DNA from: Daphnia pulex | Taxonomy: Eukaryota; Arthropoda; Branchiopoda; Diplostraca; Daphniidae | Length of the DNA stretch: 64,000 nt | Assembly: GCF_021134715.1 (NCBI RefSeq) | Contig: NC_060024.1 | Coordinates: forward strand, 10,974,001 to 11,038,000 | Reading direction: 5' to 3' | Part shown: one piece after another, positions 1 through 64,000 of the stretch | Position numbering within the stretch: the stretch's first letter is position 1 | Layout of the letters: every line of letters starts with the position of its first letter | Notes under the pieces: model-generated | Told to the model about the DNA's origin: nothing | Seen by the model: only the letters and a program-made list of their open reading frames with translations | The model's database searches: none | Made by a program: the position numbers and the translations under genes

Positions 1-284
1 GGTTTCGTGTATAGGATATTATCTAGTAATAAACCTCTAGCCCAAGATATTGCTGTATGAATAGACTTGGGAGAAAGGCGTTGAATAGCCGTACGAGTAT
101 CCGGCCGGAGAAGCGGAAGAATGTCCAATCGGGTTGTATCCCAAAGCTCCAAAGATCGGAGATGAATACCTTCAAACAAAATAATGAAAAGGGTGAATTG
201 TTAAAAATGTTCTTCCAATTACTGTGTACTTGTTCTTCTTTGACTATGTTTGCAAACATTCTCTTTTATATAATAAAACTTAAT

Positions 285-1250
285 TTACCCATAGCCCCCG
301 GATACTCCGGCTCCGTAATTATTGCCGCCTCCAAATCCTCCGTAACTTCCTGTATTGTATCCAGCAGCCCCGCCGTATCCAGCGACCCCACCATATCCAG
401 TCCCTCCGCCATATCCAGCGACCCCGCCATATCCAGCCCCTCCGCCATATCCAGCACTTCCGCCATATCCAGCTCCTCCACTAAATCCAGCAGCTCCATA
501 TCCGCCAGAGAATTGGTTGAACATCCCGCCGTAGCTGGCGCCACCGAAGCCAAATCCAGATCCGTACGATCCAGCAGCCCCCAAAGCACCTATACACACA
601 CATTGAGTGATCACAACAGTTATTTTTAATTATTCCGTGCGTGAGTCACGCAATGAACTGTTTAGACTACGTTATACCTGCTGCGATGGCTCCAGCTCCG
701 TAAGGCGCGGCACCGAAAGCGCTTGCCCCAAATCCTCCTCCTACACCGGATACGTATCCATTGCCAATCACGCTAGAAAATCGAGAAGTGGCTGGTAAAG
801 GTAATCCTTTGCCAGCAGTCGTGGCCTGTATAGAAAAGTTCAATTGAAATTTTAGTTTCGCACATCTTTCATGGCAAATTGTGTAAATATACCTCTCCGG
901 GAGCAGCGGGAGTGTAGTCTACTTTAGCCCGGTAACCACCTTCGTCTGCAATGTAGGTAACCGTCTGTAAACGTCCATCTGGTAAAAGGACCTTGTACTG
1001 GCCGTTAACGGCGTTGCCTGGTCCGCGATTTTGCTGGTGAGATTGCTCATTTCCGTTGAAATCGTTCACGGCGTACCGAAATCCACCAGCTTCGGGTAAT
1101 CCAGCCTTTTTTTTGTTTTACGAGATGATTGAATTGAACCAGTAAATATCGATTGAAAACCACCGCAAGATTTAATTATCTTACCTGAACCACGGCCGCA
1201 AATCCAACAGCGAGGAAACACTGAAAAATAAACACAATCAAAGTTGACAT
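285..1250 (-). CDS. RR-type cuticular protein with Gly/Tyr-rich tail, four exons
   Basis: Seen: exons 1185-1250, 893-1105, 678-825 and 285-589 chain in phase across GT-AG borders to a 243-residue protein. Exon 1 encodes an uncleaved-length signal sequence (MSTLIVFIFQCFLAVGFAAV). Exon 2 (residues 23-93) is an RR chitin-binding domain running from GFRYAVNDFNGNE to YIADEGGYRAKVDY. Exon 3 (94-142) is Gly/Ala-rich and begins ATTAGKG. Exon 4 is a GGAGYGG-type repeat tail ending GVSGGYG and a TAA stop. Known: RR domains bind chitin in arthropod exoskeleton; this wording is closest to the RR-2 side of the family. The start is the only ATG in frame ahead of the hydrophobic stretch, and exon 1 reads through without a tiny first exon, unlike the neighbour at 3217-4169. 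Inference: a secreted cuticle protein in which the Gly/Tyr tail provides cross-linking or elasticity. Which cuticle layer or moult stage it serves cannot be told. Confidence 0.85.
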
Positions 1251-1410
1251 AATTTAGAAGGTCTACCGAATGAAGGAAAAATGAGTTAAATTAAAATGGA
1301 AAATGATTTCTAAATAAAACTATACATAGAATAACATGGTGGCTTTATCCTCAACTGCTCTGGACATCCGTTGTTAAGTGATTGAATTAAAACCTGCGGA
1401 CCCGACCACC

Positions 1411-1417
1411 TTTTATA
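1411..1417 (-). promoter_or_regulatory. TATA box of the 285-1250 cuticle gene
   Basis: The minus strand reads TATAAAAGG about 160 bp upstream of the start codon. This matches the strong TATA boxes usual for arthropod cuticle genes. No clean initiator was found at the expected ~30-bp distance, so the transcription start is not fixed. The spacing leaves room for a 5' UTR of roughly 130 bp. Confidence 0.6.
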
Positions 1418-1429
1418 TCCTTTTGATCA

Positions 1430-3216
1430 TTTTTCTCCATGTTTCTTTTCACCAGGAAAACCAAAATGATATCTAGTCTTCATTGTCCGACAGCTAAATC
1501 CGCTACACACGCGTTTGTCTAACAAGAAAAGAAAAGGGCCATAGAGACACTCCTTCATCTCTTGAGGTAGTAATAAGGGATACGAAATCATATTAGCCAA
1601 TCTCCACAGCTGTGCGTTTGCGTGTGTCGTTCCGTCTGAGACAGAAGGAAAGAAAATGAAAAGTGAACGCGTTCCACACGCTGCCGAAACAGGAGGTGGA
1701 AAGGTTGACAAAAGTTTGTTTCTACAGAAAAGAGAAAGTATTATGTTGCATGCCATCATCGTTGATCTGACTTATAAGTCTGACTCCTGCTGCGTGGGCC
1801 GGAACAGGGATAAACTACATCGTACACATAGAGAGACGAACCTAGTAGCTAGTCTATATTAGCGTGTAGCACTTTCTAAATCAAATGAGTCACGAGCCGT
1901 TCCTATTAGCGTACGTAATATCACTGCACATAATTTAGGAAACCGGTATAATACCGCGACTGGTAAAGTTATTAAAACAAGTTGATATGTACGCGGAAGA
2001 GGATATGCTGGAAACTTGCACATAGAGACGAGGAAATCCTTGTTATTTCACTCAAAAGAATAAATGGAACGCCACATCTGAATGGGAAAACAAATAATAG
2101 AACGGGCGAAGTTATGTCTACAGTAGTATATTTCAAGGGCATATTATTTGTCGTATTTCCCCGAAAGTTATTTCCGGTTGATGAAATCAACATTTGTCAT
2201 CCGCGATGGAAGCCACAAGGAACTATATAACGAAATCCCCCCTTGCTGTCAAGTCCGTGATGTCGACTGCTGCTGCTGCTGCTGTCGACATATTCGCCAA
2301 AAAGGGAATTCAATGACTTTGAGCGAAAATGTGTTATCTCATAGCAGGATATAGTGCGTGTCGCAATCCTTGGCGACAGTCGCATGTCTGTCACGAAATA
2401 AATGTGTGTGGCCCTTTTTTCTCGATCGCATGCATTCCAATTCACTTTCGATTATACGACGAATAGAGAAAAGGCATCAGCCGTTCGAACAGCAAAAATA
2501 TGGGGAAGAACAAAAATGCTCCCCCATGACGCTGGGGGAGTTCGTGAGAGACTCCCGCGTGCTGCACACTCATCAACGACGGCTCTATTATAACGATCGC
2601 ATTCTTTTATAGTCTGAGCTAGCGAACAGATCTATATAGTGCGCGATGCCCGTCTAATATCAGACTGTAACTGTCATCTTATGTCGCCATAATGGATTTA
2701 TAGTTCGCCTCCCAGTGGGAGACGAAATCTATATACAAAAAATAAAAAATTGTTCATCACCCAAGTTTTATTGAAGACCACTTCATTGAGAAACTAGCCG
2801 TCCGTGAATCATTCATTGTGACGACGGGCGTGATGACTGGGAAATTATAGATTTATAGGCATCGTGTGCGTGTGTCACAGCGCTTCCATTCTAGCTCCCA
2901 TGGATGGACCGATAATCAATTGATTACAACTCGGTCGATGCTGTGTGGAAAGAGAATTTGAGAGTTGCGAGTCATGCGCTGAAATGCTGTAGAGCGCGCC
3001 AAATCGATTATATATTCGCTCGTTATAAGTTATCAGATAATTTCGTTCCGAACAAAAAAAGTGTGTCAAGTATTTTTTAAAAATGGGTCCGATGTATTGC
3101 AGTTCAATCATTTTAGTTTCTATTTAGTTTGTTCGACGAACGAGTACTTTAATGGGGATCATATAGTCCCTCTGTTGATTGGGGAAAAGTCAAAATTTGA
3201 CGGATGACGGCTAATA
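1430..3216. other. Intergenic stretch without a convincing gene
   Basis: About 1.8 kb between two minus-strand cuticle genes. Open frames here are short, overlap on both strands and lack splice or family signals. The only structure noted is a CTG run at about 2267-2284 bracketed by TGTCGAC and GTCGACA, which could form a 7-bp stem. The stretch probably holds the 3' region of the downstream-lying cuticle gene (3217-4169) and the upstream regulatory DNA of the 285-1250 gene. Confidence 0.5.
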
Positions 3217-4169
3217 CTAATAGGCGAAACGGGCTAGGGTGTAGGGTGACCTATAACTGAGAATGGGTCCGACCACCCGAGGTCCTCTGGTGTAATCCGT
3301 GTTGAATCGAACGCGGCCAGCTCGGCTGCTGTAAGTTGGATAGGCCAGCCTGATTGGTGCTGCCATGGACCCGAGTCTCCTGGTGCCTCTTTTGACAGTC
3401 GGACGTTCATCTTCATCCGCGTCACTTGCATCATCGCCGGCTGATGGCAGATCAACTTGTTCAACATCAAGGATATCCTCCTTGGTAACGGCGTCATCTC
3501 GCCGCAGAAGCGGACTCTGTCCTTGCGTCTCTTCAACAGCGGCCATTTCGGCATCAGCATTTTTCTGGGCGGCAAACGGGACAACGTTGAAGGGCCCGGG
3601 TCTTAATGACCCTTGCTGCGGAGGTGGCGGGACGCCAAGGCCAGCTGTGGTAGCCTCTCCCGGACGGCCAGGAGTGTAATCCACTTTGGCCCGGTAGCCG
3701 TTCTCGTCGGCGATGTACGTAACCGTCTGCAATCGGCCGTCGGGCAACAAGACTTTGTATTGGCCGGTGACTGAATTGCCGACGCGTCTCTGCTGGTGCG
3801 AATGCTCGTTGCCTTTAAAGTCGTTGACCGCGTAACGGAATCCATAGTCGGCGCTAGCAGCCGCAGCAGCAGGTGGGAGAAGAGGCTGTGCATAAATGAT
3901 ATGGACCCCGCCTTTGAATATGTGATGCAAACGAAAGTGAAACCTCATCAATTATTTCATTACCTGGGGACGGACAGGAGCTAAAAGTGGCGCCGATTTA
4001 GATACTGCCGGTGATTCGACTGAGAGTTCATCACCCCGAGTATAGGCGGCCATGCAAATCAGCAGAAAAATGCCCTGCATAAGGCATTATAATTTAGTAT
4101 TTAAAAAATCATTCGGAACACAAATCTAAAATGAACTTAAATGTTTCATACCTTGACGGAGAGTTCCAT
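3217..4169 (-). CDS. RR-type cuticular protein with charged C-terminal tail, three exons
   Basis: Seen: exon 1 4152-4169 (MELSVK), exon 2 3964-4074 and exon 3 3217-3885 chain in phase 0 to 265 residues. Signal sequence MELSVKGIFLLICMAAYTRG crosses the first intron, a common cuticle-gene layout. The RR domain lies in the first part of exon 3 (about residues 57-117), with GFRYAVNDFKGNEHSHQQ through YIADENGYRAKVDY. It is followed by PGRPGEATTAG, the same junction as in the 285-1250 protein. The tail is unlike that neighbour: Pro/Gln-rich, then acidic (DDASDADEDERP), then basic (VKRGTRR), then Tyr/Arg-rich to a terminal ARFAY. Known: RR domains bind chitin. Inference: a secreted cuticle component; the acidic block could bind mineral or calcium, and VKRGTRR could be a processing site, but neither is shown. 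It is a paralogue of the neighbour with an exchanged tail. Confidence 0.88.
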
Positions 4170-4233
4170 ACCGCTGAAAATGAAAGAAAGCTAAGCTGGG
4201 GACCTAAATCGATCCAAGTGGTTGCACGTTCGG

Positions 4234-4243
4234 CTTATTTAAA
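4234..4243 (-). promoter_or_regulatory. Weak TATA-like element of the 3217-4169 cuticle gene
   Basis: The minus strand has TTTAAATAAG about 65-75 bp upstream of the start codon. It is AT-rich and well placed but is not a consensus TATA box, so it is a tentative call. Confidence 0.35.
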
Positions 4244-4249
4244 CATTCC

Positions 4250-5966
4250 CGACATCCTCTAGAGGTACAGGATAGAGTACGCCCACTCTCGGTACTATAC
4301 TATACACACGATAAATCCCGCCTCTGCTACAGCTGAAAGTATATTTCAGAGGATTTATGATTACGACAAGTCCGGTAATGTCCAGCTCCTTTTTGTGTGT
4401 GTGTTATCCGACATCACAAATAACCTTGGGAACTCGTTACACAAAAAAGTTGATTTCCCTTTCAGACGCTTTGGGGTTTGAAAAGAAAAGGAAACGCGGC
4501 TGAATGGTAGCCTACTCTTGATGGTCGCCTTTTTTCTTATTGTGAATATGAGGATGTATGGCATCACGCGACAACGCGACAGGATCGTGTCACAACCAAA
4601 CAATAGCGGATTGGGTCATACATATGCCGCCGATCTAACTTGGAAGAGAATTGGAGGAAGAGGGTTGGACTTCTTTTAGATTACCGGAAAACAGTCTGGG
4701 TCATTTTACCTGTCAAGGATTTTTTCAAGGAAAACAAAAGGCTGCTCGTTTTGAACCTCAATTGTTATCCGTCTATGCGCTGGTTAACCCTTCGTCGGTT
4801 GCGCAGTTGACACACATAACAAAGGGAAAAGAGATTGGGAAAATTAAATCCATACAGGCACTTGACTTGTGTTCTAATTTACTGTTTTTTTTTTTAAATA
4901 AGGGTTGTTCCAGTTATTGGTATTTGCAATTAATTATAAGGCTCTTAACTGTGGGTATAGTACTTATTAGAAGTTATATCTTCCTTGGGCTCCAATTAGG
5001 TTTATTTTGCCCATTTCAACTGACGTTTCCAGCATATAACCAGATTACATTTATTATGACAGGTCTAGTTTTATAAGAACCCCGACGGTGTTTATGACAT
5101 TTTTCGTATAGTTACTAGCGTTCCAACTTGATTCGATTAATTTAATTTCATCATTTTATTTAGTTTTTATTTTTACCCAGTAATTTTTTTTTTAATTCTA
5201 TAAAAAAACTCTTAAAGGCAATTATAAAATAACTTTTGAGTCAATTTTTGACTATTTTCGCAAACTGGCAAATGATAACTGGGCCATTCCAGATTGCAGA
5301 CTACAATTTAACGAACGACAAATGAAACGTCATGTTTTTCTTCCTTCTATTTTTGAGAGTGTGAGAAAATACTAGAAATAATCGATACACCAACTTCAAG
5401 GACATTTTAATGGACATTCTAGTATTTTGGCAGGTATGTTTGTCTTAATTTTGTAAACCTGATGTACATTATTTTGTAGTGTACAAAGCTAGCAGAGGCA
5501 GTCACAGACATAGCTTATTTTTGTCAAAGGCCATACTGAGGCCACTAAAATGGCTAGATTAGAAGAAATCTTAAAATAAATGTTCAAGGCATTCAGGCAA
5601 TTTGCTTGGGATATAGCTTGTTTAAGTTGTACTCTGCTCATTTTCAATATATCAGATTGTTGACAATAGCAAACTGAAACGTTAGACACCCAAAATTACG
5701 AAGCAATTAAGTAAACCACAATTTAAAATTGCCATTGGGAAGTTGTATTTATATTCAAACCGACAGAACTAGCCAGAAAGATTTTTAAAAGATGCCTTAA
5801 GGATGGGGAGTATATAATAAAATTCTAAAATTGTTCTACATGTTCCATGTACAGATATTTTGAAGACGGGACGAAAAAAACATAGCTGAAATGAAACTGA
5901 AATCAAGACGAGAATTAAAATTGTGTTGGCCCATACAATGTTGATAACGGAAAGTATACCTGTTGT
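4250..5966. other. AT-rich intergenic stretch, no supported gene
   Basis: About 1.7 kb between two minus-strand cuticle genes. A 141-codon plus-strand frame at 4651-5076 is the longest, but it ends in AT-rich hydrophobic sequence across a poly-T run, has no splice partners and no family resemblance, so I do not call it. The right half (5080-5960) is strongly AT-rich and likely holds the 3' UTR region of the next gene. Confidence 0.5.
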
Positions 5967-6701
5967 TTAATAAAGGCCGGCGAGAGGGGAATAGCCACCG
6001 TACAAGCCGCGACCATAGCCGTAGCTGCTGCCGTAACTAAAACAAAAAGGTATCACAATCAATTATAATTTTGATATCGCGATTATAATTGTTGATTATA
6101 ATATTTTTGAATTTGTTTACCCGTAACCGCCGTAACCACCGTAACCACCGCCGTAACCCCCGTAACCACCATAGCCGCCGTATCCTCCGTACAGAGCGGA
6201 ATTAAAACCATACGGGCTCGCACCATAATAGCTAGTTCCGTAACCTTTTAAGAAGTTAATTCAAATGAATTAATCCAAACGACTATTTATTTAAATCGTT
6301 TTTCAATTTCCCTTACCGTAAGGACTGATTCCATAGCCTCCATATCCTCCATATCCTCCATATCCTCCATGTCCTCCATAGCCTCCATAGCCTCCATAGC
6401 CTCCATATCTATTCAAAGGATAGCAATCGTTTTAAATCATACCGAATTAATCATCGTGAATTGTCAACTTGTATGAATTACATACCCGAGTCCACCCAAT
6501 CCTAGACCGCCATACCCGCCGTATCCACCATAACCTCCAAAACCACCAAGCAATTGGGCGGCGGAAAATTGGATGATAGCGAACAGACACAGAACCTAAT
6601 TTTTACAAACAGTTATTGTATAGCCATAAATAAAGTGTAATTGAGAATTGAGCCCGACCAAACAGCATCAGTAAACTCGAATTTACCTTGACGAGAGCCA
6701 T
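5967..6701 (-). CDS. Small glycine-tyrosine-rich secreted protein (GYGGYGG repeats), five exons
   Basis: Seen: exons 6687-6701 (MALVK), 6486-6595, 6317-6408, 6121-6244 and 5967-6036 chain in phase to 136 residues. The signal sequence MALVKVLCLFAIIQFSAAQ spans intron 1. The mature part is almost entirely YGG/GYG repeats, with one HGG variant, a central SYYGASPYGFNSALYGG block and an end of SPLAGLY. Every intron is under 100 bp, and phases vary (0, 2, 1, 2), so the repeats are split across exons. Known: glycine-tyrosine-rich low-complexity proteins occur in arthropod cuticle, silk-like and antimicrobial secretions. Inference: a cuticle matrix protein, given the RR neighbours and matching strand. 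No RR domain is present. Confidence 0.82.
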
Positions 6702-6780
6702 ATTTGTTTTTAAGAAATAAGCTGCGCTGCTGGCTTGCCGAAAGCTGCTACTGAGACTTTGCTGCTGTTGCTGCTAGGAA

Positions 6781-6818
6781 ACTGATGCTGTTCGGTCCGT
6801 TCTGAGCGGCTTTTTATC
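6781..6818 (-). promoter_or_regulatory. TATA plus initiator of the 5967-6701 gene
   Basis: On the minus strand GATAAAAAG (6810-6818 region) lies about 32 bp upstream of an arthropod initiator TCAGT (6781-6785). This is the canonical spacing and predicts a start near 6783, giving a short 5' UTR of about 80 bp before the ATG. Confidence 0.65.
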
Positions 6819-6829
6819 GGACTAGACTG

Positions 6830-8210
6830 TCCATCAAGTATCAAAGCGGGCTCGAGAGAAGGAAAAGAGGCTGAGGCTTTCACAGGTGTCATAACCTATA
6901 ACTTGGCATTCGAATGGTCAATAGATCTCCCAAAAACAATCGTCGCGTGTCTTTCAATATTATTCCTGATATTCAAATGTCCTTAGAAAGAGGGAGGAGC
7001 TTTAACCCTTTAGCTATATTGACTTTTATGATCGGGTTTATGTTTTTCGAGGGGGTTTCAAAGAAAGATTGTACAAAGTCTATGCCTATTGTGAAAAAAA
7101 GAAAGTTAGAAATGACTAAATGTTTGCTGTGAAAAAATTGTCTGGTCATAGAGGCGACAAAAGGAAGTAGGAAAGTCTAGATGATATAAGGAAAAACTAG
7201 AACAGAGCAAGAGGAACCAATTCTAACAGGTTATTGAATAAGAGGAAATGTCGAACACCGCTGACAGAATTTGGACAGGTATAATAGTACATTTGATTAT
7301 AGGCCAAAGCATCAGCCGAGGTTACGGGAGCGGAAATTTTGAACTTACGACCAGCAGTTTATTTGGGACTCCTTTCACTCTCGCTGTGTATAGATTTATA
7401 CTTCAAATTTGAAATTGATTAATTCATTTATACTTGATTTTAATTTTCGATAAAAAGATCTTTTTTATATTCAGCATGAAGAAAATACCGTAATCTAGAC
7501 GAAAAGCGAGTTTCGCTCGTTAACATGAGCAGTTCATAGTCAGGCTAGATTAGATATTCAAGTCATAAAAGAAATCGCGGAAGTTGAATACGATGTTGAT
7601 AAAAACTAACGCACAAATTCCGTTTGCTAAAATGGAATAAAGTTCCTGGTTCAAGTTATTGGGTTTCATTTATTCTATTTAAACTAAATGTAGAAAGACT
7701 AATGCTATTTTTCTTTTAGTTTTCCTATAGACTTAATGTATTTATAACTTCTTTTTATCAAATTCCCAGTTCCTTTTTTAAATTAATGATCTAAATAGGA
7801 TTGTAAAGTGTAAGACTCTTTTAAGCTGTTGAGATCTTCGTCAGACGGAGTTTATAGAACGATATCAATGCTACCTAAAATTGATGTAACGCAATTAAAT
7901 TGTTGAAAATTCAAATTGTAATTGATTTATTTCTTCCAGCAGACAATCTGTCAAGGCAAAAATATATATTGAAAACATACATAATCAGGGCATCTATCCC
8001 GTTAGATTATCTATCCTTGATGAGATTCCACATATTTCAAGCTTTAACACATAACATAAAAATAAATGACGCTTATGATTGGTTAGTGTTGTTGCATTAT
8101 GTAACGACCCTTTCACGTAGATGAGTGGCGACAAAATCAGTTGGGAAACATCGTACCGGACGTTGAGAAAATTGAGAAAACAACAAAGGCAGAATTTCTT
8201 GGGAAAGCAA
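6830..8210. other. AT-rich intergenic stretch, no supported gene
   Basis: About 1.4 kb. Small overlapping frames only. The sequence nearest 8210 is the expected 3' side of the 8211-9224 gene. Confidence 0.5.
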
Positions 8211-9224
8211 TTAGGAATCGGATTTTTTAGCAAACAGAGCATCGGTCGAAGGATAAGGGAATAGTGGCCGTCCGTACGAATCTGTCACCGAGAGCAAATC
8301 GCTAAACGGTTTTCCGCCGTACGGCCCCAGCGTTGGTCTAAATCCACCGTTGTAAATCGGACCTCGATAATTATCGAATGCGCCAAACAAGGTGGGCGTA
8401 TAAGACTGCTGCTGCTGGTATCCGCCGTACCCGAAAGATCCTCCTGCTATATTTCCTCCGATTATATTCCCACCGACTCCGGCATAATTGAGGCCGTAAA
8501 ACGATCCATACCCCGGCGATCCATAGAGCGATGAGCCGACTAGTGGCGGTTGCAGTGGGAAATCCAGACCGAAACCTCCTATACCACCAAAGTTTGGTTG
8601 ATAGGGAGGAATCAATGGGCCTCTGTTGTTGTAAGATGATCCAAATTCTGGGGCGAAAGAAGACCCGTAAGATCCGGAACCATAGGCTGGAGCGTAGGAA
8701 GACCCGTAAGACCCGGAGTAACCGTTATTGTAGCCAGTTGGGTAGTCACCGTATCGCTCTGCGTACGGCGATTTGCCACTATATTGAGAAGTATAAGATG
8801 ATCCGTATGATGGTATGACGTAAGAAGGGTAGGCTGATGTGGCGCCCTTGTTTGACGACTTGAAAATGCTTTTCATCCATCCTTTGGCTTTAGGAGCCTT
8901 TGGAAGGATCACTTGAGGTTGTCCATAGCCGTAAGACGTGACTGGGCTTATGGGAACTGGGACTGGAACGGATTGGTATTGGTTTCCGTACGACGCGTAA
9001 GAAGAAGAAGGTCCAGCCCCATAACTTCGACGACTGCCGACTGCAGAGAGGTCGGCCAAAGCTTTGAATGCTTGATCTTGCGAATCGTCCGATAACGAAA
9101 ATGTGCAGCAGACGACCAAGAAAATCAGCTGTAATGTAAAATGAATTTGTTAAGTACTGTCAAATTATAAAGTGTTAGACTTTGAATGCCGTTTTACCGT
9201 GCTGATTACACGATGGGGATTCAT
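8211..9224 (-). CDS. Ser/Tyr/Gly/Pro-rich secreted protein, two exons
   Basis: Seen: exon 1 9198-9224 (MNPHRVIST) joins exon 2 8211-9128 in phase 0 for 314 residues. The signal sequence continues in exon 2 as LIFLVVCCTFSLSD. Next come a short charged segment (DDSQDQAFKALADLSA), a PVPVPISPV stretch, a basic block (PKAPKAKGWMKSIFKS) and then about 200 residues rich in SYGSS, YNNG, GGF and GPLIPPY words. It ends PYPSTDALFAKKSDS. There is no RR domain and no cysteine-rich domain. Known: such low-complexity Tyr/Gly proteins are frequent in arthropod cuticle and secreted matrices. Inference: cuticle or extracellular matrix protein, from the cluster and a TATA promoter. The family is not recognised, so function is open. 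Confidence 0.8.
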
Positions 9225-9276
9225 GATGCGGTTGAAGGTCGGCCAGTAAATGATGAAAAGAAAAAGATTTTTAGTG

Positions 9277-9285
9277 CCTTTTATA
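9277..9285 (-). promoter_or_regulatory. TATA box of the 8211-9224 gene
   Basis: The minus strand reads TATAAAAGG about 55-60 bp upstream of the start codon, so the predicted 5' UTR is only about 30 bp. Confidence 0.65.
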
Positions 9286-9289
9286 AGAT

Positions 9290-10150
9290 TTCAAGGGACA
9301 AAAAAGTAACTAGTTAACCTGGTTTTACATGAACGGAGAAAGCGGGAGTGTCCTATGAAACTGAAACTATCCAGACGGATTTTGCCTTTGAGAAAGAGAG
9401 AGAGCAGGAAGCCGCTTTGGGACGAAGACAAGCATCTAAGCAACAAGAACACTATGCAGCGTGGAACGGCGGAGAGTTATCAGAGATCAGTGCAACCCTC
9501 CCTAGAGGTCCGGCTTTGTGCAATAATTGGGACAAGGAAACTTACCAACTTATGTGAAATCTGTAATAGCTGGGTGTAAAAAGCAATGAAAGAAAATTCA
9601 ATTTTGTATCTAATAGTTTCCCGTTTTTTTAATCTTATCAAGACCTGTATCCGGTAGCCTATTTATTTGGATGGAGAAAGCCGAGATGGTGATTGTTGAA
9701 TTCCATAATCGATATTAATCGGCGTCCGGATGATGTAGTCACGACGAGTCAGGACAGATGATTTTCCAAGCGGCTGAGAATCGTTCAATCGTAGCGCTTT
9801 TTTTCTTATCAGCAACGTTCGTCTTATTCTTATAGATAATAGCTACTTAACTGAGTAGCAAGCATTCCAACTTATTTTATGGCTAGTTGTATTGTGTTCT
9901 CTGATTTTGTTGATTGTCACAAATAAATGCTTTGTTATTGGTCCCGTTGCTCTAGTGACTGACATCCTAATGCACGATTAATATACAGCAACCGATTTTC
10001 ACAACATAGAATTAAAAAAAAAGATGGTTTATTCACTTTTGTTGTAACAGTAATTTTGGGAGAAACAATACATTTTTTGCCGTGCTGATACAATGAGAAA
10101 AATTGAATTATTTGCATGCAAGACAAGAAAATGTTCACGCAATTTGTAAA
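9290..10150. other. Intergenic stretch, no supported gene
   Basis: About 0.86 kb between the cuticle gene block and the repeat-rich segment. Two overlapping ~70-codon plus-strand frames at 9348-9579 have no recognisable content. Confidence 0.45.
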
Positions 10151-10723
10151 TAGACAAGTTCGGGATGCTGAGTTGCACAACCGCAAAATTAGGATCGTGC
10201 GCCAACGAGTTTTTGTAACGTTGTGGGGATAGTAGAAAGCGGGTTTTTTATTATTTAAGCATAGAATTACTTATCTAATCTTAGAAATGTTCAGGATTAT
10301 CGTTGTTTAGAACATTCTGCTTTTTATAGAGTAATTTTAAATGTATAATTCAGCTTAGTTTACCCATTAAAATTAAAGAAAGTCCAAGCCTGGGATGCTG
10401 TTTAGTCTTTTCTTGTGTTTTTTGACAGATCTGCTGACAAGTGACAAGCTCAAACACACAAGAAAAGACTAAACAGCATCCCAGGCTTGGACTTTCTTTA
10501 ATTTTAATGGGTAAACTAAGCTGAATTATACATTTAAAATTACTCTATAAAAAGCAGAATGTTCTAAACAACGATAATCCTGAACATTTCTAAGATTAGA
10601 TAAGTAATTCTATGCTTAAATAATAAAAAACCCGCTTTCTACTATCCCCACAACGTTACAAAAACTCGTTGGCGCACGATCCTAATTTTGCGGTTGTGCA
10701 ACTCAGCATCCCGAACTTGTCTA
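10151..10723. repeat. Perfect long inverted repeat (268-bp arms, 37-bp loop)
   Basis: Arms 10151-10418 and 10456-10723 are reverse complements. I compared them end to end and saw no mismatch or indel; every coordinate pair sums to 20,874. The loop (10419-10455) includes TTTGACAGATCTGCTGACAA. The arm sequence has no coding frame of note and does not match flanking DNA. A transcript would fold into a 268-bp duplex. No clear target-site duplication was found at the outer ends, so it is not shown to be a transposon. It could be a foldback element, a hairpin-RNA locus, a recent inverted duplication or an assembly artefact. Confidence 0.9.
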
Positions 10724-10786
10724 TGGTAAGTGTTAACTGTTAAGTCAATCAATCAATCAACCTCAACAGACTGTTGTGACGTCAAC

Positions 10787-12892
10787 AGAAATTGCTGTGA
10801 AAAATTAGTTGATGTAGTTTAGCACTTTGTTGATAGGTGGCAGCAGTTTCCAGCTTGATTAAAACGGGTAGAAAAAACGCCGGCAAAAAACGAACACTTG
10901 TTCATTTGATCCGCATATTTCCGCGTTCATTAAAATAAAAAATTAAGTGTTAACGAAAATAAATATTGTAAGTGTGTTTATTATCTTAAGAAATGAATGA
11001 TTCCGCTGATTTTGTATTCAAGGCATGTATGCCCAATAGCTAACTTTAGAACTCTCATCACTTTTGATTCCCTGCATTACCAAGTAATAAAGTCCTTACG
11101 TGTAAATGCCTTGTATGATTTGTGGATTACTTTGCCAACTGTGTCATACTCTCTAATTAGTAATTACATTTATCTGTGAATACGACGTTGCCTTCCACCA
11201 TCTTCTCTTGTTACGACAATGTGATGTGGAAATAATCCCGATTCGTTCAGCGGAAGTTGAGCACTGGCGATTAAACCGCTTTTATCCTTATTTTGCGGTT
11301 TGGATTTAAGGGGAGGATCGATTTTTAATAAATTATAATCGATATCTTAAGGATTGCTAATTAAACGAGTAGTGTCGTCTGCTTCGTTTTCGACTTTTCA
11401 TTTTCGACTTTTCGTTTTAGGCAAAGCATGAATCAAAGCAAAGCATCGTCAAAGCAAAAGCATGATACAAGCAATACAAGTTTTAAAAGGACAAAGAAAA
11501 ACGGAACGATAACTTTTTGTGACGTGGATGCACGGAAACAAAATAGCAAAAAATGTGGTCATCGAATTATGTCAACTTTGGTGTCGAAGCTTTCCATGCT
11601 ATCCAGCATGCTCTCCAGTCTCCACTCCATGCTGTTTAGCAGGTAAACGCTCAAAATAAAATGGGATGACTTTGGGAGCTCAAATAGAAGAGTTAAACTT
11701 GTTACAAGTTTGTGAATTATGTCTTGTTGAGTAGCATTATTTATCCCCTTAAACCTTTTTCTCTTTGCAGATTCGAGGCCTGAGTCAGCCATTGTAACAG
11801 TGAAGTTTTGCTTGTGCTGGACAAAGTGTTGACTGTTGTCCTCCTGTCATCAGGAACAACCACAGTATCATCGCTTAGGTAATAATTTTTGTTACTTTTA
11901 TTAACCCACATGTGACCTGCCAAATTCTGCACGATGATGCATGACTTGCATTTTATGCAAGTCATTTCAAGGAAACCTTCAATTCTCCTGTTTATTAACA
12001 ATTAGGTTATAATGTTACAGTTTATTCCCCTGGTTTACAAATTCTGCTGTCTTGTTTTCAACTTCTTCTTGTTTTTATTGTTTCTGTAAATATTTATCGT
12101 AACTCATTGTTGAAATTTTTTATACAGCATCCTGTTTAATTGGAGACACTTCCAGTGTCGACCGAGTAAAGGATCTCTTCAATTCCCCTTTCTTAAATGT
12201 CCTCGTGTACGCCCATGCGAGTGTGGGTGTATTCACGAGGACTCCCTTTCCTTTAACCTATCCCTCCTGGTGGATTCGACTTTTCTGTGGATGGATGGAG
12301 CACCTGGATGTGGATGCCTGGCTGAACTTCCCAGGCTTCAAGGTAGGACAAATTCATTTCTATCTTTCCTTTCTGACTATTGAGTGGCGTTTATTTTAAA
12401 TCGTTGCGGAGTACGGATTAGGATCATTCCTGAGCCATGCGTTGAAATGGTTTCATGGTTGAAACTGTTTCATCTTGCTGTTTGTTTTTTTTTCAGTCAG
12501 GGTTCATTAAATAGCTCACGTGTAGAACCACTGCAGATCAGGCTTGTTTTTGTACCTCGCAACTTTGTCTATGAGTAAACAATCAAATTCAAAAACTTTT
12601 GAACTTGAAACACTTGAAGCAAAGTGAACTTGAACAATTTGTTTTCACCAAAATTTGCTGCTACACCGGCACTTTTTGGTTCACGTGTGACGTCGACGTC
12701 TATGGTCGCCCGTTGGCTAAAATTAAGTATTAACTTAATACTTAATTTTTTATTTTAATAAACGCGGAAACATGCGGTTCAAATGAACGCGGCGTTTTTC
12801 TCTATCCTTTTTTAAAATCAAGCTGCAAACTGCTGCCATCTATCAACCAAGTGCCAAACTACATCAACAAATTTTTCACAACAAAAATTTGA
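10787..12892. mobile_element. About 2.1-kb element with ~170-bp imperfect terminal inverted repeats
   Basis: Seen: the left end (about 10787-10957) and the right end (about 12722-12892) are imperfect reverse complements. Shared words include TTGATGTAGTTT, GGCAGCAGTTT, AACGCGGAAA and AATTTTTTATTTTAAT. The inner edge of the right repeat carries a small palindrome built from AATTAAGTATTAAC. No transposase frame is present between the ends. Known: long TIRs with no transposase mark non-autonomous DNA elements or Foldback-like elements. The superfamily is not recognised and target-site duplications were not identified. The interior (11265-12620) is related to a second locus at 31.6-32.7 kb, which lacks these ends. 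Confidence 0.6.
11265..12620 (+). repeat. Dispersed repeat copy A with exon-like blocks, including a Cys-rich open exon
   Basis: This segment aligns in order, with gaps, to 31630-32700. Shared blocks are ATCGATATCTTAA, TAGTGTCGTCTGCTT, AATAGAAGAGTTAAA, TGTCCTCGTGTACG and TTCCCAGGC. Splice-like donors fall at the same relative places in both copies: near 11641 (CAG|gtaaac), 11877 (TTAG|gtaata) and 12342 (CAAG|gtagga). The exon from about 12128 to 12341, preceded by a pyrimidine-poor but usable acceptor (TTATACAG), is open throughout in one frame and contains CPRVRPCECGCIHE. I do not recognise the protein. It could be a duplicated gene fragment, a noncoding transcript or part of a transposon. 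Confidence 0.55.
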
Positions 12893-15800
12893 AAGTCGGT
12901 GTAGAAAACATCATGGTTGCTCTGTTGGCTGTTAGATCTCGCTCAGTGTTCACAATTTTACAGAGAGAAAAAAAAATACTCGTTGAACCGGTGCCCGTTT
13001 GATTGTATTAAATATCCCCCCCCCTTGGGTTTCCTCGGGACGAACGATTCACGACTCCCCCTTGAAGAACTCTCTCCATTATAAATAAATACGCCGTGTC
13101 TTTTTTTTTTCTTTTTTCGCTGCTCGTTGTTGTTGTGAATAGAGGAGGTGCGTAACGGGCGACGGCGTGTAATGACTTGCCTTATATGGGCACAAAGAGA
13201 GAAAACGCCGCCATCACCTCCTCCAGTGGCTCCTTTTTCGCCCGGCTCTCGCGCCGCTCTGCCGAGATGCCGTGCGCGCGGCCCCGGACGACAATTTCTC
13301 AATTCCCACAAGGTGTTTTTTTCTTCTTCTTCTTTTCTGTGCTGTTGTTGTTGTCTTGTTGTTCTCTTCTTCTTCGCCTGATTGTCGTTGTACTTTTCTC
13401 ATTCTTCATGCCTCTCTTCAGCACTTAGACGACGACCCAAAGCCGCCGATGATGATGATGATATCTGACGGGGGGCTCTTATATTCTTCTCCTCTGATTA
13501 TTGTCATTACGTACCGCGAGAAAGAATGGGAATAAAGAGGATGATCTCTCCATCGTCTGTTTTTTTCGGGTGATAACATTTCAAAATGAATGCGACGACG
13601 ATTGCCGCCGTCTTTGATTCACAACAGAAAATACAACCCGGTGATTATCCGTTCAACTTCCGTTCGTCGTCCTCGATTGAAATCGACAACTTTATAATCG
13701 GCACTCTTATTTAGTCGAATCATTTAAAAGGTTAGACAACTCTTCTGATGAAGCACTTTTAGCTGCGAATAGATAGATAACATCAGCTGATGTGTGCAAG
13801 TGAAGACCGAAAACAATCGTGAAAATGTCGGCCGTTGGTTTCCCTAAAAAGTTTCTTATCTTCCGTCGTACATGTACGCGCGCAATCCACATTTTTACTG
13901 TTACAATAACGAGCTGGATAATGAAACAAGTACTAACCCAGTATTATTATAAGAGATATATACCGGCTGATGAATGCAGATTGCGCAGCCACCCAACCTG
14001 CTGTGTAAGCAGGTGCTTGATTTATTCCAAAAGTCTCCGCTGCTGGGTCGTTAAACAAGAGAAAATTCCGCGTGAATTTTCGGTAGTTTTTTTTTTTTTT
14101 TTATGATTTCGAAATAATTCAAAGGAGATTTTTTCTTTTCCCTCCAAGGTTTACAATTTGTCACCTTTAACCATTTTTTTTTTTCTCCCCCTTGTCTACG
14201 CATATCCAACAGCTGTTGTAGGCTGTGAATGGCCGTTTACGGTGTCACCTCACAGAGTGTCGACGCTAATTAGCGTCGAGTCGCCGACGTAGGTATATTA
14301 CTCTCCTCTCTCCATATAGATGCGCATAGAGAGACACACACAGAACTGGTATAAAATGATTACTAAATAGAAGGGGGAGGCGGCTATAAGTTCGTCTTAT
14401 ATTTATGGCGGAGGCTAACACAGCAGATATACGAATGAAGATGGAGAGAGAGAGAGGCAAATGATGATGATCTGTGCTGTGTGTGTCTTGTCGTGACGGG
14501 CCAATTGTTATGTCGTAATATACCCGGCGCGTTGTGTTTCCTGGTCAATTAACAAGTTTGCCCGGGCCGCGTTGGATGATCATCCGACACCTATAGGCGG
14601 CGCGTGAAACACAAGAGATAGTCTCTCTCTCTTCTCCGACCATCTGAGAAGAGATAGAGACGTAATTGTGGCAGCAGTATATCTACGTGTTACAGCACCT
14701 AGGCTAAATGTATACAACTACCAGCGGCGGTCATGTTACATAGAGTGGCGGCAAAACAATCTTTCTGAAATATATATATACTGTACCTACAGTATATATA
14801 TGAGAGAGAGACCTGTGCGTATCACAATCTTCTTTTCGTATAATATTTATAGCCGACGAAAGCCAATGCGGCGGAGTCTTATATATATTAGATGGTTGAA
14901 TATGCAAATTGACTAGCTAGTATATATATGTTGCCTGTATAGTATACCATCGGCGGGTTGCGCCTATATAATTTGAGAGGGCGCGAGCATCACGAATAGA
15001 TTTTCAAATTTCCCACCGCAAAATAAATCTGGAAAGAATAAAACGTGGAATTTTCGATTTTTTCTTCCATCGACTAGTATCAAAGTGAAAGAAGAAGATG
15101 ATGAATCAAACCGGGGTCTTATCTTCTTTCTATTCGCATTCAGATATTTTATTACAGTTGATGATTCTAAATATTCTACTCGTGTTCCAGGAAAACCATC
15201 AAGAGATATATTTATCTTGCTGCCGCTATTTTTACTGATGAGATAGATTTGTCTAATTGGTCAGAGGAGTTTCGGATTATCCACGGTGCATCAGCTTTTG
15301 TGTGTTGATGATGACGTGAAATTCCACTCTCCTCTTATTTTTATTTTTTTCCCCTCCCACTTCTTCGAATTCTTGGAGATTAGCCCGAGCGCATCTCGGA
15401 ATTGCGTAATAATCATCAGAATAATCGCTGTGCCTACACCGAGAATTCTGGTGATTCAATCTTTTTTATTTATTTTATTTTATGAGACTTTCTAGCGCAA
15501 TTATTACAGGAAAAACTTGATGAAACGACCCAGAAATGGTTTCAAGATAAATATTAAATAAAAATCAAGGGGAGATCGGGAGGTTTATCAAGTAAAAACG
15601 GCTTTTATTTTCCCTAACGGTTTGTTTGTCTAAATATGAACATAATGGTATAGAGAGACCAGCAGGCGCGGCCAGCAACGCTCTTTTGAATGTCGGTCAA
15701 AGTTGACTGGGCATCATCGGGTTTTTTTTTTGTTCTAGCGCCAAGAAAAAGACACTGGGCCCCTCCATTGTTGGGCTGCTGGTCTTGTTTGACAAGGTTT

Positions 15801-18800
15801 CCCAGGCATTAACAAACGCCGCTCCGCCTTAGACACAATGCCCCGAAAATTAGTGCCAGATTGTGTTACAAGGTTGTAATTATGCATTCACAGACCTATG
15901 TATGGATAACAGCATCAACCAGCTAATAATCTAAGAATCAATCCGTGGGTTGTATAGATTCTTTTTTTTTTCCCTTATATTATTTGGTAAATTATCGGAG
16001 TGAATCTGCGCTTTCCCCCTGGACCCTCTTTGAAAACATCAGAAAACTGCTGGCGCTTTAAAAAAAGAATTGTTACACATTTTTACGAGCTATTTTTATA
16101 CAATCCTTTAGACTCCTTTTTTTTATGTCGCTCTAGGACGAAGAGAGAGAGAGATATTAAAAATCCAAACACCTGTTGCTTTGGCTGCCCCGCTGCCCTG
16201 GTATAGAAACTGCGCGATGGGTGCGATGGAATTACTACCGAAAATGAAACGATAACTTGATAATCACCAGGTCAATTCCAGTATGTCTTATTATAAGTTT
16301 AGTTTTGCTGCTGTTTAAGAGTTATATACAAGATTGGCCTGAATTATTATTTACACAGTCGATTCGGGACAGACACACAGCCAACAACTTTCGCGCGATT
16401 TCACTTTTATCGCGTGAATTAATTATTGCCAACGAGATTTTCCCGACAAGAACTTTTTTTTGGTAGATATTCTTGTTTCAAATTTTTTTGGGGGGTCGAG
16501 ACTACTTACTATATAAGGATTCACGCGTGTGTCACTTCATCTTCCACCTCCTGGCACTAGTCTGCGTATTCTAATATTCTTTGTTCATACAAAAAGAAAT
16601 CACGTAATGATATACGGTCTGGCACATCGCTCAATTCTGATTGATTCGCAGCCCAAAGGTTTTTACGTTATACGTGTAGCGCGTTATACAATTTCTAACT
16701 CGCTAATCCACATCTAAAGCATACGAATCGGATTGAATTACATACTACACGGAGTCGACTAGATACACTGTACTACTACTAGACGGGAATGAATTTAAGA
16801 GGCCCGTGGATAGGACCCAGCGGTGTGTCCATTATAGAAAAGAACAAAAAAATTACAACACTGTGATACAATTTCAAATGGAGGAGAAGGAAAAAACAAA
16901 AAACAACAAGAGAGCGGCTCCATGTCTGCTGCGGTGCTCTGTGTGTGTGTATTAAATGCTATCCTACTAGTATACTACATATAGAATCCAACAGGCATTT
17001 AAAAGTATAAAAGAGCCCAACATTGGCGGGGCCGGCCGCCATCTATCAGCTCTCTCAACACCTGACAGGCCCCTCGAGCTCTTTCATTCATAATTATCGC
17101 ACGTCCTTTTGTCGCTCTTTTTCATCCCTCTCGTCTCTTATTCCATCCACACACTTGATATAGCCTTTATATGTGTATAGTACACATTTCCCCCAAGTCT
17201 TTTTTTTTAAATCCTTATACTAACAGCGTCTCTCCTCTCTTGTGTTATTCCCACCTTATATTCCTTTTCCAGACCTTTTTGTGTCTCTAATAATAAGATG
17301 AAGATGTTGTCTACTTTCGTAACGATGTGTAATAAGAGCGTTAGATATCCCCAGTCTCTCCCAGCGACAGCCCCCCATGTCCGAAAAGTTAAAAAGAAAT
17401 TTTCTTCATTTATAAGAAAGAAAAAACAAATTTTGATGACAATAAATCATCGTCGGTTTCATATTGTCACGCGATATCGCCTGCTGAACTCTCGAGCAGC
17501 CGAAAACATTGCAGCCCATTTGCTCAACCATTTCGCTGCTGCTGCTGCTGCTGCCTGGGTATAAATAAATAAGCTCTGCGCCTTTTTTTTTCTCAAATGC
17601 GCACATAAGTGGAGAGTTTGAACTGGGAGAGTTAGACAGATATAAGTGGGGCTCTGTATATATCTCTCTCTCTGTGTGTGTGCTGCGTAGATATGGACGA
17701 CGGAAGCTTTTCAAGCTTAGTAACAAGGTTCTAATGGCGTTGCAAGCCCCACAGCTACCGCATCTCTCCACCGGTTCCAATTCTCCTTTGATTTTTCATT
17801 GCTCGGCATCGTCCATAAGGAGAGTGTGATGAGCATTTGTCTACCTCCAATATGTTTTTCCATCAGGTGAAAAGGCAAAGAAAGAAAAAACGAAATTTGT
17901 TTTGAGAGGGGAGAACCTTTAGACACCCACCCACCATCACCCCCCTCCTTTTTGGCTTTTGCCCTTTATAACATGCACCGGCGGCTAGTTGATTCCGTAT
18001 ATACATTCGGAGAGAAGCAACTCGGAGTAAAGAAAAAAGAATAAAGGAGATAGAGAGATAGAAAAGATGAAGCCGACAGTCTAATTACAAAGCGGTGTCC
18101 CTTTATGTGTGTCTGTATGTGTGTGTGTGTATGCTCGGTGGGAGGAGGAGAGAATCAAGCTAGAGAAAAGAGCAATGGAAACCGCCGCGCCATCATTACA
18201 CACAACACACAAGCTAGACCCGGAGGCCAGTTGGAAAAAAGAATAATACATCTTAAAGGTAAAAAGAAGAAGAAGTAGAAGAAGAAGGAAGATAAGAAAA
18301 GAAAAGAAAAGAAAGATATTATACACTATTCACACTCGGTGATAATTGAGAGCTCATTCATCATCGCTTTGATCGATGGGTCTAGAAAGATGTGTGAGCG
18401 CCACCACCACCACCCCCCAATCCGCTCCTTTTAGAACAGACACCTGGGCGCACGCTTATTATTATAGAAGATATGTGCGGCTTTGTATTTATATTTTCTT
18501 TTCGGTGAACTGGCCAGTTATAGGCGATACGATTGCTGATTCGTCCGTGTGTCTATATGGTGTGTAGCCATAATAGACTCATTTTCTTGAATGTTTGCCC
18601 CATTTTCGGTTAATATCGAAACATTTTTTTTTACCTTTTTGCGGATGACCCCAAAAAATGCGGATGACTAATATCCATTCCGGAATAATGCGAGGCACTT
18701 ATTTTTCTGTGGTTTTAATTTGATCGACCCATAAATATTGATTTCAAAACACTCAAGTATAACGGCGCCATTTTCCCGGCGTATCGTATACATCTGAAAA

Positions 18801-20601
18801 ACGATGTGTATAATCATCGTCAATCAAAATCTCTGGTAAATAATAACGAGCTGATATGTTGTTGTGTGTGTGTGTATACACAAAGCCGGTGTCTATATAC
18901 ATTTCTCATATCAACCTGATAACATCTCCACGAAGAGCTATGGTCAAGATGTGTCTGGATTAGTTGGCGGCCATCACGTCTTATATAATCAAGTGTACAG
19001 TATATCTAGCATGTAATAATAATAAGAAGAATGCATGTGGCTCTTGGGCGTTGAGTGTGATAGAGACGTGTAAAGAGAAAGAGAGAGAGAATATAAAAAA
19101 ATAAAATAAAATAAAATAAAAAAAGGGATGCCGTGAAGATATAATTGGATTCGGGCGACTGCTGTTGTGCGCCGCTTGCAACCGCTGATTTATGTCGGCT
19201 AAGTGGGCAGCTCCCATTTTTTTTTTTTTTTGTAGATCTATACACGGGATATATACATGTAAATAAATATGGTAGACGCTTCGTAACGAGTTAATTTCCC
19301 TCTTTTTTTTCAGTCCCCCATTTTTTTTTGTGTTACCTAGTTCAAGATTTTCAAATTTATTTGATTTTTTAATTTGAGGCCGGCGGCGGGAAATTTAAAA
19401 GTTCGCCAATTCGGTCGAGTTAATTTCCGATAGTTGATCGATCGAATCGATTGAGCCATCACGCCAGCCAAACAACGGAAATAATAAATAGTAGCTGCTA
19501 ATTGAGATATAATGAAAATGTTGTTTATACAACTCACGAATTCTCCTTTTTTTTCGTTTGAATCTGGAGGCGGGTATTTTGAATCTCGAACTAGCGGGAA
19601 TTTATCAAAGAGCGGGATAATCTGAGAACAAGAAAAAATAAAAACTATGCACGCATAATCAAGCAATGAATTGTAATTTCTAATTTTTTTTTTTTTTTTT
19701 TTTTTTTTGGGTTTTGGCCGTCGGTGTATATTTTCATACCCGAACAACAACTGACTGGCTGCTGTTGTTGTGTGTGCGTAATTGGCTCCCCGAACTGATA
19801 CCTCCCCTCCCACCCGACCCTTTCCCGCATATAATACGGCTATGATGAGATATGTGATGTCGGCGTCGGCAGCAAATCACTCGACTTCGACTTGATCAGT
19901 TTCTTCCTTCTCTTTTCACGAAAATATCAAAACAAAAGGAAATTTTTGCGACATCAGCACGATAGATGTTAATTTATATATTGTCTGTCCTTATTTTGTT
20001 TTTGTTTCTTTTTCTTTTCGCTATTTAGAAATCAGAGTAGGGAGGACAGCGGGCGAATTGAAAAACTTTTTGGGGAAACTTTTTAGAAAAAGACAAATTA
20101 CAAAGAACAAAGTGAATTTTTTTCTATCTCGAAATTATTTTTTCGTGGAGGAGCTGAAAATGTACAACAAATCAAAAAAGGAAAATCGTCGTCGGGCACA
20201 AAAAGTTCTAACAAATCAAACAAAAAAAGAAAAATCGTCGATTTTGATGATGACACAACAACACGCGTTCGCACAGAACAAAATACAATCACACACAATC
20301 ACGCACGCAAAAAAAACATACAAAATACCAATGGTTATTCTTTTCACCTGAAATGATAATAATTAATAAAATATTTGTCGGTTTTTTTTTTGTCAATTTC
20401 TTTTTTTTTGTAGTAAATTTTGTCGTAAAATTTTGGTAGAAAATAGTTTAGAAGAGTTGAAAAGTAGTGGGAGGAACGAGATATGTTTGAAAGCAAACTA
20501 CACACGGTATTTTTTGTCTTTTTTTGTTTTGTTTTAAATTTGTGTTTTTTTTAATATAAGATTTTCGAATTGGCGGTATAGTGTAATACAATTGATTACA
20601 T
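12893..20601. other. Noncoding low-complexity landscape downstream of ladybird
   Basis: 7.7 kb with no supported gene. It is dense in poly-T runs (25 T at 19684-19708), AAG/CTT tracts (18256-18310), GA and GT microsatellites, a CTG run at 17536-17556 and TATA-like AT steps. Open frames here are built from these repeats (Ser-, Phe- or Lys-runs). The part just left of 20602 is the expected ladybird 3' UTR; no unambiguous polyadenylation signal was fixed. Similar sequence texture continues through ladybird intron 1 and upstream to about 46.7 kb. Confidence 0.6.
14260..14279. promoter_or_regulatory. Perfect 20-bp palindrome centred on a homeodomain-type TAATTA core
   Basis: TCGACGCTAATTAGCGTCGA reads the same on both strands. 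Known: CTAATTAG contains two back-to-back TAAT half-sites, the core bound by many homeodomains as dimers. Inference: a candidate regulatory site about 6 kb past the ladybird stop codon. No conservation data are available here. Confidence 0.35.
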
Positions 20602-23600
20602 TCAATCGCTGGCGGCGGCGATGGCTTGATTGTATTCGTCGGCCTTTTTCTGCAACATGTTCAGATCCATGTGGGCACCGATGAAGGCCTTGTGATGGTG
20701 TTGGTGATGATGGTGGTGGTGGTGACTGCCCAAAATCTTGGCCGACTCGACGTCCTTTTTCAGTTCCTCCATGTCTCGTTTGAGTTTGGCGCGTCGATTC
20801 TGGAACCAGGTGATCACCTGGGCGTTGGTCAGTCCCAGTGTCAGGGCGATCTGCGCGATAATAGTTCCATTTTTTTAATTTCTTTTTCTATTGAATAACA
20901 ATTTGCGTATCTAATTAAATTACCTCATCGCGGTCGGCAGGTGACAGGTACTTCTGATAGAGAAACCTCTTTTCCAGCTCAAAGATCTGGTGATTGGTGA
21001 AGGCCGTCCTGGACTTGCGCTTCTTTTTGGCTTGTTGTCGGGGACTGAAGAGCGCACCCCCTCCGCCGCTACCTCCCCCTCCGCCGCCTCCGCCTCCTCC
21101 TCCTCCTCCGCCGTGACCGCTCCCATTTTGACTTCCTGTTTTCCAAAAAATTAAATAAAATCAATTCGAATTAGTTTTTCATTTCCCAAAAAAAAATGTT
21201 TAATCGCCTGGAATAGATGACGTAAATTACATTCGACATGAGAGCAGTATCTAGCCAAATCCAATTGAATTTGAATCTTTTTAAAGGGAGGGGCCACATA
21301 AGGATATCCATCGACTTATTATGCATATATACAAAACAGTTGGCGTGTCGAATGGAAATATTTCAAGCCCCCCAGAAAATATATATTTTATTTTCCCAAA
21401 AAACATTTCCTCACAGTTTAAAAAATAATAAAAGGAAAAAAAAGAGACCGGGGAGTGTTTCAAAGTGTCAATTGACGAGAAGAGACACAACATCTGACCC
21501 CTGGTGATAAGTTCGAGAGGGCGCTTCGTGTTACATATAGACGGAACACGTTGGGGGGGGGGAAGGAAAAAAGACTCACGGGGTTAAAAGTTCCCTGCGC
21601 TATTCATTTTGGAAAAAATCAGAAAAAAAAGCTTTTTCTTTTCATTTCCCTTAGGAACGATTTTCACCAGTTGAATAAGGTCAGAGTCGAGCAGAGATGG
21701 AGGAAGGAAGTTGGCCATCGCCTTGGTGATGGTTCCCTGCTAGGCGCAAAGTAGTCGCTTGTCATTGACGTCGTTACTGGACCAGTTGCTTCTGTTGGCC
21801 ATCAACAAACCATTAAGTAAACGTCCGCTCCGTTCAACTTTTGACTGGAGGGAGAGAGCTGAGAGGGAGGTCTTCTTGTCGATATTTATACACACTAGCA
21901 ACACACACACATATACACACAGCCAAGACACTCCACTCGGGCTATTAGTTGGGTCACACCTTCAATTGGATCTCCATCTTTTTTTGTCTGTTGCCCTTTT
22001 CTCTCCAAACACTTTGAGACACCATTTATCACTCGGTGGGCAACTATGGGGGAGGCCCACAGCTTTCGACGATATATACTCTATGACGTCACAGCAGCTC
22101 AGAGTATTATACTACATGAGGGACACTGCAACTAGACTGGATATTAGCTGGAGTTGATGGACTGAAACATTTCGTCCCGAGTGTGTCTGTGTCTAGTAGA
22201 TGATGGCGATTTTTCTTTTGGCTTTTATTTTTATTTTCTTTGAAAAAGAGACAAATGACACAGTTGAACACTGAACAGAAGGTCGAAGGGGCCCCGCAAC
22301 ATTGACAAATGGCATGATGCTCTTCTGTGTACATCGCCTGTGTTGTTTGTCTGTGGGCGGACATTGGAAGCCAAGAGCGTCGAATGAAACTATTTTGGAA
22401 ACAAACACGGACGACTTCATATTTCCTCTAGCTCCTAGAAATCGTTTTGTTTCGAATCATCAAGACAAACTGAAAGTGACTAATTACTGAGCAGCTCCTT
22501 TAAAATACTCTTGTTCGTTGGAGTTTTGAATTGTTGGCGGGGTTGTTTCAGGTGGGAGAGAAAATGAAACGGTTAGAAAAATATGTGACGGCCCAGTGTT
22601 AATAAGCTCCTCCCACACGGGGACAGGAAGAAATAGTTGACATCTCGACGCTAAAACATTTCGAGACACCCGGGAAACCAAATTCCGTGACAGGATCAAA
22701 AAATTCCATTCCAATATCTATACAAGCCCTCACACGTAGAAATCTAAGCCGTCGAAATTCCAGCAACGGCTCTAAAGAAATGCGACAATAAAATGCGAGT
22801 GAATTGTACCAATAATAAAGCCATTGGCTGTCTATATACGTAATAATAATAATGGTAATAACACACACACACACAAAGTCCAACCGAAATAGACGACGGT
22901 TTTCACTTTTTCTTTTCAAAAACAATTTCGATACATAAAACAAGCGAGCGGCACTTTTTTGATTGTTGAATAGAGTCACGTTTATGTTGTTTTGTGTGTC
23001 TATAGTTTCGAGTGTATATAGTCTAGCAGTAGTAATACAAGGGCTGCTTGCTGCTGCTGCTACTATACAACCGCTGGTAACACAATAAGTGGTCCGCGGT
23101 TTTTTATTTGTGAACGGCGGAAACGGGCGGCCCAGGTTGTTTGAAACAAAAATAAAAAATAAAACATTTTCGGCTCTTTTTTTTTTATACATTATATATA
23201 ATATTCCCCTCCTCCTTTATGCTCATTCAACCCGTCCGACCGCCTCTCTGTCGAATCAAGTTCCTTTTCTCTACGCCGCTGGAAAGCCAACCGCCGCCGC
23301 TTTCCCAGAACACTTAAAAACAACGACTCAATGAAAGCATCTCTCTATCTCTATCTCTATCTATCTATCATTATATAAAGTGTGATATCAATAAAACGGG
23401 AGGGGGAAAATATGAGCTTCTCACCAGCAGCACAATATATAATATAGTAAAAAAGGGGCCCGCCCCTGTGTGTGTGTGCTGCTGTGAACCTTCCGCATGC
23501 CTTTAATAGGTACGACGTTGGCTGGGTCTATAAAAATGGTAAGAAGAAACACACATACACACAACTTCACAGAACCCACAAAACAGTTTTGATTTCCTCT

Positions 23601-26600
23601 TGATATAAAAAAAAAAGCTGTTTGACAATTGCTGTATTTATATAATACATAAAACTGAATTATATCAATCTAGAAAAGAGGAGGGGAGGACTGATTTCCC
23701 AGGGAATTTTATTTTATTTTTTTCGGGCGTGAGGTGACAACCAAAAATTCCCGAGCGTTTAGATACTTTCGTTCGTTTTTTGTTGTTTTCCGATTGGCGG
23801 ATGTGAAACTATGAATAGAATTGGATGTAGGAATATTTAGATAATATCCGAACGCGGATAGAGAATATAAAAGAAAGAAAGAATGAAGAAAAACCTTCGA
23901 AAAGGGAAGAAAAATAAGAGAAACGGTTTTGAATGTCATTTATTATTCCCATGCCGCCGCCGCCGCCGCCGCCGCTGAAGCCGAGAGGTGTTGATGATGA
24001 TGGATCGTGCAGGATGTGTGTTGGCTGGATACCGCGCGCGGTGCGGCGGCGGCGGCGGCCGAGGCTAATTATCGGCGGCATATACACAACAACAATCAAA
24101 ATGAAATAAAAGGTCGTTGCGTTCCTCATTTCATTTCGCCCGGAAAGAAATTACAACAACAACAACCCCAAAAATATTTTTAAAAAAAAATATATATATA
24201 GAAAAAGATTGGGGGAAAAAAATCATTTGCATCCGAACGACGCGGAGACAGATCACCAATTTGTGATTATTTCCCTATTGTGTATACGTATTTCTAAATG
24301 GTGATTAATCGCATGTAATATTTAAAAGCTCTCTCTCTCTCCTGATTTTTATTTTTTTAAATCGATCAAAATTGCCGCCAGCCTTTCAAATGTTTTTCCC
24401 CGCGCGTCATTTAAAGACAATTTTTCCGGGACACGATTGATTGAGGCCCGCGCCATAATTGAATCGGAGAAATCGTCCCAAAAAAAAAACGTGAAACCGA
24501 AAAATTACAAATAAAATAACAAATTTTAAAACTAGTTCAATCCGCCAATCGAGATGGAGATGGAAGGAAGGAAGCCTATATGTCTGCTGGATGGAGAGAT
24601 AATGGGAGAGAATAACCTGCTGCGGAATGGAAAATGCGGCAATTGTTCCACTTTGATGATGATGGATCAGATGTGATGGAGCAGATGACGGATGATGACG
24701 GTCCAATCGCGTCGGCTTTCATCATCATCCAGGTACATATCTCTCTCTCTCTCTGTAATACATACAAGACACAGTCTCTAGCTATAGCTAATACACATTT
24801 TTACACACAAAGTAGGCCTCGGTCTTGATTCCAATCAACGCCAGCAGGTGCGAGAAATTTTGACAAGGGACCCGAGCAGCCTCATCATCATGGCCGCGCT
24901 GATTCATTAGAAATGGCCGCCGAGCGTCAAGGTTGAGGTAATAATCATTCCGAATGATTCTTTTTTTTTTTCTTTTCTCATCACTTTGGAGATTCTTTCC
25001 ACTGATACAAAACGGGTGGTGGTGGTGAGGGGTGGGAGAGACTTGTTGCCCTTTTGGACCACCCAAAACAATGTAGAGATTCTAGCTGCTATTACATTTA
25101 GATTTCCCTACCTATTCTTTCTTTTTCTCTCGCTACTGATGCGCTACCTGCGGGCCGTCATCTTTTTTCTTCCTGCCTTTTCAATCGAATTGGATGATCG
25201 AATGCGCCTCCGCCATTGAGTCATTTCCCAAACGACGTTATTCTTTGATTTCTGCGTCCTCAGGGCTTTTTGATTTATCAAATGAAATACAAAAAAAACG
25301 AACCAACTCAATTGAGAAAACGATGACGAATTTGTCGACCGACCGGGAAAAATGTCCGACGAGCTAACGAGACGGCGCGGATTTTCATCATCGGCCGTCG
25401 TCGTCGTCGGCCTCCGGTTGCACTGTACATATTGTTGCATAGAATCTTAGTCATCCGTAAATGAGGGAGAAGATTTTCATTCTTTTCCGTGTCGGCCCTA
25501 ACACCTGCGAGAACCTCTGCTCTGCTCTAGTCGCTAGTGAACACAAAAGAATAAGCCTAGTAGACACCCTGAAGGGGTTTTTCTCTACTATTTTTATTTT
25601 TAATCCAGCGCGGAAGGGGGCCGGACCCGTTGCTCTCCAGCGCAATAACGAGCTGCTGCCAGGTCATTATCAAAGAAAACATGATTTTTCTTTTTAAATT
25701 TAATATTTTGATTTTTCACTTCTCGGAATAGATTTTCTTCCCTTTTCTTTTTCAAACTTTGTCGGAGACGGGGGAAGAAGCTGATGGGTCCCTTCCGGAC
25801 GAATCGCTTAGTTTGTCGACACTTTCAATATATATATATATAACAGCTCGAGAAGAGTAGCCAGTATATATACGTCGCTCCGGATGAGGCCAGCTCAGCA
25901 GCTCAAAGTGAGTCGTTTGTGGCGAGAGAGAGAGAGAGAGAGCTAGGCCAAAGCGAAAACAGTCGCAAAAGTCCGTAGGTGTTGACGGACATTAAAAAGA
26001 GTTTCTTGACCGGACTCTGTTGGGGTAAAAAAAGGGTTTCGACCTCCCACGATATTTACCAGCTGTTGAAAAACAACCCGTTTGAACCCTCTCTCATCTT
26101 CCTAACCCGTCTTGTAATTGAAGATTTGAAAAAATAACTTTTTTTCTGGGGGTTTAAAAAAAAGAAATAAATCAACATCCAGAAAAAAAGAGAATTCCAG
26201 CTAAACTGTACAGATATTGGACACAATCGGACCTATATACTTTTCCAGGGCTGCTCTTTTTTTTTCTAATAAAAAGAAGATTGATAATAACCGAAAAGAT
26301 TCACGCCTGTAGTATATGGCACGCACAACAGTCACCAGCTCAGAAATCGTTTCGTGTGTCTAATGCGAACAAATGACAGCCGGAACGGCGATTTTTACTT
26401 TTGTTAAATGACGTCACATTTCAAACGAAAAATGAGAAAAAAGGGGGGAAAAACAAGTTTTGAAGAGCGCGGGGGAGTTGAGGAGAAAAATGTTTCATCA
26501 AAAATCACGCCCACGACAGATGGCGTCATTTCTGTGTCTGTTGGGCACGAACGAGTTTTTGTTCAGTCGGAATCAAAATTGAGCAGTTTGCTGCTGCTGG

Positions 26601-29600
26601 CTGGCTGAGCTGATCACTTTGCTGGGCCATGATGAAGACATTACGGAATTGGAGAAGTGATAAATGAGGTGGAAAACGAGTGGGGGGAGATTCTCACCCC
26701 ATGCTGGGCCCGGCTCCGCAACACCTGCGCTTTTCTACCCTCAGCCGAATCAAGTCATCCACACAGCTCTCTCCGACTAGAACATCAATTTCAACTTGTA
26801 AGAGGGTTTATACGTATTATGTTTTCACTCAAAAATAAAGGAGGAAGGGGGAAGGATAGAAGGGGGGGGAGGGCAATCAGCTGTTTTTCGTACTAGATCC
26901 ATGTGCGGATGCGCCTCCGTATTTGATTGATTCAAATACCTTTTTTTTCCAACCCCCCTCTCTCTCTACACACTTAATCTCCTCTACACGTAACATATTG
27001 CGTATATGTGTGTATCTACGTATACTACGTGTACATAATTCTATAATGGTAATAAAGTGGCCGCTCTGTCGGCGGTCCCGCCGTGACGTGGTGGAACGGG
27101 CGATTTTTCATTCGGTTAGATCCTCTAGTTCACCGCTGTTTAACTGGATGGATCTTTTTTCTTTTTCTATTAGACACTTGGATGAATCGACGATTCAATT
27201 ACCGAATTTACTATTTTATGTTTTTGTCGAGTTGGTGAATTCACGACATTTTTTTCGACGGGAAAATGAAAGAAATTCTCGAGGGTTTTTGTTCTTTTTC
27301 GACTCTTGTTTCACACCGGAAGACGGAATATAATGCGGAGAAGAGGAGAAAAAACAGGTTGACGTTCAAAGTTCTTTTTTTTCTCAATGTTCATTGATTC
27401 GTTTCGGATGGAGCCGAGAGAGAAAATCAAAAGGGAAACAGGAAACAATCAAGGGATGAACAACTTGTGTCTTTTTGACGGATTGTGTAGTAAATAGAGT
27501 CGGGGTCTCTTCTCTTTCTCTCAAGTCATCCGCCAGCATTTCATCCAAAGTCTTTTTTTGTTGTGTCAAAAATTCGTTAATGAGAGTCGAGTCGCTCATT
27601 TTGATTCAGACAAACCCAGGGGGGGACCACCCCGAGTGAAAAATATCAAAGTGGCTGGGTCGGATTGGTGTGGGCGAAAATAATAAAACATTTTCGTTAA
27701 TGTAATCGAGTAGAAAAGGAAACGCAGAAGAAAAGAATGGGAAGAAGAAGAAGAAGAGGGGGGCTACCGGTTGCGCATCGTGACTGGGCATAAAAAAAAT
27801 TTATATAATCTCCCCCCAAACGAAAACAAAAACAACGGGCAATAATAAAAAGAGTCTAGTCAAATGATATACATACAACGAAAGAAAAAAAGGAGAGTCT
27901 ATCCAGCTCTATCTAGCTAGCTCTAGCTCTATAAGGGCCGGCCTTTTATCTGATAGGCTATTGCGGTCGGTGGTGAGTCTCACCGGTACTGCTACACACA
28001 TCCAGCAGGAGAAAGAGAGAGGCGGCTTCTTTTTGACCACCCATCCGTCAACCCTATACACTACACCCTCCTCCTCTTGTTGCCACCTCGATCCCCGCCT
28101 CCATTATGTTAGATTCCTCTCACCTTGGCCATCTCTTCTTTTATCTTCTTCTTCTGATGGGCGCACTGTGGCCGGCCGGCTGCTGCTGCCGGTGTTGTTG
28201 TCTCTCGGCGCTCATTTGAGTTTGGTGTTATAAGAGAAAGAGAGAGAGAAGGCCGCCATCTCTTTTCTCACTTTCGGTCATCAACAATGGCTGCGGTAGG
28301 TATTTTTCTAACCTTTTCCAAAAAGATCCTTCTTCTTCTTCTCTAAACCTAACCTCCCTTTTTCTTAGACTGCACACACCAGTCAAAACTCCACCTACAA
28401 ACACATACGTCATCGGGACTTTCTTCTTCTTCTTCTTCTTCCGGCCCAAAAAGAAAAAGAAAAAAGGAACTCGGCGGGGGAGGTGATGACAAGGCCGGAT
28501 TGTCTTGGTGTTGTCTGTGTGTGTGTCTATGGTTGGTTTTTGTTATGTGTGGTTTGAAATTAAAGTAGAAGAGAGAGAGAGAGAACTAGATGTAAGAGAG
28601 TTGAGAGACGGAATTTGTCCGTTAAGACACAAACCGGACCCGGAGAGAAGATGGGCTATATGTAGGAGGAGGAGGAGGACCGAAACCCGCACACGTTGTG
28701 CAGATGTCACGTTGTCAGTGTTACTCAACATGAAAGAAGAGTGAGGAGAAACACGCAGACAAACACAGACAGGGGCACACCACCATCACCACCAAACCCA
28801 AAACAGAAACCCAGTAGCTACTATATAGATTATTTTTCCTTGTAATTTCAAAAGAAAATAAGAAAAAGAAAAATAAGTTTGGGGATGGGCCTTTTTTTTC
28901 TTTTTCTTTCTTTCTTTTTTTCCTTATCCATAACAGACACGAGCCCCGGAATTTTATCTAAACTGACGAGTGACTTGGCCTCTTGTAAATAGACGAGCTG
29001 TAAGCTCTCTCTCTCTCTCTTCGAATAACAGAAAACATTTCGAAAACAAAACACACACGCAACAGGGAAATCGACGACAACAAAACAAGTGTGAATTTAT
29101 TTATTTCACATTTGTTTCATTTTCACGACATTTCCAGCGTTGTCTTTATAATATAATTAAGAAGCGCAAGATTCACTGGGCCTATCAGCATTTATTTTTG
29201 AACTGCCTATAGAAAAGTTGATGAAGTACTACTATATACCTGCCGGCCAGGTGTTGATCGTTAGTACACACATAACCCTTGTGGAAAGAATAAGTCAAAG
29301 ACTTTTTGTATTTTTCTCAAAAGAACTTTAAAGTAAAAAGGGCGGCCCATTCAAAATCCATTTAATTGAACGTGATGAATGGCGGTCCTTGTGCGCTCAC
29401 GGAGGGAAAGAAAAAAAATAGAGTGCCGGTATTACGTGTACATGTGTCTAACGCCGGAGAAAAAATATCTTATGCTAATGCTCTCGCGTCGACGCCAAGT
29501 CGGAAAAAATCTAGAAAAAGATTGAATAATGATTCCCCCACACTCTTATACTACACACGGCGGGATTTTTGAAAAAAAGGAAACATCCCTAATGAAGACA

Positions 29601-32600
29601 TTTATATATTTATACATGCTCAAAAAGCCATGAGAGAATAATCTTGTGCTATTCTTTGACTCATTTTCTTCCCCTCTTCTTCTTCTTAGATTCTTTCTCT
29701 TTTTCATCATCAACACCTGAAGGCGCTGATTACCTGTCAAGGTAAAGAAGAAGAAGAAGAAGAAAAGGAAAAGAAACAACTGAGAGAGTTTCTCCTTCTT
29801 TTGGCGGTAACCCGGCCCACCCCCGCTGCGGTTCTATTTCTTTTCCTATTCTTTTGAGCTGGTAGTATCTTTCAAAAGGAAAAAGAAAAAAGTCGCAAGT
29901 TAAATAGATGACGCATTTATTGGCCCCCCAGCAAAGTCTACGATTTAAATTTTAAAAACTATCTGATTTGGTCACCAGAAATACCAAAATTCCATTTTCG
30001 GATGTGACCCTGAACGGAAGAGACATCTGTTACGTGATAGAGCCTCGGGGCAAGTTTCCGCGCGCGCAGATTGAATTAAGTCATCGAGGGTCCCCCCCCC
30101 CCCCCCCCCCCCACATACATATACAGTCGGGGCGATATCTTTTACTGTAACTAACAGCCAACAACACACAACAATAAATAGACATTTCACACGGCGTAGA
30201 CATATATAACTAACTCTCCTCTTTTCTTTTTCATTTTCATTTTTCAGTTTTCCCCTCTGCGCCATTTCTCTCGAGTTGAGGTTGTATGGGCCGGCTTAAC
30301 GAGACGGGCCAACAACGCAGGCCCCCATCATTAAGAGAGAGATCTGAGCTGAGGGTTTTCTTTTTTTTTTTTCCAACTTCATTTTCCCCATTTGAATGGG
30401 ACGAAATGTATATAAGAGAACCGCGCGCGCCTTCATTAGGTTCTTATTGTTGGGGCCCGTTGCGCTGCTGTCGCTTCTGCCGGGACGCCAGAGGCCCATC
30501 ACAAAACACTCAAAAGGAGAAGGAGAAGGAAAGAGAGAGAGAAACGGGCACCGATTAGTAACATCACACCTGATGGGATCCATAACTAATGGCCACCAAC
30601 AAGTACCACCCTAATGTGTGTGCAGTCGGAGTCGAGCAGCTGACCATTCAATTCGTATGCCCATTACAACACACACACTATACAACACGCATCTGTTTTT
30701 GGAATGTGTGTGTCCCTTTTTTTTCTTTTTCTTTTTTCTTTTTATGATTTGATGAACGCGCTGCAAATCTTTTTACTCGGAATAGAATGGCGACTTGAAT
30801 GCTCAATTTTTATTAAAAAGGAAATATAGTTTGAGGCCGGAGAGATATTCGATTTTTTGAATGTAACTTTCTCCAAATGTTGCATTGTTCCGTAGACTAG
30901 CTACGTGTTTTACATAATATTCAAACTCTAAAATCAGAAAATTGATTCGCCCAAGATATTTCGAGTCGATCAAACTCGGTCGAATGTGTACGTGTGTCTT
31001 TTTATAGACACAAGAGCTTTTTTTGGTTGATTTCAATTGAATTGAAAGAGAGAAGAGGGGCTAGTTAGTTGCCACTTCATGTCCGATCCGGCTGGTTATA
31101 ATATCGAAAAGAGCAAAGTAGATATATATTTCTTTGGCCTTTTTGTTTGATGGCTTCATTTTTGTACCAATGGCGGCGGCGGGGGGATGTGTACACCATC
31201 CGCAAAGGGAATGAAACGAAGAAGGGCCGGGTTTTTCTAGTTGCGATTCGATCCGGTCCCCATTGGAATACACTCAGAGATGTCGACGAGGGGGTTTGTT
31301 CGGAACGGAGCATTTGGGTCTTTCCCCAATGTTCTCGACTTGTAACACACGAAGGCAAACGAAAATCGACGTGTCCGACATGCTCCATCAACATCTTTTC
31401 ATGGACAACTCTTCGCGTTCCACACTCTCAACTGCATTTTGGGCTGCATTTGCTGGAAGGCCTAGCCCTTTTTATCCATTTCATTTTTCTTTTTTTTTTA
31501 TGTATCACACATCTATTTTTCTTTCTTAAATTTACCGAATGGAATGGCTGAGCTCTGACAGCTGTCTGCTGCTCAAAATAGACCGTGGCGTAACATCGTC
31601 ATTTGATTCCCCTTTTGGCTTGTGAATTTGTGATCAAACCAGCTTATATTTCGTTTTTCAGCGGTTTGAATTTCAATTTAGAGGGGGATGATTTTAAATA
31701 ATTCCATCGATAATCGATATCTTAAAAGAATCGCTAATTGGAAAATTAGTGTCGTCTGCTTTCCATTTTGTGGAGGGAAAAATCAGCACAACACAATAAA
31801 ATTGCTAAAATGTGGTCAATTCTGGTCGTGTTTCTTTATAGAATCGTTTAATACACACTCCGAACTGTTTGGAAGGTAAATAAAACTATGGAAGCTTCAA
31901 TAGAAGAGTTAAATCTGTTCCAAGTTGTGAAATGTTAAGTTCCTGACTAGCATTTATCCCATGCAAGTCCCATGTTGATGCATGGCAGTTTGTTTGCACC
32001 ATGCAATATTTCTTTTGTGCAAATTTTAGGTCAGAGCCTTAGTCATCATAACTACAAGATGTTCCAGTTTTGATTGTGCTGGTATAGAATTGTCATCAGC
32101 AACAATCTCAGCATCATCGGCTGGGTAATGATTTTCATTACTTTTGTTGTCCTACTACATATATGTGAGTGATGCATGACTCAGTGCATAAATGCATTCT
32201 CTTGTTGATTAACAATTTTAACAGTTTATCTACTGCTTCATTTTCAACTTTTCAGACTGACTTGTTTCTGTCAATTTTTTTTTCGTAACCCATTTTTTCA
32301 TTTGTTATTTAGATAATCAGCATCCCGTCTAATTGATTGGAGAATTCAACGATGTTGATCGAGTTACGGATCTCTTCTTCCCCTTTAATTCTCCTCTGTC
32401 CTCGTGTACGTCCATGTGTGTGTGGGGGTATTCATGAGTCTGAGGCCCTTTTTCCTATCTCGCCTGGTGGATTCAACCTTTCTGCGAATGGATGGAGCAC
32501 TTGTGGATGTCTGGCCGTATTTCCCAGGCACAAAGGTAGGACAATATTTCTCTATCCTTTTTATTATTTGGTTGATTGTCAGTCGTTAGATAGTACGGAG

Positions 32601-35600
32601 CAGGATTATTCCTGAGCTAGGCTAGGCGGTTGACTGAAACTGTTTTCACTTGCCGTTTGATGAGTTATGAGCCAAGAGGGTTTTGCCGGCACCTCTTGGT
32701 TTAATAATATGTTCTCCTTTTTATTTTGAAAGAAATTTTTTTCAATTCAATTGGCGATGATTTTCTTTACATGAAAAGATTCTCCCCATTTTTAGAATGG
32801 ATGACTGGAATGAGCGATTTTTTCGGTAGCCAAGAACAAAGGATGCAACATAACAATCGATTTCCTGAATTCATTTCTATTCCACATAATTTTTCTTCCT
32901 GTTGCCTCAGTTGTTTTTCGCTATGTATAGGCTAGAGCCGGTGTGCTGCTACCTGGGCAAACGTAATCGATTATTAATCACAGTGGTGGTGTCGGATGGG
33001 GTGGGGGGAGAGAGAAAAACAAGAGAGACCCCACACTTCCGCCGCTTCTCTTCTGCAACAATAACAACTTGAACGTTATAATGGGAACGCCAGCGAGAGT
33101 TGATATGGAAACCACATCCCCCCCTGTCCTATTATGTAGCAAAGGATCAGCGATATCATCATCAGCGCGATATATATCCACTATACTAGACGGAGCTAGA
33201 GAGAGTATCACGTGACACCCGCCGCACTCTTTCATCATTATATTATTATAATTTGGAGGTTACACCACCAGACCCATTTTTCTTTCTTTCTTTCTATTCC
33301 GTCTGTTCCACCGCCGAAAAAGAAACAAAAACTCTGTTTGAAATTAGCGCCATCTTCCAAGTATATGGTACTGCATCACCCGCATCGGTCTATAGCGCAC
33401 CTGATTAGTCCTATCGTGCTAATGGTGGTCGGTATATACTCGTCTCCGGTTTCATCCGTCAATCGATCCTTTTTTTCCCATTTCTATTTCCGATTAATTT
33501 TTTCAAATTTTTACCGCCAAAGAAAAATTGTCAAACGGGAAAAGATCAAGACCCTGGACGGTTTTTTTTTTTGGTCTTTTTTGTGTTGAAAAATTGAAAT
33601 TCGGATGATGACCGCTAATGTACGACACGACGTTGCGTGCGGTTAAGCAGACTAATCCGTGGCGGCGCTCGTTATACAAGTACGTCATTATATCGGACAC
33701 GAAAAACTAAAAATTCAGTTCCGTCGTCGTCGTTGTCGTGTAGAGAGTGGGGAGGAAATTGATCAACCGTGGAATCCCGATCGACAAATAATTGACGCGC
33801 TCTTATGTGACAACCAAAAGCGACGACTAGAAAAATAAAAAATAAAAAATCCAGCGCTCCTTTTTGTGTGTGTCTATATGTGTTCAACATCTAAAACACG
33901 GCGTCGGCGGATGAGTTAATGACAGAACGAGCAACACTTTTTCGATAGGTCTATAGTGCGCTGTGTAACTTTTCAAAAAAAAAAAGATCTGGGCGACGGA
34001 GAGCACGCGAGAAACTCATCCGCTTCTTTTTTTTCTTCCTGAATTTGACAAGTCCCGTTTCTCTGATATTATCTTACCCCCCAACACACACACAAAATAG
34101 ACCAGCTCCGAGAGAAGAGCTCTTTGTGTTTCGGCGACAAAATGGGCCAAAAAGGGAACCCTCCTCCGTTAATATAACACGCACGCTTGATTCTCATTTT
34201 CTCTCTCTCTACTCTCCAGCCGGAAAAATAACCTGCAAAAACGGCTAATAGAATTCTCATCATCATCACCCCCCTCTTTCAGTTGTTTTAATCGTCTGCA
34301 ATGGTAACACACTTTGTTCTATTCTCTCCGTCTTTTTCGTTCCTGATTAGTTAATTCACCTGCCGCAATCAAGGCAAAACGCAAATGAGACAATCTCAAT
34401 TGGCCAATGGCCAATCGGCAACCGCAAATCAACTAATTGATGTGCATATGAAAACAGCAGCTCCCGGAGGCACACACACACACAGACAGACCCAACTTGG
34501 GGAGTAGGAAACAACAGCTATTTGCTAATAATGAGAGTGCCATCAATCAAAGTCCATTTCAGCGAGGCCCCGTTTAGATTTCGCCCAGCAGACCACAGGC
34601 AGAAAAGTCCAGTTCGACGAGACTATTTCTGATTTGACTCTCATTTGCCTTAGACTTTTATATATATTAGTGGATGTAGATGCTAATGAGCATGCTGTAG
34701 AATGCAACAGCTGTTTCACTAGTACAGTACATCCAGTAAACTCTTGACGGACCCCCAAAGACATTTGGAGCCCTTTTAACCCAGGACCGTTGGGTTTTTT
34801 TTTCATTTTGGGACATAGTGGGTCATCGGATTGCGTTTAGCGAGGTCGAATGCCATTAGCGAGACCCTGGCGAAATTCCGAAAACAATAAAAACGACACT
34901 TTTTTTTCTTTTTCTCTCCTCCGGAATGGAAGGTCGACTTTGTCAATCGCGGCTATTTCTATACGCACTGCCACATCGATGCAGATTATTCTAATAGGGA
35001 AACAGTTTGAAAATGTTTGAAATGCCGCGCTTACCAGATGAATCGGCTCCGTTGTTGGAGGAACCGTCGAAGGTCTTGGAGGTCATCTGGAAGAGAGCGT
35101 CAAGGGGAGTGCCTCCGGCGGATGTGTTGCCTCCGGCCGCCGAGGATTTCTCGGATGATTTTTTGGCTCCCGAAGATTTCCGGACGCTTCCGGCACTGCC
35201 GCCGCCGTTGTTGTTGTTGACGACCAGCGAGCCGGAATTGAGGAGAGATTTCTGCCTCTGCTGGAGGAGCGGGCTGCCGCCGGATGTGGCGCTGTTGCCG
35301 CTGGTGGAGCAGACGTCGTCCGCCTCGCAGTCGCTCGATCCTCCGGCGCTGATGTAATCCGGCGAGGCCGAGGAACTGGACGGCGAGAGGTGGCCGCTGC
35401 TGCTGCCGCCGACCGACAGGATTCCGCCGACGAAAGACGATCCGGCAGCGCCCCGCTGCTGGTGGTGGTGGTGCAGGTGATGATGGAAGTTGGGATGCTG
35501 GTGCGGATGGAAGCCTAGACCGGCGGCGGCCGGATGCGACTGCAGGCCGAACGGGTGGTGGTGATGATGTCCCGGAGCCGGAAGGAAAGGTGAAGTCGCC

Positions 35601-36184
35601 GGATGATTGGCAAACGGCAGGCATCGGTTGGGATTGAGGAATCCGGCCGCCGCAGCGGCTGCCGCTGCGGCCTGGAAGTGAGCCGGAAGGGTCAAATGCG
35701 GATAATCCCACGGCCGCATGATTTTCGTCGGCGAATCCGCATCGTTCTGCTGTGCGGACGGATGGATGTGATCGGTCACACCCACCGACGCTGTGCTGTC
35801 CACAACGTTGGAACTCTTCCGCCGGATTTTGGCAGCCGAGCAAACGGCCGACGATTCCGATTCGCTTTTAATCGAACGCTGCGGCGGTTGTTGTTGTTGT
35901 TGCGGCGGCTGAGCCGGCCGATGATTGAGAATATCCAGAATAGAAAAGGATCTGACTCCGCCGCCGCCGGAAGCGCTATTCTTGGCGCCATCTCCGCCAT
36001 TGTCTCCATCCGTCCGGATGTGTTGACTAGTGAGTACCAGAGTCTCTTTGGACTCTTCCATCTCCTCGTCGTCGGCCAGCACTCGACTGTCTCCAGTCCG
36101 TCGAGGCGACGGGCAACCCACACTGATCTCGTCGTCACTGCTGTACTCATCCGCGCTACAATCCGCCGGCCTCATTTTTTTCAT
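20602..36184 (-). CDS. lb: Ladybird homeobox transcription factor (LBX-type), three exons
   Basis: Seen: exons 35035-36184, 20924-21135 and 20602-20850 chain in phase (1, then 0) to 536 residues. Exon 1 (residues 1-384) has an acidic start (SADEYSSDDEISVG), the eh1 motif FSILDIL at 80-86, and Ala, His, Ser and Gly runs. Exon 2 adds a poly-Gly run and homeodomain residues 1-33; exon 3 gives residues 34-60 and the tail. The homeodomain is at about 422-481: KRKSRTAFTNHQIFELEKRF, FLYQKYLSPADRDE, then NAQVITWFQNRRAKLKR, with Gln50, Asn51 and Thr47. It is followed by DMEELKKDVE and a His run. Known: this homeodomain and flank are diagnostic of ladybird/LBX, nuclear regulators of muscle, heart and neural fates; eh1 recruits Groucho/TLE corepressors. 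I chose ATG 36184 (MKKMRPADC); a second ATG at 36175 is possible. Upstream in-frame sequence has no ATG. Whether Daphnia has one or two lb genes cannot be judged. Confidence 0.93.
21136..35034 (-). other. Ladybird intron 1 (13.9 kb), noncoding and repeat-rich
   Basis: Bounded by a donor G|gtaag at 35034 and an acceptor aaaacag| at 21136. It holds no supported coding gene. Contents noted: CCG runs on both strands at about 23950-23977 and 24040-24060, a 21-C run at 30092-30112, many poly-T and CTT tracts, GA runs, and a dispersed repeat at 31630-32700. An ATGGCTGCG|gtaggt start-plus-donor look-alike on the plus strand at about 28276-28290 is not supported by any downstream exon. The size contrasts with the 73-bp second intron and with the sub-100-bp introns of the cuticle genes, as expected for a developmental gene with intronic enhancers. 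Confidence 0.75.
31630..32700 (+). repeat. Dispersed repeat copy B inside ladybird intron 1
   Basis: Diverged relative of 11265-12620, in the same orientation. Matching donors lie at about 31875 (GAAG|gtaaat), 32125 (TGG|gtaatg) and 32535 (AAAG|gtagga). The exon-like block before the last donor keeps the same reading frame as copy A, with LCPRVRPCVCGGIHE against KCPRVRPCECGCIHE, and starts with an ATG at 32337 (MENSTMLIELR). The long terminal inverted repeats of copy A are absent here. The function is unknown. Either copy could be the source. Confidence 0.55.
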
Positions 36185-39100
36185 GTCCACCGGACAAACT
36201 AAACAAAAACAAAAAACAAAACACTTTTTGGCAGTCCGGAATCGGTGTGTCGTCACACTTGTCAATCAGTTGGAACAACTCGAAACGAACGAAGACAACA
36301 ACACCAACAACCCGAGTACACAACAACAAAAAAGAAACGATCAAAGTAAAACAAAAATAATAATTCCGGAATTTCGGCTGGTGCTGCGCGCGGCTGTCAA
36401 AAATTTTTGTAAAACGACGGCCACGAGAGGCGGAACGGAACTGAACGGTGGCCGCTCTCCGGACGAGTTACCACTTGGGTGGTGGGCTGGGACCAGAAAG
36501 GGAGGAGCTTAATATCGAATCGTAAACTCCTCCCTCCGAGGGAACCGATCAGCGATTGGCTGGAATCGGTGGGTCGTGGGCGGCGCCCAATCGGAGCCAG
36601 GGGGTTAGTCGTTGGGGTGTGTGTGTTTGTAGCTGCTACTACTCGTGTACACGTATGTGGCGCGCGAGCGAACTAACTAGGCTTGTCACGGAGGAATCAA
36701 ATCAAGACATCACAACTCATACGCATAACTCGCCTTTCTGATTAGCATTTAGCACGTTGGACAACGCGCCATTTCATTCAATCGGATAACAAAGTGTACG
36801 GTACGTGTTTTTATTCGGAGATAGTAGTCTAAAGCTGTCATGTGGGAAACAACGTCGTTCTCCGGGGAAGGTTTAGATTTTCACAACTTTTTGGGGTTTT
36901 GTTTTCTTTCTTATTTTTCTTCTAATGACCAGCCAAGTGTTGCTGGGGGTTCGCGTGTTGACTCAACGAGTTAGAGGGAAAATATGAGGCGTCGCCGTCA
37001 TCTATAATCTACTACACAACCAGAAAACAAAAGAGCTAGAGGACCGTTATACTATAGGGCACTTATAATACCCGTCTGTATATACCCAAAGCGGCGTGAG
37101 GTCGCTGGCTGAAACTTGCTCCTGATGATCCTGTAACATGAAGCTGCAAGGCCTATAATGGCCTCCAGTGTATTAACGGCGAAGAAGGGGGGCACGTGTG
37201 TGTGTGCCATCGTCTATATCATCAATACTACTCGGGTGCGATTGCGTGTGTAAGCGAAAACCCTAACCTGTAACTGGATTATTAACAAGGAAAAAGAAAA
37301 ACTCAATTCCCCATTTCAAAAGTATAACGTAGATAAAAGATGTTATAGAAGAGAGATGCTGGACCAGCGCCCGCCAGCGTTACAAATGGTTGTGATTGGT
37401 TGTGATTCACAATTGTTACGCAGCTTCCGTTCCGGCTCGGCGGATGCCAATCATCCTTTTTTTTCGAATTGTTCTAATAATAATCAAAAGAAAAAGAAAA
37501 GAGTCGTCACTAGAGATTATAATACACACATCGTATAACCTAATAAGGATTTTTGAAAGCACGTCAAATTGTCTGTTGCTTTTTTTAATGACATGTACGT
37601 CTACAGTCAAAAAGTTTCTCTTCCGTGCGCAACCGCCAAAGAACCAACGGTGGTTATACATGTGTGTGTGTATAATATCGTCAAAAACTAATAATAAGTA
37701 GATGCAAAAGGCCCTTGAGCCATTCGACTTGATCGACTGCTGATGGCTGCTGCTGCGCGCTGGCCTATGGTTTTTTTTTCTCCATACGTTTTGGGTTGAT
37801 TGGTTGGTTAGTTTTGATAGTCACGTTAGTTGATCCATCATACATTATGAATGCGTTTTTTTTCCTTTCGGATAGGTGGGGGGGAGAATAAGAGTCGTGG
37901 CGTTTCGGTTTTCCATTCCGGACGTGTTTTTTTTCTACACATAGAGAGAAAGAACTCCGACAATGAGCTCCGCCACTGGCCTCTGACCACAGGAGATCGT
38001 GCTACGTGATTGGGTGAAATTATAAACACCATCAGCACAGGCTCGACTGCGCTTATAATACGGAAAAAAAACTAAATTTTTATAAGTAACACAAAAAAAA
38101 AGTTTAAAAAAACTGGTAGCCAGCAGACATTACGTAACGATTGTAATATGTGTATAAACTAGTTACACACACACACACATTCACACCCCAGTAGTCAGTC
38201 TAAATTTTGTGGAGACGTGAGAAACTAATAGAAAGGAATAGATGGGGAAAAAAAGAAAAAGAATTTCAGACTTTCGAAAAAATAAAAAACGACTACAACG
38301 GATGCCATTTTTGGTGATTTCTCGAAACCCCCTCATCCGATACGGTCAGGTGAATCTCCCCCAAAGAGTCTTTGATTTGTTGTGTATATATATCTAGAGT
38401 AGCCCCCATTTTTTTATTTTGGAAAATGTATAATATCAACAAAAGTAAACTGACCGAAACGGGTCTAATAACCGCTTGATATTTCTCTCCTTTCCCCGCG
38501 AGAATTTAAGAAAACCAGGGGGGTTACAAGATAGCTTACATAGAGAATATAAAGACGCAACGGTTGAGAAGTTACTTTGTCGATGTCACCGGCCATGAGA
38601 TGCCCAAAAAAAAAAAAAAAACAGATCCTCCACGGTGGTGAGAACGTCTTGGACATCGACTATCCATCCATCCAGCAGCTTCAATTTCTGTCCTTTTTTA
38701 GTTTTTATTTTTATGATGATCTCGAGAGAAAGACCATCCAGGTGTGGAACAATTAAAGTCCATAAGAAGAACAAGAAGAAGCCGACTCTTTTTGCCTTGG
38801 CCAGCCATCCACTATCAATCTATAAAATCTAATACTATAAACTATACATCCAACGTATCAAAAGGTGTGCTGCTGGTGTTCGTCACCTTGTTAAATCGAG
38901 ACAAGAGGGAGAACAAGGACAAAAAAAAAACCCGCCAGCAGCCCGGCAGCAGTTAAGAAGAAGAAGAGAGTCTGAAGATAATAGTGGACATACATAGAGG
39001 GGTGGCCCTTAGTTGTTTTATTTTCCATCTAATTTCCTTCTCGTTGTTTTCCCACGCCATTCAAAAACACGTCGAGAGAATAAGATCAAAAGGCGCAGAA

Positions 39101-42100
39101 AAGAATTGTGTGTTGTCCTGCGCGCCACCTTTAAATGAAAGAAAAAAGAATTGTAACAACACACTCAGCTGACTCACCTTGTGTACATACAGGGGGTAGC
39201 TACTACTATACCATAAGGTGGGTTGGAAAGGGGGCGAAAAATCCCCCGGTGCGCATTGATATGCCGCCGCTTGTCTACCTGGTCGCTGCTGGTCGCCATT
39301 TTTCACACCGTCATCGAGCATCGCTTACCTTACAACTCCCCCACACATACACACCAAAAGAGCCGTCGTCGGTCTATAGTAACTTTAGGGGAGGAAAAAA
39401 AAGGTGGAATATAAGACGGAAAGTAGCGCGCCAAAAGCAAAATTATCACACCCGAAATGCGGGTGGGTGTTCTTCTTCTATTCTTTTTCGCACTTTGTTT
39501 TTTTAAATCCTCTCTCTCTCACTTTCAATTCTTCTATTTTTTCGTGACTAATTCACTTTTTTTTTAAAGAGGCTCAACGTGAGAACATTTCGCTCTCTTT
39601 TTGAGATTTTTGCGCGCGCTAAATTTGAAAAGAAAATAAAACCAAACTATCCTGGGAAACTGTTCGTGACACCGGGCGGAATAGATTTTTTTTGTTTTTC
39701 CCCTTTTTGATTCAATCGGTTTATTGCGCATCTCTCCCCTGATGTAATCAGCAGGTGTATAATTCTGATTTATGTTGTTGTTGTTGTTGCGACGGTGTGA
39801 TTTTTTTTTATTATAGACATTCCCGAAACAAAACATTTTCTTTTTTGGCAGGAATGCGTACAACAACTAATATCAAGCGAGCTGTATTATAAGACGCCGA
39901 GGCTTGTATAGAGTGTCTATATAATGGCTGTGTGTGTGTTGTGAGCACGTTGACGTGATGTTCACCTTCGATTATCTGATGTTTTTACAACACGAAAATC
40001 TCATCCGGCGATGGAGTGGGAGAGAGAAATGCCGCGCGCGGATTACGGGGCCACACACGCACGAAGAAAGAAAAAGAAAAGAACCCGCAGTACTTTTTTT
40101 GATTCAAAAGTTGCATATGTACAACAACAACTCCATTTAAAAATTCTATACGTGTGTGTGTGTCTGCCGACCACACACGAATCTCTTTTCCCCTCCTTGA
40201 AAAAAAAAATTATTATTTTTTGAAATTTTTTCTTCCATCTCCCCCCTTCTCTACATATAAGGAGAGTTCTATGTACTATGTAGGCTGACATAGACTGGAG
40301 CTCATGCCTATCCATTCTGCGATTGAGAGATGAGCCCCGCCCACGATACGATAGTTAGTGTGTAAGGGCTCATCATCGCCCTGCTGGCACACGTTTGAAA
40401 ATGAGACAGCTCTACAGCCAGCCTAGGTATATGAATGTACTCTATTATCTCAAAAAGAAAACTTTCTACACAAGAATAACGAACAAGTGGGGTTTTGATT
40501 TTCTCGGTGATATCACCGTCATCTGCACACCAAACCCAAAAAGTGTAGCTAGACTAGAGAGAGAAAAAAAGAAGCAGGTGATTATTATATCTTTTCGGGT
40601 CTTCACGCCTGCCCCTAATCGATAATTGGGTTCCGCGGCTCGATCGATCTAATGAACTTTGAATGTACGAGCCTTGTCTTCCCCAGCAATCTTTTTTTTG
40701 TACTTTAATCTCTCGTGGTGGGATCCGGCAACGCTCAATAACGTGATGGCTAAAATCTCAAAACATGTACACACACATCATTTTTATCTTGTTTTGTTTT
40801 TTCTGAAAAGTTTTGTGCTGATTCATGTGTGTGCGAACTGTGTGAGGGGTCATCTATTAAAATGCAATTTGGAATGGATACGACATGCAATAAGCTGCTG
40901 CTCATGTGTTGAATTTCTAATGGATTTTCGAAAATCGAATGTTCACGATTTTTATCAAGAGAGTCGGCAATCCTCTTAACACATTATCGAGAAAAAGAGA
41001 TCAAGTGTGTCGATATCTCCTTTCCTAGTAGATTCTTTTCTTTTTGATTCAATTTCGTATTTGTGACAAAGGTCGAAGGCGACGGATCAAAGATGAATAA
41101 CAACAACAGTTTCAGCTCCTTGTGTGCGTTTTCTATAGGCCTGCTGGCCACTGCTGTACGTTGTGAAAGCGCCGAGGGACTTATCGTTTTACCCATTCCG
41201 ACCGATTGGATCATATCAGGGGAGATGAAGAGGAGCATAACTCACTTGAAGAAATAAAGACACAAAAAGGAGTAATTAGCCTGTCTCTGGCGGGGGGTTT
41301 ATTAATGTTTTCGCCCCATTAACCGCCGACCGGAGAGCAGCTCAAGGGGTCCGTCTTCTCTCTCTCTCTCCATATGATTTACCTGGAACGGCGCGTATTA
41401 TACATTAATCGGTGGCAAATAACTGTTTCCCTTGAGCCGCTTGTGTAGTTGACCTTCGACCCAGCGATGACACATAAACAATTGTATTAACATGTACATG
41501 ACGTTGGCTCATTTCTATCGATTGAAATAAGCTGGGATAAAGAAATAAGAAAAAACAACTTCCAATAAGAATATTTTGCCATTTGATATTTTTGTTTTAA
41601 ATTTTTAATAACTTTTATTCACTGACAACCTTGTCCATCCAGTTGTATAATTTTCGTCTTGGGTTTTTTTTTAACAATCCTTTTTCTGTGTGTGTGTGTG
41701 TAAGTTCCCCGAACGATTTTTGGGTCTACGCCTCCGTGACGTTTGAAATGACCGGTATCATGGGATTGCTTGATTGCTTGTATAGTATATCCACCCACAC
41801 ACACTGCCATTGTCATCACGGTTATGGTGTCTATAAGAGTATAAGAGAGAAAAAGGATATATACTATAGAAGTGGGTAGGAATGAAAGCCAAAATATTTG
41901 GTCAATTTATGGAGCACATCACAGCTGATGATGATGCCTTCTATATAGATAATAGGACCGCCATAAAAGCTTCACATAAATTGAAGGTGGTGGCGCTCAC
42001 ACAATATAATACGCTGCTGCTGCTGCTACTACGGTACACCTATATAGCGCCGCCGCCACCAGAAAGAATCATCAAGTTTAATGACTTATTTATAATATTA

Positions 42101-45100
42101 CACACACACACACCCCAGCTGGGTTATATAACATTATTTTCGGGGTTTCCGGTCTAAGAGGAGGAGGAGGAGGATGTCTATATCTATATACAACACATTT
42201 GGTGGTGTGGTACTTCCCCCCACCACCTTTATTTTTACACAAACTAAAAAAAAAAAAAAACCAAACACGCACGAATATGCGGGAGCGAATAAAAAGAAAA
42301 AAAAAAGGAAAAAATTTATATTATTTTAGGCGCAGATAAGAATCGAAAGAAGCGGCAGCAACAACTTTATTATTAATGTATTTTTATCCTTTTTTTTTCT
42401 TTTTCATTTTCTTTCCGCCGTAGTTTTTATTGTTGAGGATATAATCAAGTCGCACTTTCACGTTTCACACGTCGTCCGACGAAAAACGACGCACCGACCG
42501 TTTTGTTGTTTCTGTCCCGCCGGTTTGTTGCGTTCTGTGTGTCGGCGGGGGCTGTAAAACACAGACGGGAAAAAAGAAGAAGAAGAAGAATGTTGAATCG
42601 AAGAAGACACACACACACACAAAAGAATATGAGAAGAAAACTCGTAAAACAAAATAAAAAGAATATGTGACTTTAGATATATATTTTTCTTTTACGATTC
42701 CTATTATTTTCTTATTCTTTTGGTTGTTCAGTTGTTGTAGTACGTACAGAAAAAACTGCTGTGCTGTGACCTCTGGCTGTTTGTTGATGAAGAGATTTTG
42801 ACGGACGTTGTTGCCGTTTCTATCTTTTTCTTATAACCCTCGTTCGTTCAAATTATTCCCGAACCAAGCCTCAACAATGCTGAGATACCTATAGGCCTAT
42901 ATGCCTCTCAGTCGGCACTTGTATGTATGCGCGTGTGATTTAATGATGATTTAATGGCAAAGGAAATGTGTGAGGGGGGGGGCGATAGAGATATGAAAAG
43001 AAGCGCGCAGGCTATTCACGTCCGACTGCCTAGTGTGTATGGTGATTGATCAAGACACGTCGTCTTCATTATACCATCATCAGCCAGACACACGATCGCC
43101 GCAGCAGCCGCCGCCGCCGCTCTGCCGGTGGTTGTGCGGCTCGTCGGTTCCGTAAAGAAAAAAACATCAAAATGCAAATTGATGAAGAAGAAATTGATCA
43201 AGACTATACAAAGACCCTACATACACGAGTGAGAGAAAGAGCGATGATGAGTTATGTGTGTGGAGAGAGTTTCCAGTAGCCAGTGCCATCTAGTGTTTGA
43301 TATTCATCAGCTCGGAGTTGAGAAAAAAAAAGAATTCCGCGTTTGATTCCGGCACGAAGAGAACCGATTTCAACTTCTTCATTTTTTCTTGTTGAAGGGG
43401 GGAAAGAAAAAGGGGAGAAAAATAAAAAGAAGAGAAACAAGAGAAAAACCACCGCCGCCACCGCTTGCTGCTGCTGTGCCAAAGAGAAAAAGGAAGCCGC
43501 CTTTCAATGGGCCGGGTGATTTATGCCGCACCGCTCCAGCAAAATGTAAGTTGCTCCAGTCGTAATAATCATATCAAAGGAGGGCAACAGCCAGCGCGTT
43601 ATTATTATTATTGCCACTCTGGCTGCGGTTTTTTCTTTCCTTCTTCTTCTTCTTCTTCTTTAAGGAGAAGAAAAACACAATAAAACACAGAAAATTTCTC
43701 GCTCTTTTATCTCTTATATGTCTCTCTCTTTTCAGAAAAGTAGAAGCGGCCATAACTGTTTCCCTTTTGATAAAGTCGCCCGTAACATGTCGCCGCAAGG
43801 TACAGTACGCTATAAAAAACACTTCTTTTCGTTAGAGCTAAGAAAAAAGGAGATAAAAAAAAAGAAAACCAAAAAATCGCCAGAAAACAACGAAAATAAA
43901 AATTTTATTTTTCAAAAAGATAAGAAAAGAAAAAATAAAGTTTTGGGTGTGCGGTTATAATTTTTTCGTACTAATCTTTTTTGATTCATTTCCTACACAT
44001 ACACACACACGCACGGCGACCGGGGTGGAAGAAAATTTTAACGAGAAGATGCAACACTGTATCTAACGTAAATTTGAAAGAAAGCCAGTTCATCAATCAA
44101 AAGCTAAAGTCTGGTATGATGTAATAATCCTTGGGACGCGGTTCTATCCGCTAAGATATATAATGAACGACTTTTTTTTTCTCCCCTCTTTCGCATTTCG
44201 ACACGCTAAATGGAGAGGGAGGAGTCAATGGTTAAATGGAGCTGTTTGCCATCAGCCAAACTAAACGGCCGGCCCAGGCATCTTGGATGACAAATCTCAT
44301 CATCTAGAAAATGAAGACAAAACGGACGCGATATGATGCGCTCCGATTATTTATAGACAGACCCCTTGGATATGGATACAGCAACACACACACACACACC
44401 TGGGCCTCCTCCCACACAAACCCCCCTCTAATTTCCCGGCGTCTGTGTGTGTTTAAAAAAGTAAAAAGAAAAAAAAGGTGAGAGAGAGAGTGGCCTGCTT
44501 GGTCTTGTGAGTAATGACCCCGAGACGCGGGCCATTAAGTACACATAACAGTGCGGGTTTGCTTGTTGTTTTCGTTTGCTTCTTTTTTTAAAAGTTTTTA
44601 CCATTCATTTTTTGTTTTTTTATCCCGACGTCCTCTTATATTACTCCTCCTTGTCTCTCGACGCGAGGTCTTTTTCAGAGACGGAACGAGTTATAGGGCG
44701 GACACACGATGACTGCTGGGTCCGGCTCTTTATACATAGGAGAAGAAGAAGAAGAAGAAGAACCGCAAAAGACAAGCATTACTCGCTCGGGGGTTTTTGA
44801 TGGCGCGGCAGCACACACACGAAACCGAAAACTGTTGGACTGCCAACACCACCCTTTTTATTTTCCATCCCCTTATACTCTTATATTACATATATTTCCC
44901 TCGTCAGATATCAAATGGAAAATATAGTTACAAGAGCGGACGGGCGATGTGCCTTTGAACCGCTCATTTAAACTCCTGTCGTAAATCAAAAGAAAGAGGA
45001 TAAATAACTTTTCGGGGTTTTTTCTTTTTACCTTTTTCACGTCGTCGCAAGTCGGCTGTCCCTTTTTTGTTTGTTTTGAAACTCGAAAAAGGGAATAAAT

Positions 45101-46700
45101 CATTTAGAACGACTCCAATATCTTCGACTCGACAATGTATACTACTACTACGTATCTCTCGTTAAATTCGGTTAAATTACTCCGTTTCTGTTTTATTTTT
45201 TAAAAAAGGTGCGCTGAATGAAGATAATGATTTGCTCGTGTGTGTGTACCCAAATTGGTGCGGAGGCCAAATCAAGGCGAGGTTGATTGTGAAACGAGTT
45301 AAATATGCTCGACACAACACAATAGCTCTTGGTGGTGTACATCATCTAAACACATGGTGGCGAGGCGCTTTAATTAGCCACTGCTGTGGATGTTTGGCAG
45401 CGAAACGGAACAAACGGTCTTGGGCCATTGTTATATCCACATAGAAGAGCTTAGTAGTTACATACACTCACGCGCTTTGTCTATTTATTATTAACAACGA
45501 CCGGCGAATGCCCTGGTCCTGTCCACCCCTTATTGGCCTCTTTTTCCTTCTTATTCTTCTTCTTTTATTTTATTTTTCTAGCGTTTTGTTGTCGTTAATG
45601 TTCTTTTTTGTAGTTGGGGCTCTTCCTCGGCAATGAGTTGGCGGCCACTTTTTCGTCCACCCCGAGAATAACCGGGGCCATCATCAAGACGCGTCTAATG
45701 GGATCCATTTGATTCGAAACACTCCTAATGACTATGATTAAGTGGTAATGACGTAATAACCCGATAATGGCCCTATAATTATCTCCGAAACGACTTGACG
45801 CAACCATCACTCTCCGGCTGGCTTAGTCTAGCTGCTATCTCTCTTCTTCGTGTTATGTTGTTCGTTTCTTTCTGCCCGTTCTCGCCGAGTCGAGCTCTGA
45901 TGTATGCGGTGGGTGGGGGATTGAGAAGAAGAAATTCCTCCGGGTGTCAACGTGAAGGGAAAAGTGGGTTGGCAAAAGTGTCGTCATTCACAAAGGATTG
46001 ATTGAGGAGGTGTCAATTACGTTACGGCGTGAATGCTCATGATAAAGGCGGTGCGCGCAGCCCATCTGGGAAACTTTAAAAAATAAAAATAAAAAAAAGC
46101 CGAAAAAGAAAATTGACTGTCTGTCGGTTTTTGGGTTCCCTTGGAGTTATTTATCGTGATAGGTATGATGATTGGTGGCGCAACTCTAGTAGAGGAGCAA
46201 GGACTTTCGCTGCTTCTGTGCTGCCTGCTGCCGCTGCTCCTCCTCCTGCCGCCAGACCGCGCCATCACCACCGCCGCCAACGTTCCCCCCCTTTGGCAAA
46301 GTTTGCAACGATCCATGGCTCATTTGCTTTCCTGCTCCGGAACGCCAAAAGGAGGTAGGGGGAAAGAAGTAGAAGACGACTGGTTGGCTTATTCTTGCCG
46401 GAGTGGAACGACGCGGAAACAAGCTTTGCCCAGAGACTAGTCAAAGAAGCCCATCCGTCTTGTTTTGAACCAGGAGGACGGAGCTAAGAAAAACGGCAGC
46501 TGGAGAAATCTCTCGTTCTTTTTTTTTTAAATTTTGTTTTGGCTTCAGTTTTTTATTTGTTATTATGGAAAGATAAATGCCATCTAGCGATAGGAATTGA
46601 TCTGGTTATTTTCGTCGGTCGAATTGAAAAAAGGGTTTTTGAATATACCGCCAATCGTTTCGAAAGGAAAATGGAACTGCCGTGCCTTCTACCGTTCATT
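36185..46700. other. Ladybird 5' flank and upstream noncoding landscape
   Basis: The first ~300 bp left of the start codon on the minus strand must hold the 5' UTR and core promoter; I found no consensus TATA box there. The rest is 10 kb of the same texture as intron 1: poly-T/poly-A, AAG, AC/GT, GA and TATA-like runs. Open frames of 60-160 codons are low-complexity products, including a Leu-run frame at 46141-46440 that uses TTG as its first codon. I see no gene, tRNA or transposon. Confidence 0.55.
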
Positions 46701-48090
46701 TTGAAAACATTTTTACCCCATCAACCAGAAACAATGGAATAAATACAGCATGTCATGTTAATTTTGGGATGTTATTATATGATTATATCCATCTACGTTG
46801 ATATATTTTAACAACACGTGAAATTTTTTCTTCGCAGTTAAGAAAGATTCGTTCTTTATCGAACTTTAGAAATCGGCAACACTGCTCCCAGTTTTCATAG
46901 AACTTCGTCTGCTGTTGAAAAAAAGTCAAGAAACAAAACTGATGTCACGTCGTGAGCATGGTTAATAAAGTGTGCATTTAGTAAAGGAGTCTGTTCACGC
47001 AAAGTGTCCTTTTGTTTCTCGATTCCTCAATCTGTGTTATCCCACCGGTGTCCCGTCCACCTACACGTGGTTGAAACAGTGAAACAGTCCAGAGAAAACC
47101 TTGTTGGAATAGGTTGCGAAGTACAAATACGAACACAAACTGAATACAAACTGTAGACAGTGAAGTACTCAAATGTTCAGTGGCAGCAACACAGGAGTAG
47201 ATGAATTGCCAGACAATATGTTCTACCAATCAACATGGAAATTAACATGGATAAAAATTTTCACATCATACAAAGTATGACTGTTGAAAAATATGCTAGA
47301 CAGTGAAAAGTACATCAACATTAGTGTCGAAAAGCGTTGGTTAGTCCAGGTAAATTGCAGGTTGGCTTTGCCTACATGTTCCAGGTTTGCAACAAAGTTT
47401 TTTCAAGTGCTGAGTGGGGTCGGTGGGGTGGGGTGTTATGAAACTTAAAGACCAGATAAAATGAAAAGTCAACCTTCTTGATTATCCAATAATCAAGCTG
47501 AAGTTTTCATGTGGCATAGGTGCTTTTGGCCCAATCCAATAAGCTAAGCTGTGTCTTACAAATCTAAGGAAATCCTATTTGCAAGGTAATTGTTTTGACT
47601 AACTTCTATATTTTGATAACTGTAACATTTAAGATGGTATAGAATAATTAGTTAGAACCTTTCTGAAAAACTGGGTTTTCCAGTTGTTGCTGGACGGATT
47701 GTTTTGGTGTTTGTTCCCATGTCGTTAACTTGCCGAATTAGGATACAAGAATGTTAAATGATGACATTATGATTTGGTGCTCGATTGCAGAGTGAACAGA
47801 GAGCAATCTGTCAGTGTCAATATTTGTCTGCTTTAAATCAACAGACACTAACACCACAGCCCGCCGTATTTTGTATTTTGTATTTCGTTTGTGTCCTTGA
47901 ATTTTCCTCATTCTCAAACGTAAATCAGCCCTTCCGGTATCTTGCTAACCGCAAGTAGCTGACAATCCAGCCGTTCCGTCCAGTCGTTGGTGGATCTTGG
48001 CTCTCATACGCGACTAAAATGATGTCCTCTAGATGGCGCGCGTGTCTTCGTTGGAGATGAAAATTCCGCCATTTTTTTTCTCGAGAAACT
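46701..48090. other. Transition region without a supported gene
   Basis: Low-complexity tracts stop near 46.7 kb. The following 1.4 kb has more balanced composition, with isolated acceptor-like sites (TTCTTCGCAG at about 46838) and an 83-codon minus-strand frame (46978-47229) that I do not recognise. Its partner sequence, if the palindrome extends, lies beyond the right edge of the window. Confidence 0.4.
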
Positions 48091-48094
48091 GATA

Positions 48095-49490
48095 GAAAAT
48101 GTGTCGTAAAGTTGTGCGTTACGTTATTACGGTGTACTTTACATTTTTCGTCAAAATGGTAATTCCTGCTTCAGCTTCTTAATTCCTTACTCTATCAGTT
48201 TTCCTACAGCAAGTCTATAGATTAAGTTTATTGATGACCAGAGAATAGATCCTTTTGCTTGACTCTTGTATTTTGACAAGGAAGTAATTTTTTAAGGACT
48301 ACATTGTTAGAGCAGTTTGTAAGTTTATTTCTGTTGTTTTGTTCTCGGAACTAATTTTTTTTTTTTAAATAGGTTTAACATCAGGATCAAGTCAAAACTT
48401 CTTTGATTGCTTTCTATGTGCGCATGGTTTTGTTGCAGTCAGCTGGTGAAAGGTGTAATCTTGTAAAGTTGAGCTGTTGCATGCAGTGGATGTGTGCATG
48501 GTGCTGGTCTGGTCTGGTCTGGTGTTACCTTTGGGTGAGTCATAAATTGTAATGGAAAATTTCATTGCAGACATCCTTTATGAAGTCATGCCATAATCTG
48601 CTTTTCCATCCAGAGCTGTGAGAAGGATCATGATGGTGTTACAGAAATTGAGAACACGACAAAGTCTTAGCTTCATGGCTGTCGTATCATTACCATGATT
48701 TTGTTGCAGCCAGCTGATGAGAAAAGTGTGATCGATTCAAGTTGAGCTGCAGCTGCTTCCTTCCAAATAACTGTTTATGTTTAAAGAAAGCCATATTGTT
48801 GGTCAGCTTCCACTGAGATTTTTTTTATTTATTTTCTTCCAATCAAACTAGAACAAAAATTCCCACTCAGTATTTCCAAGTTTTTATAACTTATTGGAAG
48901 TAGATGTACATAATTCTTTCCTGGTTTCTTTTCAAATTTACATTATTATTCATTTTCCCTAAAGTAAATTTTATTATCTGTACCTTTTTTCACATTTCAA
49001 AATGTTATTGGTTCATTAATGTTCTTTTGCTTTTTAGGAGTTCATGGTCAGTGATGTTTGAGCTGTTTTTGGTGTTGCTGTTTGGTGAACAGTGGTTTTG
49101 CAGTCCCTTTCCAGTTGAGAGATGCTCTGAAATGGAACTTGTGCAGACTTGTAGTTCAACATCACACTTAAATGTGTCATTTGTCTATGTTGGTGTCCAT
49201 GCAGTATATGCAGTGTTGAACAGTTGGGGTAAAATAGTCTATGCTGCCTGATGGCTGTCGCCTGTCGGTCTTATTTTATCGGTTGCATTTTGTCGATATG
49301 TCGTCTCTTGCTACCTCTGCCGGCGTTGAGGTAATGCTTGATGTTTCGTTCAGTTATTGACTTTTATTTCAAATCTCTGTTCTCATTTCAGTTGAAACGT
49401 TAGCCGCCGTTCCTTAGACTTGATTCACCGGTGAAACTAAGAAGACGTAGCTGAAATTCAAGATTGATCAATAAATTATGTAGATAAATT
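48095..49490 (+). ncRNA. Possible spliced transcript with only short open frames (left arm)
   Basis: Seen: a promoter-like GC-rich start with CCGCCATTTT near 48070; a short frame MCRKVVRYVITVY from about 48099; two related ~70-bp segments at about 48422-48490 and 48697-48765 (TTTTGTTGCAG, CAGCTG, AGTTGAGCTG); a pair of strong splice borders (GTTGAG|gtaatg at 49330/49331 and TTTCAG| at 49391, a 61-bp intron); and AATAAA at about 49470. Across that intron a 14-residue frame MSSLATSAGVELKR ends in TAG. A 115-codon frame at 48904-49251 (MYIILSWFLFKF) crosses an acceptor-like site and is not recognised. Its arm copy differs at one residue (Ser to Tyr). It could be a noncoding RNA or a small-peptide gene. 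Confidence 0.3.
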
Positions 49491-49597
49491 ACACGTGCAT
49501 AATCTGGGTTCCCTTCTTCAGTGGCCCCGTTCCCCTAACTAACCAATAACCAACGCCCGCCAGTGGTCACTCACTCGCTGCGACAACCAGGAGGGAG

Positions 49598-50731
49598 ATG
49601 TCTGTCGAACGGGGACTTGCTAGGCGCATGATTCGATTAAATCTGTTGGAGGGTCATGAGTCTAAGCCGGAAGCCTACTATGATGCATTTCTCTCATGAT
49701 AACTGCTCCTCGGCTCTCTTCGCTCTTTTTCCGGTTTCTCTTAACCATGGCCGGGTAATCTCCCTGGTCGAGTCAGTCGGGCAGTGTCTTCCCCTGCTTG
49801 ACTGGCTGCAGTTTGAATCGGACGGTCTGTTAAAATAAGAATTTAAATCTAGAACAACGCTTCCTTTGAGCGGCCCGGACAATCCTGAACCCTTTAGGGT
49901 TGCTATTCCATCGAGGCTTAAACGAGGGTACGTAATTACACGTTAGTCAAAATGCTACAGCTAAAAAATTCAATTGTTTGTATTACCCAGATGACGCGGA
50001 GGTGTTGCCCATTGAGGGGTTTTGGTGACAAGGAGTCACTGAACGAAACGCCAAACCAAATGAAGAAAAAACATTAAAAAAGGTAATGCTAGATACGACA
50101 TGAAGCTTTTGCTTTCGCAGAGAATAATGTGTATTTGTGTGCAACCAACGATCCTTTATGTATCCGAGCCGAGTCCTTTCCATCTATTCGGTGTGAGGAG
50201 CAAAACCCGAATTTCAACACATTTTACTGCTTAGCAACGAAAACAAAGCGGGTGTCAAAACATCTTTTTACTTGCGGCATACTTTATTGCGGTAGAAACG
50301 CGTTGATCATGTAACAGGGTGAATTTTTTCCCTTTTGTTCATGCAGCATCAAACGACACGCGATAGGTTCCGGCGGTCATCAACTATTCAAGATGGTAGA
50401 CCTGTCAATGTAAAAGACAGGGTAAGGGTAGCTCCTGTAAATGTTATTCATTTATGTTAAAAAGCTGCTAGTAGGATCTCATCGTTGAATCTGCGGTTAC
50501 AAAATCCATAGTATTGTCAATCAATCATTCGATTTGTGTTTTACATTCTCCTAAATCAGTTGTGGAAATACGATTTTTTACCCCCGCTTATCCTGGATGG
50601 TTATTTAGGATCATGTAAGTTCATTTTTTAGTTAACGTTGTGAACGTAACGGACGAACTCTGACAGTCTATCGAGCTTTAGCAATTTCGTCAAATTTCTT
50701 ATTTTATTTAGTTGATTTAACCGTTTTATGA
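49598..50731 (+). CDS. Unrecognised multi-exon coding locus, model incomplete (left arm)
   Basis: Seen: three exons at 50347-50421, 50560-50614 and 50667-50731 chain in phase with good GT-AG borders. They give a 64-residue C-terminal part containing RDRFRRSSTIQDGRPVNVKD and LWKYDFLPPLILDGYLGS, ending LVDLTVL and TGA. Upstream exon candidates are an ATG frame 49598-49699 (MSVERGLARRMIRLNLLEGH, then stop), 49853-49927 (TTLPLSGPDNPEPF, RVAIPSRLKR) and a frame to 50314 with VYLCATNDPLCIRAE. These upstream pieces do not join in one frame under any splice choice I tried. The locus may be a decayed gene, two genes, or a transposon fragment. I recognise no family. Confidence 0.3.
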
Positions 50732-50739
50732 GAAACCTC

Positions 50740-51004
50740 GATTTGTATTTTTTTTAAATTAATAATTTATCTATTTTTTAATCTCTGTTTTGCGATTTTT
50801 TGCTCCGGTTGCAGGTGCAAGGGTCATATGTTTGTAACTTAGATAAGGTTGCAGTAGAATATTTCAAAAAAGCCAATTGTTGTTCAAACGGTTCGAAATT
50901 GAATATTTATTCATTCACTGAATAAATGAGTCAAATGACTCAAATGTCAATTGGTATAAAGTGACTAAAGTTTAAGCCATTATCATTTATGACTTGATAT
51001 ATTT
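50740..51004. other. AT-rich arm segment, nothing recognised (left arm; mirrored at about 61403-61667)
   Basis: About 265 bp of AT-rich sequence between the unrecognised coding locus and the direct repeat. It contains a short partly self-complementary run around 50915-50945 (TTCATTCACTGAATAAATGAG) and no coding frame. Confidence 0.4.
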
Positions 51005-51400
51005 ATTTTGATATTGGTTTTTGTAGACCCATCCCCAGCAACGTCATCCTGCAGAAAGAAAAAGGCCATTTCTATGGCCTTCAGATTCGAAGATCGCGGA
51101 GATAATTACGTAAAACTGGCATGGGGTGGCGTAGAGGTTGGGTGAGAATGGCACGTTTTTCAACATTATCAAGCAGGTAGAATAGCCGCAAGGGTAAGCT
51201 ATTTGGTATTCATTTTGATATTGGTTTTTGTAGACCCATCCCCAGCAACGTCTACCTAAAGAAGGAAAGGCCAGTTTGCATTTCAATCGAAGGTCATGGA
51301 GATCATTAAGTAAAAAGTGTCATGCAGTGGTGTAGAGGTTGGGTGAGAACGGGACATTTTGTATCATTTTATCAAGAAGGTAAAATAACCGCAAGGCATA
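51005..51400 (+). repeat. Two ~195-bp direct repeats ahead of the tyrosine-rich cluster (left arm)
   Basis: Units at about 51005-51205 and 51211-51400 share TTTTGATATTGG, GACCCATCCCCAGCAACGTC, GTAGAGGTTGGGTGAGAA and ATCAAG..GGTA.AATA.CCGCAAG, with scattered differences. The second unit ends about 25 bp before a TATA box, so the duplication includes the proximal upstream region of the promoter. Confidence 0.75.
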
Positions 51401-51423
51401 AGAGGAGGGGTGAGAAAAAGTCG

Positions 51424-51458
51424 TATAAAAGGCGAGAGAAAAGTCGACAGGGATCAGT
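51424..51458 (+). promoter_or_regulatory. TATA plus initiator ahead of the tyrosine-rich copies (left arm)
   Basis: TATAAAAGG at 51424 and TCAGT at 51454-51458, with 32 bp from the TATA start to the initiator A. This is a textbook arthropod core promoter, about 90 bp ahead of the ATG of copy 1. It looks intact although the coding copies downstream are broken. Confidence 0.7.
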
Positions 51459-51543
51459 CGAGCGAGTATCTCCGACACGGTAACAGCTGCATTCCACTAT
51501 CTGCCATCAGCTGCATTCTTCATCGTACTATCAGTTCTCAATC

Positions 51544-51990
51544 ATGGGTAAGTTTTCTGTTTGTCGTATTTAGTCGTGTATCAATATTCAATTTCTATTT
51601 TTTTCTATTTGCTACTAGCAAGTTATTGGTGAATGGTAATGTTTGAATTTATCAATTGTCTAGTAAACTATGCTGTCGTGCTGTTGTTGGGTGTTGTGTC
51701 GTTGATGGCTGGTTCAGCCACTGGCGTACCGATGTATCCTGGGTATGGCGGATACCAAAGCACTACACTGCCGCCTTAGTACACAACTTACGACACAACC
51801 AGTTGCTACACCGATCCCCCCAAGTACTTCACCACCATGCTGCCCCGAGCTACTACACCGAATCCCCGCAGTATTATTCTTCTCCGAGCTACACTACTAA
51901 AGGGTAGAGTACTACACCGAGGCTCCCCAACACTACATCACCAAGGCACCGGAGTACTACACCACTACATATCATGGGTAAATATTCTGT
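51544..51990 (+). pseudogene. Tyrosine-rich secreted protein copy 1, interrupted (left arm)
   Basis: Seen: exon 1 is ATGG at 51544-51547 with donor gtaag. Exon 2 from 51664 continues in phase as a clean signal sequence (VNYAVVLLLGVVSLMAGSA) and TGVPMYPGYGGYQSTTLPP, then TAG at 51777-51779. Beyond the stop the family repeats go on (YTTYDTTSCYTDPPKYFTT), then a frame change leads to APSYYTESPQYYSSPS, a further TAG, and APEYYTTTYHG. Known: Tyr/Thr/Pro-rich secreted repeats of YYTEAP type are, to my knowledge, a crustacean (Daphnia) structural family. The stop sits where a TAC tyrosine codon is expected. A 39-residue secreted peptide could still be made. I judge it a decayed copy. Confidence 0.65.
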
Positions 51991-52278
51991 TAGGTCGAGT
52001 TTTAATATGCCAACTACTAAATATACAAATTATTTAATGTCTATTAGTAATGAAGGAGAGAAAAGGTGAAAGATTTCAGCAGCCGATTGAGCATCTCCGT
52101 TACGGCAACAGGAACTGCCGTGCACTATTTGTCATCAACTTCATTCTTCGTCGCATTAAAAGTTTTAAATAAAGGTAAAAAATTTTCCATAGAGTTGTGA
52201 ATCAACTCTACTTTTTTTCTATTTGTTAATATACCAGTACCATAATTGAAAATAAATTTAAAATTTATTAATCGTCTA

Positions 52279-52640
52279 GTAAACTATGGTGTCGTGCTGC
52301 TGTTGGGTGTTGTATCGTTGATGGGTGGTTCAGCCATGGTGTACCGATGTCTCCTGGGTATGGCGGGTACTATAGCACAACACTGCCGTGCCGTCTAACT
52401 AATTAGCATCAACTTCCGCTGCTCCAGCTTACTACACTGAGGTTTACAAGTGCTACACCACCATGGATCCAGAGTTTTACACCACAGCTCATGTTGCCCC
52501 GACCTACTACGCTGAATGCCCGAAGTATTTTTCTTCCCCGAGCTACACTACCAAAGGGTCGAGAACTACGTCGAGGTTCCAAGTATTACATCACCAAGGC
52601 ACCGGAGCACAAAAACGGTTGAATACTACACAGAAGCTAT
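52279..52640 (+). pseudogene. Tyrosine-rich secreted protein copy 2, frameshifted (left arm)
   Basis: Signal-peptide exon is NYGVVLLLGVVSLMGGSA, but one base is missing after GSA, so the VPMSPGYGGY part falls in another frame. The upstream counterpart of exon 1 (about 52060-52175) has lost the ATGG. Repeats further on (TTAHVAPTYYAECPKYFSS) are in yet another frame. It runs straight into an intact-looking ATGG|gtaaa at 52645, which serves as exon 1 for the next copy, so copy borders are shuffled. Confidence 0.65.
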
Positions 52641-52644
52641 CATG

Positions 52645-53470
52645 GGTAAATATTTTTTTAATTTTTTCATGGAAATTTGAATCAACTTTCTAATTGTCAA
52701 TATGCCAGTTATTAATGCAAATTAAAGTTCAAATTATTTGTTGCCTAGGAAACTATGGTGTCGTGCTGCTGTGAGTGTTGTAATCATGATGGCTGGATTG
52801 ACCACTGGTGTGCCGATATCTCCTGGGTATGGTGGGCATCAACAACAACATACGCAACAACCGCTTACTACACTGGGACCTGCAAGTGCCAAACCACCAA
52901 GGCTTCAGAGTATTACACCACAGTTTATGTTGGCACGAGCTACTACGCAGAAGCTCCGGAATAATTTTCTTCCCCGCTTCACTACCTTCACCACGCCGCC
53001 TCCTTACTCAACAACAACAACAACGTCAACACCTACTTACTAAACGAACGCCTCCAAGTACTACGCCATAAAGGCTTCGAGTATTAAACTTCAACCTATG
53101 ATGCTCCAGCTAACTATAATAACGCTCCCATGTACTATTCTGTTCCCAGCTACCACACCGAGGGTCAACCTGTTACACCGCCGAAGCGCTCAAGTACTGC
53201 ACTACAACCTACATTTCACGAAGACACCGTAGTACTCCATCACGAAGGCACCGGCACGTTAAACCGAGGCTCCAGTTTACTACACTGTAACCTACGCTGC
53301 TCCAAAGTACTACACCGACAAGGCATCCGAGTATGACACCACTACTTACGCTACTACCACCTACTACACCCAAGCTCCGAAAGCACTACTCTGCCCCGAG
53401 TTACTACACCACTAAGGCAGCCGAATATTACACCACAAACTACGATTCCGCAATTCGGTCACTTTCATGG
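52645..53470 (+). pseudogene. Tyrosine-rich secreted protein copy 3, frameshifted (left arm)
   Basis: Exon 1-like ATGG at 52645, intron, then exon 2 from about 52750 (NYGVVLL). One base is lost inside the signal sequence, shifting the frame. VPISPGYGGHQQQHTQQPLT and TTLGPASAKPP continue in another frame to 53043. After that about 400 bp of recognisable repeat words (YYTTKA, APxYY) are broken by several stops. AATAAA follows at 53512-53517, so the cluster keeps a 3' end signal. Confidence 0.65.
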
Positions 53471-53511
53471 TCATTGGTCACTGGAAATTAATTGTTGATC
53501 TTTGATGAGAA

Positions 53512-53517
53512 AATAAA
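53512..53517 (+). terminator. Polyadenylation signal AATAAA after the tyrosine-rich cluster (left arm)
   Basis: AATAAAGTTTTAATG downstream of the last repeat words; the right-arm mirror is at 58890-58895. It is the only such signal close behind the cluster on that strand. Confidence 0.5.
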
Positions 53518-53524
53518 GTTTTAA

Positions 53525-53900
53525 TGCTGGTAGTTCTTTTGGAAGACTTTTGGTAGTAGCTTCAAGCCTGTCAACATTGCGACAGTTGTCTATTGGCGTT
53601 GTATTTCTTCAAGGCCAGTATGCCAAGTATTCAATTGTTTGTCTAATGTTTTAGAGGTTTCCACTGCCTTAGTCACTCTGCATACGGACATGTTCTTGTT
53701 ATTCGACGACGATGATGATTCAAGGGTAAGTTACGAAAGAGACTTGTAACTGGTGATTTTTCAGTTCTTATAAATAATAGGCAAATGGCTGACTTTAGTA
53801 TGAATAAAGACTTTGAAGTTATATTGCTACAATTCCTGAACAACTCTTGTTATAAATTAAGAAACATTGAACAAAAAGCTTATTAAAAGAATTGTGATAT
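53525..53900. other. Arm segment with no recognised gene (left arm; mirrored at about 58507-58882)
   Basis: About 375 bp after the polyadenylation signal. One GACGACGATGATGATTCAAGG|gtaag splice-like site near 53725 is the only feature, and nothing supports an exon there. Confidence 0.4.
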
Positions 53901-53976
53901 ATTGTCCCGCCTCCACCCACAATTCCACCACATTTTACATTGTCCCGCCTCCACCCACAATTCCACCACATTTTAC
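53901..53976. repeat. 38-bp unit repeated twice in tandem (left arm)
   Basis: Units 53901-53938 and 53939-53976, both beginning ATTGTCCCGCCTCCACCC and ending CCACCACATTTTAC, identical. It stands 40 bp before the MITE at 54022. The mirror copy is at 58431-58506 and keeps both units. Confidence 0.85.
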
Positions 53977-54021
53977 AGTCACATACACATATACATACAA
54001 ATATACATACACTTAAGTTAA

Positions 54022-54282
54022 CCCGTTGGCTGCCACGCCATACAACCCGTAGGTTGCACTCTACTACTCTACGCGCCACGTCTGAAGGATCCATGACCAA
54101 AGTGGGACTTGCCATTACTGACAAGTCCGGGCTGACAAGGGGGGTGCATGGTGCATTGCCTTATAACAGGCGCCTTGCGGCAAATTTTGGGCTTGGCGAC
54201 TTTCCGACCCCGCGGTTTGTAAACCACGAGACCGAACAGCGCGGCCCGTGCAGGGGAGAACAAAGGCGTGGCAGCCAACGGG
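54022..54282. mobile_element. piggyBac-like MITE, 261 bp, flanked by TTAA (left arm)
   Basis: Perfect 18-bp terminal inverted repeats, CCCGTTGGCTGCCACGCC at 54022-54039 and its complement at 54265-54282. They are bordered by TTAA at 54018-54021 and 54283-54286. Known: piggyBac elements insert at TTAA, duplicate it, and begin CCC and end GGG. There is no coding capacity for a transposase, so it must depend on one elsewhere. Frames crossing the element on both strands are incidental. The superfamily call rests on termini and target site only. Confidence 0.75.
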
Positions 54283-54543
54283 TTAACTAACACTAACACA
54301 AACATATTACCAACAACAAATGAGGATCCGCGCTGACATTTTGGAGATACCAACGGCGTTGAAATGTCCATCTTCTCGACGGCATTACCTGAATAAAGAC
54401 AAAACCATTCTTATTTAGTGACATGCCAATAAAAGTTACATAATACAGATAGAAACAATAGTCAGGTTTTTAAGCTCAAAGATTTAAAGATTCAATTTTT
54501 TTAACTTAAAATCAAGCTTGCAATATTAAGAAATGTAAACAGG

Positions 54544-54930
54544 ACAAAGCTCACTTGCTAGTTTTTTGAAAATTTACCGGAAGTATACCGGAAGTAACCA
54601 CAGCGCATCAACCATTGAGCTGTCGTCAAATTAAACCACATATTCGTGATCCCCATGAAATTTGGGGTCGATTAAGTGTGATTTAAACGAAATCCAAAAT
54701 TTGGCCAAAATCGAGAATTTTCCTGAACTATAAGTTCAGGAAAATTTTCGAAACCGGAAGTACGAATACGTAAAAAACAAAACATGAACTTTACCACAAA
54801 TTTGACGAGGATCACGAATATGTGGTTCTTTCGTACGTTAGATCAATATTTACTAAACTACTGACAGAAATGAGAAAACCGGAAGTAGAAAAAAAAACAC
54901 ATTTTTTAAAATCTAACAAGTGAGCTTTGT
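54544..54930. mobile_element. Foldback-type element, about 387 bp, nested inverted repeats (left arm)
   Basis: Ends are ACAAAGCTCACTTGCTAG and the complement of ACAAAGCTCACTTGTTAG. Inside lie a second inverted pair (CCACATATTCGTGATCC at about 54637 against GGATCACGAATATGTGG at about 54807) and a central near-palindrome (TTTTCCTGAACT, ATAAG, AGTTCAGGAAAA). ACCGGAAGTA words recur near both ends. No transposase and no certain target-site duplication. The whole element could fold into one long hairpin. Confidence 0.55.
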
Positions 54931-55173
54931 TGGGGGAATAGTTACTGTTAGTTATCACTAAATATTTCAACAAAATAACTACCAATAAATGTTTAAAAAG
55001 ATGTGCAAAGTAACTGAAACTGACTGTTTTGACAGCGGCAAATTTTCAAAAAGCCATCTAGCGTTAGAAAAAAGAAACGTCCAAGTAAAAACTTTGTTTG
55101 CGCGCAAGAAGGGCCTGATTTTGTAATTATTACACAGACAGAGTCTAACGCAACTAGATTATTAGTAGATAAC

Positions 55174-55401
55174 CTACGAAAATAAGTCAATTGTTGGGTA
55201 CCTGGGCATAATCCCGTGGTGAGTGACTGCAGGTGTGTAACAGCGGACGGACGCGATCACTGAAGTGTTCCAACTCGTCGGTGAAGTAAGACAAGTTGTA
55301 GCAGAAAAAGCAGTGAAGCTAGATGAGTGTACGTCGGGAAGATAAGGATGGAGCAGAACGTTGCTGGATGTCCCTCTTCCTTCATGGACAAAGGTCAGCA
55401 T
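55174..55401 (-). CDS. Possible exon with a conserved frame, left core
   Basis: A 75-residue frame (MLTFVHEGRGTSSNVLLHPY, later CYTPAVTHHGIMPRYPTIDL). It matches the right-core frame in order despite nucleotide divergence and length changes that keep the frame. A splice donor look-alike (CCCAG|gtaccc) lies near its end, and an acceptor-like TTTTACAG precedes it. I do not recognise the family. It may be part of a longer exon or simply inherited open sequence. Confidence 0.3.
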   Translation of the reverse strand: MLTFVHEGRGTSSNVLLHPYLPDVHSSSFTAFSATTCLTSPTSWNTSVIASVRCYTPAVTHHGIMPRYPTIDLFS

Positions 55402-56958
55402 TGGCTTAAGGATCTATTAAGTGCTCTGTAAAAAAAATGTATTGCATTAATGAATTGAAAATTTTACAGTTAATAAAGCATTTCAATCTTTACTTATACT
55501 AACAAGCACACTGAAGTTTTCATGAAAAAAAACCCCGCAAAAATGGAAATCACAGCAACCAACAGCCTTACTCCTCAGGTTGAGGCAAATTTCCTGATGC
55601 TAAAGAAAGTGTCATTATGAAGTATTGCAGTAGTGTGGTGATAGATTATATTGATGCTTACCTTTATCATATGGGTGAATGGTGATGAATTTAGTAAGGC
55701 ATTTGACGTGGTGTGGTTGGTACTTGGTAGCAGTAATGGGGAAATACCTTATTTCGGCACATTTGTATTCCACTATATGACTGCTTCAAACATGAGTTTT
55801 AGGCTTTTGACTGCATGAGGATCTAATGGATGGAAATTGACTGAGCGCCAAGTCAACTTGTTGGAATTACTGACAGTATGCATCTAGAATTTTTTGAAGG
55901 AATAAGTTGGTACAGTATAAAAATAAGGAAACTATGTCAAGATAAACCTACATAAGAAACGAAGTTCAATTTGGTATATGAAAGCACAGGAATATAAGTA
56001 ATAATTAGCTACAATTTGTTTCGCTCATTTCGCCTCATTTCACCATCAAAGAACAACAACATGGGCGACACTAGCGACATCTGGTAATAAGTTTTGAATC
56101 CAAAGTTGTCGCTTTAGGATTCAAAACTCATTGCCAGATGTCGCTAGTGTCGCCCTTGTTGTTGTTACATCGTGAAACGAGGTTGGGCGAAATAGTTGGT
56201 TGCTAATTTATAATTATATTCCTGTGATTTCAAGTACCGAATTTAACTTCATATCCTATGTAGGTTTATCTTGACCTAATTTTCTTATTTTACACTGTAC
56301 CAACTTATTTCTTCAAATTTTAGATGCAAACTGTCAGTCTTTCCAACAAGTTGACTTAGCGCTCAGTCAATTTCCATCCATTAGATCCTCATGCAGTCAA
56401 AAGCCTAAAACTCATGTTTGAAGCTCATATATTGTGGAATACAAATGTGTTGAGATAAGGTATTTGCCCATTACTGCTACCAGACCGTTACAATTCAGAT
56501 TTTCATGTAACATAGGTATTCTTGAACCAAGGAACCATAGGCGTACCCTGCAACAGCATGTTTGTTGTTATGGCTGTTTTTACTTCTGTTTAGAAGGCAA
56601 CCCAGCTAAGAGCTAGGTACAGTTTTATTTCTCATAGGTAAATTTGTGTAAATTTGTAAATAACGTAGAGAATTTCCTTTTCCCATTTCCACTTAGAGTT
56701 TCAGTGACATGAAGAATGTGAAGTGAACCACCTATCACCATGCTACTATAACACTTCATGACACTTTCTTAAGCATCAGGAAATGTATCTCAACATGAGG
56801 AGTAAGACTTTTTGTTCCTGTGATTTCCATTTTTACGGTTTTTTCATCATGAAAATTGCAGTGTGCTTCTTAGAAAAGGTAAGGATTGATATGCTTTATT
56901 CTTTGTTATATTTTCATTAATGTAAAACATTTTATTTTACAGAGCACACGGTTTTTTT

Positions 56959-57234
56959 ATGGAATGGTGTGGTCCTGGCATGGAGATTCTTGTGCCAATG
57001 CTGACCTTTGTCCATGACGGAAGAGGGACTTCCATCAACGTTCTTCGCCATCCTTATCTTCGCGACGCACGCTCAACTAGCTTCACTGCTTCTAAACACA
57101 ATTTGTTTTACTTCACTGGTGACTTGGCGAGTTTCTGGACAACTTCAGTGATCGCTTCCTTCCGCTGTTACACACCTGCAGTCACTCACCACGGGATTAT
57201 GCCCAGGTACCCGACAATTGACTTACTTTCGTAG
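56959..57234 (+). CDS. Possible exon with a conserved frame, right core
   Basis: A 91-residue frame opening MEWCGPGMEILVP, then MLTFVHDGRGTSINVLRHPY and CYTPAVTHHGIMPRYPTIDL. It is preceded by TTTATTTTACAG, a good acceptor, and reads away from the palindrome centre. Compared with the left core it has extra residues in the first part and a replaced middle (KHNLFYFTGDLASFW), all in frame. The family is unknown. Confidence 0.32.
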   Translation: MEWCGPGMEILVPMLTFVHDGRGTSINVLRHPYLRDARSTSFTASKHNLFYFTGDLASFWTTSVIASFRCYTPAVTHHGIMPRYPTIDLLS

Positions 57235-57477
57235 ATTATCTACTAATAATCTAGTTGCGTTAGACTCTGTCTGTGTAATAATTACAAAATCAGGCCCTTC
57301 TTGCGCGCAAACAAAGTTTTTACTTGGACGTTTCTTTTTTCTAACGCTAGATGGCTTTTTGAAAATTTGCCGCTGTCAAAACAGTCAGTTTCAGTTACTT
57401 TGCACATCTTTTTAAACATTTATTGGCAGTTATTTTGTTGAAATATTTAGTGATAACTAACAGAAACTATTCCCCCA

Positions 57478-57863
57478 ACAGAGCTCACTTGTTAGATTTT
57501 AAAAAATGTGTTTTTTTTTCTACTTCCGGTTTTCTCATATCTGTCAGTAGTTTAGTAAATATTGATCTGACGTACGAAAGAACCACATATTCGTGATCCT
57601 CGTCAAATTTGTGGTAAAGTTCATGTTTTGTTTTTTACGTATTCGTACTTCCGGTTTCGAAAATTTTCCTGAACTATAGTTCAGGAAAATTCTCGATTTT
57701 GGCCAAATTTTGGATTTCGTTTAAATCACACTTAATCGACCCCAAATTTCATGGGGATCACGAATATGTGGTTTAATTTGACGACAGCTCAATGGTTGAT
57801 GCGCTGTGGTTACTTCCGGTATACTTCCGGTAAATTTTCAAAAAACTAGCAAGTGAGCTTTGT
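57478..57863. mobile_element. Foldback-type element, right-arm copy
   Basis: Mirror of 54544-54930, one base shorter because the central near-palindrome reads GAACTATAGTTC here. A few substitutions also separate the copies (for example CATATC against CATTTC in the flank of the CTACTTCCGG word), more than in the outer arms. Confidence 0.55.
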
Positions 57864-58124
57864 CCTGTTTACATTTCTTAATATTGCAAGCTTGATTTTA
57901 AGTTAAAAAAATTGAATCTTTAAATCTTTGAGCTTAAAAACCTGACTATTGTTTCTATCTGTATTATGTAACTTTTATTGGCATGTCACTAAATAAGAAT
58001 GGTTTTGTCTTTATTCAGGTAATGCCGTCGAGAAGATGGACATTTCAACGCCGTTGGTATCTCCAAAATGTCAGCGCGGATCCTCATTTGTTGTTGGTAA
58101 TATGTTTGTGTTAGTGTTAGTTAA

Positions 58125-58385
58125 CCCGTTGGCTGCCACGCCTTTGTTCTCCCCTGCACGGGCCGCGCTGTTCGGTCTCGTGGTTTACAAACCGCGGGGT
58201 CGGAAAGTCGCCAAGCCCAAAATTTGCCGCAAGGCGCCTGTTATAAGGCAATGCACCATGCACCCCCCTTGTCAGCCCGGACTTGTCAGTAATGGCAAGT
58301 CCCACTTTGGTCATGGATCCTTCAGACGTGGCGCGTAGAGTAGTAGAGTGCAACCTACGGGTTGTATGGCGTGGCAGCCAACGGG
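58125..58385. mobile_element. piggyBac-like MITE, right-arm copy
   Basis: Mirror of 54022-54282 with the same 18-bp ends and TTAA at 58121-58124 and 58386-58389. Presence at mirrored sites shows insertion before the arms were duplicated, or spread by conversion. Confidence 0.75.
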
Positions 58386-58430
58386 TTAACTTAAGTGTAT
58401 GTATATTTGTATGTATATGTGTATGTGACT

Positions 58431-58506
58431 GTAAAATGTGGTGGAATTGTGGGTGGAGGCGGGACAATGTAAAATGTGGTGGAATTGTGGGTGGAGGCGG
58501 GACAAT
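58431..58506. repeat. 38-bp tandem duplication, right-arm copy
   Basis: Mirror of 53901-53976 with both units retained. Confidence 0.85.
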
Positions 58507-58936
58507 ATATCACAATTCTTTTAATAAGCTTTTTGTTCAATGTTTCTTAATTTATAACAAGAGTTGTTCAGGAATTGTAGCAATATAACTTCAAAGTCTT
58601 TATTCATACTAAAGTCAGCCATTTGCCTATTATTTATAAGAACTGAAAAATCACCAGTTACAAGTCTCTTTCGTAACTTACCCTTGAATCATCATCGTCG
58701 TCGAATAACAAGAACATGTCCGTATGCAGAGTGACTAAGGCAGTGGAAACCTCTAAAACATTAGACAAACAATTGAATACTTGGCATACTGGCCTTGAAG
58801 AAATACAACGCCAATAGACAACTGTCGCAATGTTGACAGGCTTGAAGCTACTACCAAAAGTCTTCCAAAAGAACTACCAGCATTAAAACTTTATTTTCTC
58901 ATCAAAGATCAACAATTAATTTCCAGTGACCAATGA

Positions 58937-60863
58937 CCATGAAAGTGACCGAATTGCGGAATCGTAGTTTGTGGTGTAATATTCGGCTGCCTTAGTGGTG
59001 TAGTAACTCGGGGCAGAGTAGTGCTTTCGGAGCTTGGGTGTAGTAGGTGGTAGTAGCGTAAGTAGTGGTGTCATACTCGGATGCCTTGTCGGTGTAGTAC
59101 TTTGGAGCAGCGTAGGTTACAGTGTAGTAAACTGGAGCCTCGGTTTAACGTGCCGGTGCCTTCGTGATGGAGTACTACGGTGTCTTCGTGAAATGTAGGT
59201 TGTAGTGCAGTACTTGAGCGCTTCGGCGGTGTAACAGGTTGACCCTCGGTGTGGTAGCTGGGAACAGAATAGTACATGGGAGCGTTATTATAGTTAGCTG
59301 GAGCATCATAGGTTGAAGTTTAATACTCGAAGCCTTTATGGCGTAGTACTTGGAGGCGTTCGTTTAGTAAGTAGGTGTTGACGTTGTTGTTGTTGTTGAG
59401 TAAGGAGGCGGCGTGGTGAAGGTAGTGAAGCGGGGAAGAAAATTATTCCGGAGCTTCTGCGTAGTAGCTCGTGCCAACATAAACTGTGGTGTAATACTCT
59501 GAAGCCTTGGTGGTTTGGCACTTGCAGGTCCCAGTGTAGTAAGCGGTTGTTGCGTATGTTGTTGTTGATGCCCACCATACCCAGGAGATATCGGCACACC
59601 AGTGGTCAATCCAGCCATCATGATTACAACACTCACAGCAGCACGACACCATAGTTTCCTAGGCAACAAATAATTTGAACTTTAATTTGCATTAATAACT
59701 GGCATATTGACAATTAGAAAGTTGATTCAAATTTCCATGAAAAAATTAAAAAAATATTTACCCATGATAGCTTCTGTGTAGTATTCAACCGTTTTTGTGC
59801 TCCGGTGCCTTGGTGATGTAATACTTGGAACCTCGACGTAGTTCTCGACCCTTTGGTAGTGTAGCTCGGGGAAGAAAAATACTTCGGGCATTCAGCGTAG
59901 TAGGTCGGGGCAACATGAGCTGTGGTGTAAAACTCTGGATCCATGGTGGTGTAGCACTTGTAAACCTCAGTGTAGTAAGCTGGAGCAGCGGAAGTTGATG
60001 CTAATTAGTTAGACGGCACGGCAGTGTTGTGCTATAGTACCCGCCATACCCAGGAGACATCGGTACACCATGGCTGAACCACCCATCAACGATACAACAC
60101 CCAACAGCAGCACGACACCATAGTTTACTAGACGATTAATAAATTTTAAATTTATTTTCAATTATGGTACTGGTATATTAACAAATAGAAAAAAAGTAGA
60201 GTTGATTCACAACTCTATGGAAAATTTTTTACCTTTATTTAAAACTTTTAATGCGACGAAGAATGAAGTTGATGACAAATAGTGCACGGCAGTTCCTGTT
60301 GCCGTAACGGAGATGCTCAATCGGCTGCTGAAATCTTTCACCTTTTCTCTCCTTCATTACTAATAGACATTAAATAATTTGTATATTTAGTAGTTGGCAT
60401 ATTAAAACTCGACCTAACAGAATATTTACCCATGATATGTAGTGGTGTAGTACTCCGGTGCCTTGGTGATGTAGTGTTGGGGAGCCTCGGTGTAGTACTC
60501 TACCCTTTAGTAGTGTAGCTCGGAGAAGAATAATACTGCGGGGATTCGGTGTAGTAGCTCGGGGCAGCATGGTGGTGAAGTACTTGGGGGGATCGGTGTA
60601 GCAACTGGTTGTGTCGTAAGTTGTGTACTAAGGCGGCAGTGTAGTGCTTTGGTATCCGCCATACCCAGGATACATCGGTACGCCAGTGGCTGAACCAGCC
60701 ATCAACGACACAACACCCAACAACAGCACGACAGCATAGTTTACTAGACAATTGATAAATTCAAACATTACCATTCACCAATAACTTGCTAGTAGCAAAT
60801 AGAAAAAAATAGAAATTGAATATTGATACACAACTAAATACGACAAACAGAAAACTTACCCAT
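58937..60863 (-). pseudogene. Right-arm copies 1-3 of the tyrosine-rich family, same lesions
   Basis: Mirror of 51544-53470: copy 1 at 60417-60863, copy 2 at 59767-60128, copy 3 at 58937-59762. The TAG in copy 1 and the single-base losses in copies 2 and 3 are shared, so the decay came before the arms separated or was spread by conversion. One Arg/Cys difference is visible in the frame crossing the first intron (VVFSRVS at 51410-51646 against VVFSCVS at 60761-60997). Confidence 0.65.
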
Positions 60864-60948
60864 GATTGAGAACTGATAGTACGATGAAGAATGCAGCTGA
60901 TGGCAGATAGTGGAATGCAGCTGTTACCGTGTCGGAGATACTCGCTCG

Positions 60949-60983
60949 ACTGATCCCTGTCGACTTTTCTCTCGCCTTTTATA
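60949..60983 (-). promoter_or_regulatory. TATA plus initiator ahead of the tyrosine-rich copies (right arm)
   Basis: Mirror image of 51424-51458 with both motifs and their spacing retained. Confidence 0.7.
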
Positions 60984-61006
60984 CGACTTTTTCTCACCCC
61001 TCCTCT

Positions 61007-61402
61007 TATGCCTTGCGGTTATTTTACCTTCTTGATAAAATGATACAAAATGTCCCGTTCTCACCCAACCTCTACACCACTGCATGACACTTTTTACTTA
61101 ATGATCTCCATGACCTTCGATTGAAATGCAAACTGGCCTTTCCTTCTTTAGGTAGACGTTGCTGGGGATGGGTCTACAAAAACCAATATCAAAATGAATA
61201 CCAAATAGCTTACCCTTGCGGCTATTCTACCTGCTTGATAATGTTGAAAAACGTGCCATTCTCACCCAACCTCTACGCCACCCCATGCCAGTTTTACGTA
61301 ATTATCTCCGCGATCTTCGAATCTGAAGGCCATAGAAATGGCCTTTTTCTTTCTGCAGGATGACGTTGCTGGGGATGGGTCTACAAAAACCAATATCAAA
61401 AT
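61007..61402 (-). repeat. Right-arm copy of the ~195-bp direct repeats
   Basis: Mirror image of 51005-51400. Same two units and same order relative to the mirrored promoter. Confidence 0.75.
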
Positions 61403-61675
61403 AAATATATCAAGTCATAAATGATAATGGCTTAAACTTTAGTCACTTTATACCAATTGACATTTGAGTCATTTGACTCATTTATTCAGTGAATGAATAA
61501 ATATTCAATTTCGAACCGTTTGAACAACAATTGGCTTTTTTGAAATATTCTACTGCAACCTTATCTAAGTTACAAACATATGACCCTTGCACCTGCAACC
61601 GGAGCAAAAAATCGCAAAACAGAGATTAAAAAATAGATAAATTATTAATTTAAAAAAAATACAAATCGAGGTTTC

Positions 61676-62809
61676 TCATAAAACGGTTAAATCAACTAAA
61701 TAAAATAAGAAATTTGACGAAATTGCTAAAGCTCGATAGACTGTCAGAGTTCGTCCGTTACGTTCACAACGTTAACTAAAAAATGAACTTACATGATCCT
61801 AAATAACCATCCAGGATAAGCGGGGGTAAAAAATCGTATTTCCACAACTGATTTAGGAGAATGTAAAACACAAATCGAATGATTGATTGACAATACTATG
61901 GATTTTGTAACCGCAGATTCAACGATGAGATCCTACTAGCAGCTTTTTAACATAAATGAATAACATTTACAGGAGCTACCCTTACCCTGTCTTTTACATT
62001 GACAGGTCTACCATCTTGAATAGTTGATGACCGCCGGAACCTATCGCGTGTCGTTTGATGCTGCATGAACAAAAGGGAAAAAATTCACCCTGTTACATGA
62101 TCAACGCGTTTCTACCGCAATAAAGTATGCCGCAAGTAAAAAGATGTTTTGACACCCGCTTTGTTTTCGTTGCTAAGCAGTAAAATGTGTTGAAATTCGG
62201 GTTTTGCTCCTCACACCGAATAGATGGAAAGGACTCGGCTCGGATACATAAAGGATCGTTGGTTGCACACAAATACACATTATTCTCTGCGAAAGCAAAA
62301 GCTTCATGTCGTATCTAGCATTACCTTTTTTAATGTTTTTTCTTCATTTGGTTTGGCGTTTCGTTCAGTGACTCCTTGTCACCAAAACCCCTCAATGGGC
62401 AACACCTCCGCGTCATCTGGGTAATACAAACAATTGAATTTTTTAGCTGTAGCATTTTGACTAACGTGTAATTACGTACCCTCGTTTAAGCCTCGATGGA
62501 ATAGCAACCCTAAAGGGTTCAGGATTGTCCGGGCCGCTCAAAGGAAGCGTTGTTCTAGATTTAAATTCTTATTTTAACAGACCGTCCGATTCAAACTGCA
62601 GCCAGTCAAGCAGGGGAAGACACTGCCCGACTGACTCGACCAGGGAGATTACCCGGCCATGGTTAAGAGAAACCGGAAAAAGAGCGAAGAGAGCCGAGGA
62701 GCAGTTATCATGAGAGAAATGCATCATAGTAGGCTTCCGGCTTAGACTCATGACCCTCCAACAGATTTAATCGAATCATGCGCCTAGCAAGTCCCCGTTC
62801 GACAGACAT
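61676..62809 (-). CDS. Right-arm copy of the unrecognised multi-exon locus
   Basis: Mirror copy of 49598-50731; the ATG frame begins at 62809, and the three phase-matched exons fall at 61986-62060, 61793-61847 and 61676-61740. I saw no difference from the left arm in the frames compared. The same doubts on the upstream exons apply. Confidence 0.28.
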
Positions 62810-62916
62810 CTCCCTCCTGGTTGTCGCAGCGAGTGAGTGACCACTGGCGGGCGTTGGTTATTGGTTAGTTAGGGGAACGGGGCCACTGAAGAAGGGAACC
62901 CAGATTATGCACGTGT

Positions 62917-64000
62917 AATTTATCTACATAATTTATTGATCAATCTTGAATTTCAGCTACGTCTTCTTAGTTTCACCGGTGAATCAAGTCTAAGGAACGG
63001 CGGCTAACGTTTCAACTGAAATGAGAACAGAGATTTGAAATAAAAGTCAATAACTGAACGAAACATCAAGCATTACCTCAACGCCGGCAGAGGTAGCAAG
63101 AGACGACATATCGACAAAATGCAACCGATAAAATAAGACCGACAGGCGACAGCCATCAGGCAGCATAGACTATTTTACCCCAACTGTTCAACACTGCATA
63201 TACTGCATGGACACCAACATAGACAAATGACACATTTAAGTGTGATGTTGAACTACAAGTCTGCACAAGTTCCATTTCAGAGCATCTCTCAACTGGAAAG
63301 GGACTGCAAAACCACTGTTCACCAAACAGCAACACCAAAAACAGCTCAAACATCACTGACCATGAACTCCTAAAAAGCAAAAGAACATTAATGAACCAAT
63401 AACATTTTGAAATGTGAAAAAAGGTACAGATAATAAAATTTACTTTAGGGAAAATGAATAATAATGTAAATTTGAAAAGAAACCAGTAAAGAATTATGTA
63501 CATCTACTTCCAATAAGTTATAAAAACTTGGAAATACTGAGTGGGAATTTTTGTTCTAGTTTGATTGGAAGAAAATAAATAAAAAAAATCTCAGTGGAAG
63601 CTGACCAACAATATGGCTTTCTTTAAACATAAACAGTTATTTGGAAGGAAGCAGCTGCAGCTCAACTTGAATCGATCACACTTTTCTCATCAGCTGGCTG
63701 CAACAAAATCATGGTAATGATACGACAGCCATGAAGCTAAGACTTTGTCGTGTTCTCAATTTCTGTAACACCATCATGATCCTTCTCACAGCTCTGGATG
63801 GAAAAGCAGATTATGGCATGACTTCATAAAGGATGTCTGCAATGAAATTTTCCATTACAATTTATGACTCACCCAAAGGTAACACCAGACCAGACCAGAC
63901 CAGACCAGCACCATGCACACATCCACTGCATGCAACAGCTCAACTTTACAAGATTACACCTTTCACCAGCTGACTGCAACAAAACCATGCGCACATAGAA
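62917..64000 (-). ncRNA. Right-arm copy of the possible spliced transcript (5' part outside window)
   Basis: Reverse-complement copy of 48412-49490. The two copies differ by one 5-bp unit in a CTGGT/CCAGA run (about 48505 against 63890-63910) and by a Ser/Tyr substitution in the 115-codon frame at 63156-63503. The promoter-like part would lie beyond position 64000. Confidence 0.3.

Follow-up and report, generated by a model that had tools for sequence, protein, structure and literature searches.

A 17.1-kb palindrome of Daphnia pulex belongs to a dispersed family and has arms that are probably homogenised by gene conversion

Sex chromosomes are the main place where large gene-converted palindromes have been described, and there these structures are believed to protect genes from decay; Daphnia is not known to have a sex chromosome. 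The closest known kind to the structure described here is the gene-converted palindrome of mammalian sex chromosomes. As described in two papers (PMC6790999, PMC8981503), the mammalian palindromes (human Y P8 and those of the X) have near-identical arms, a small unlike centre and one gene family in both arms, and their identity is maintained by arm-to-arm conversion. Inverted gene blocks have further been described in the asexually reproducing invertebrates Adineta vaga and Folsomia candida (PMC7953838, PMC5490193); in one of these studies D. pulex was omitted from a palindrome screen because it lacked an annotation (PMC7953838).

The window analysed here is a 64,000-nucleotide stretch of the D. 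pulex genome and contains a palindrome that shares near-identical arms, an unlike centre, one gene family and probably the maintenance of identity by arm-to-arm conversion with the mammalian palindromes, and inverted gene blocks with the A. vaga and F. candida palindromes. In contrast to the mammalian palindromes, its paired core is shared by at least 32 places on eight contigs and its gene copies are broken; further, its arms are 8 kb long, compared with ~38 kb in human P8 (PMC6790999). The authors of the Folsomia study reported a wide scatter of Ks and spoke against concerted evolution (PMC5490193), whereas the arms of the window palindrome are homogenised.

When the window was compared with itself after addition of neighbouring contig sequence, positions 47,639–55,415 matched 64,783–56,984 in inverted orientation (7.8 kb, 99.1% identity). 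The whole palindrome spans 47,639–64,783 in window numbering, that is 17.1 kb, and its right end lies 783 bp outside the window (Table 1). The first-pass annotation had described a giant palindrome of at least 15.6 kb (48,412–64,000) with 15 bp between its arms and with pairing still running at the window edge, and these claims were borne out at a slightly larger size. It had also named a right arm without unique flanking sequence as a finding that would count against the palindrome; the flanks beyond 47,639 and 64,783 differ from each other, so that the right arm has an end. No Ns were present in the 124 kb examined, and the two inverted arms lie on one chromosome and are >97% identical outside the diverged core. 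The 17.1-kb palindrome is thus real, and chance is ruled out because of the length and identity of the arms. The single-base register that had been claimed for the arms holds for the outer ~7.5 kb of each arm but not for the inner 2.1 kb (55,173–57,235), in which the two halves are 78–87% alike (~15% diverged) with many indels and the right half is ~190 bp longer than the left. Similarly, the arms have almost no spacer at the level of bases, but the 2.1-kb diverged core is the effective spacer for recombination.

Table 1. Features of the palindrome, in window numbering
Feature	Position	Strand	Remarks
Outer family segment straddling the left border	47546..47724	+	One search placed the start of 31 of its 40 rows at 47,527–47,559
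Left arm, homogenised part	47639..55172	+	Arm alignment
5' part of the repeated unit	48637..49400	+	39 other rows, 71–88% (40 scored of 322 candidates)
Tyrosine-rich YYTEAP/KAPEYYTT repeat gene pieces, frame-broken, partly tandem, directed to the centre	51630..53440	+	Matches in all three frames
Unit segment	54134..55160	+	40 scored places of 707 candidates, 86–100%, own two included
Left half of diverged core	55173..56101	+	Among the cores compared, closest to the left core of C2 1.46-Mb (support 100/99)
Central spacer, 15 bp	56102..56116	.	Flanked by two short near-perfect inverted repeats
Right half of diverged core	56117..57235	-	Among the cores compared, closest to the right core of C8 10.76-Mb (99–100%)
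Right arm, homogenised part	57236..64000, runs on to 64,783	-	Arm alignment
Mirror set of tyrosine-rich gene pieces, right arm	58967..60777	-	Position from arm alignment

The window palindrome has relatives across the genome and forms a family with them. Four others with this sequence were read in letters. Among the matches listed, the union of the search tables gave at least about 56 tail-to-tail places on 10 of the 13 contigs, most of them known as search-table positions rather than sequence letters, and the same paired core was present at the 32 or more places mentioned above; the C12 palindrome showed no likeness to the usual core. The search with the segment at 54,134–55,160 alone returned at least eight adjacent tail-to-tail pairs, the window's own included, among 40 scored of 707. 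The tyrosine-rich gene was found in 118 merged copies, and its neighbouring pairs within 25 kb were 29 inward, 2 outward and 39 direct, as compared with 8 inward, 8 outward and 67 direct for a cuticle-gene control counted likewise. The two members agreed within 1 bit in 26 of the 29 inward pairs and had unequal scores in 3; the spacing was 5.3–5.8 kb in 13 pairs, and at least 9 bracketed the paired core (among the core matches listed). Copies of the unit were mostly 80–92% alike, and a shorter 120-bp piece alongside its 5' part gave matches at 77–92%. Many of these loci probably descend from palindromic ancestors rather than from repeated formation at one junction.

The gene-like sequence that the earlier reading had noticed in both arms is present, but it consists of frame-broken pieces, and no arm-to-arm difference was found between the two sets. 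Thus, the window lacks the intact genes in both arms that characterise palindromes of the sex-chromosome type. Because these pieces are broken, the palindrome is unlikely to serve the rescue of the tyrosine-rich gene, and the window's gene copy is probably not under selection. Elsewhere in the genome, long open frames of intact tyrosine-rich genes were mostly outside inward-facing pairs. A literature search for the tyrosine-rich repeat motif found no match, searches for RNA families and tRNAs gave nothing of use, and none of the 15 ORFs tested had a Pfam match above the cut-off, transposase included.

The substitutions between the left and right arms were distributed as 10 in 47,639–48,920, 1 in 48,921–54,731 and 5 in 54,732–55,172. 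Arm differences are found, for example, at 48,284 and 54,839. Over the 5.8-kb middle the match between the arms is thus almost perfect, with 1 substitution, and at the ends of the homogenised part the arms are ~1% different. The middle 77% of the arm held only 1 of the 16 substitutions, an outcome with P = 3e-9 under an even spread (the interval was picked after inspection of the data). The difference profile of the C9 palindrome was similar, and its inner edge was at the equivalent of window position 55,224, that is, within ~50 bp of the place homologous to the window's own edge at 55,173. However, an unconverted 1-kb zone is not a rule, because identity comes closer to the centre in two other palindromes: the C12 arms are identical up to ~130 bp from the centre, and the identical arms of the C8 10.76-Mb palindrome approach to 1.15 kb of each other.

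Phylogenetic trees of the core and of the arms were in conflict. In the core tree, the left half of the window core grouped with the left core of the C2 1.46-Mb palindrome (100/99) and the right half with the right core of the C8 10.76-Mb palindrome (100/100), the next relative of the right half being the right core of the C9 7.80-Mb palindrome with weaker support (88/93). A tree in which both window halves were held together with this C8 core was rejected (AU p = 1e-5), and the grouping of the two window halves was still rejected when the C8 core was left out (p = 9e-6). In the arm tree, by contrast, the grouping of the left arms of the window and C2 palindromes was rejected (p = 3e-32), and the window's two arms formed one group with the two arms of the C8 10.76-Mb palindrome (100/99). 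Judged from these trees, the window arms show concerted evolution, being more alike than separate histories allow; this applies to the window and not to C9 alone, for which left and right cores as sisters were not rejected (p = 0.11). Because the arm tree did not set the window arms off from the C8 arms as a sister pair, exchange between the window palindrome and the C8 10.76-Mb palindrome has also occurred. Further, searches with the left and right core halves matched mostly different loci (among the matches listed), and for this reason two subfamilies may have contributed to a hybrid core in the window. The same result weakened a simpler scheme with a single ancestor for the left halves and another for the right halves.

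Conversion, which the first-pass annotation had listed together with recent origin and artefact, is supported by the difference profile and by the way in which core and arm trees disagree. We consider it likely, with a probability of about three in four, that the window holds a true palindrome of two ~8-kb units with decayed gene pieces, joined tail to tail, whose arms are homogenised by conversion short of the centre. The units, each with decayed pieces of a tyrosine-rich repeat gene of secreted type, meet at a junction that is found again at other loci throughout the genome. As to the molecular route, we infer that pairing of the arms, either by hairpin formation in a single chromatid or across two sister chromatids, would let one arm overwrite the other. 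Conversion tracts would span the arm middles, fade at the outer ends and halt ~1 kb short of the centre, in a zone where pairing may be impeded by the unlike sequences and by tight folding. The core would retain its older, separate history because conversion stops before the centre, and the arms would be renewed. Against this reading stand the C12 and C9 results, the arm tree in which the window arms group with those of C8, and the low number of inward gene pairs, at least 9 of 29, that bracketed a paired core among the core matches listed. All comparisons were made within one genome, that of one individual, and a single recent long copying event followed by slight later change could be the source of the near-identical arms.

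A recent independent inverted duplication, in which a break in or near the old core repeat led to fold-back copying of the adjoining 7.5 kb with no ongoing conversion, would fit a core that was already an old 85% inverted repeat and the different outer ends of the six palindromes compared. However, several palindromes would each require a recent event at the same junction, the arm differences cluster at both ends rather than evenly, and the two halves of the window core have different closest relatives. We thus regard this explanation as unlikely, and a simple recent inverted duplication as insufficient alone. The core trees also lowered the standing of an independent foldback origin from a short core repeat. 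An assembly artefact, either a read-through molecule with a missed adapter or an alternative haplotype joined in reverse, is highly improbable given the unlike flanks on both sides without Ns, arm differences that are substitutions and not indel noise, a core ~15% diverged and the recurrence of the same paired core at other loci.

The family might instead be a large foldback transposon with long terminal inverted repeats that captured a piece of a host gene and is mobile either as the whole palindrome or as a single half. Its dozens of dispersed copies, single recurring junction and 5.3–5.8-kb spacing in 13 of the 29 inward gene pairs agree with this, and the clustering of 31 of 40 outer-segment starts within 33 bp hints at a common outer end. 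These start points lie ~80–110 bp outside the left border, whereas the window arms end at 47,639 and 64,783; among six palindromes checked, the outer borders were not the same, and no target-site duplication was clear in any of them. The absence of a Pfam transposase among the 15 ORFs also counts against a transposon, although non-autonomous elements lack one anyway. A real foldback/MITE element is present in the window at 10,150–10,724 (575 bp, at least 15 copies) and is, like the palindrome family, dispersed and almost wholly inverted repeat; however, it has fixed ends and 97–100% copy identity, whereas the palindromes differ in their borders and their units are mostly 80–92% alike. The outermost 86 bp failed as a candidate terminal repeat, since the likeness of other copies continues beyond the left border. 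Because of the common end of likeness outside that border, we keep the transposon as a quite unlikely alternative to homogenisation by conversion.

Drosophila hairpin-RNA loci are inverted repeats that resemble protein-coding relatives elsewhere. The window palindrome shares this likeness to coding relatives, but its arms are much longer. It is distinctly improbable, but conceivable, that the dozens of inward decayed gene pairs, mirror-perfect through conversion, are giant hairpin-RNA loci, which would be transcribed through the centre into long dsRNA and give rise to siRNAs restraining the intact tyrosine-rich genes.

The D. pulex palindromes form a dispersed family, with one paired core at 32 or more places, inside a small genome. 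Because the gene copies in the window arms are broken, conversion seems to be keeping uniform a sequence that it does not rescue. Further, the replicate palindromes vary in arm identity, in the state of the core and in having apparently one-armed relatives, so that birth, the limits of conversion and death would be measurable in one genome. Daphnia mutation-accumulation lines, as described in PMC12926508, suggest that conversion rates may be directly measurable.

The window (C8 10,974,001-11,038,000 in the 133.19-Mb, 13-contig assembly; GC content 41%) was extended by 40 kb downstream and 20 kb upstream (124 kb in total, containing no Ns) and compared with itself. One 7.8-kb inverted match of 99.1% identity was detected (47,639-55,415 against 64,783-56,984), and the centre (55,725-56,482) was self-inverted at 85%. 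The first-pass annotation had recognized the inverted structure and its 15-bp spacer, which we located at 56,102-56,116, but its extent of at least 15.6 kb from 48,412 is revised here to 17,145 bp (47,639-64,783). In 500-column steps, the single-base register described over kilobases held at 99.8-100% from past the outer 1 kb (99.4 then 98.8%) to approximately 54,620, followed by a step of 99.0%, but the last steps before the centre were 87, 78 and 84% identical. Sequences outside the left and right borders showed no mutual likeness, so that the right arm terminates at 64,783. The arms differed by transitions, transversions and small indels, unlike the pattern of read noise. Further, each arm contained tandem partial repeats (51,000-51,396 and 51,836-52,836, mirrored on the right), approximately 207, 470 and 650 bp apart and 80-84% alike.

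In the window, the trees of the arms and of the diverged core conflicted. Over 54,140-55,160, arms within a locus were 99.5% (window), 100% (C9) and 100% (C2, 611 bases) identical, compared with 89-93% between most loci; the exceptions were C2/C6 (95.5%) and the window and the C8 10.76-Mb palindrome (99%). In the arm tree, the C9, C2 and C8 arms each paired by locus, and the window arms grouped with the C8 arms (100/99), the order inside this group not being resolved; a grouping of the left window arm with the left C2 arm was rejected (p = 3e-32). In the tree of the core (55,173-56,090 and its mirror), the left window half joined the C2 left half (100/99), and the right window half joined the C8 right half (100/100) and next the C9 right half (88/93, not starred). 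Forcing both window halves together with the C8 right half cost 67 log units (p = 1e-5), and grouping the two window halves was rejected at 9e-6 with the C8 half omitted; for the C9 core, grouping of the two halves was not rejected (p = 0.11). Thus, the window arms have been homogenized across two halves whose cores differ in history, the pattern that arm-to-arm conversion produces; being kept by conversion was one of three options offered earlier, besides a recent origin and an artefact. The inner edge was sharp, the dense differences starting at 55,173 for the window and, in C9, at the position corresponding to 55,224.

The 5' part of the arm (48,400-49,400) matched at least 39 other sites, several as mirror pairs, and all four mirror pairs that were read base by base were palindromes. 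Besides the window, these four and one short palindrome were read in this manner.

Palindromes related to the window palindrome and the identity between their arms
Palindrome	Position	Arm identity
C12	9,811,399-9,833,426	pieces at 98.8-99.9%
C9	7,797,783-7,813,121	97.9%
C2	1,462,086-1,484,430	99.3%
C8	10,758,310-10,772,054	99.9% over the inner 2.8 kb; 88.6% in an outer piece
Short fifth palindrome	C2 11.96 Mb	84-87%

The C9, C2 and C8 arms were collinear with the window arm over much of its length, and the C12 arm matched in pieces only. Tail-to-tail neighbours numbered at least 16 for the left core, 8 for segment 54,134-55,160 and 18 for the right core, with no outward neighbours among the listed matches of the three. 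The two core lists combined placed a paired core at no fewer than 32 places on eight contigs. When all lists were merged, the matches listed gave 56 distinct tail-to-tail places distributed over ten contigs (C2-C5, C7-C12), which are candidates from partly scored tables, neither complete nor individually proven. A left-border search, counted by eye, added four inward pairs absent from these 56 places (C1 5.23, C3 9.73, C5 8.04 and C5 10.04 Mb), with no outward pair within 25 kb among the matches listed. On C10 (1.85, 2.22, 2.33 and 3.95 Mb), mirror pairs of the outermost arm pieces, 9-16 kb apart, bracketed paired right-type cores, which makes these loci palindromic members of the family. At 0.46, 0.70 and 1.14 Mb on C6, weak matches to 47,990-48,270 lay in opposite orientation, 2-7 kb from one another.

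The C8 sister palindrome, approximately 250 kb from that of the window, lacked the left core half; its identity to the window was 99% in the inner arm and the right core and 86-96% elsewhere. Given this mosaic identity and the missing half, it was probably shaped by palindrome-to-palindrome exchange and by a deletion at its centre. Two outward-facing copies of the roughly 8-kb arm unit on C6 (approximately 111-119 kb, minus strand; 164-172 kb, plus strand) were 95-99% alike and separated by approximately 46 kb. When the core was used as query, each aligned with a single core half and the alignment ended near the centre of the palindrome; these are possibly one-armed remnants.

The gene-like sequence noted in both arms consisted of fragments from a repeat protein rich in tyrosine (motifs YYTEAP and KAPEYYTT), oriented toward the centre. 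In the window the frames were broken: the fragments were spread over all three frames and partly tandem. They had no Pfam match over the cut-off. A 165-residue open piece from C6 (150 of 1,863 candidates scored) gave at least 237 matches, of which the 150 listed collapsed into 118 copies. Among pairs of these copies no more than 25 kb apart, 29 faced inward, 2 faced outward and 14 pointed in the same direction (inward against outward, p = 5e-7, sign test), with scores within 1 bit in 26 of the inward pairs. When adjacent rows were counted, 29 pairs of the family faced inward (with equal scores in 25), 2 faced outward and 39 were direct, compared with 8 (equal scores in 1), 8 and 67 in the control cuticle family PF00379 (150 rows listed). 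Stops inside the match occurred in 32 of 52 copies in same-score inward pairs and 24 of 66 others, numbers possibly inflated by introns, so that "broken" is firmest for the window copies; open frames of at least 330 residues were carried by 2 copies of the former set and 27 of the latter. Since copies of one pair are not independent, each pair was counted once, giving p = 0.04 (stops) and 3e-4 (open frames). Among the 118 copies listed, the sole same-score inward pair with both frames this long (548 and 557 residues) was at C7 2,078,880-2,085,733. Chitin_bind_4 (cuticle protein) matches were found at window 905-1,081 and 3,667-3,852 (both minus strand) and, left of the window, at C8 10,962,475-10,962,654 (plus strand). 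Because a Tyr/Thr/Gln-rich open frame immediately precedes the last of these, there is a hint that the tyrosine-rich family may be cuticle-like. The assembly also contained 30 matches to glycosyl hydrolase family 7, genes of which occur among animals in crustaceans.

Listed matches of the left-type core were mainly on C2, C7 (below 2.5 Mb), C6 and C4, and those of the right-type core mainly on C9, C10, C11 and C7 (above 9 Mb); the window core may therefore be a hybrid of two subfamilies. The palindromes could descend from a palindromic ancestor of many loci or have formed repeatedly at one junction. We favour descent because the junction is shared among loci and a spacing of 5.3-5.8 kb is frequent (13 of the 29 inward gene pairs). 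As to a mobile element, 31 of 40 listed matches in the left-border search started at 47,527-47,559, beyond the left border of the palindrome; such a shared outer limit of similarity would fit a mobile unit, as it would a conserved promoter-like piece. Borders differed among the six palindromes compared, and no target duplication stood out at these six. The in-genome yardstick for a recently active foldback is a 575-bp near-perfect repeat at 10,150-10,724 (96.9% self-complementary), which has fixed ends and 15 full-length genome copies, including itself, at 97-100%; it represents a foldback/MITE-like family.

Palindromes maintained by conversion are an established feature of mammalian sex chromosomes (PMC6790999), and palindromes are known in Adineta vaga and Folsomia candida, concerted evolution being argued against in the latter (PMC5490193). 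D. pulex is not among the species screened for palindromes in PMC7953838. Titles and abstracts among the matches listed for Daphnia palindromes or inverted repeats, a search covering few subscription papers, held no report of this family.
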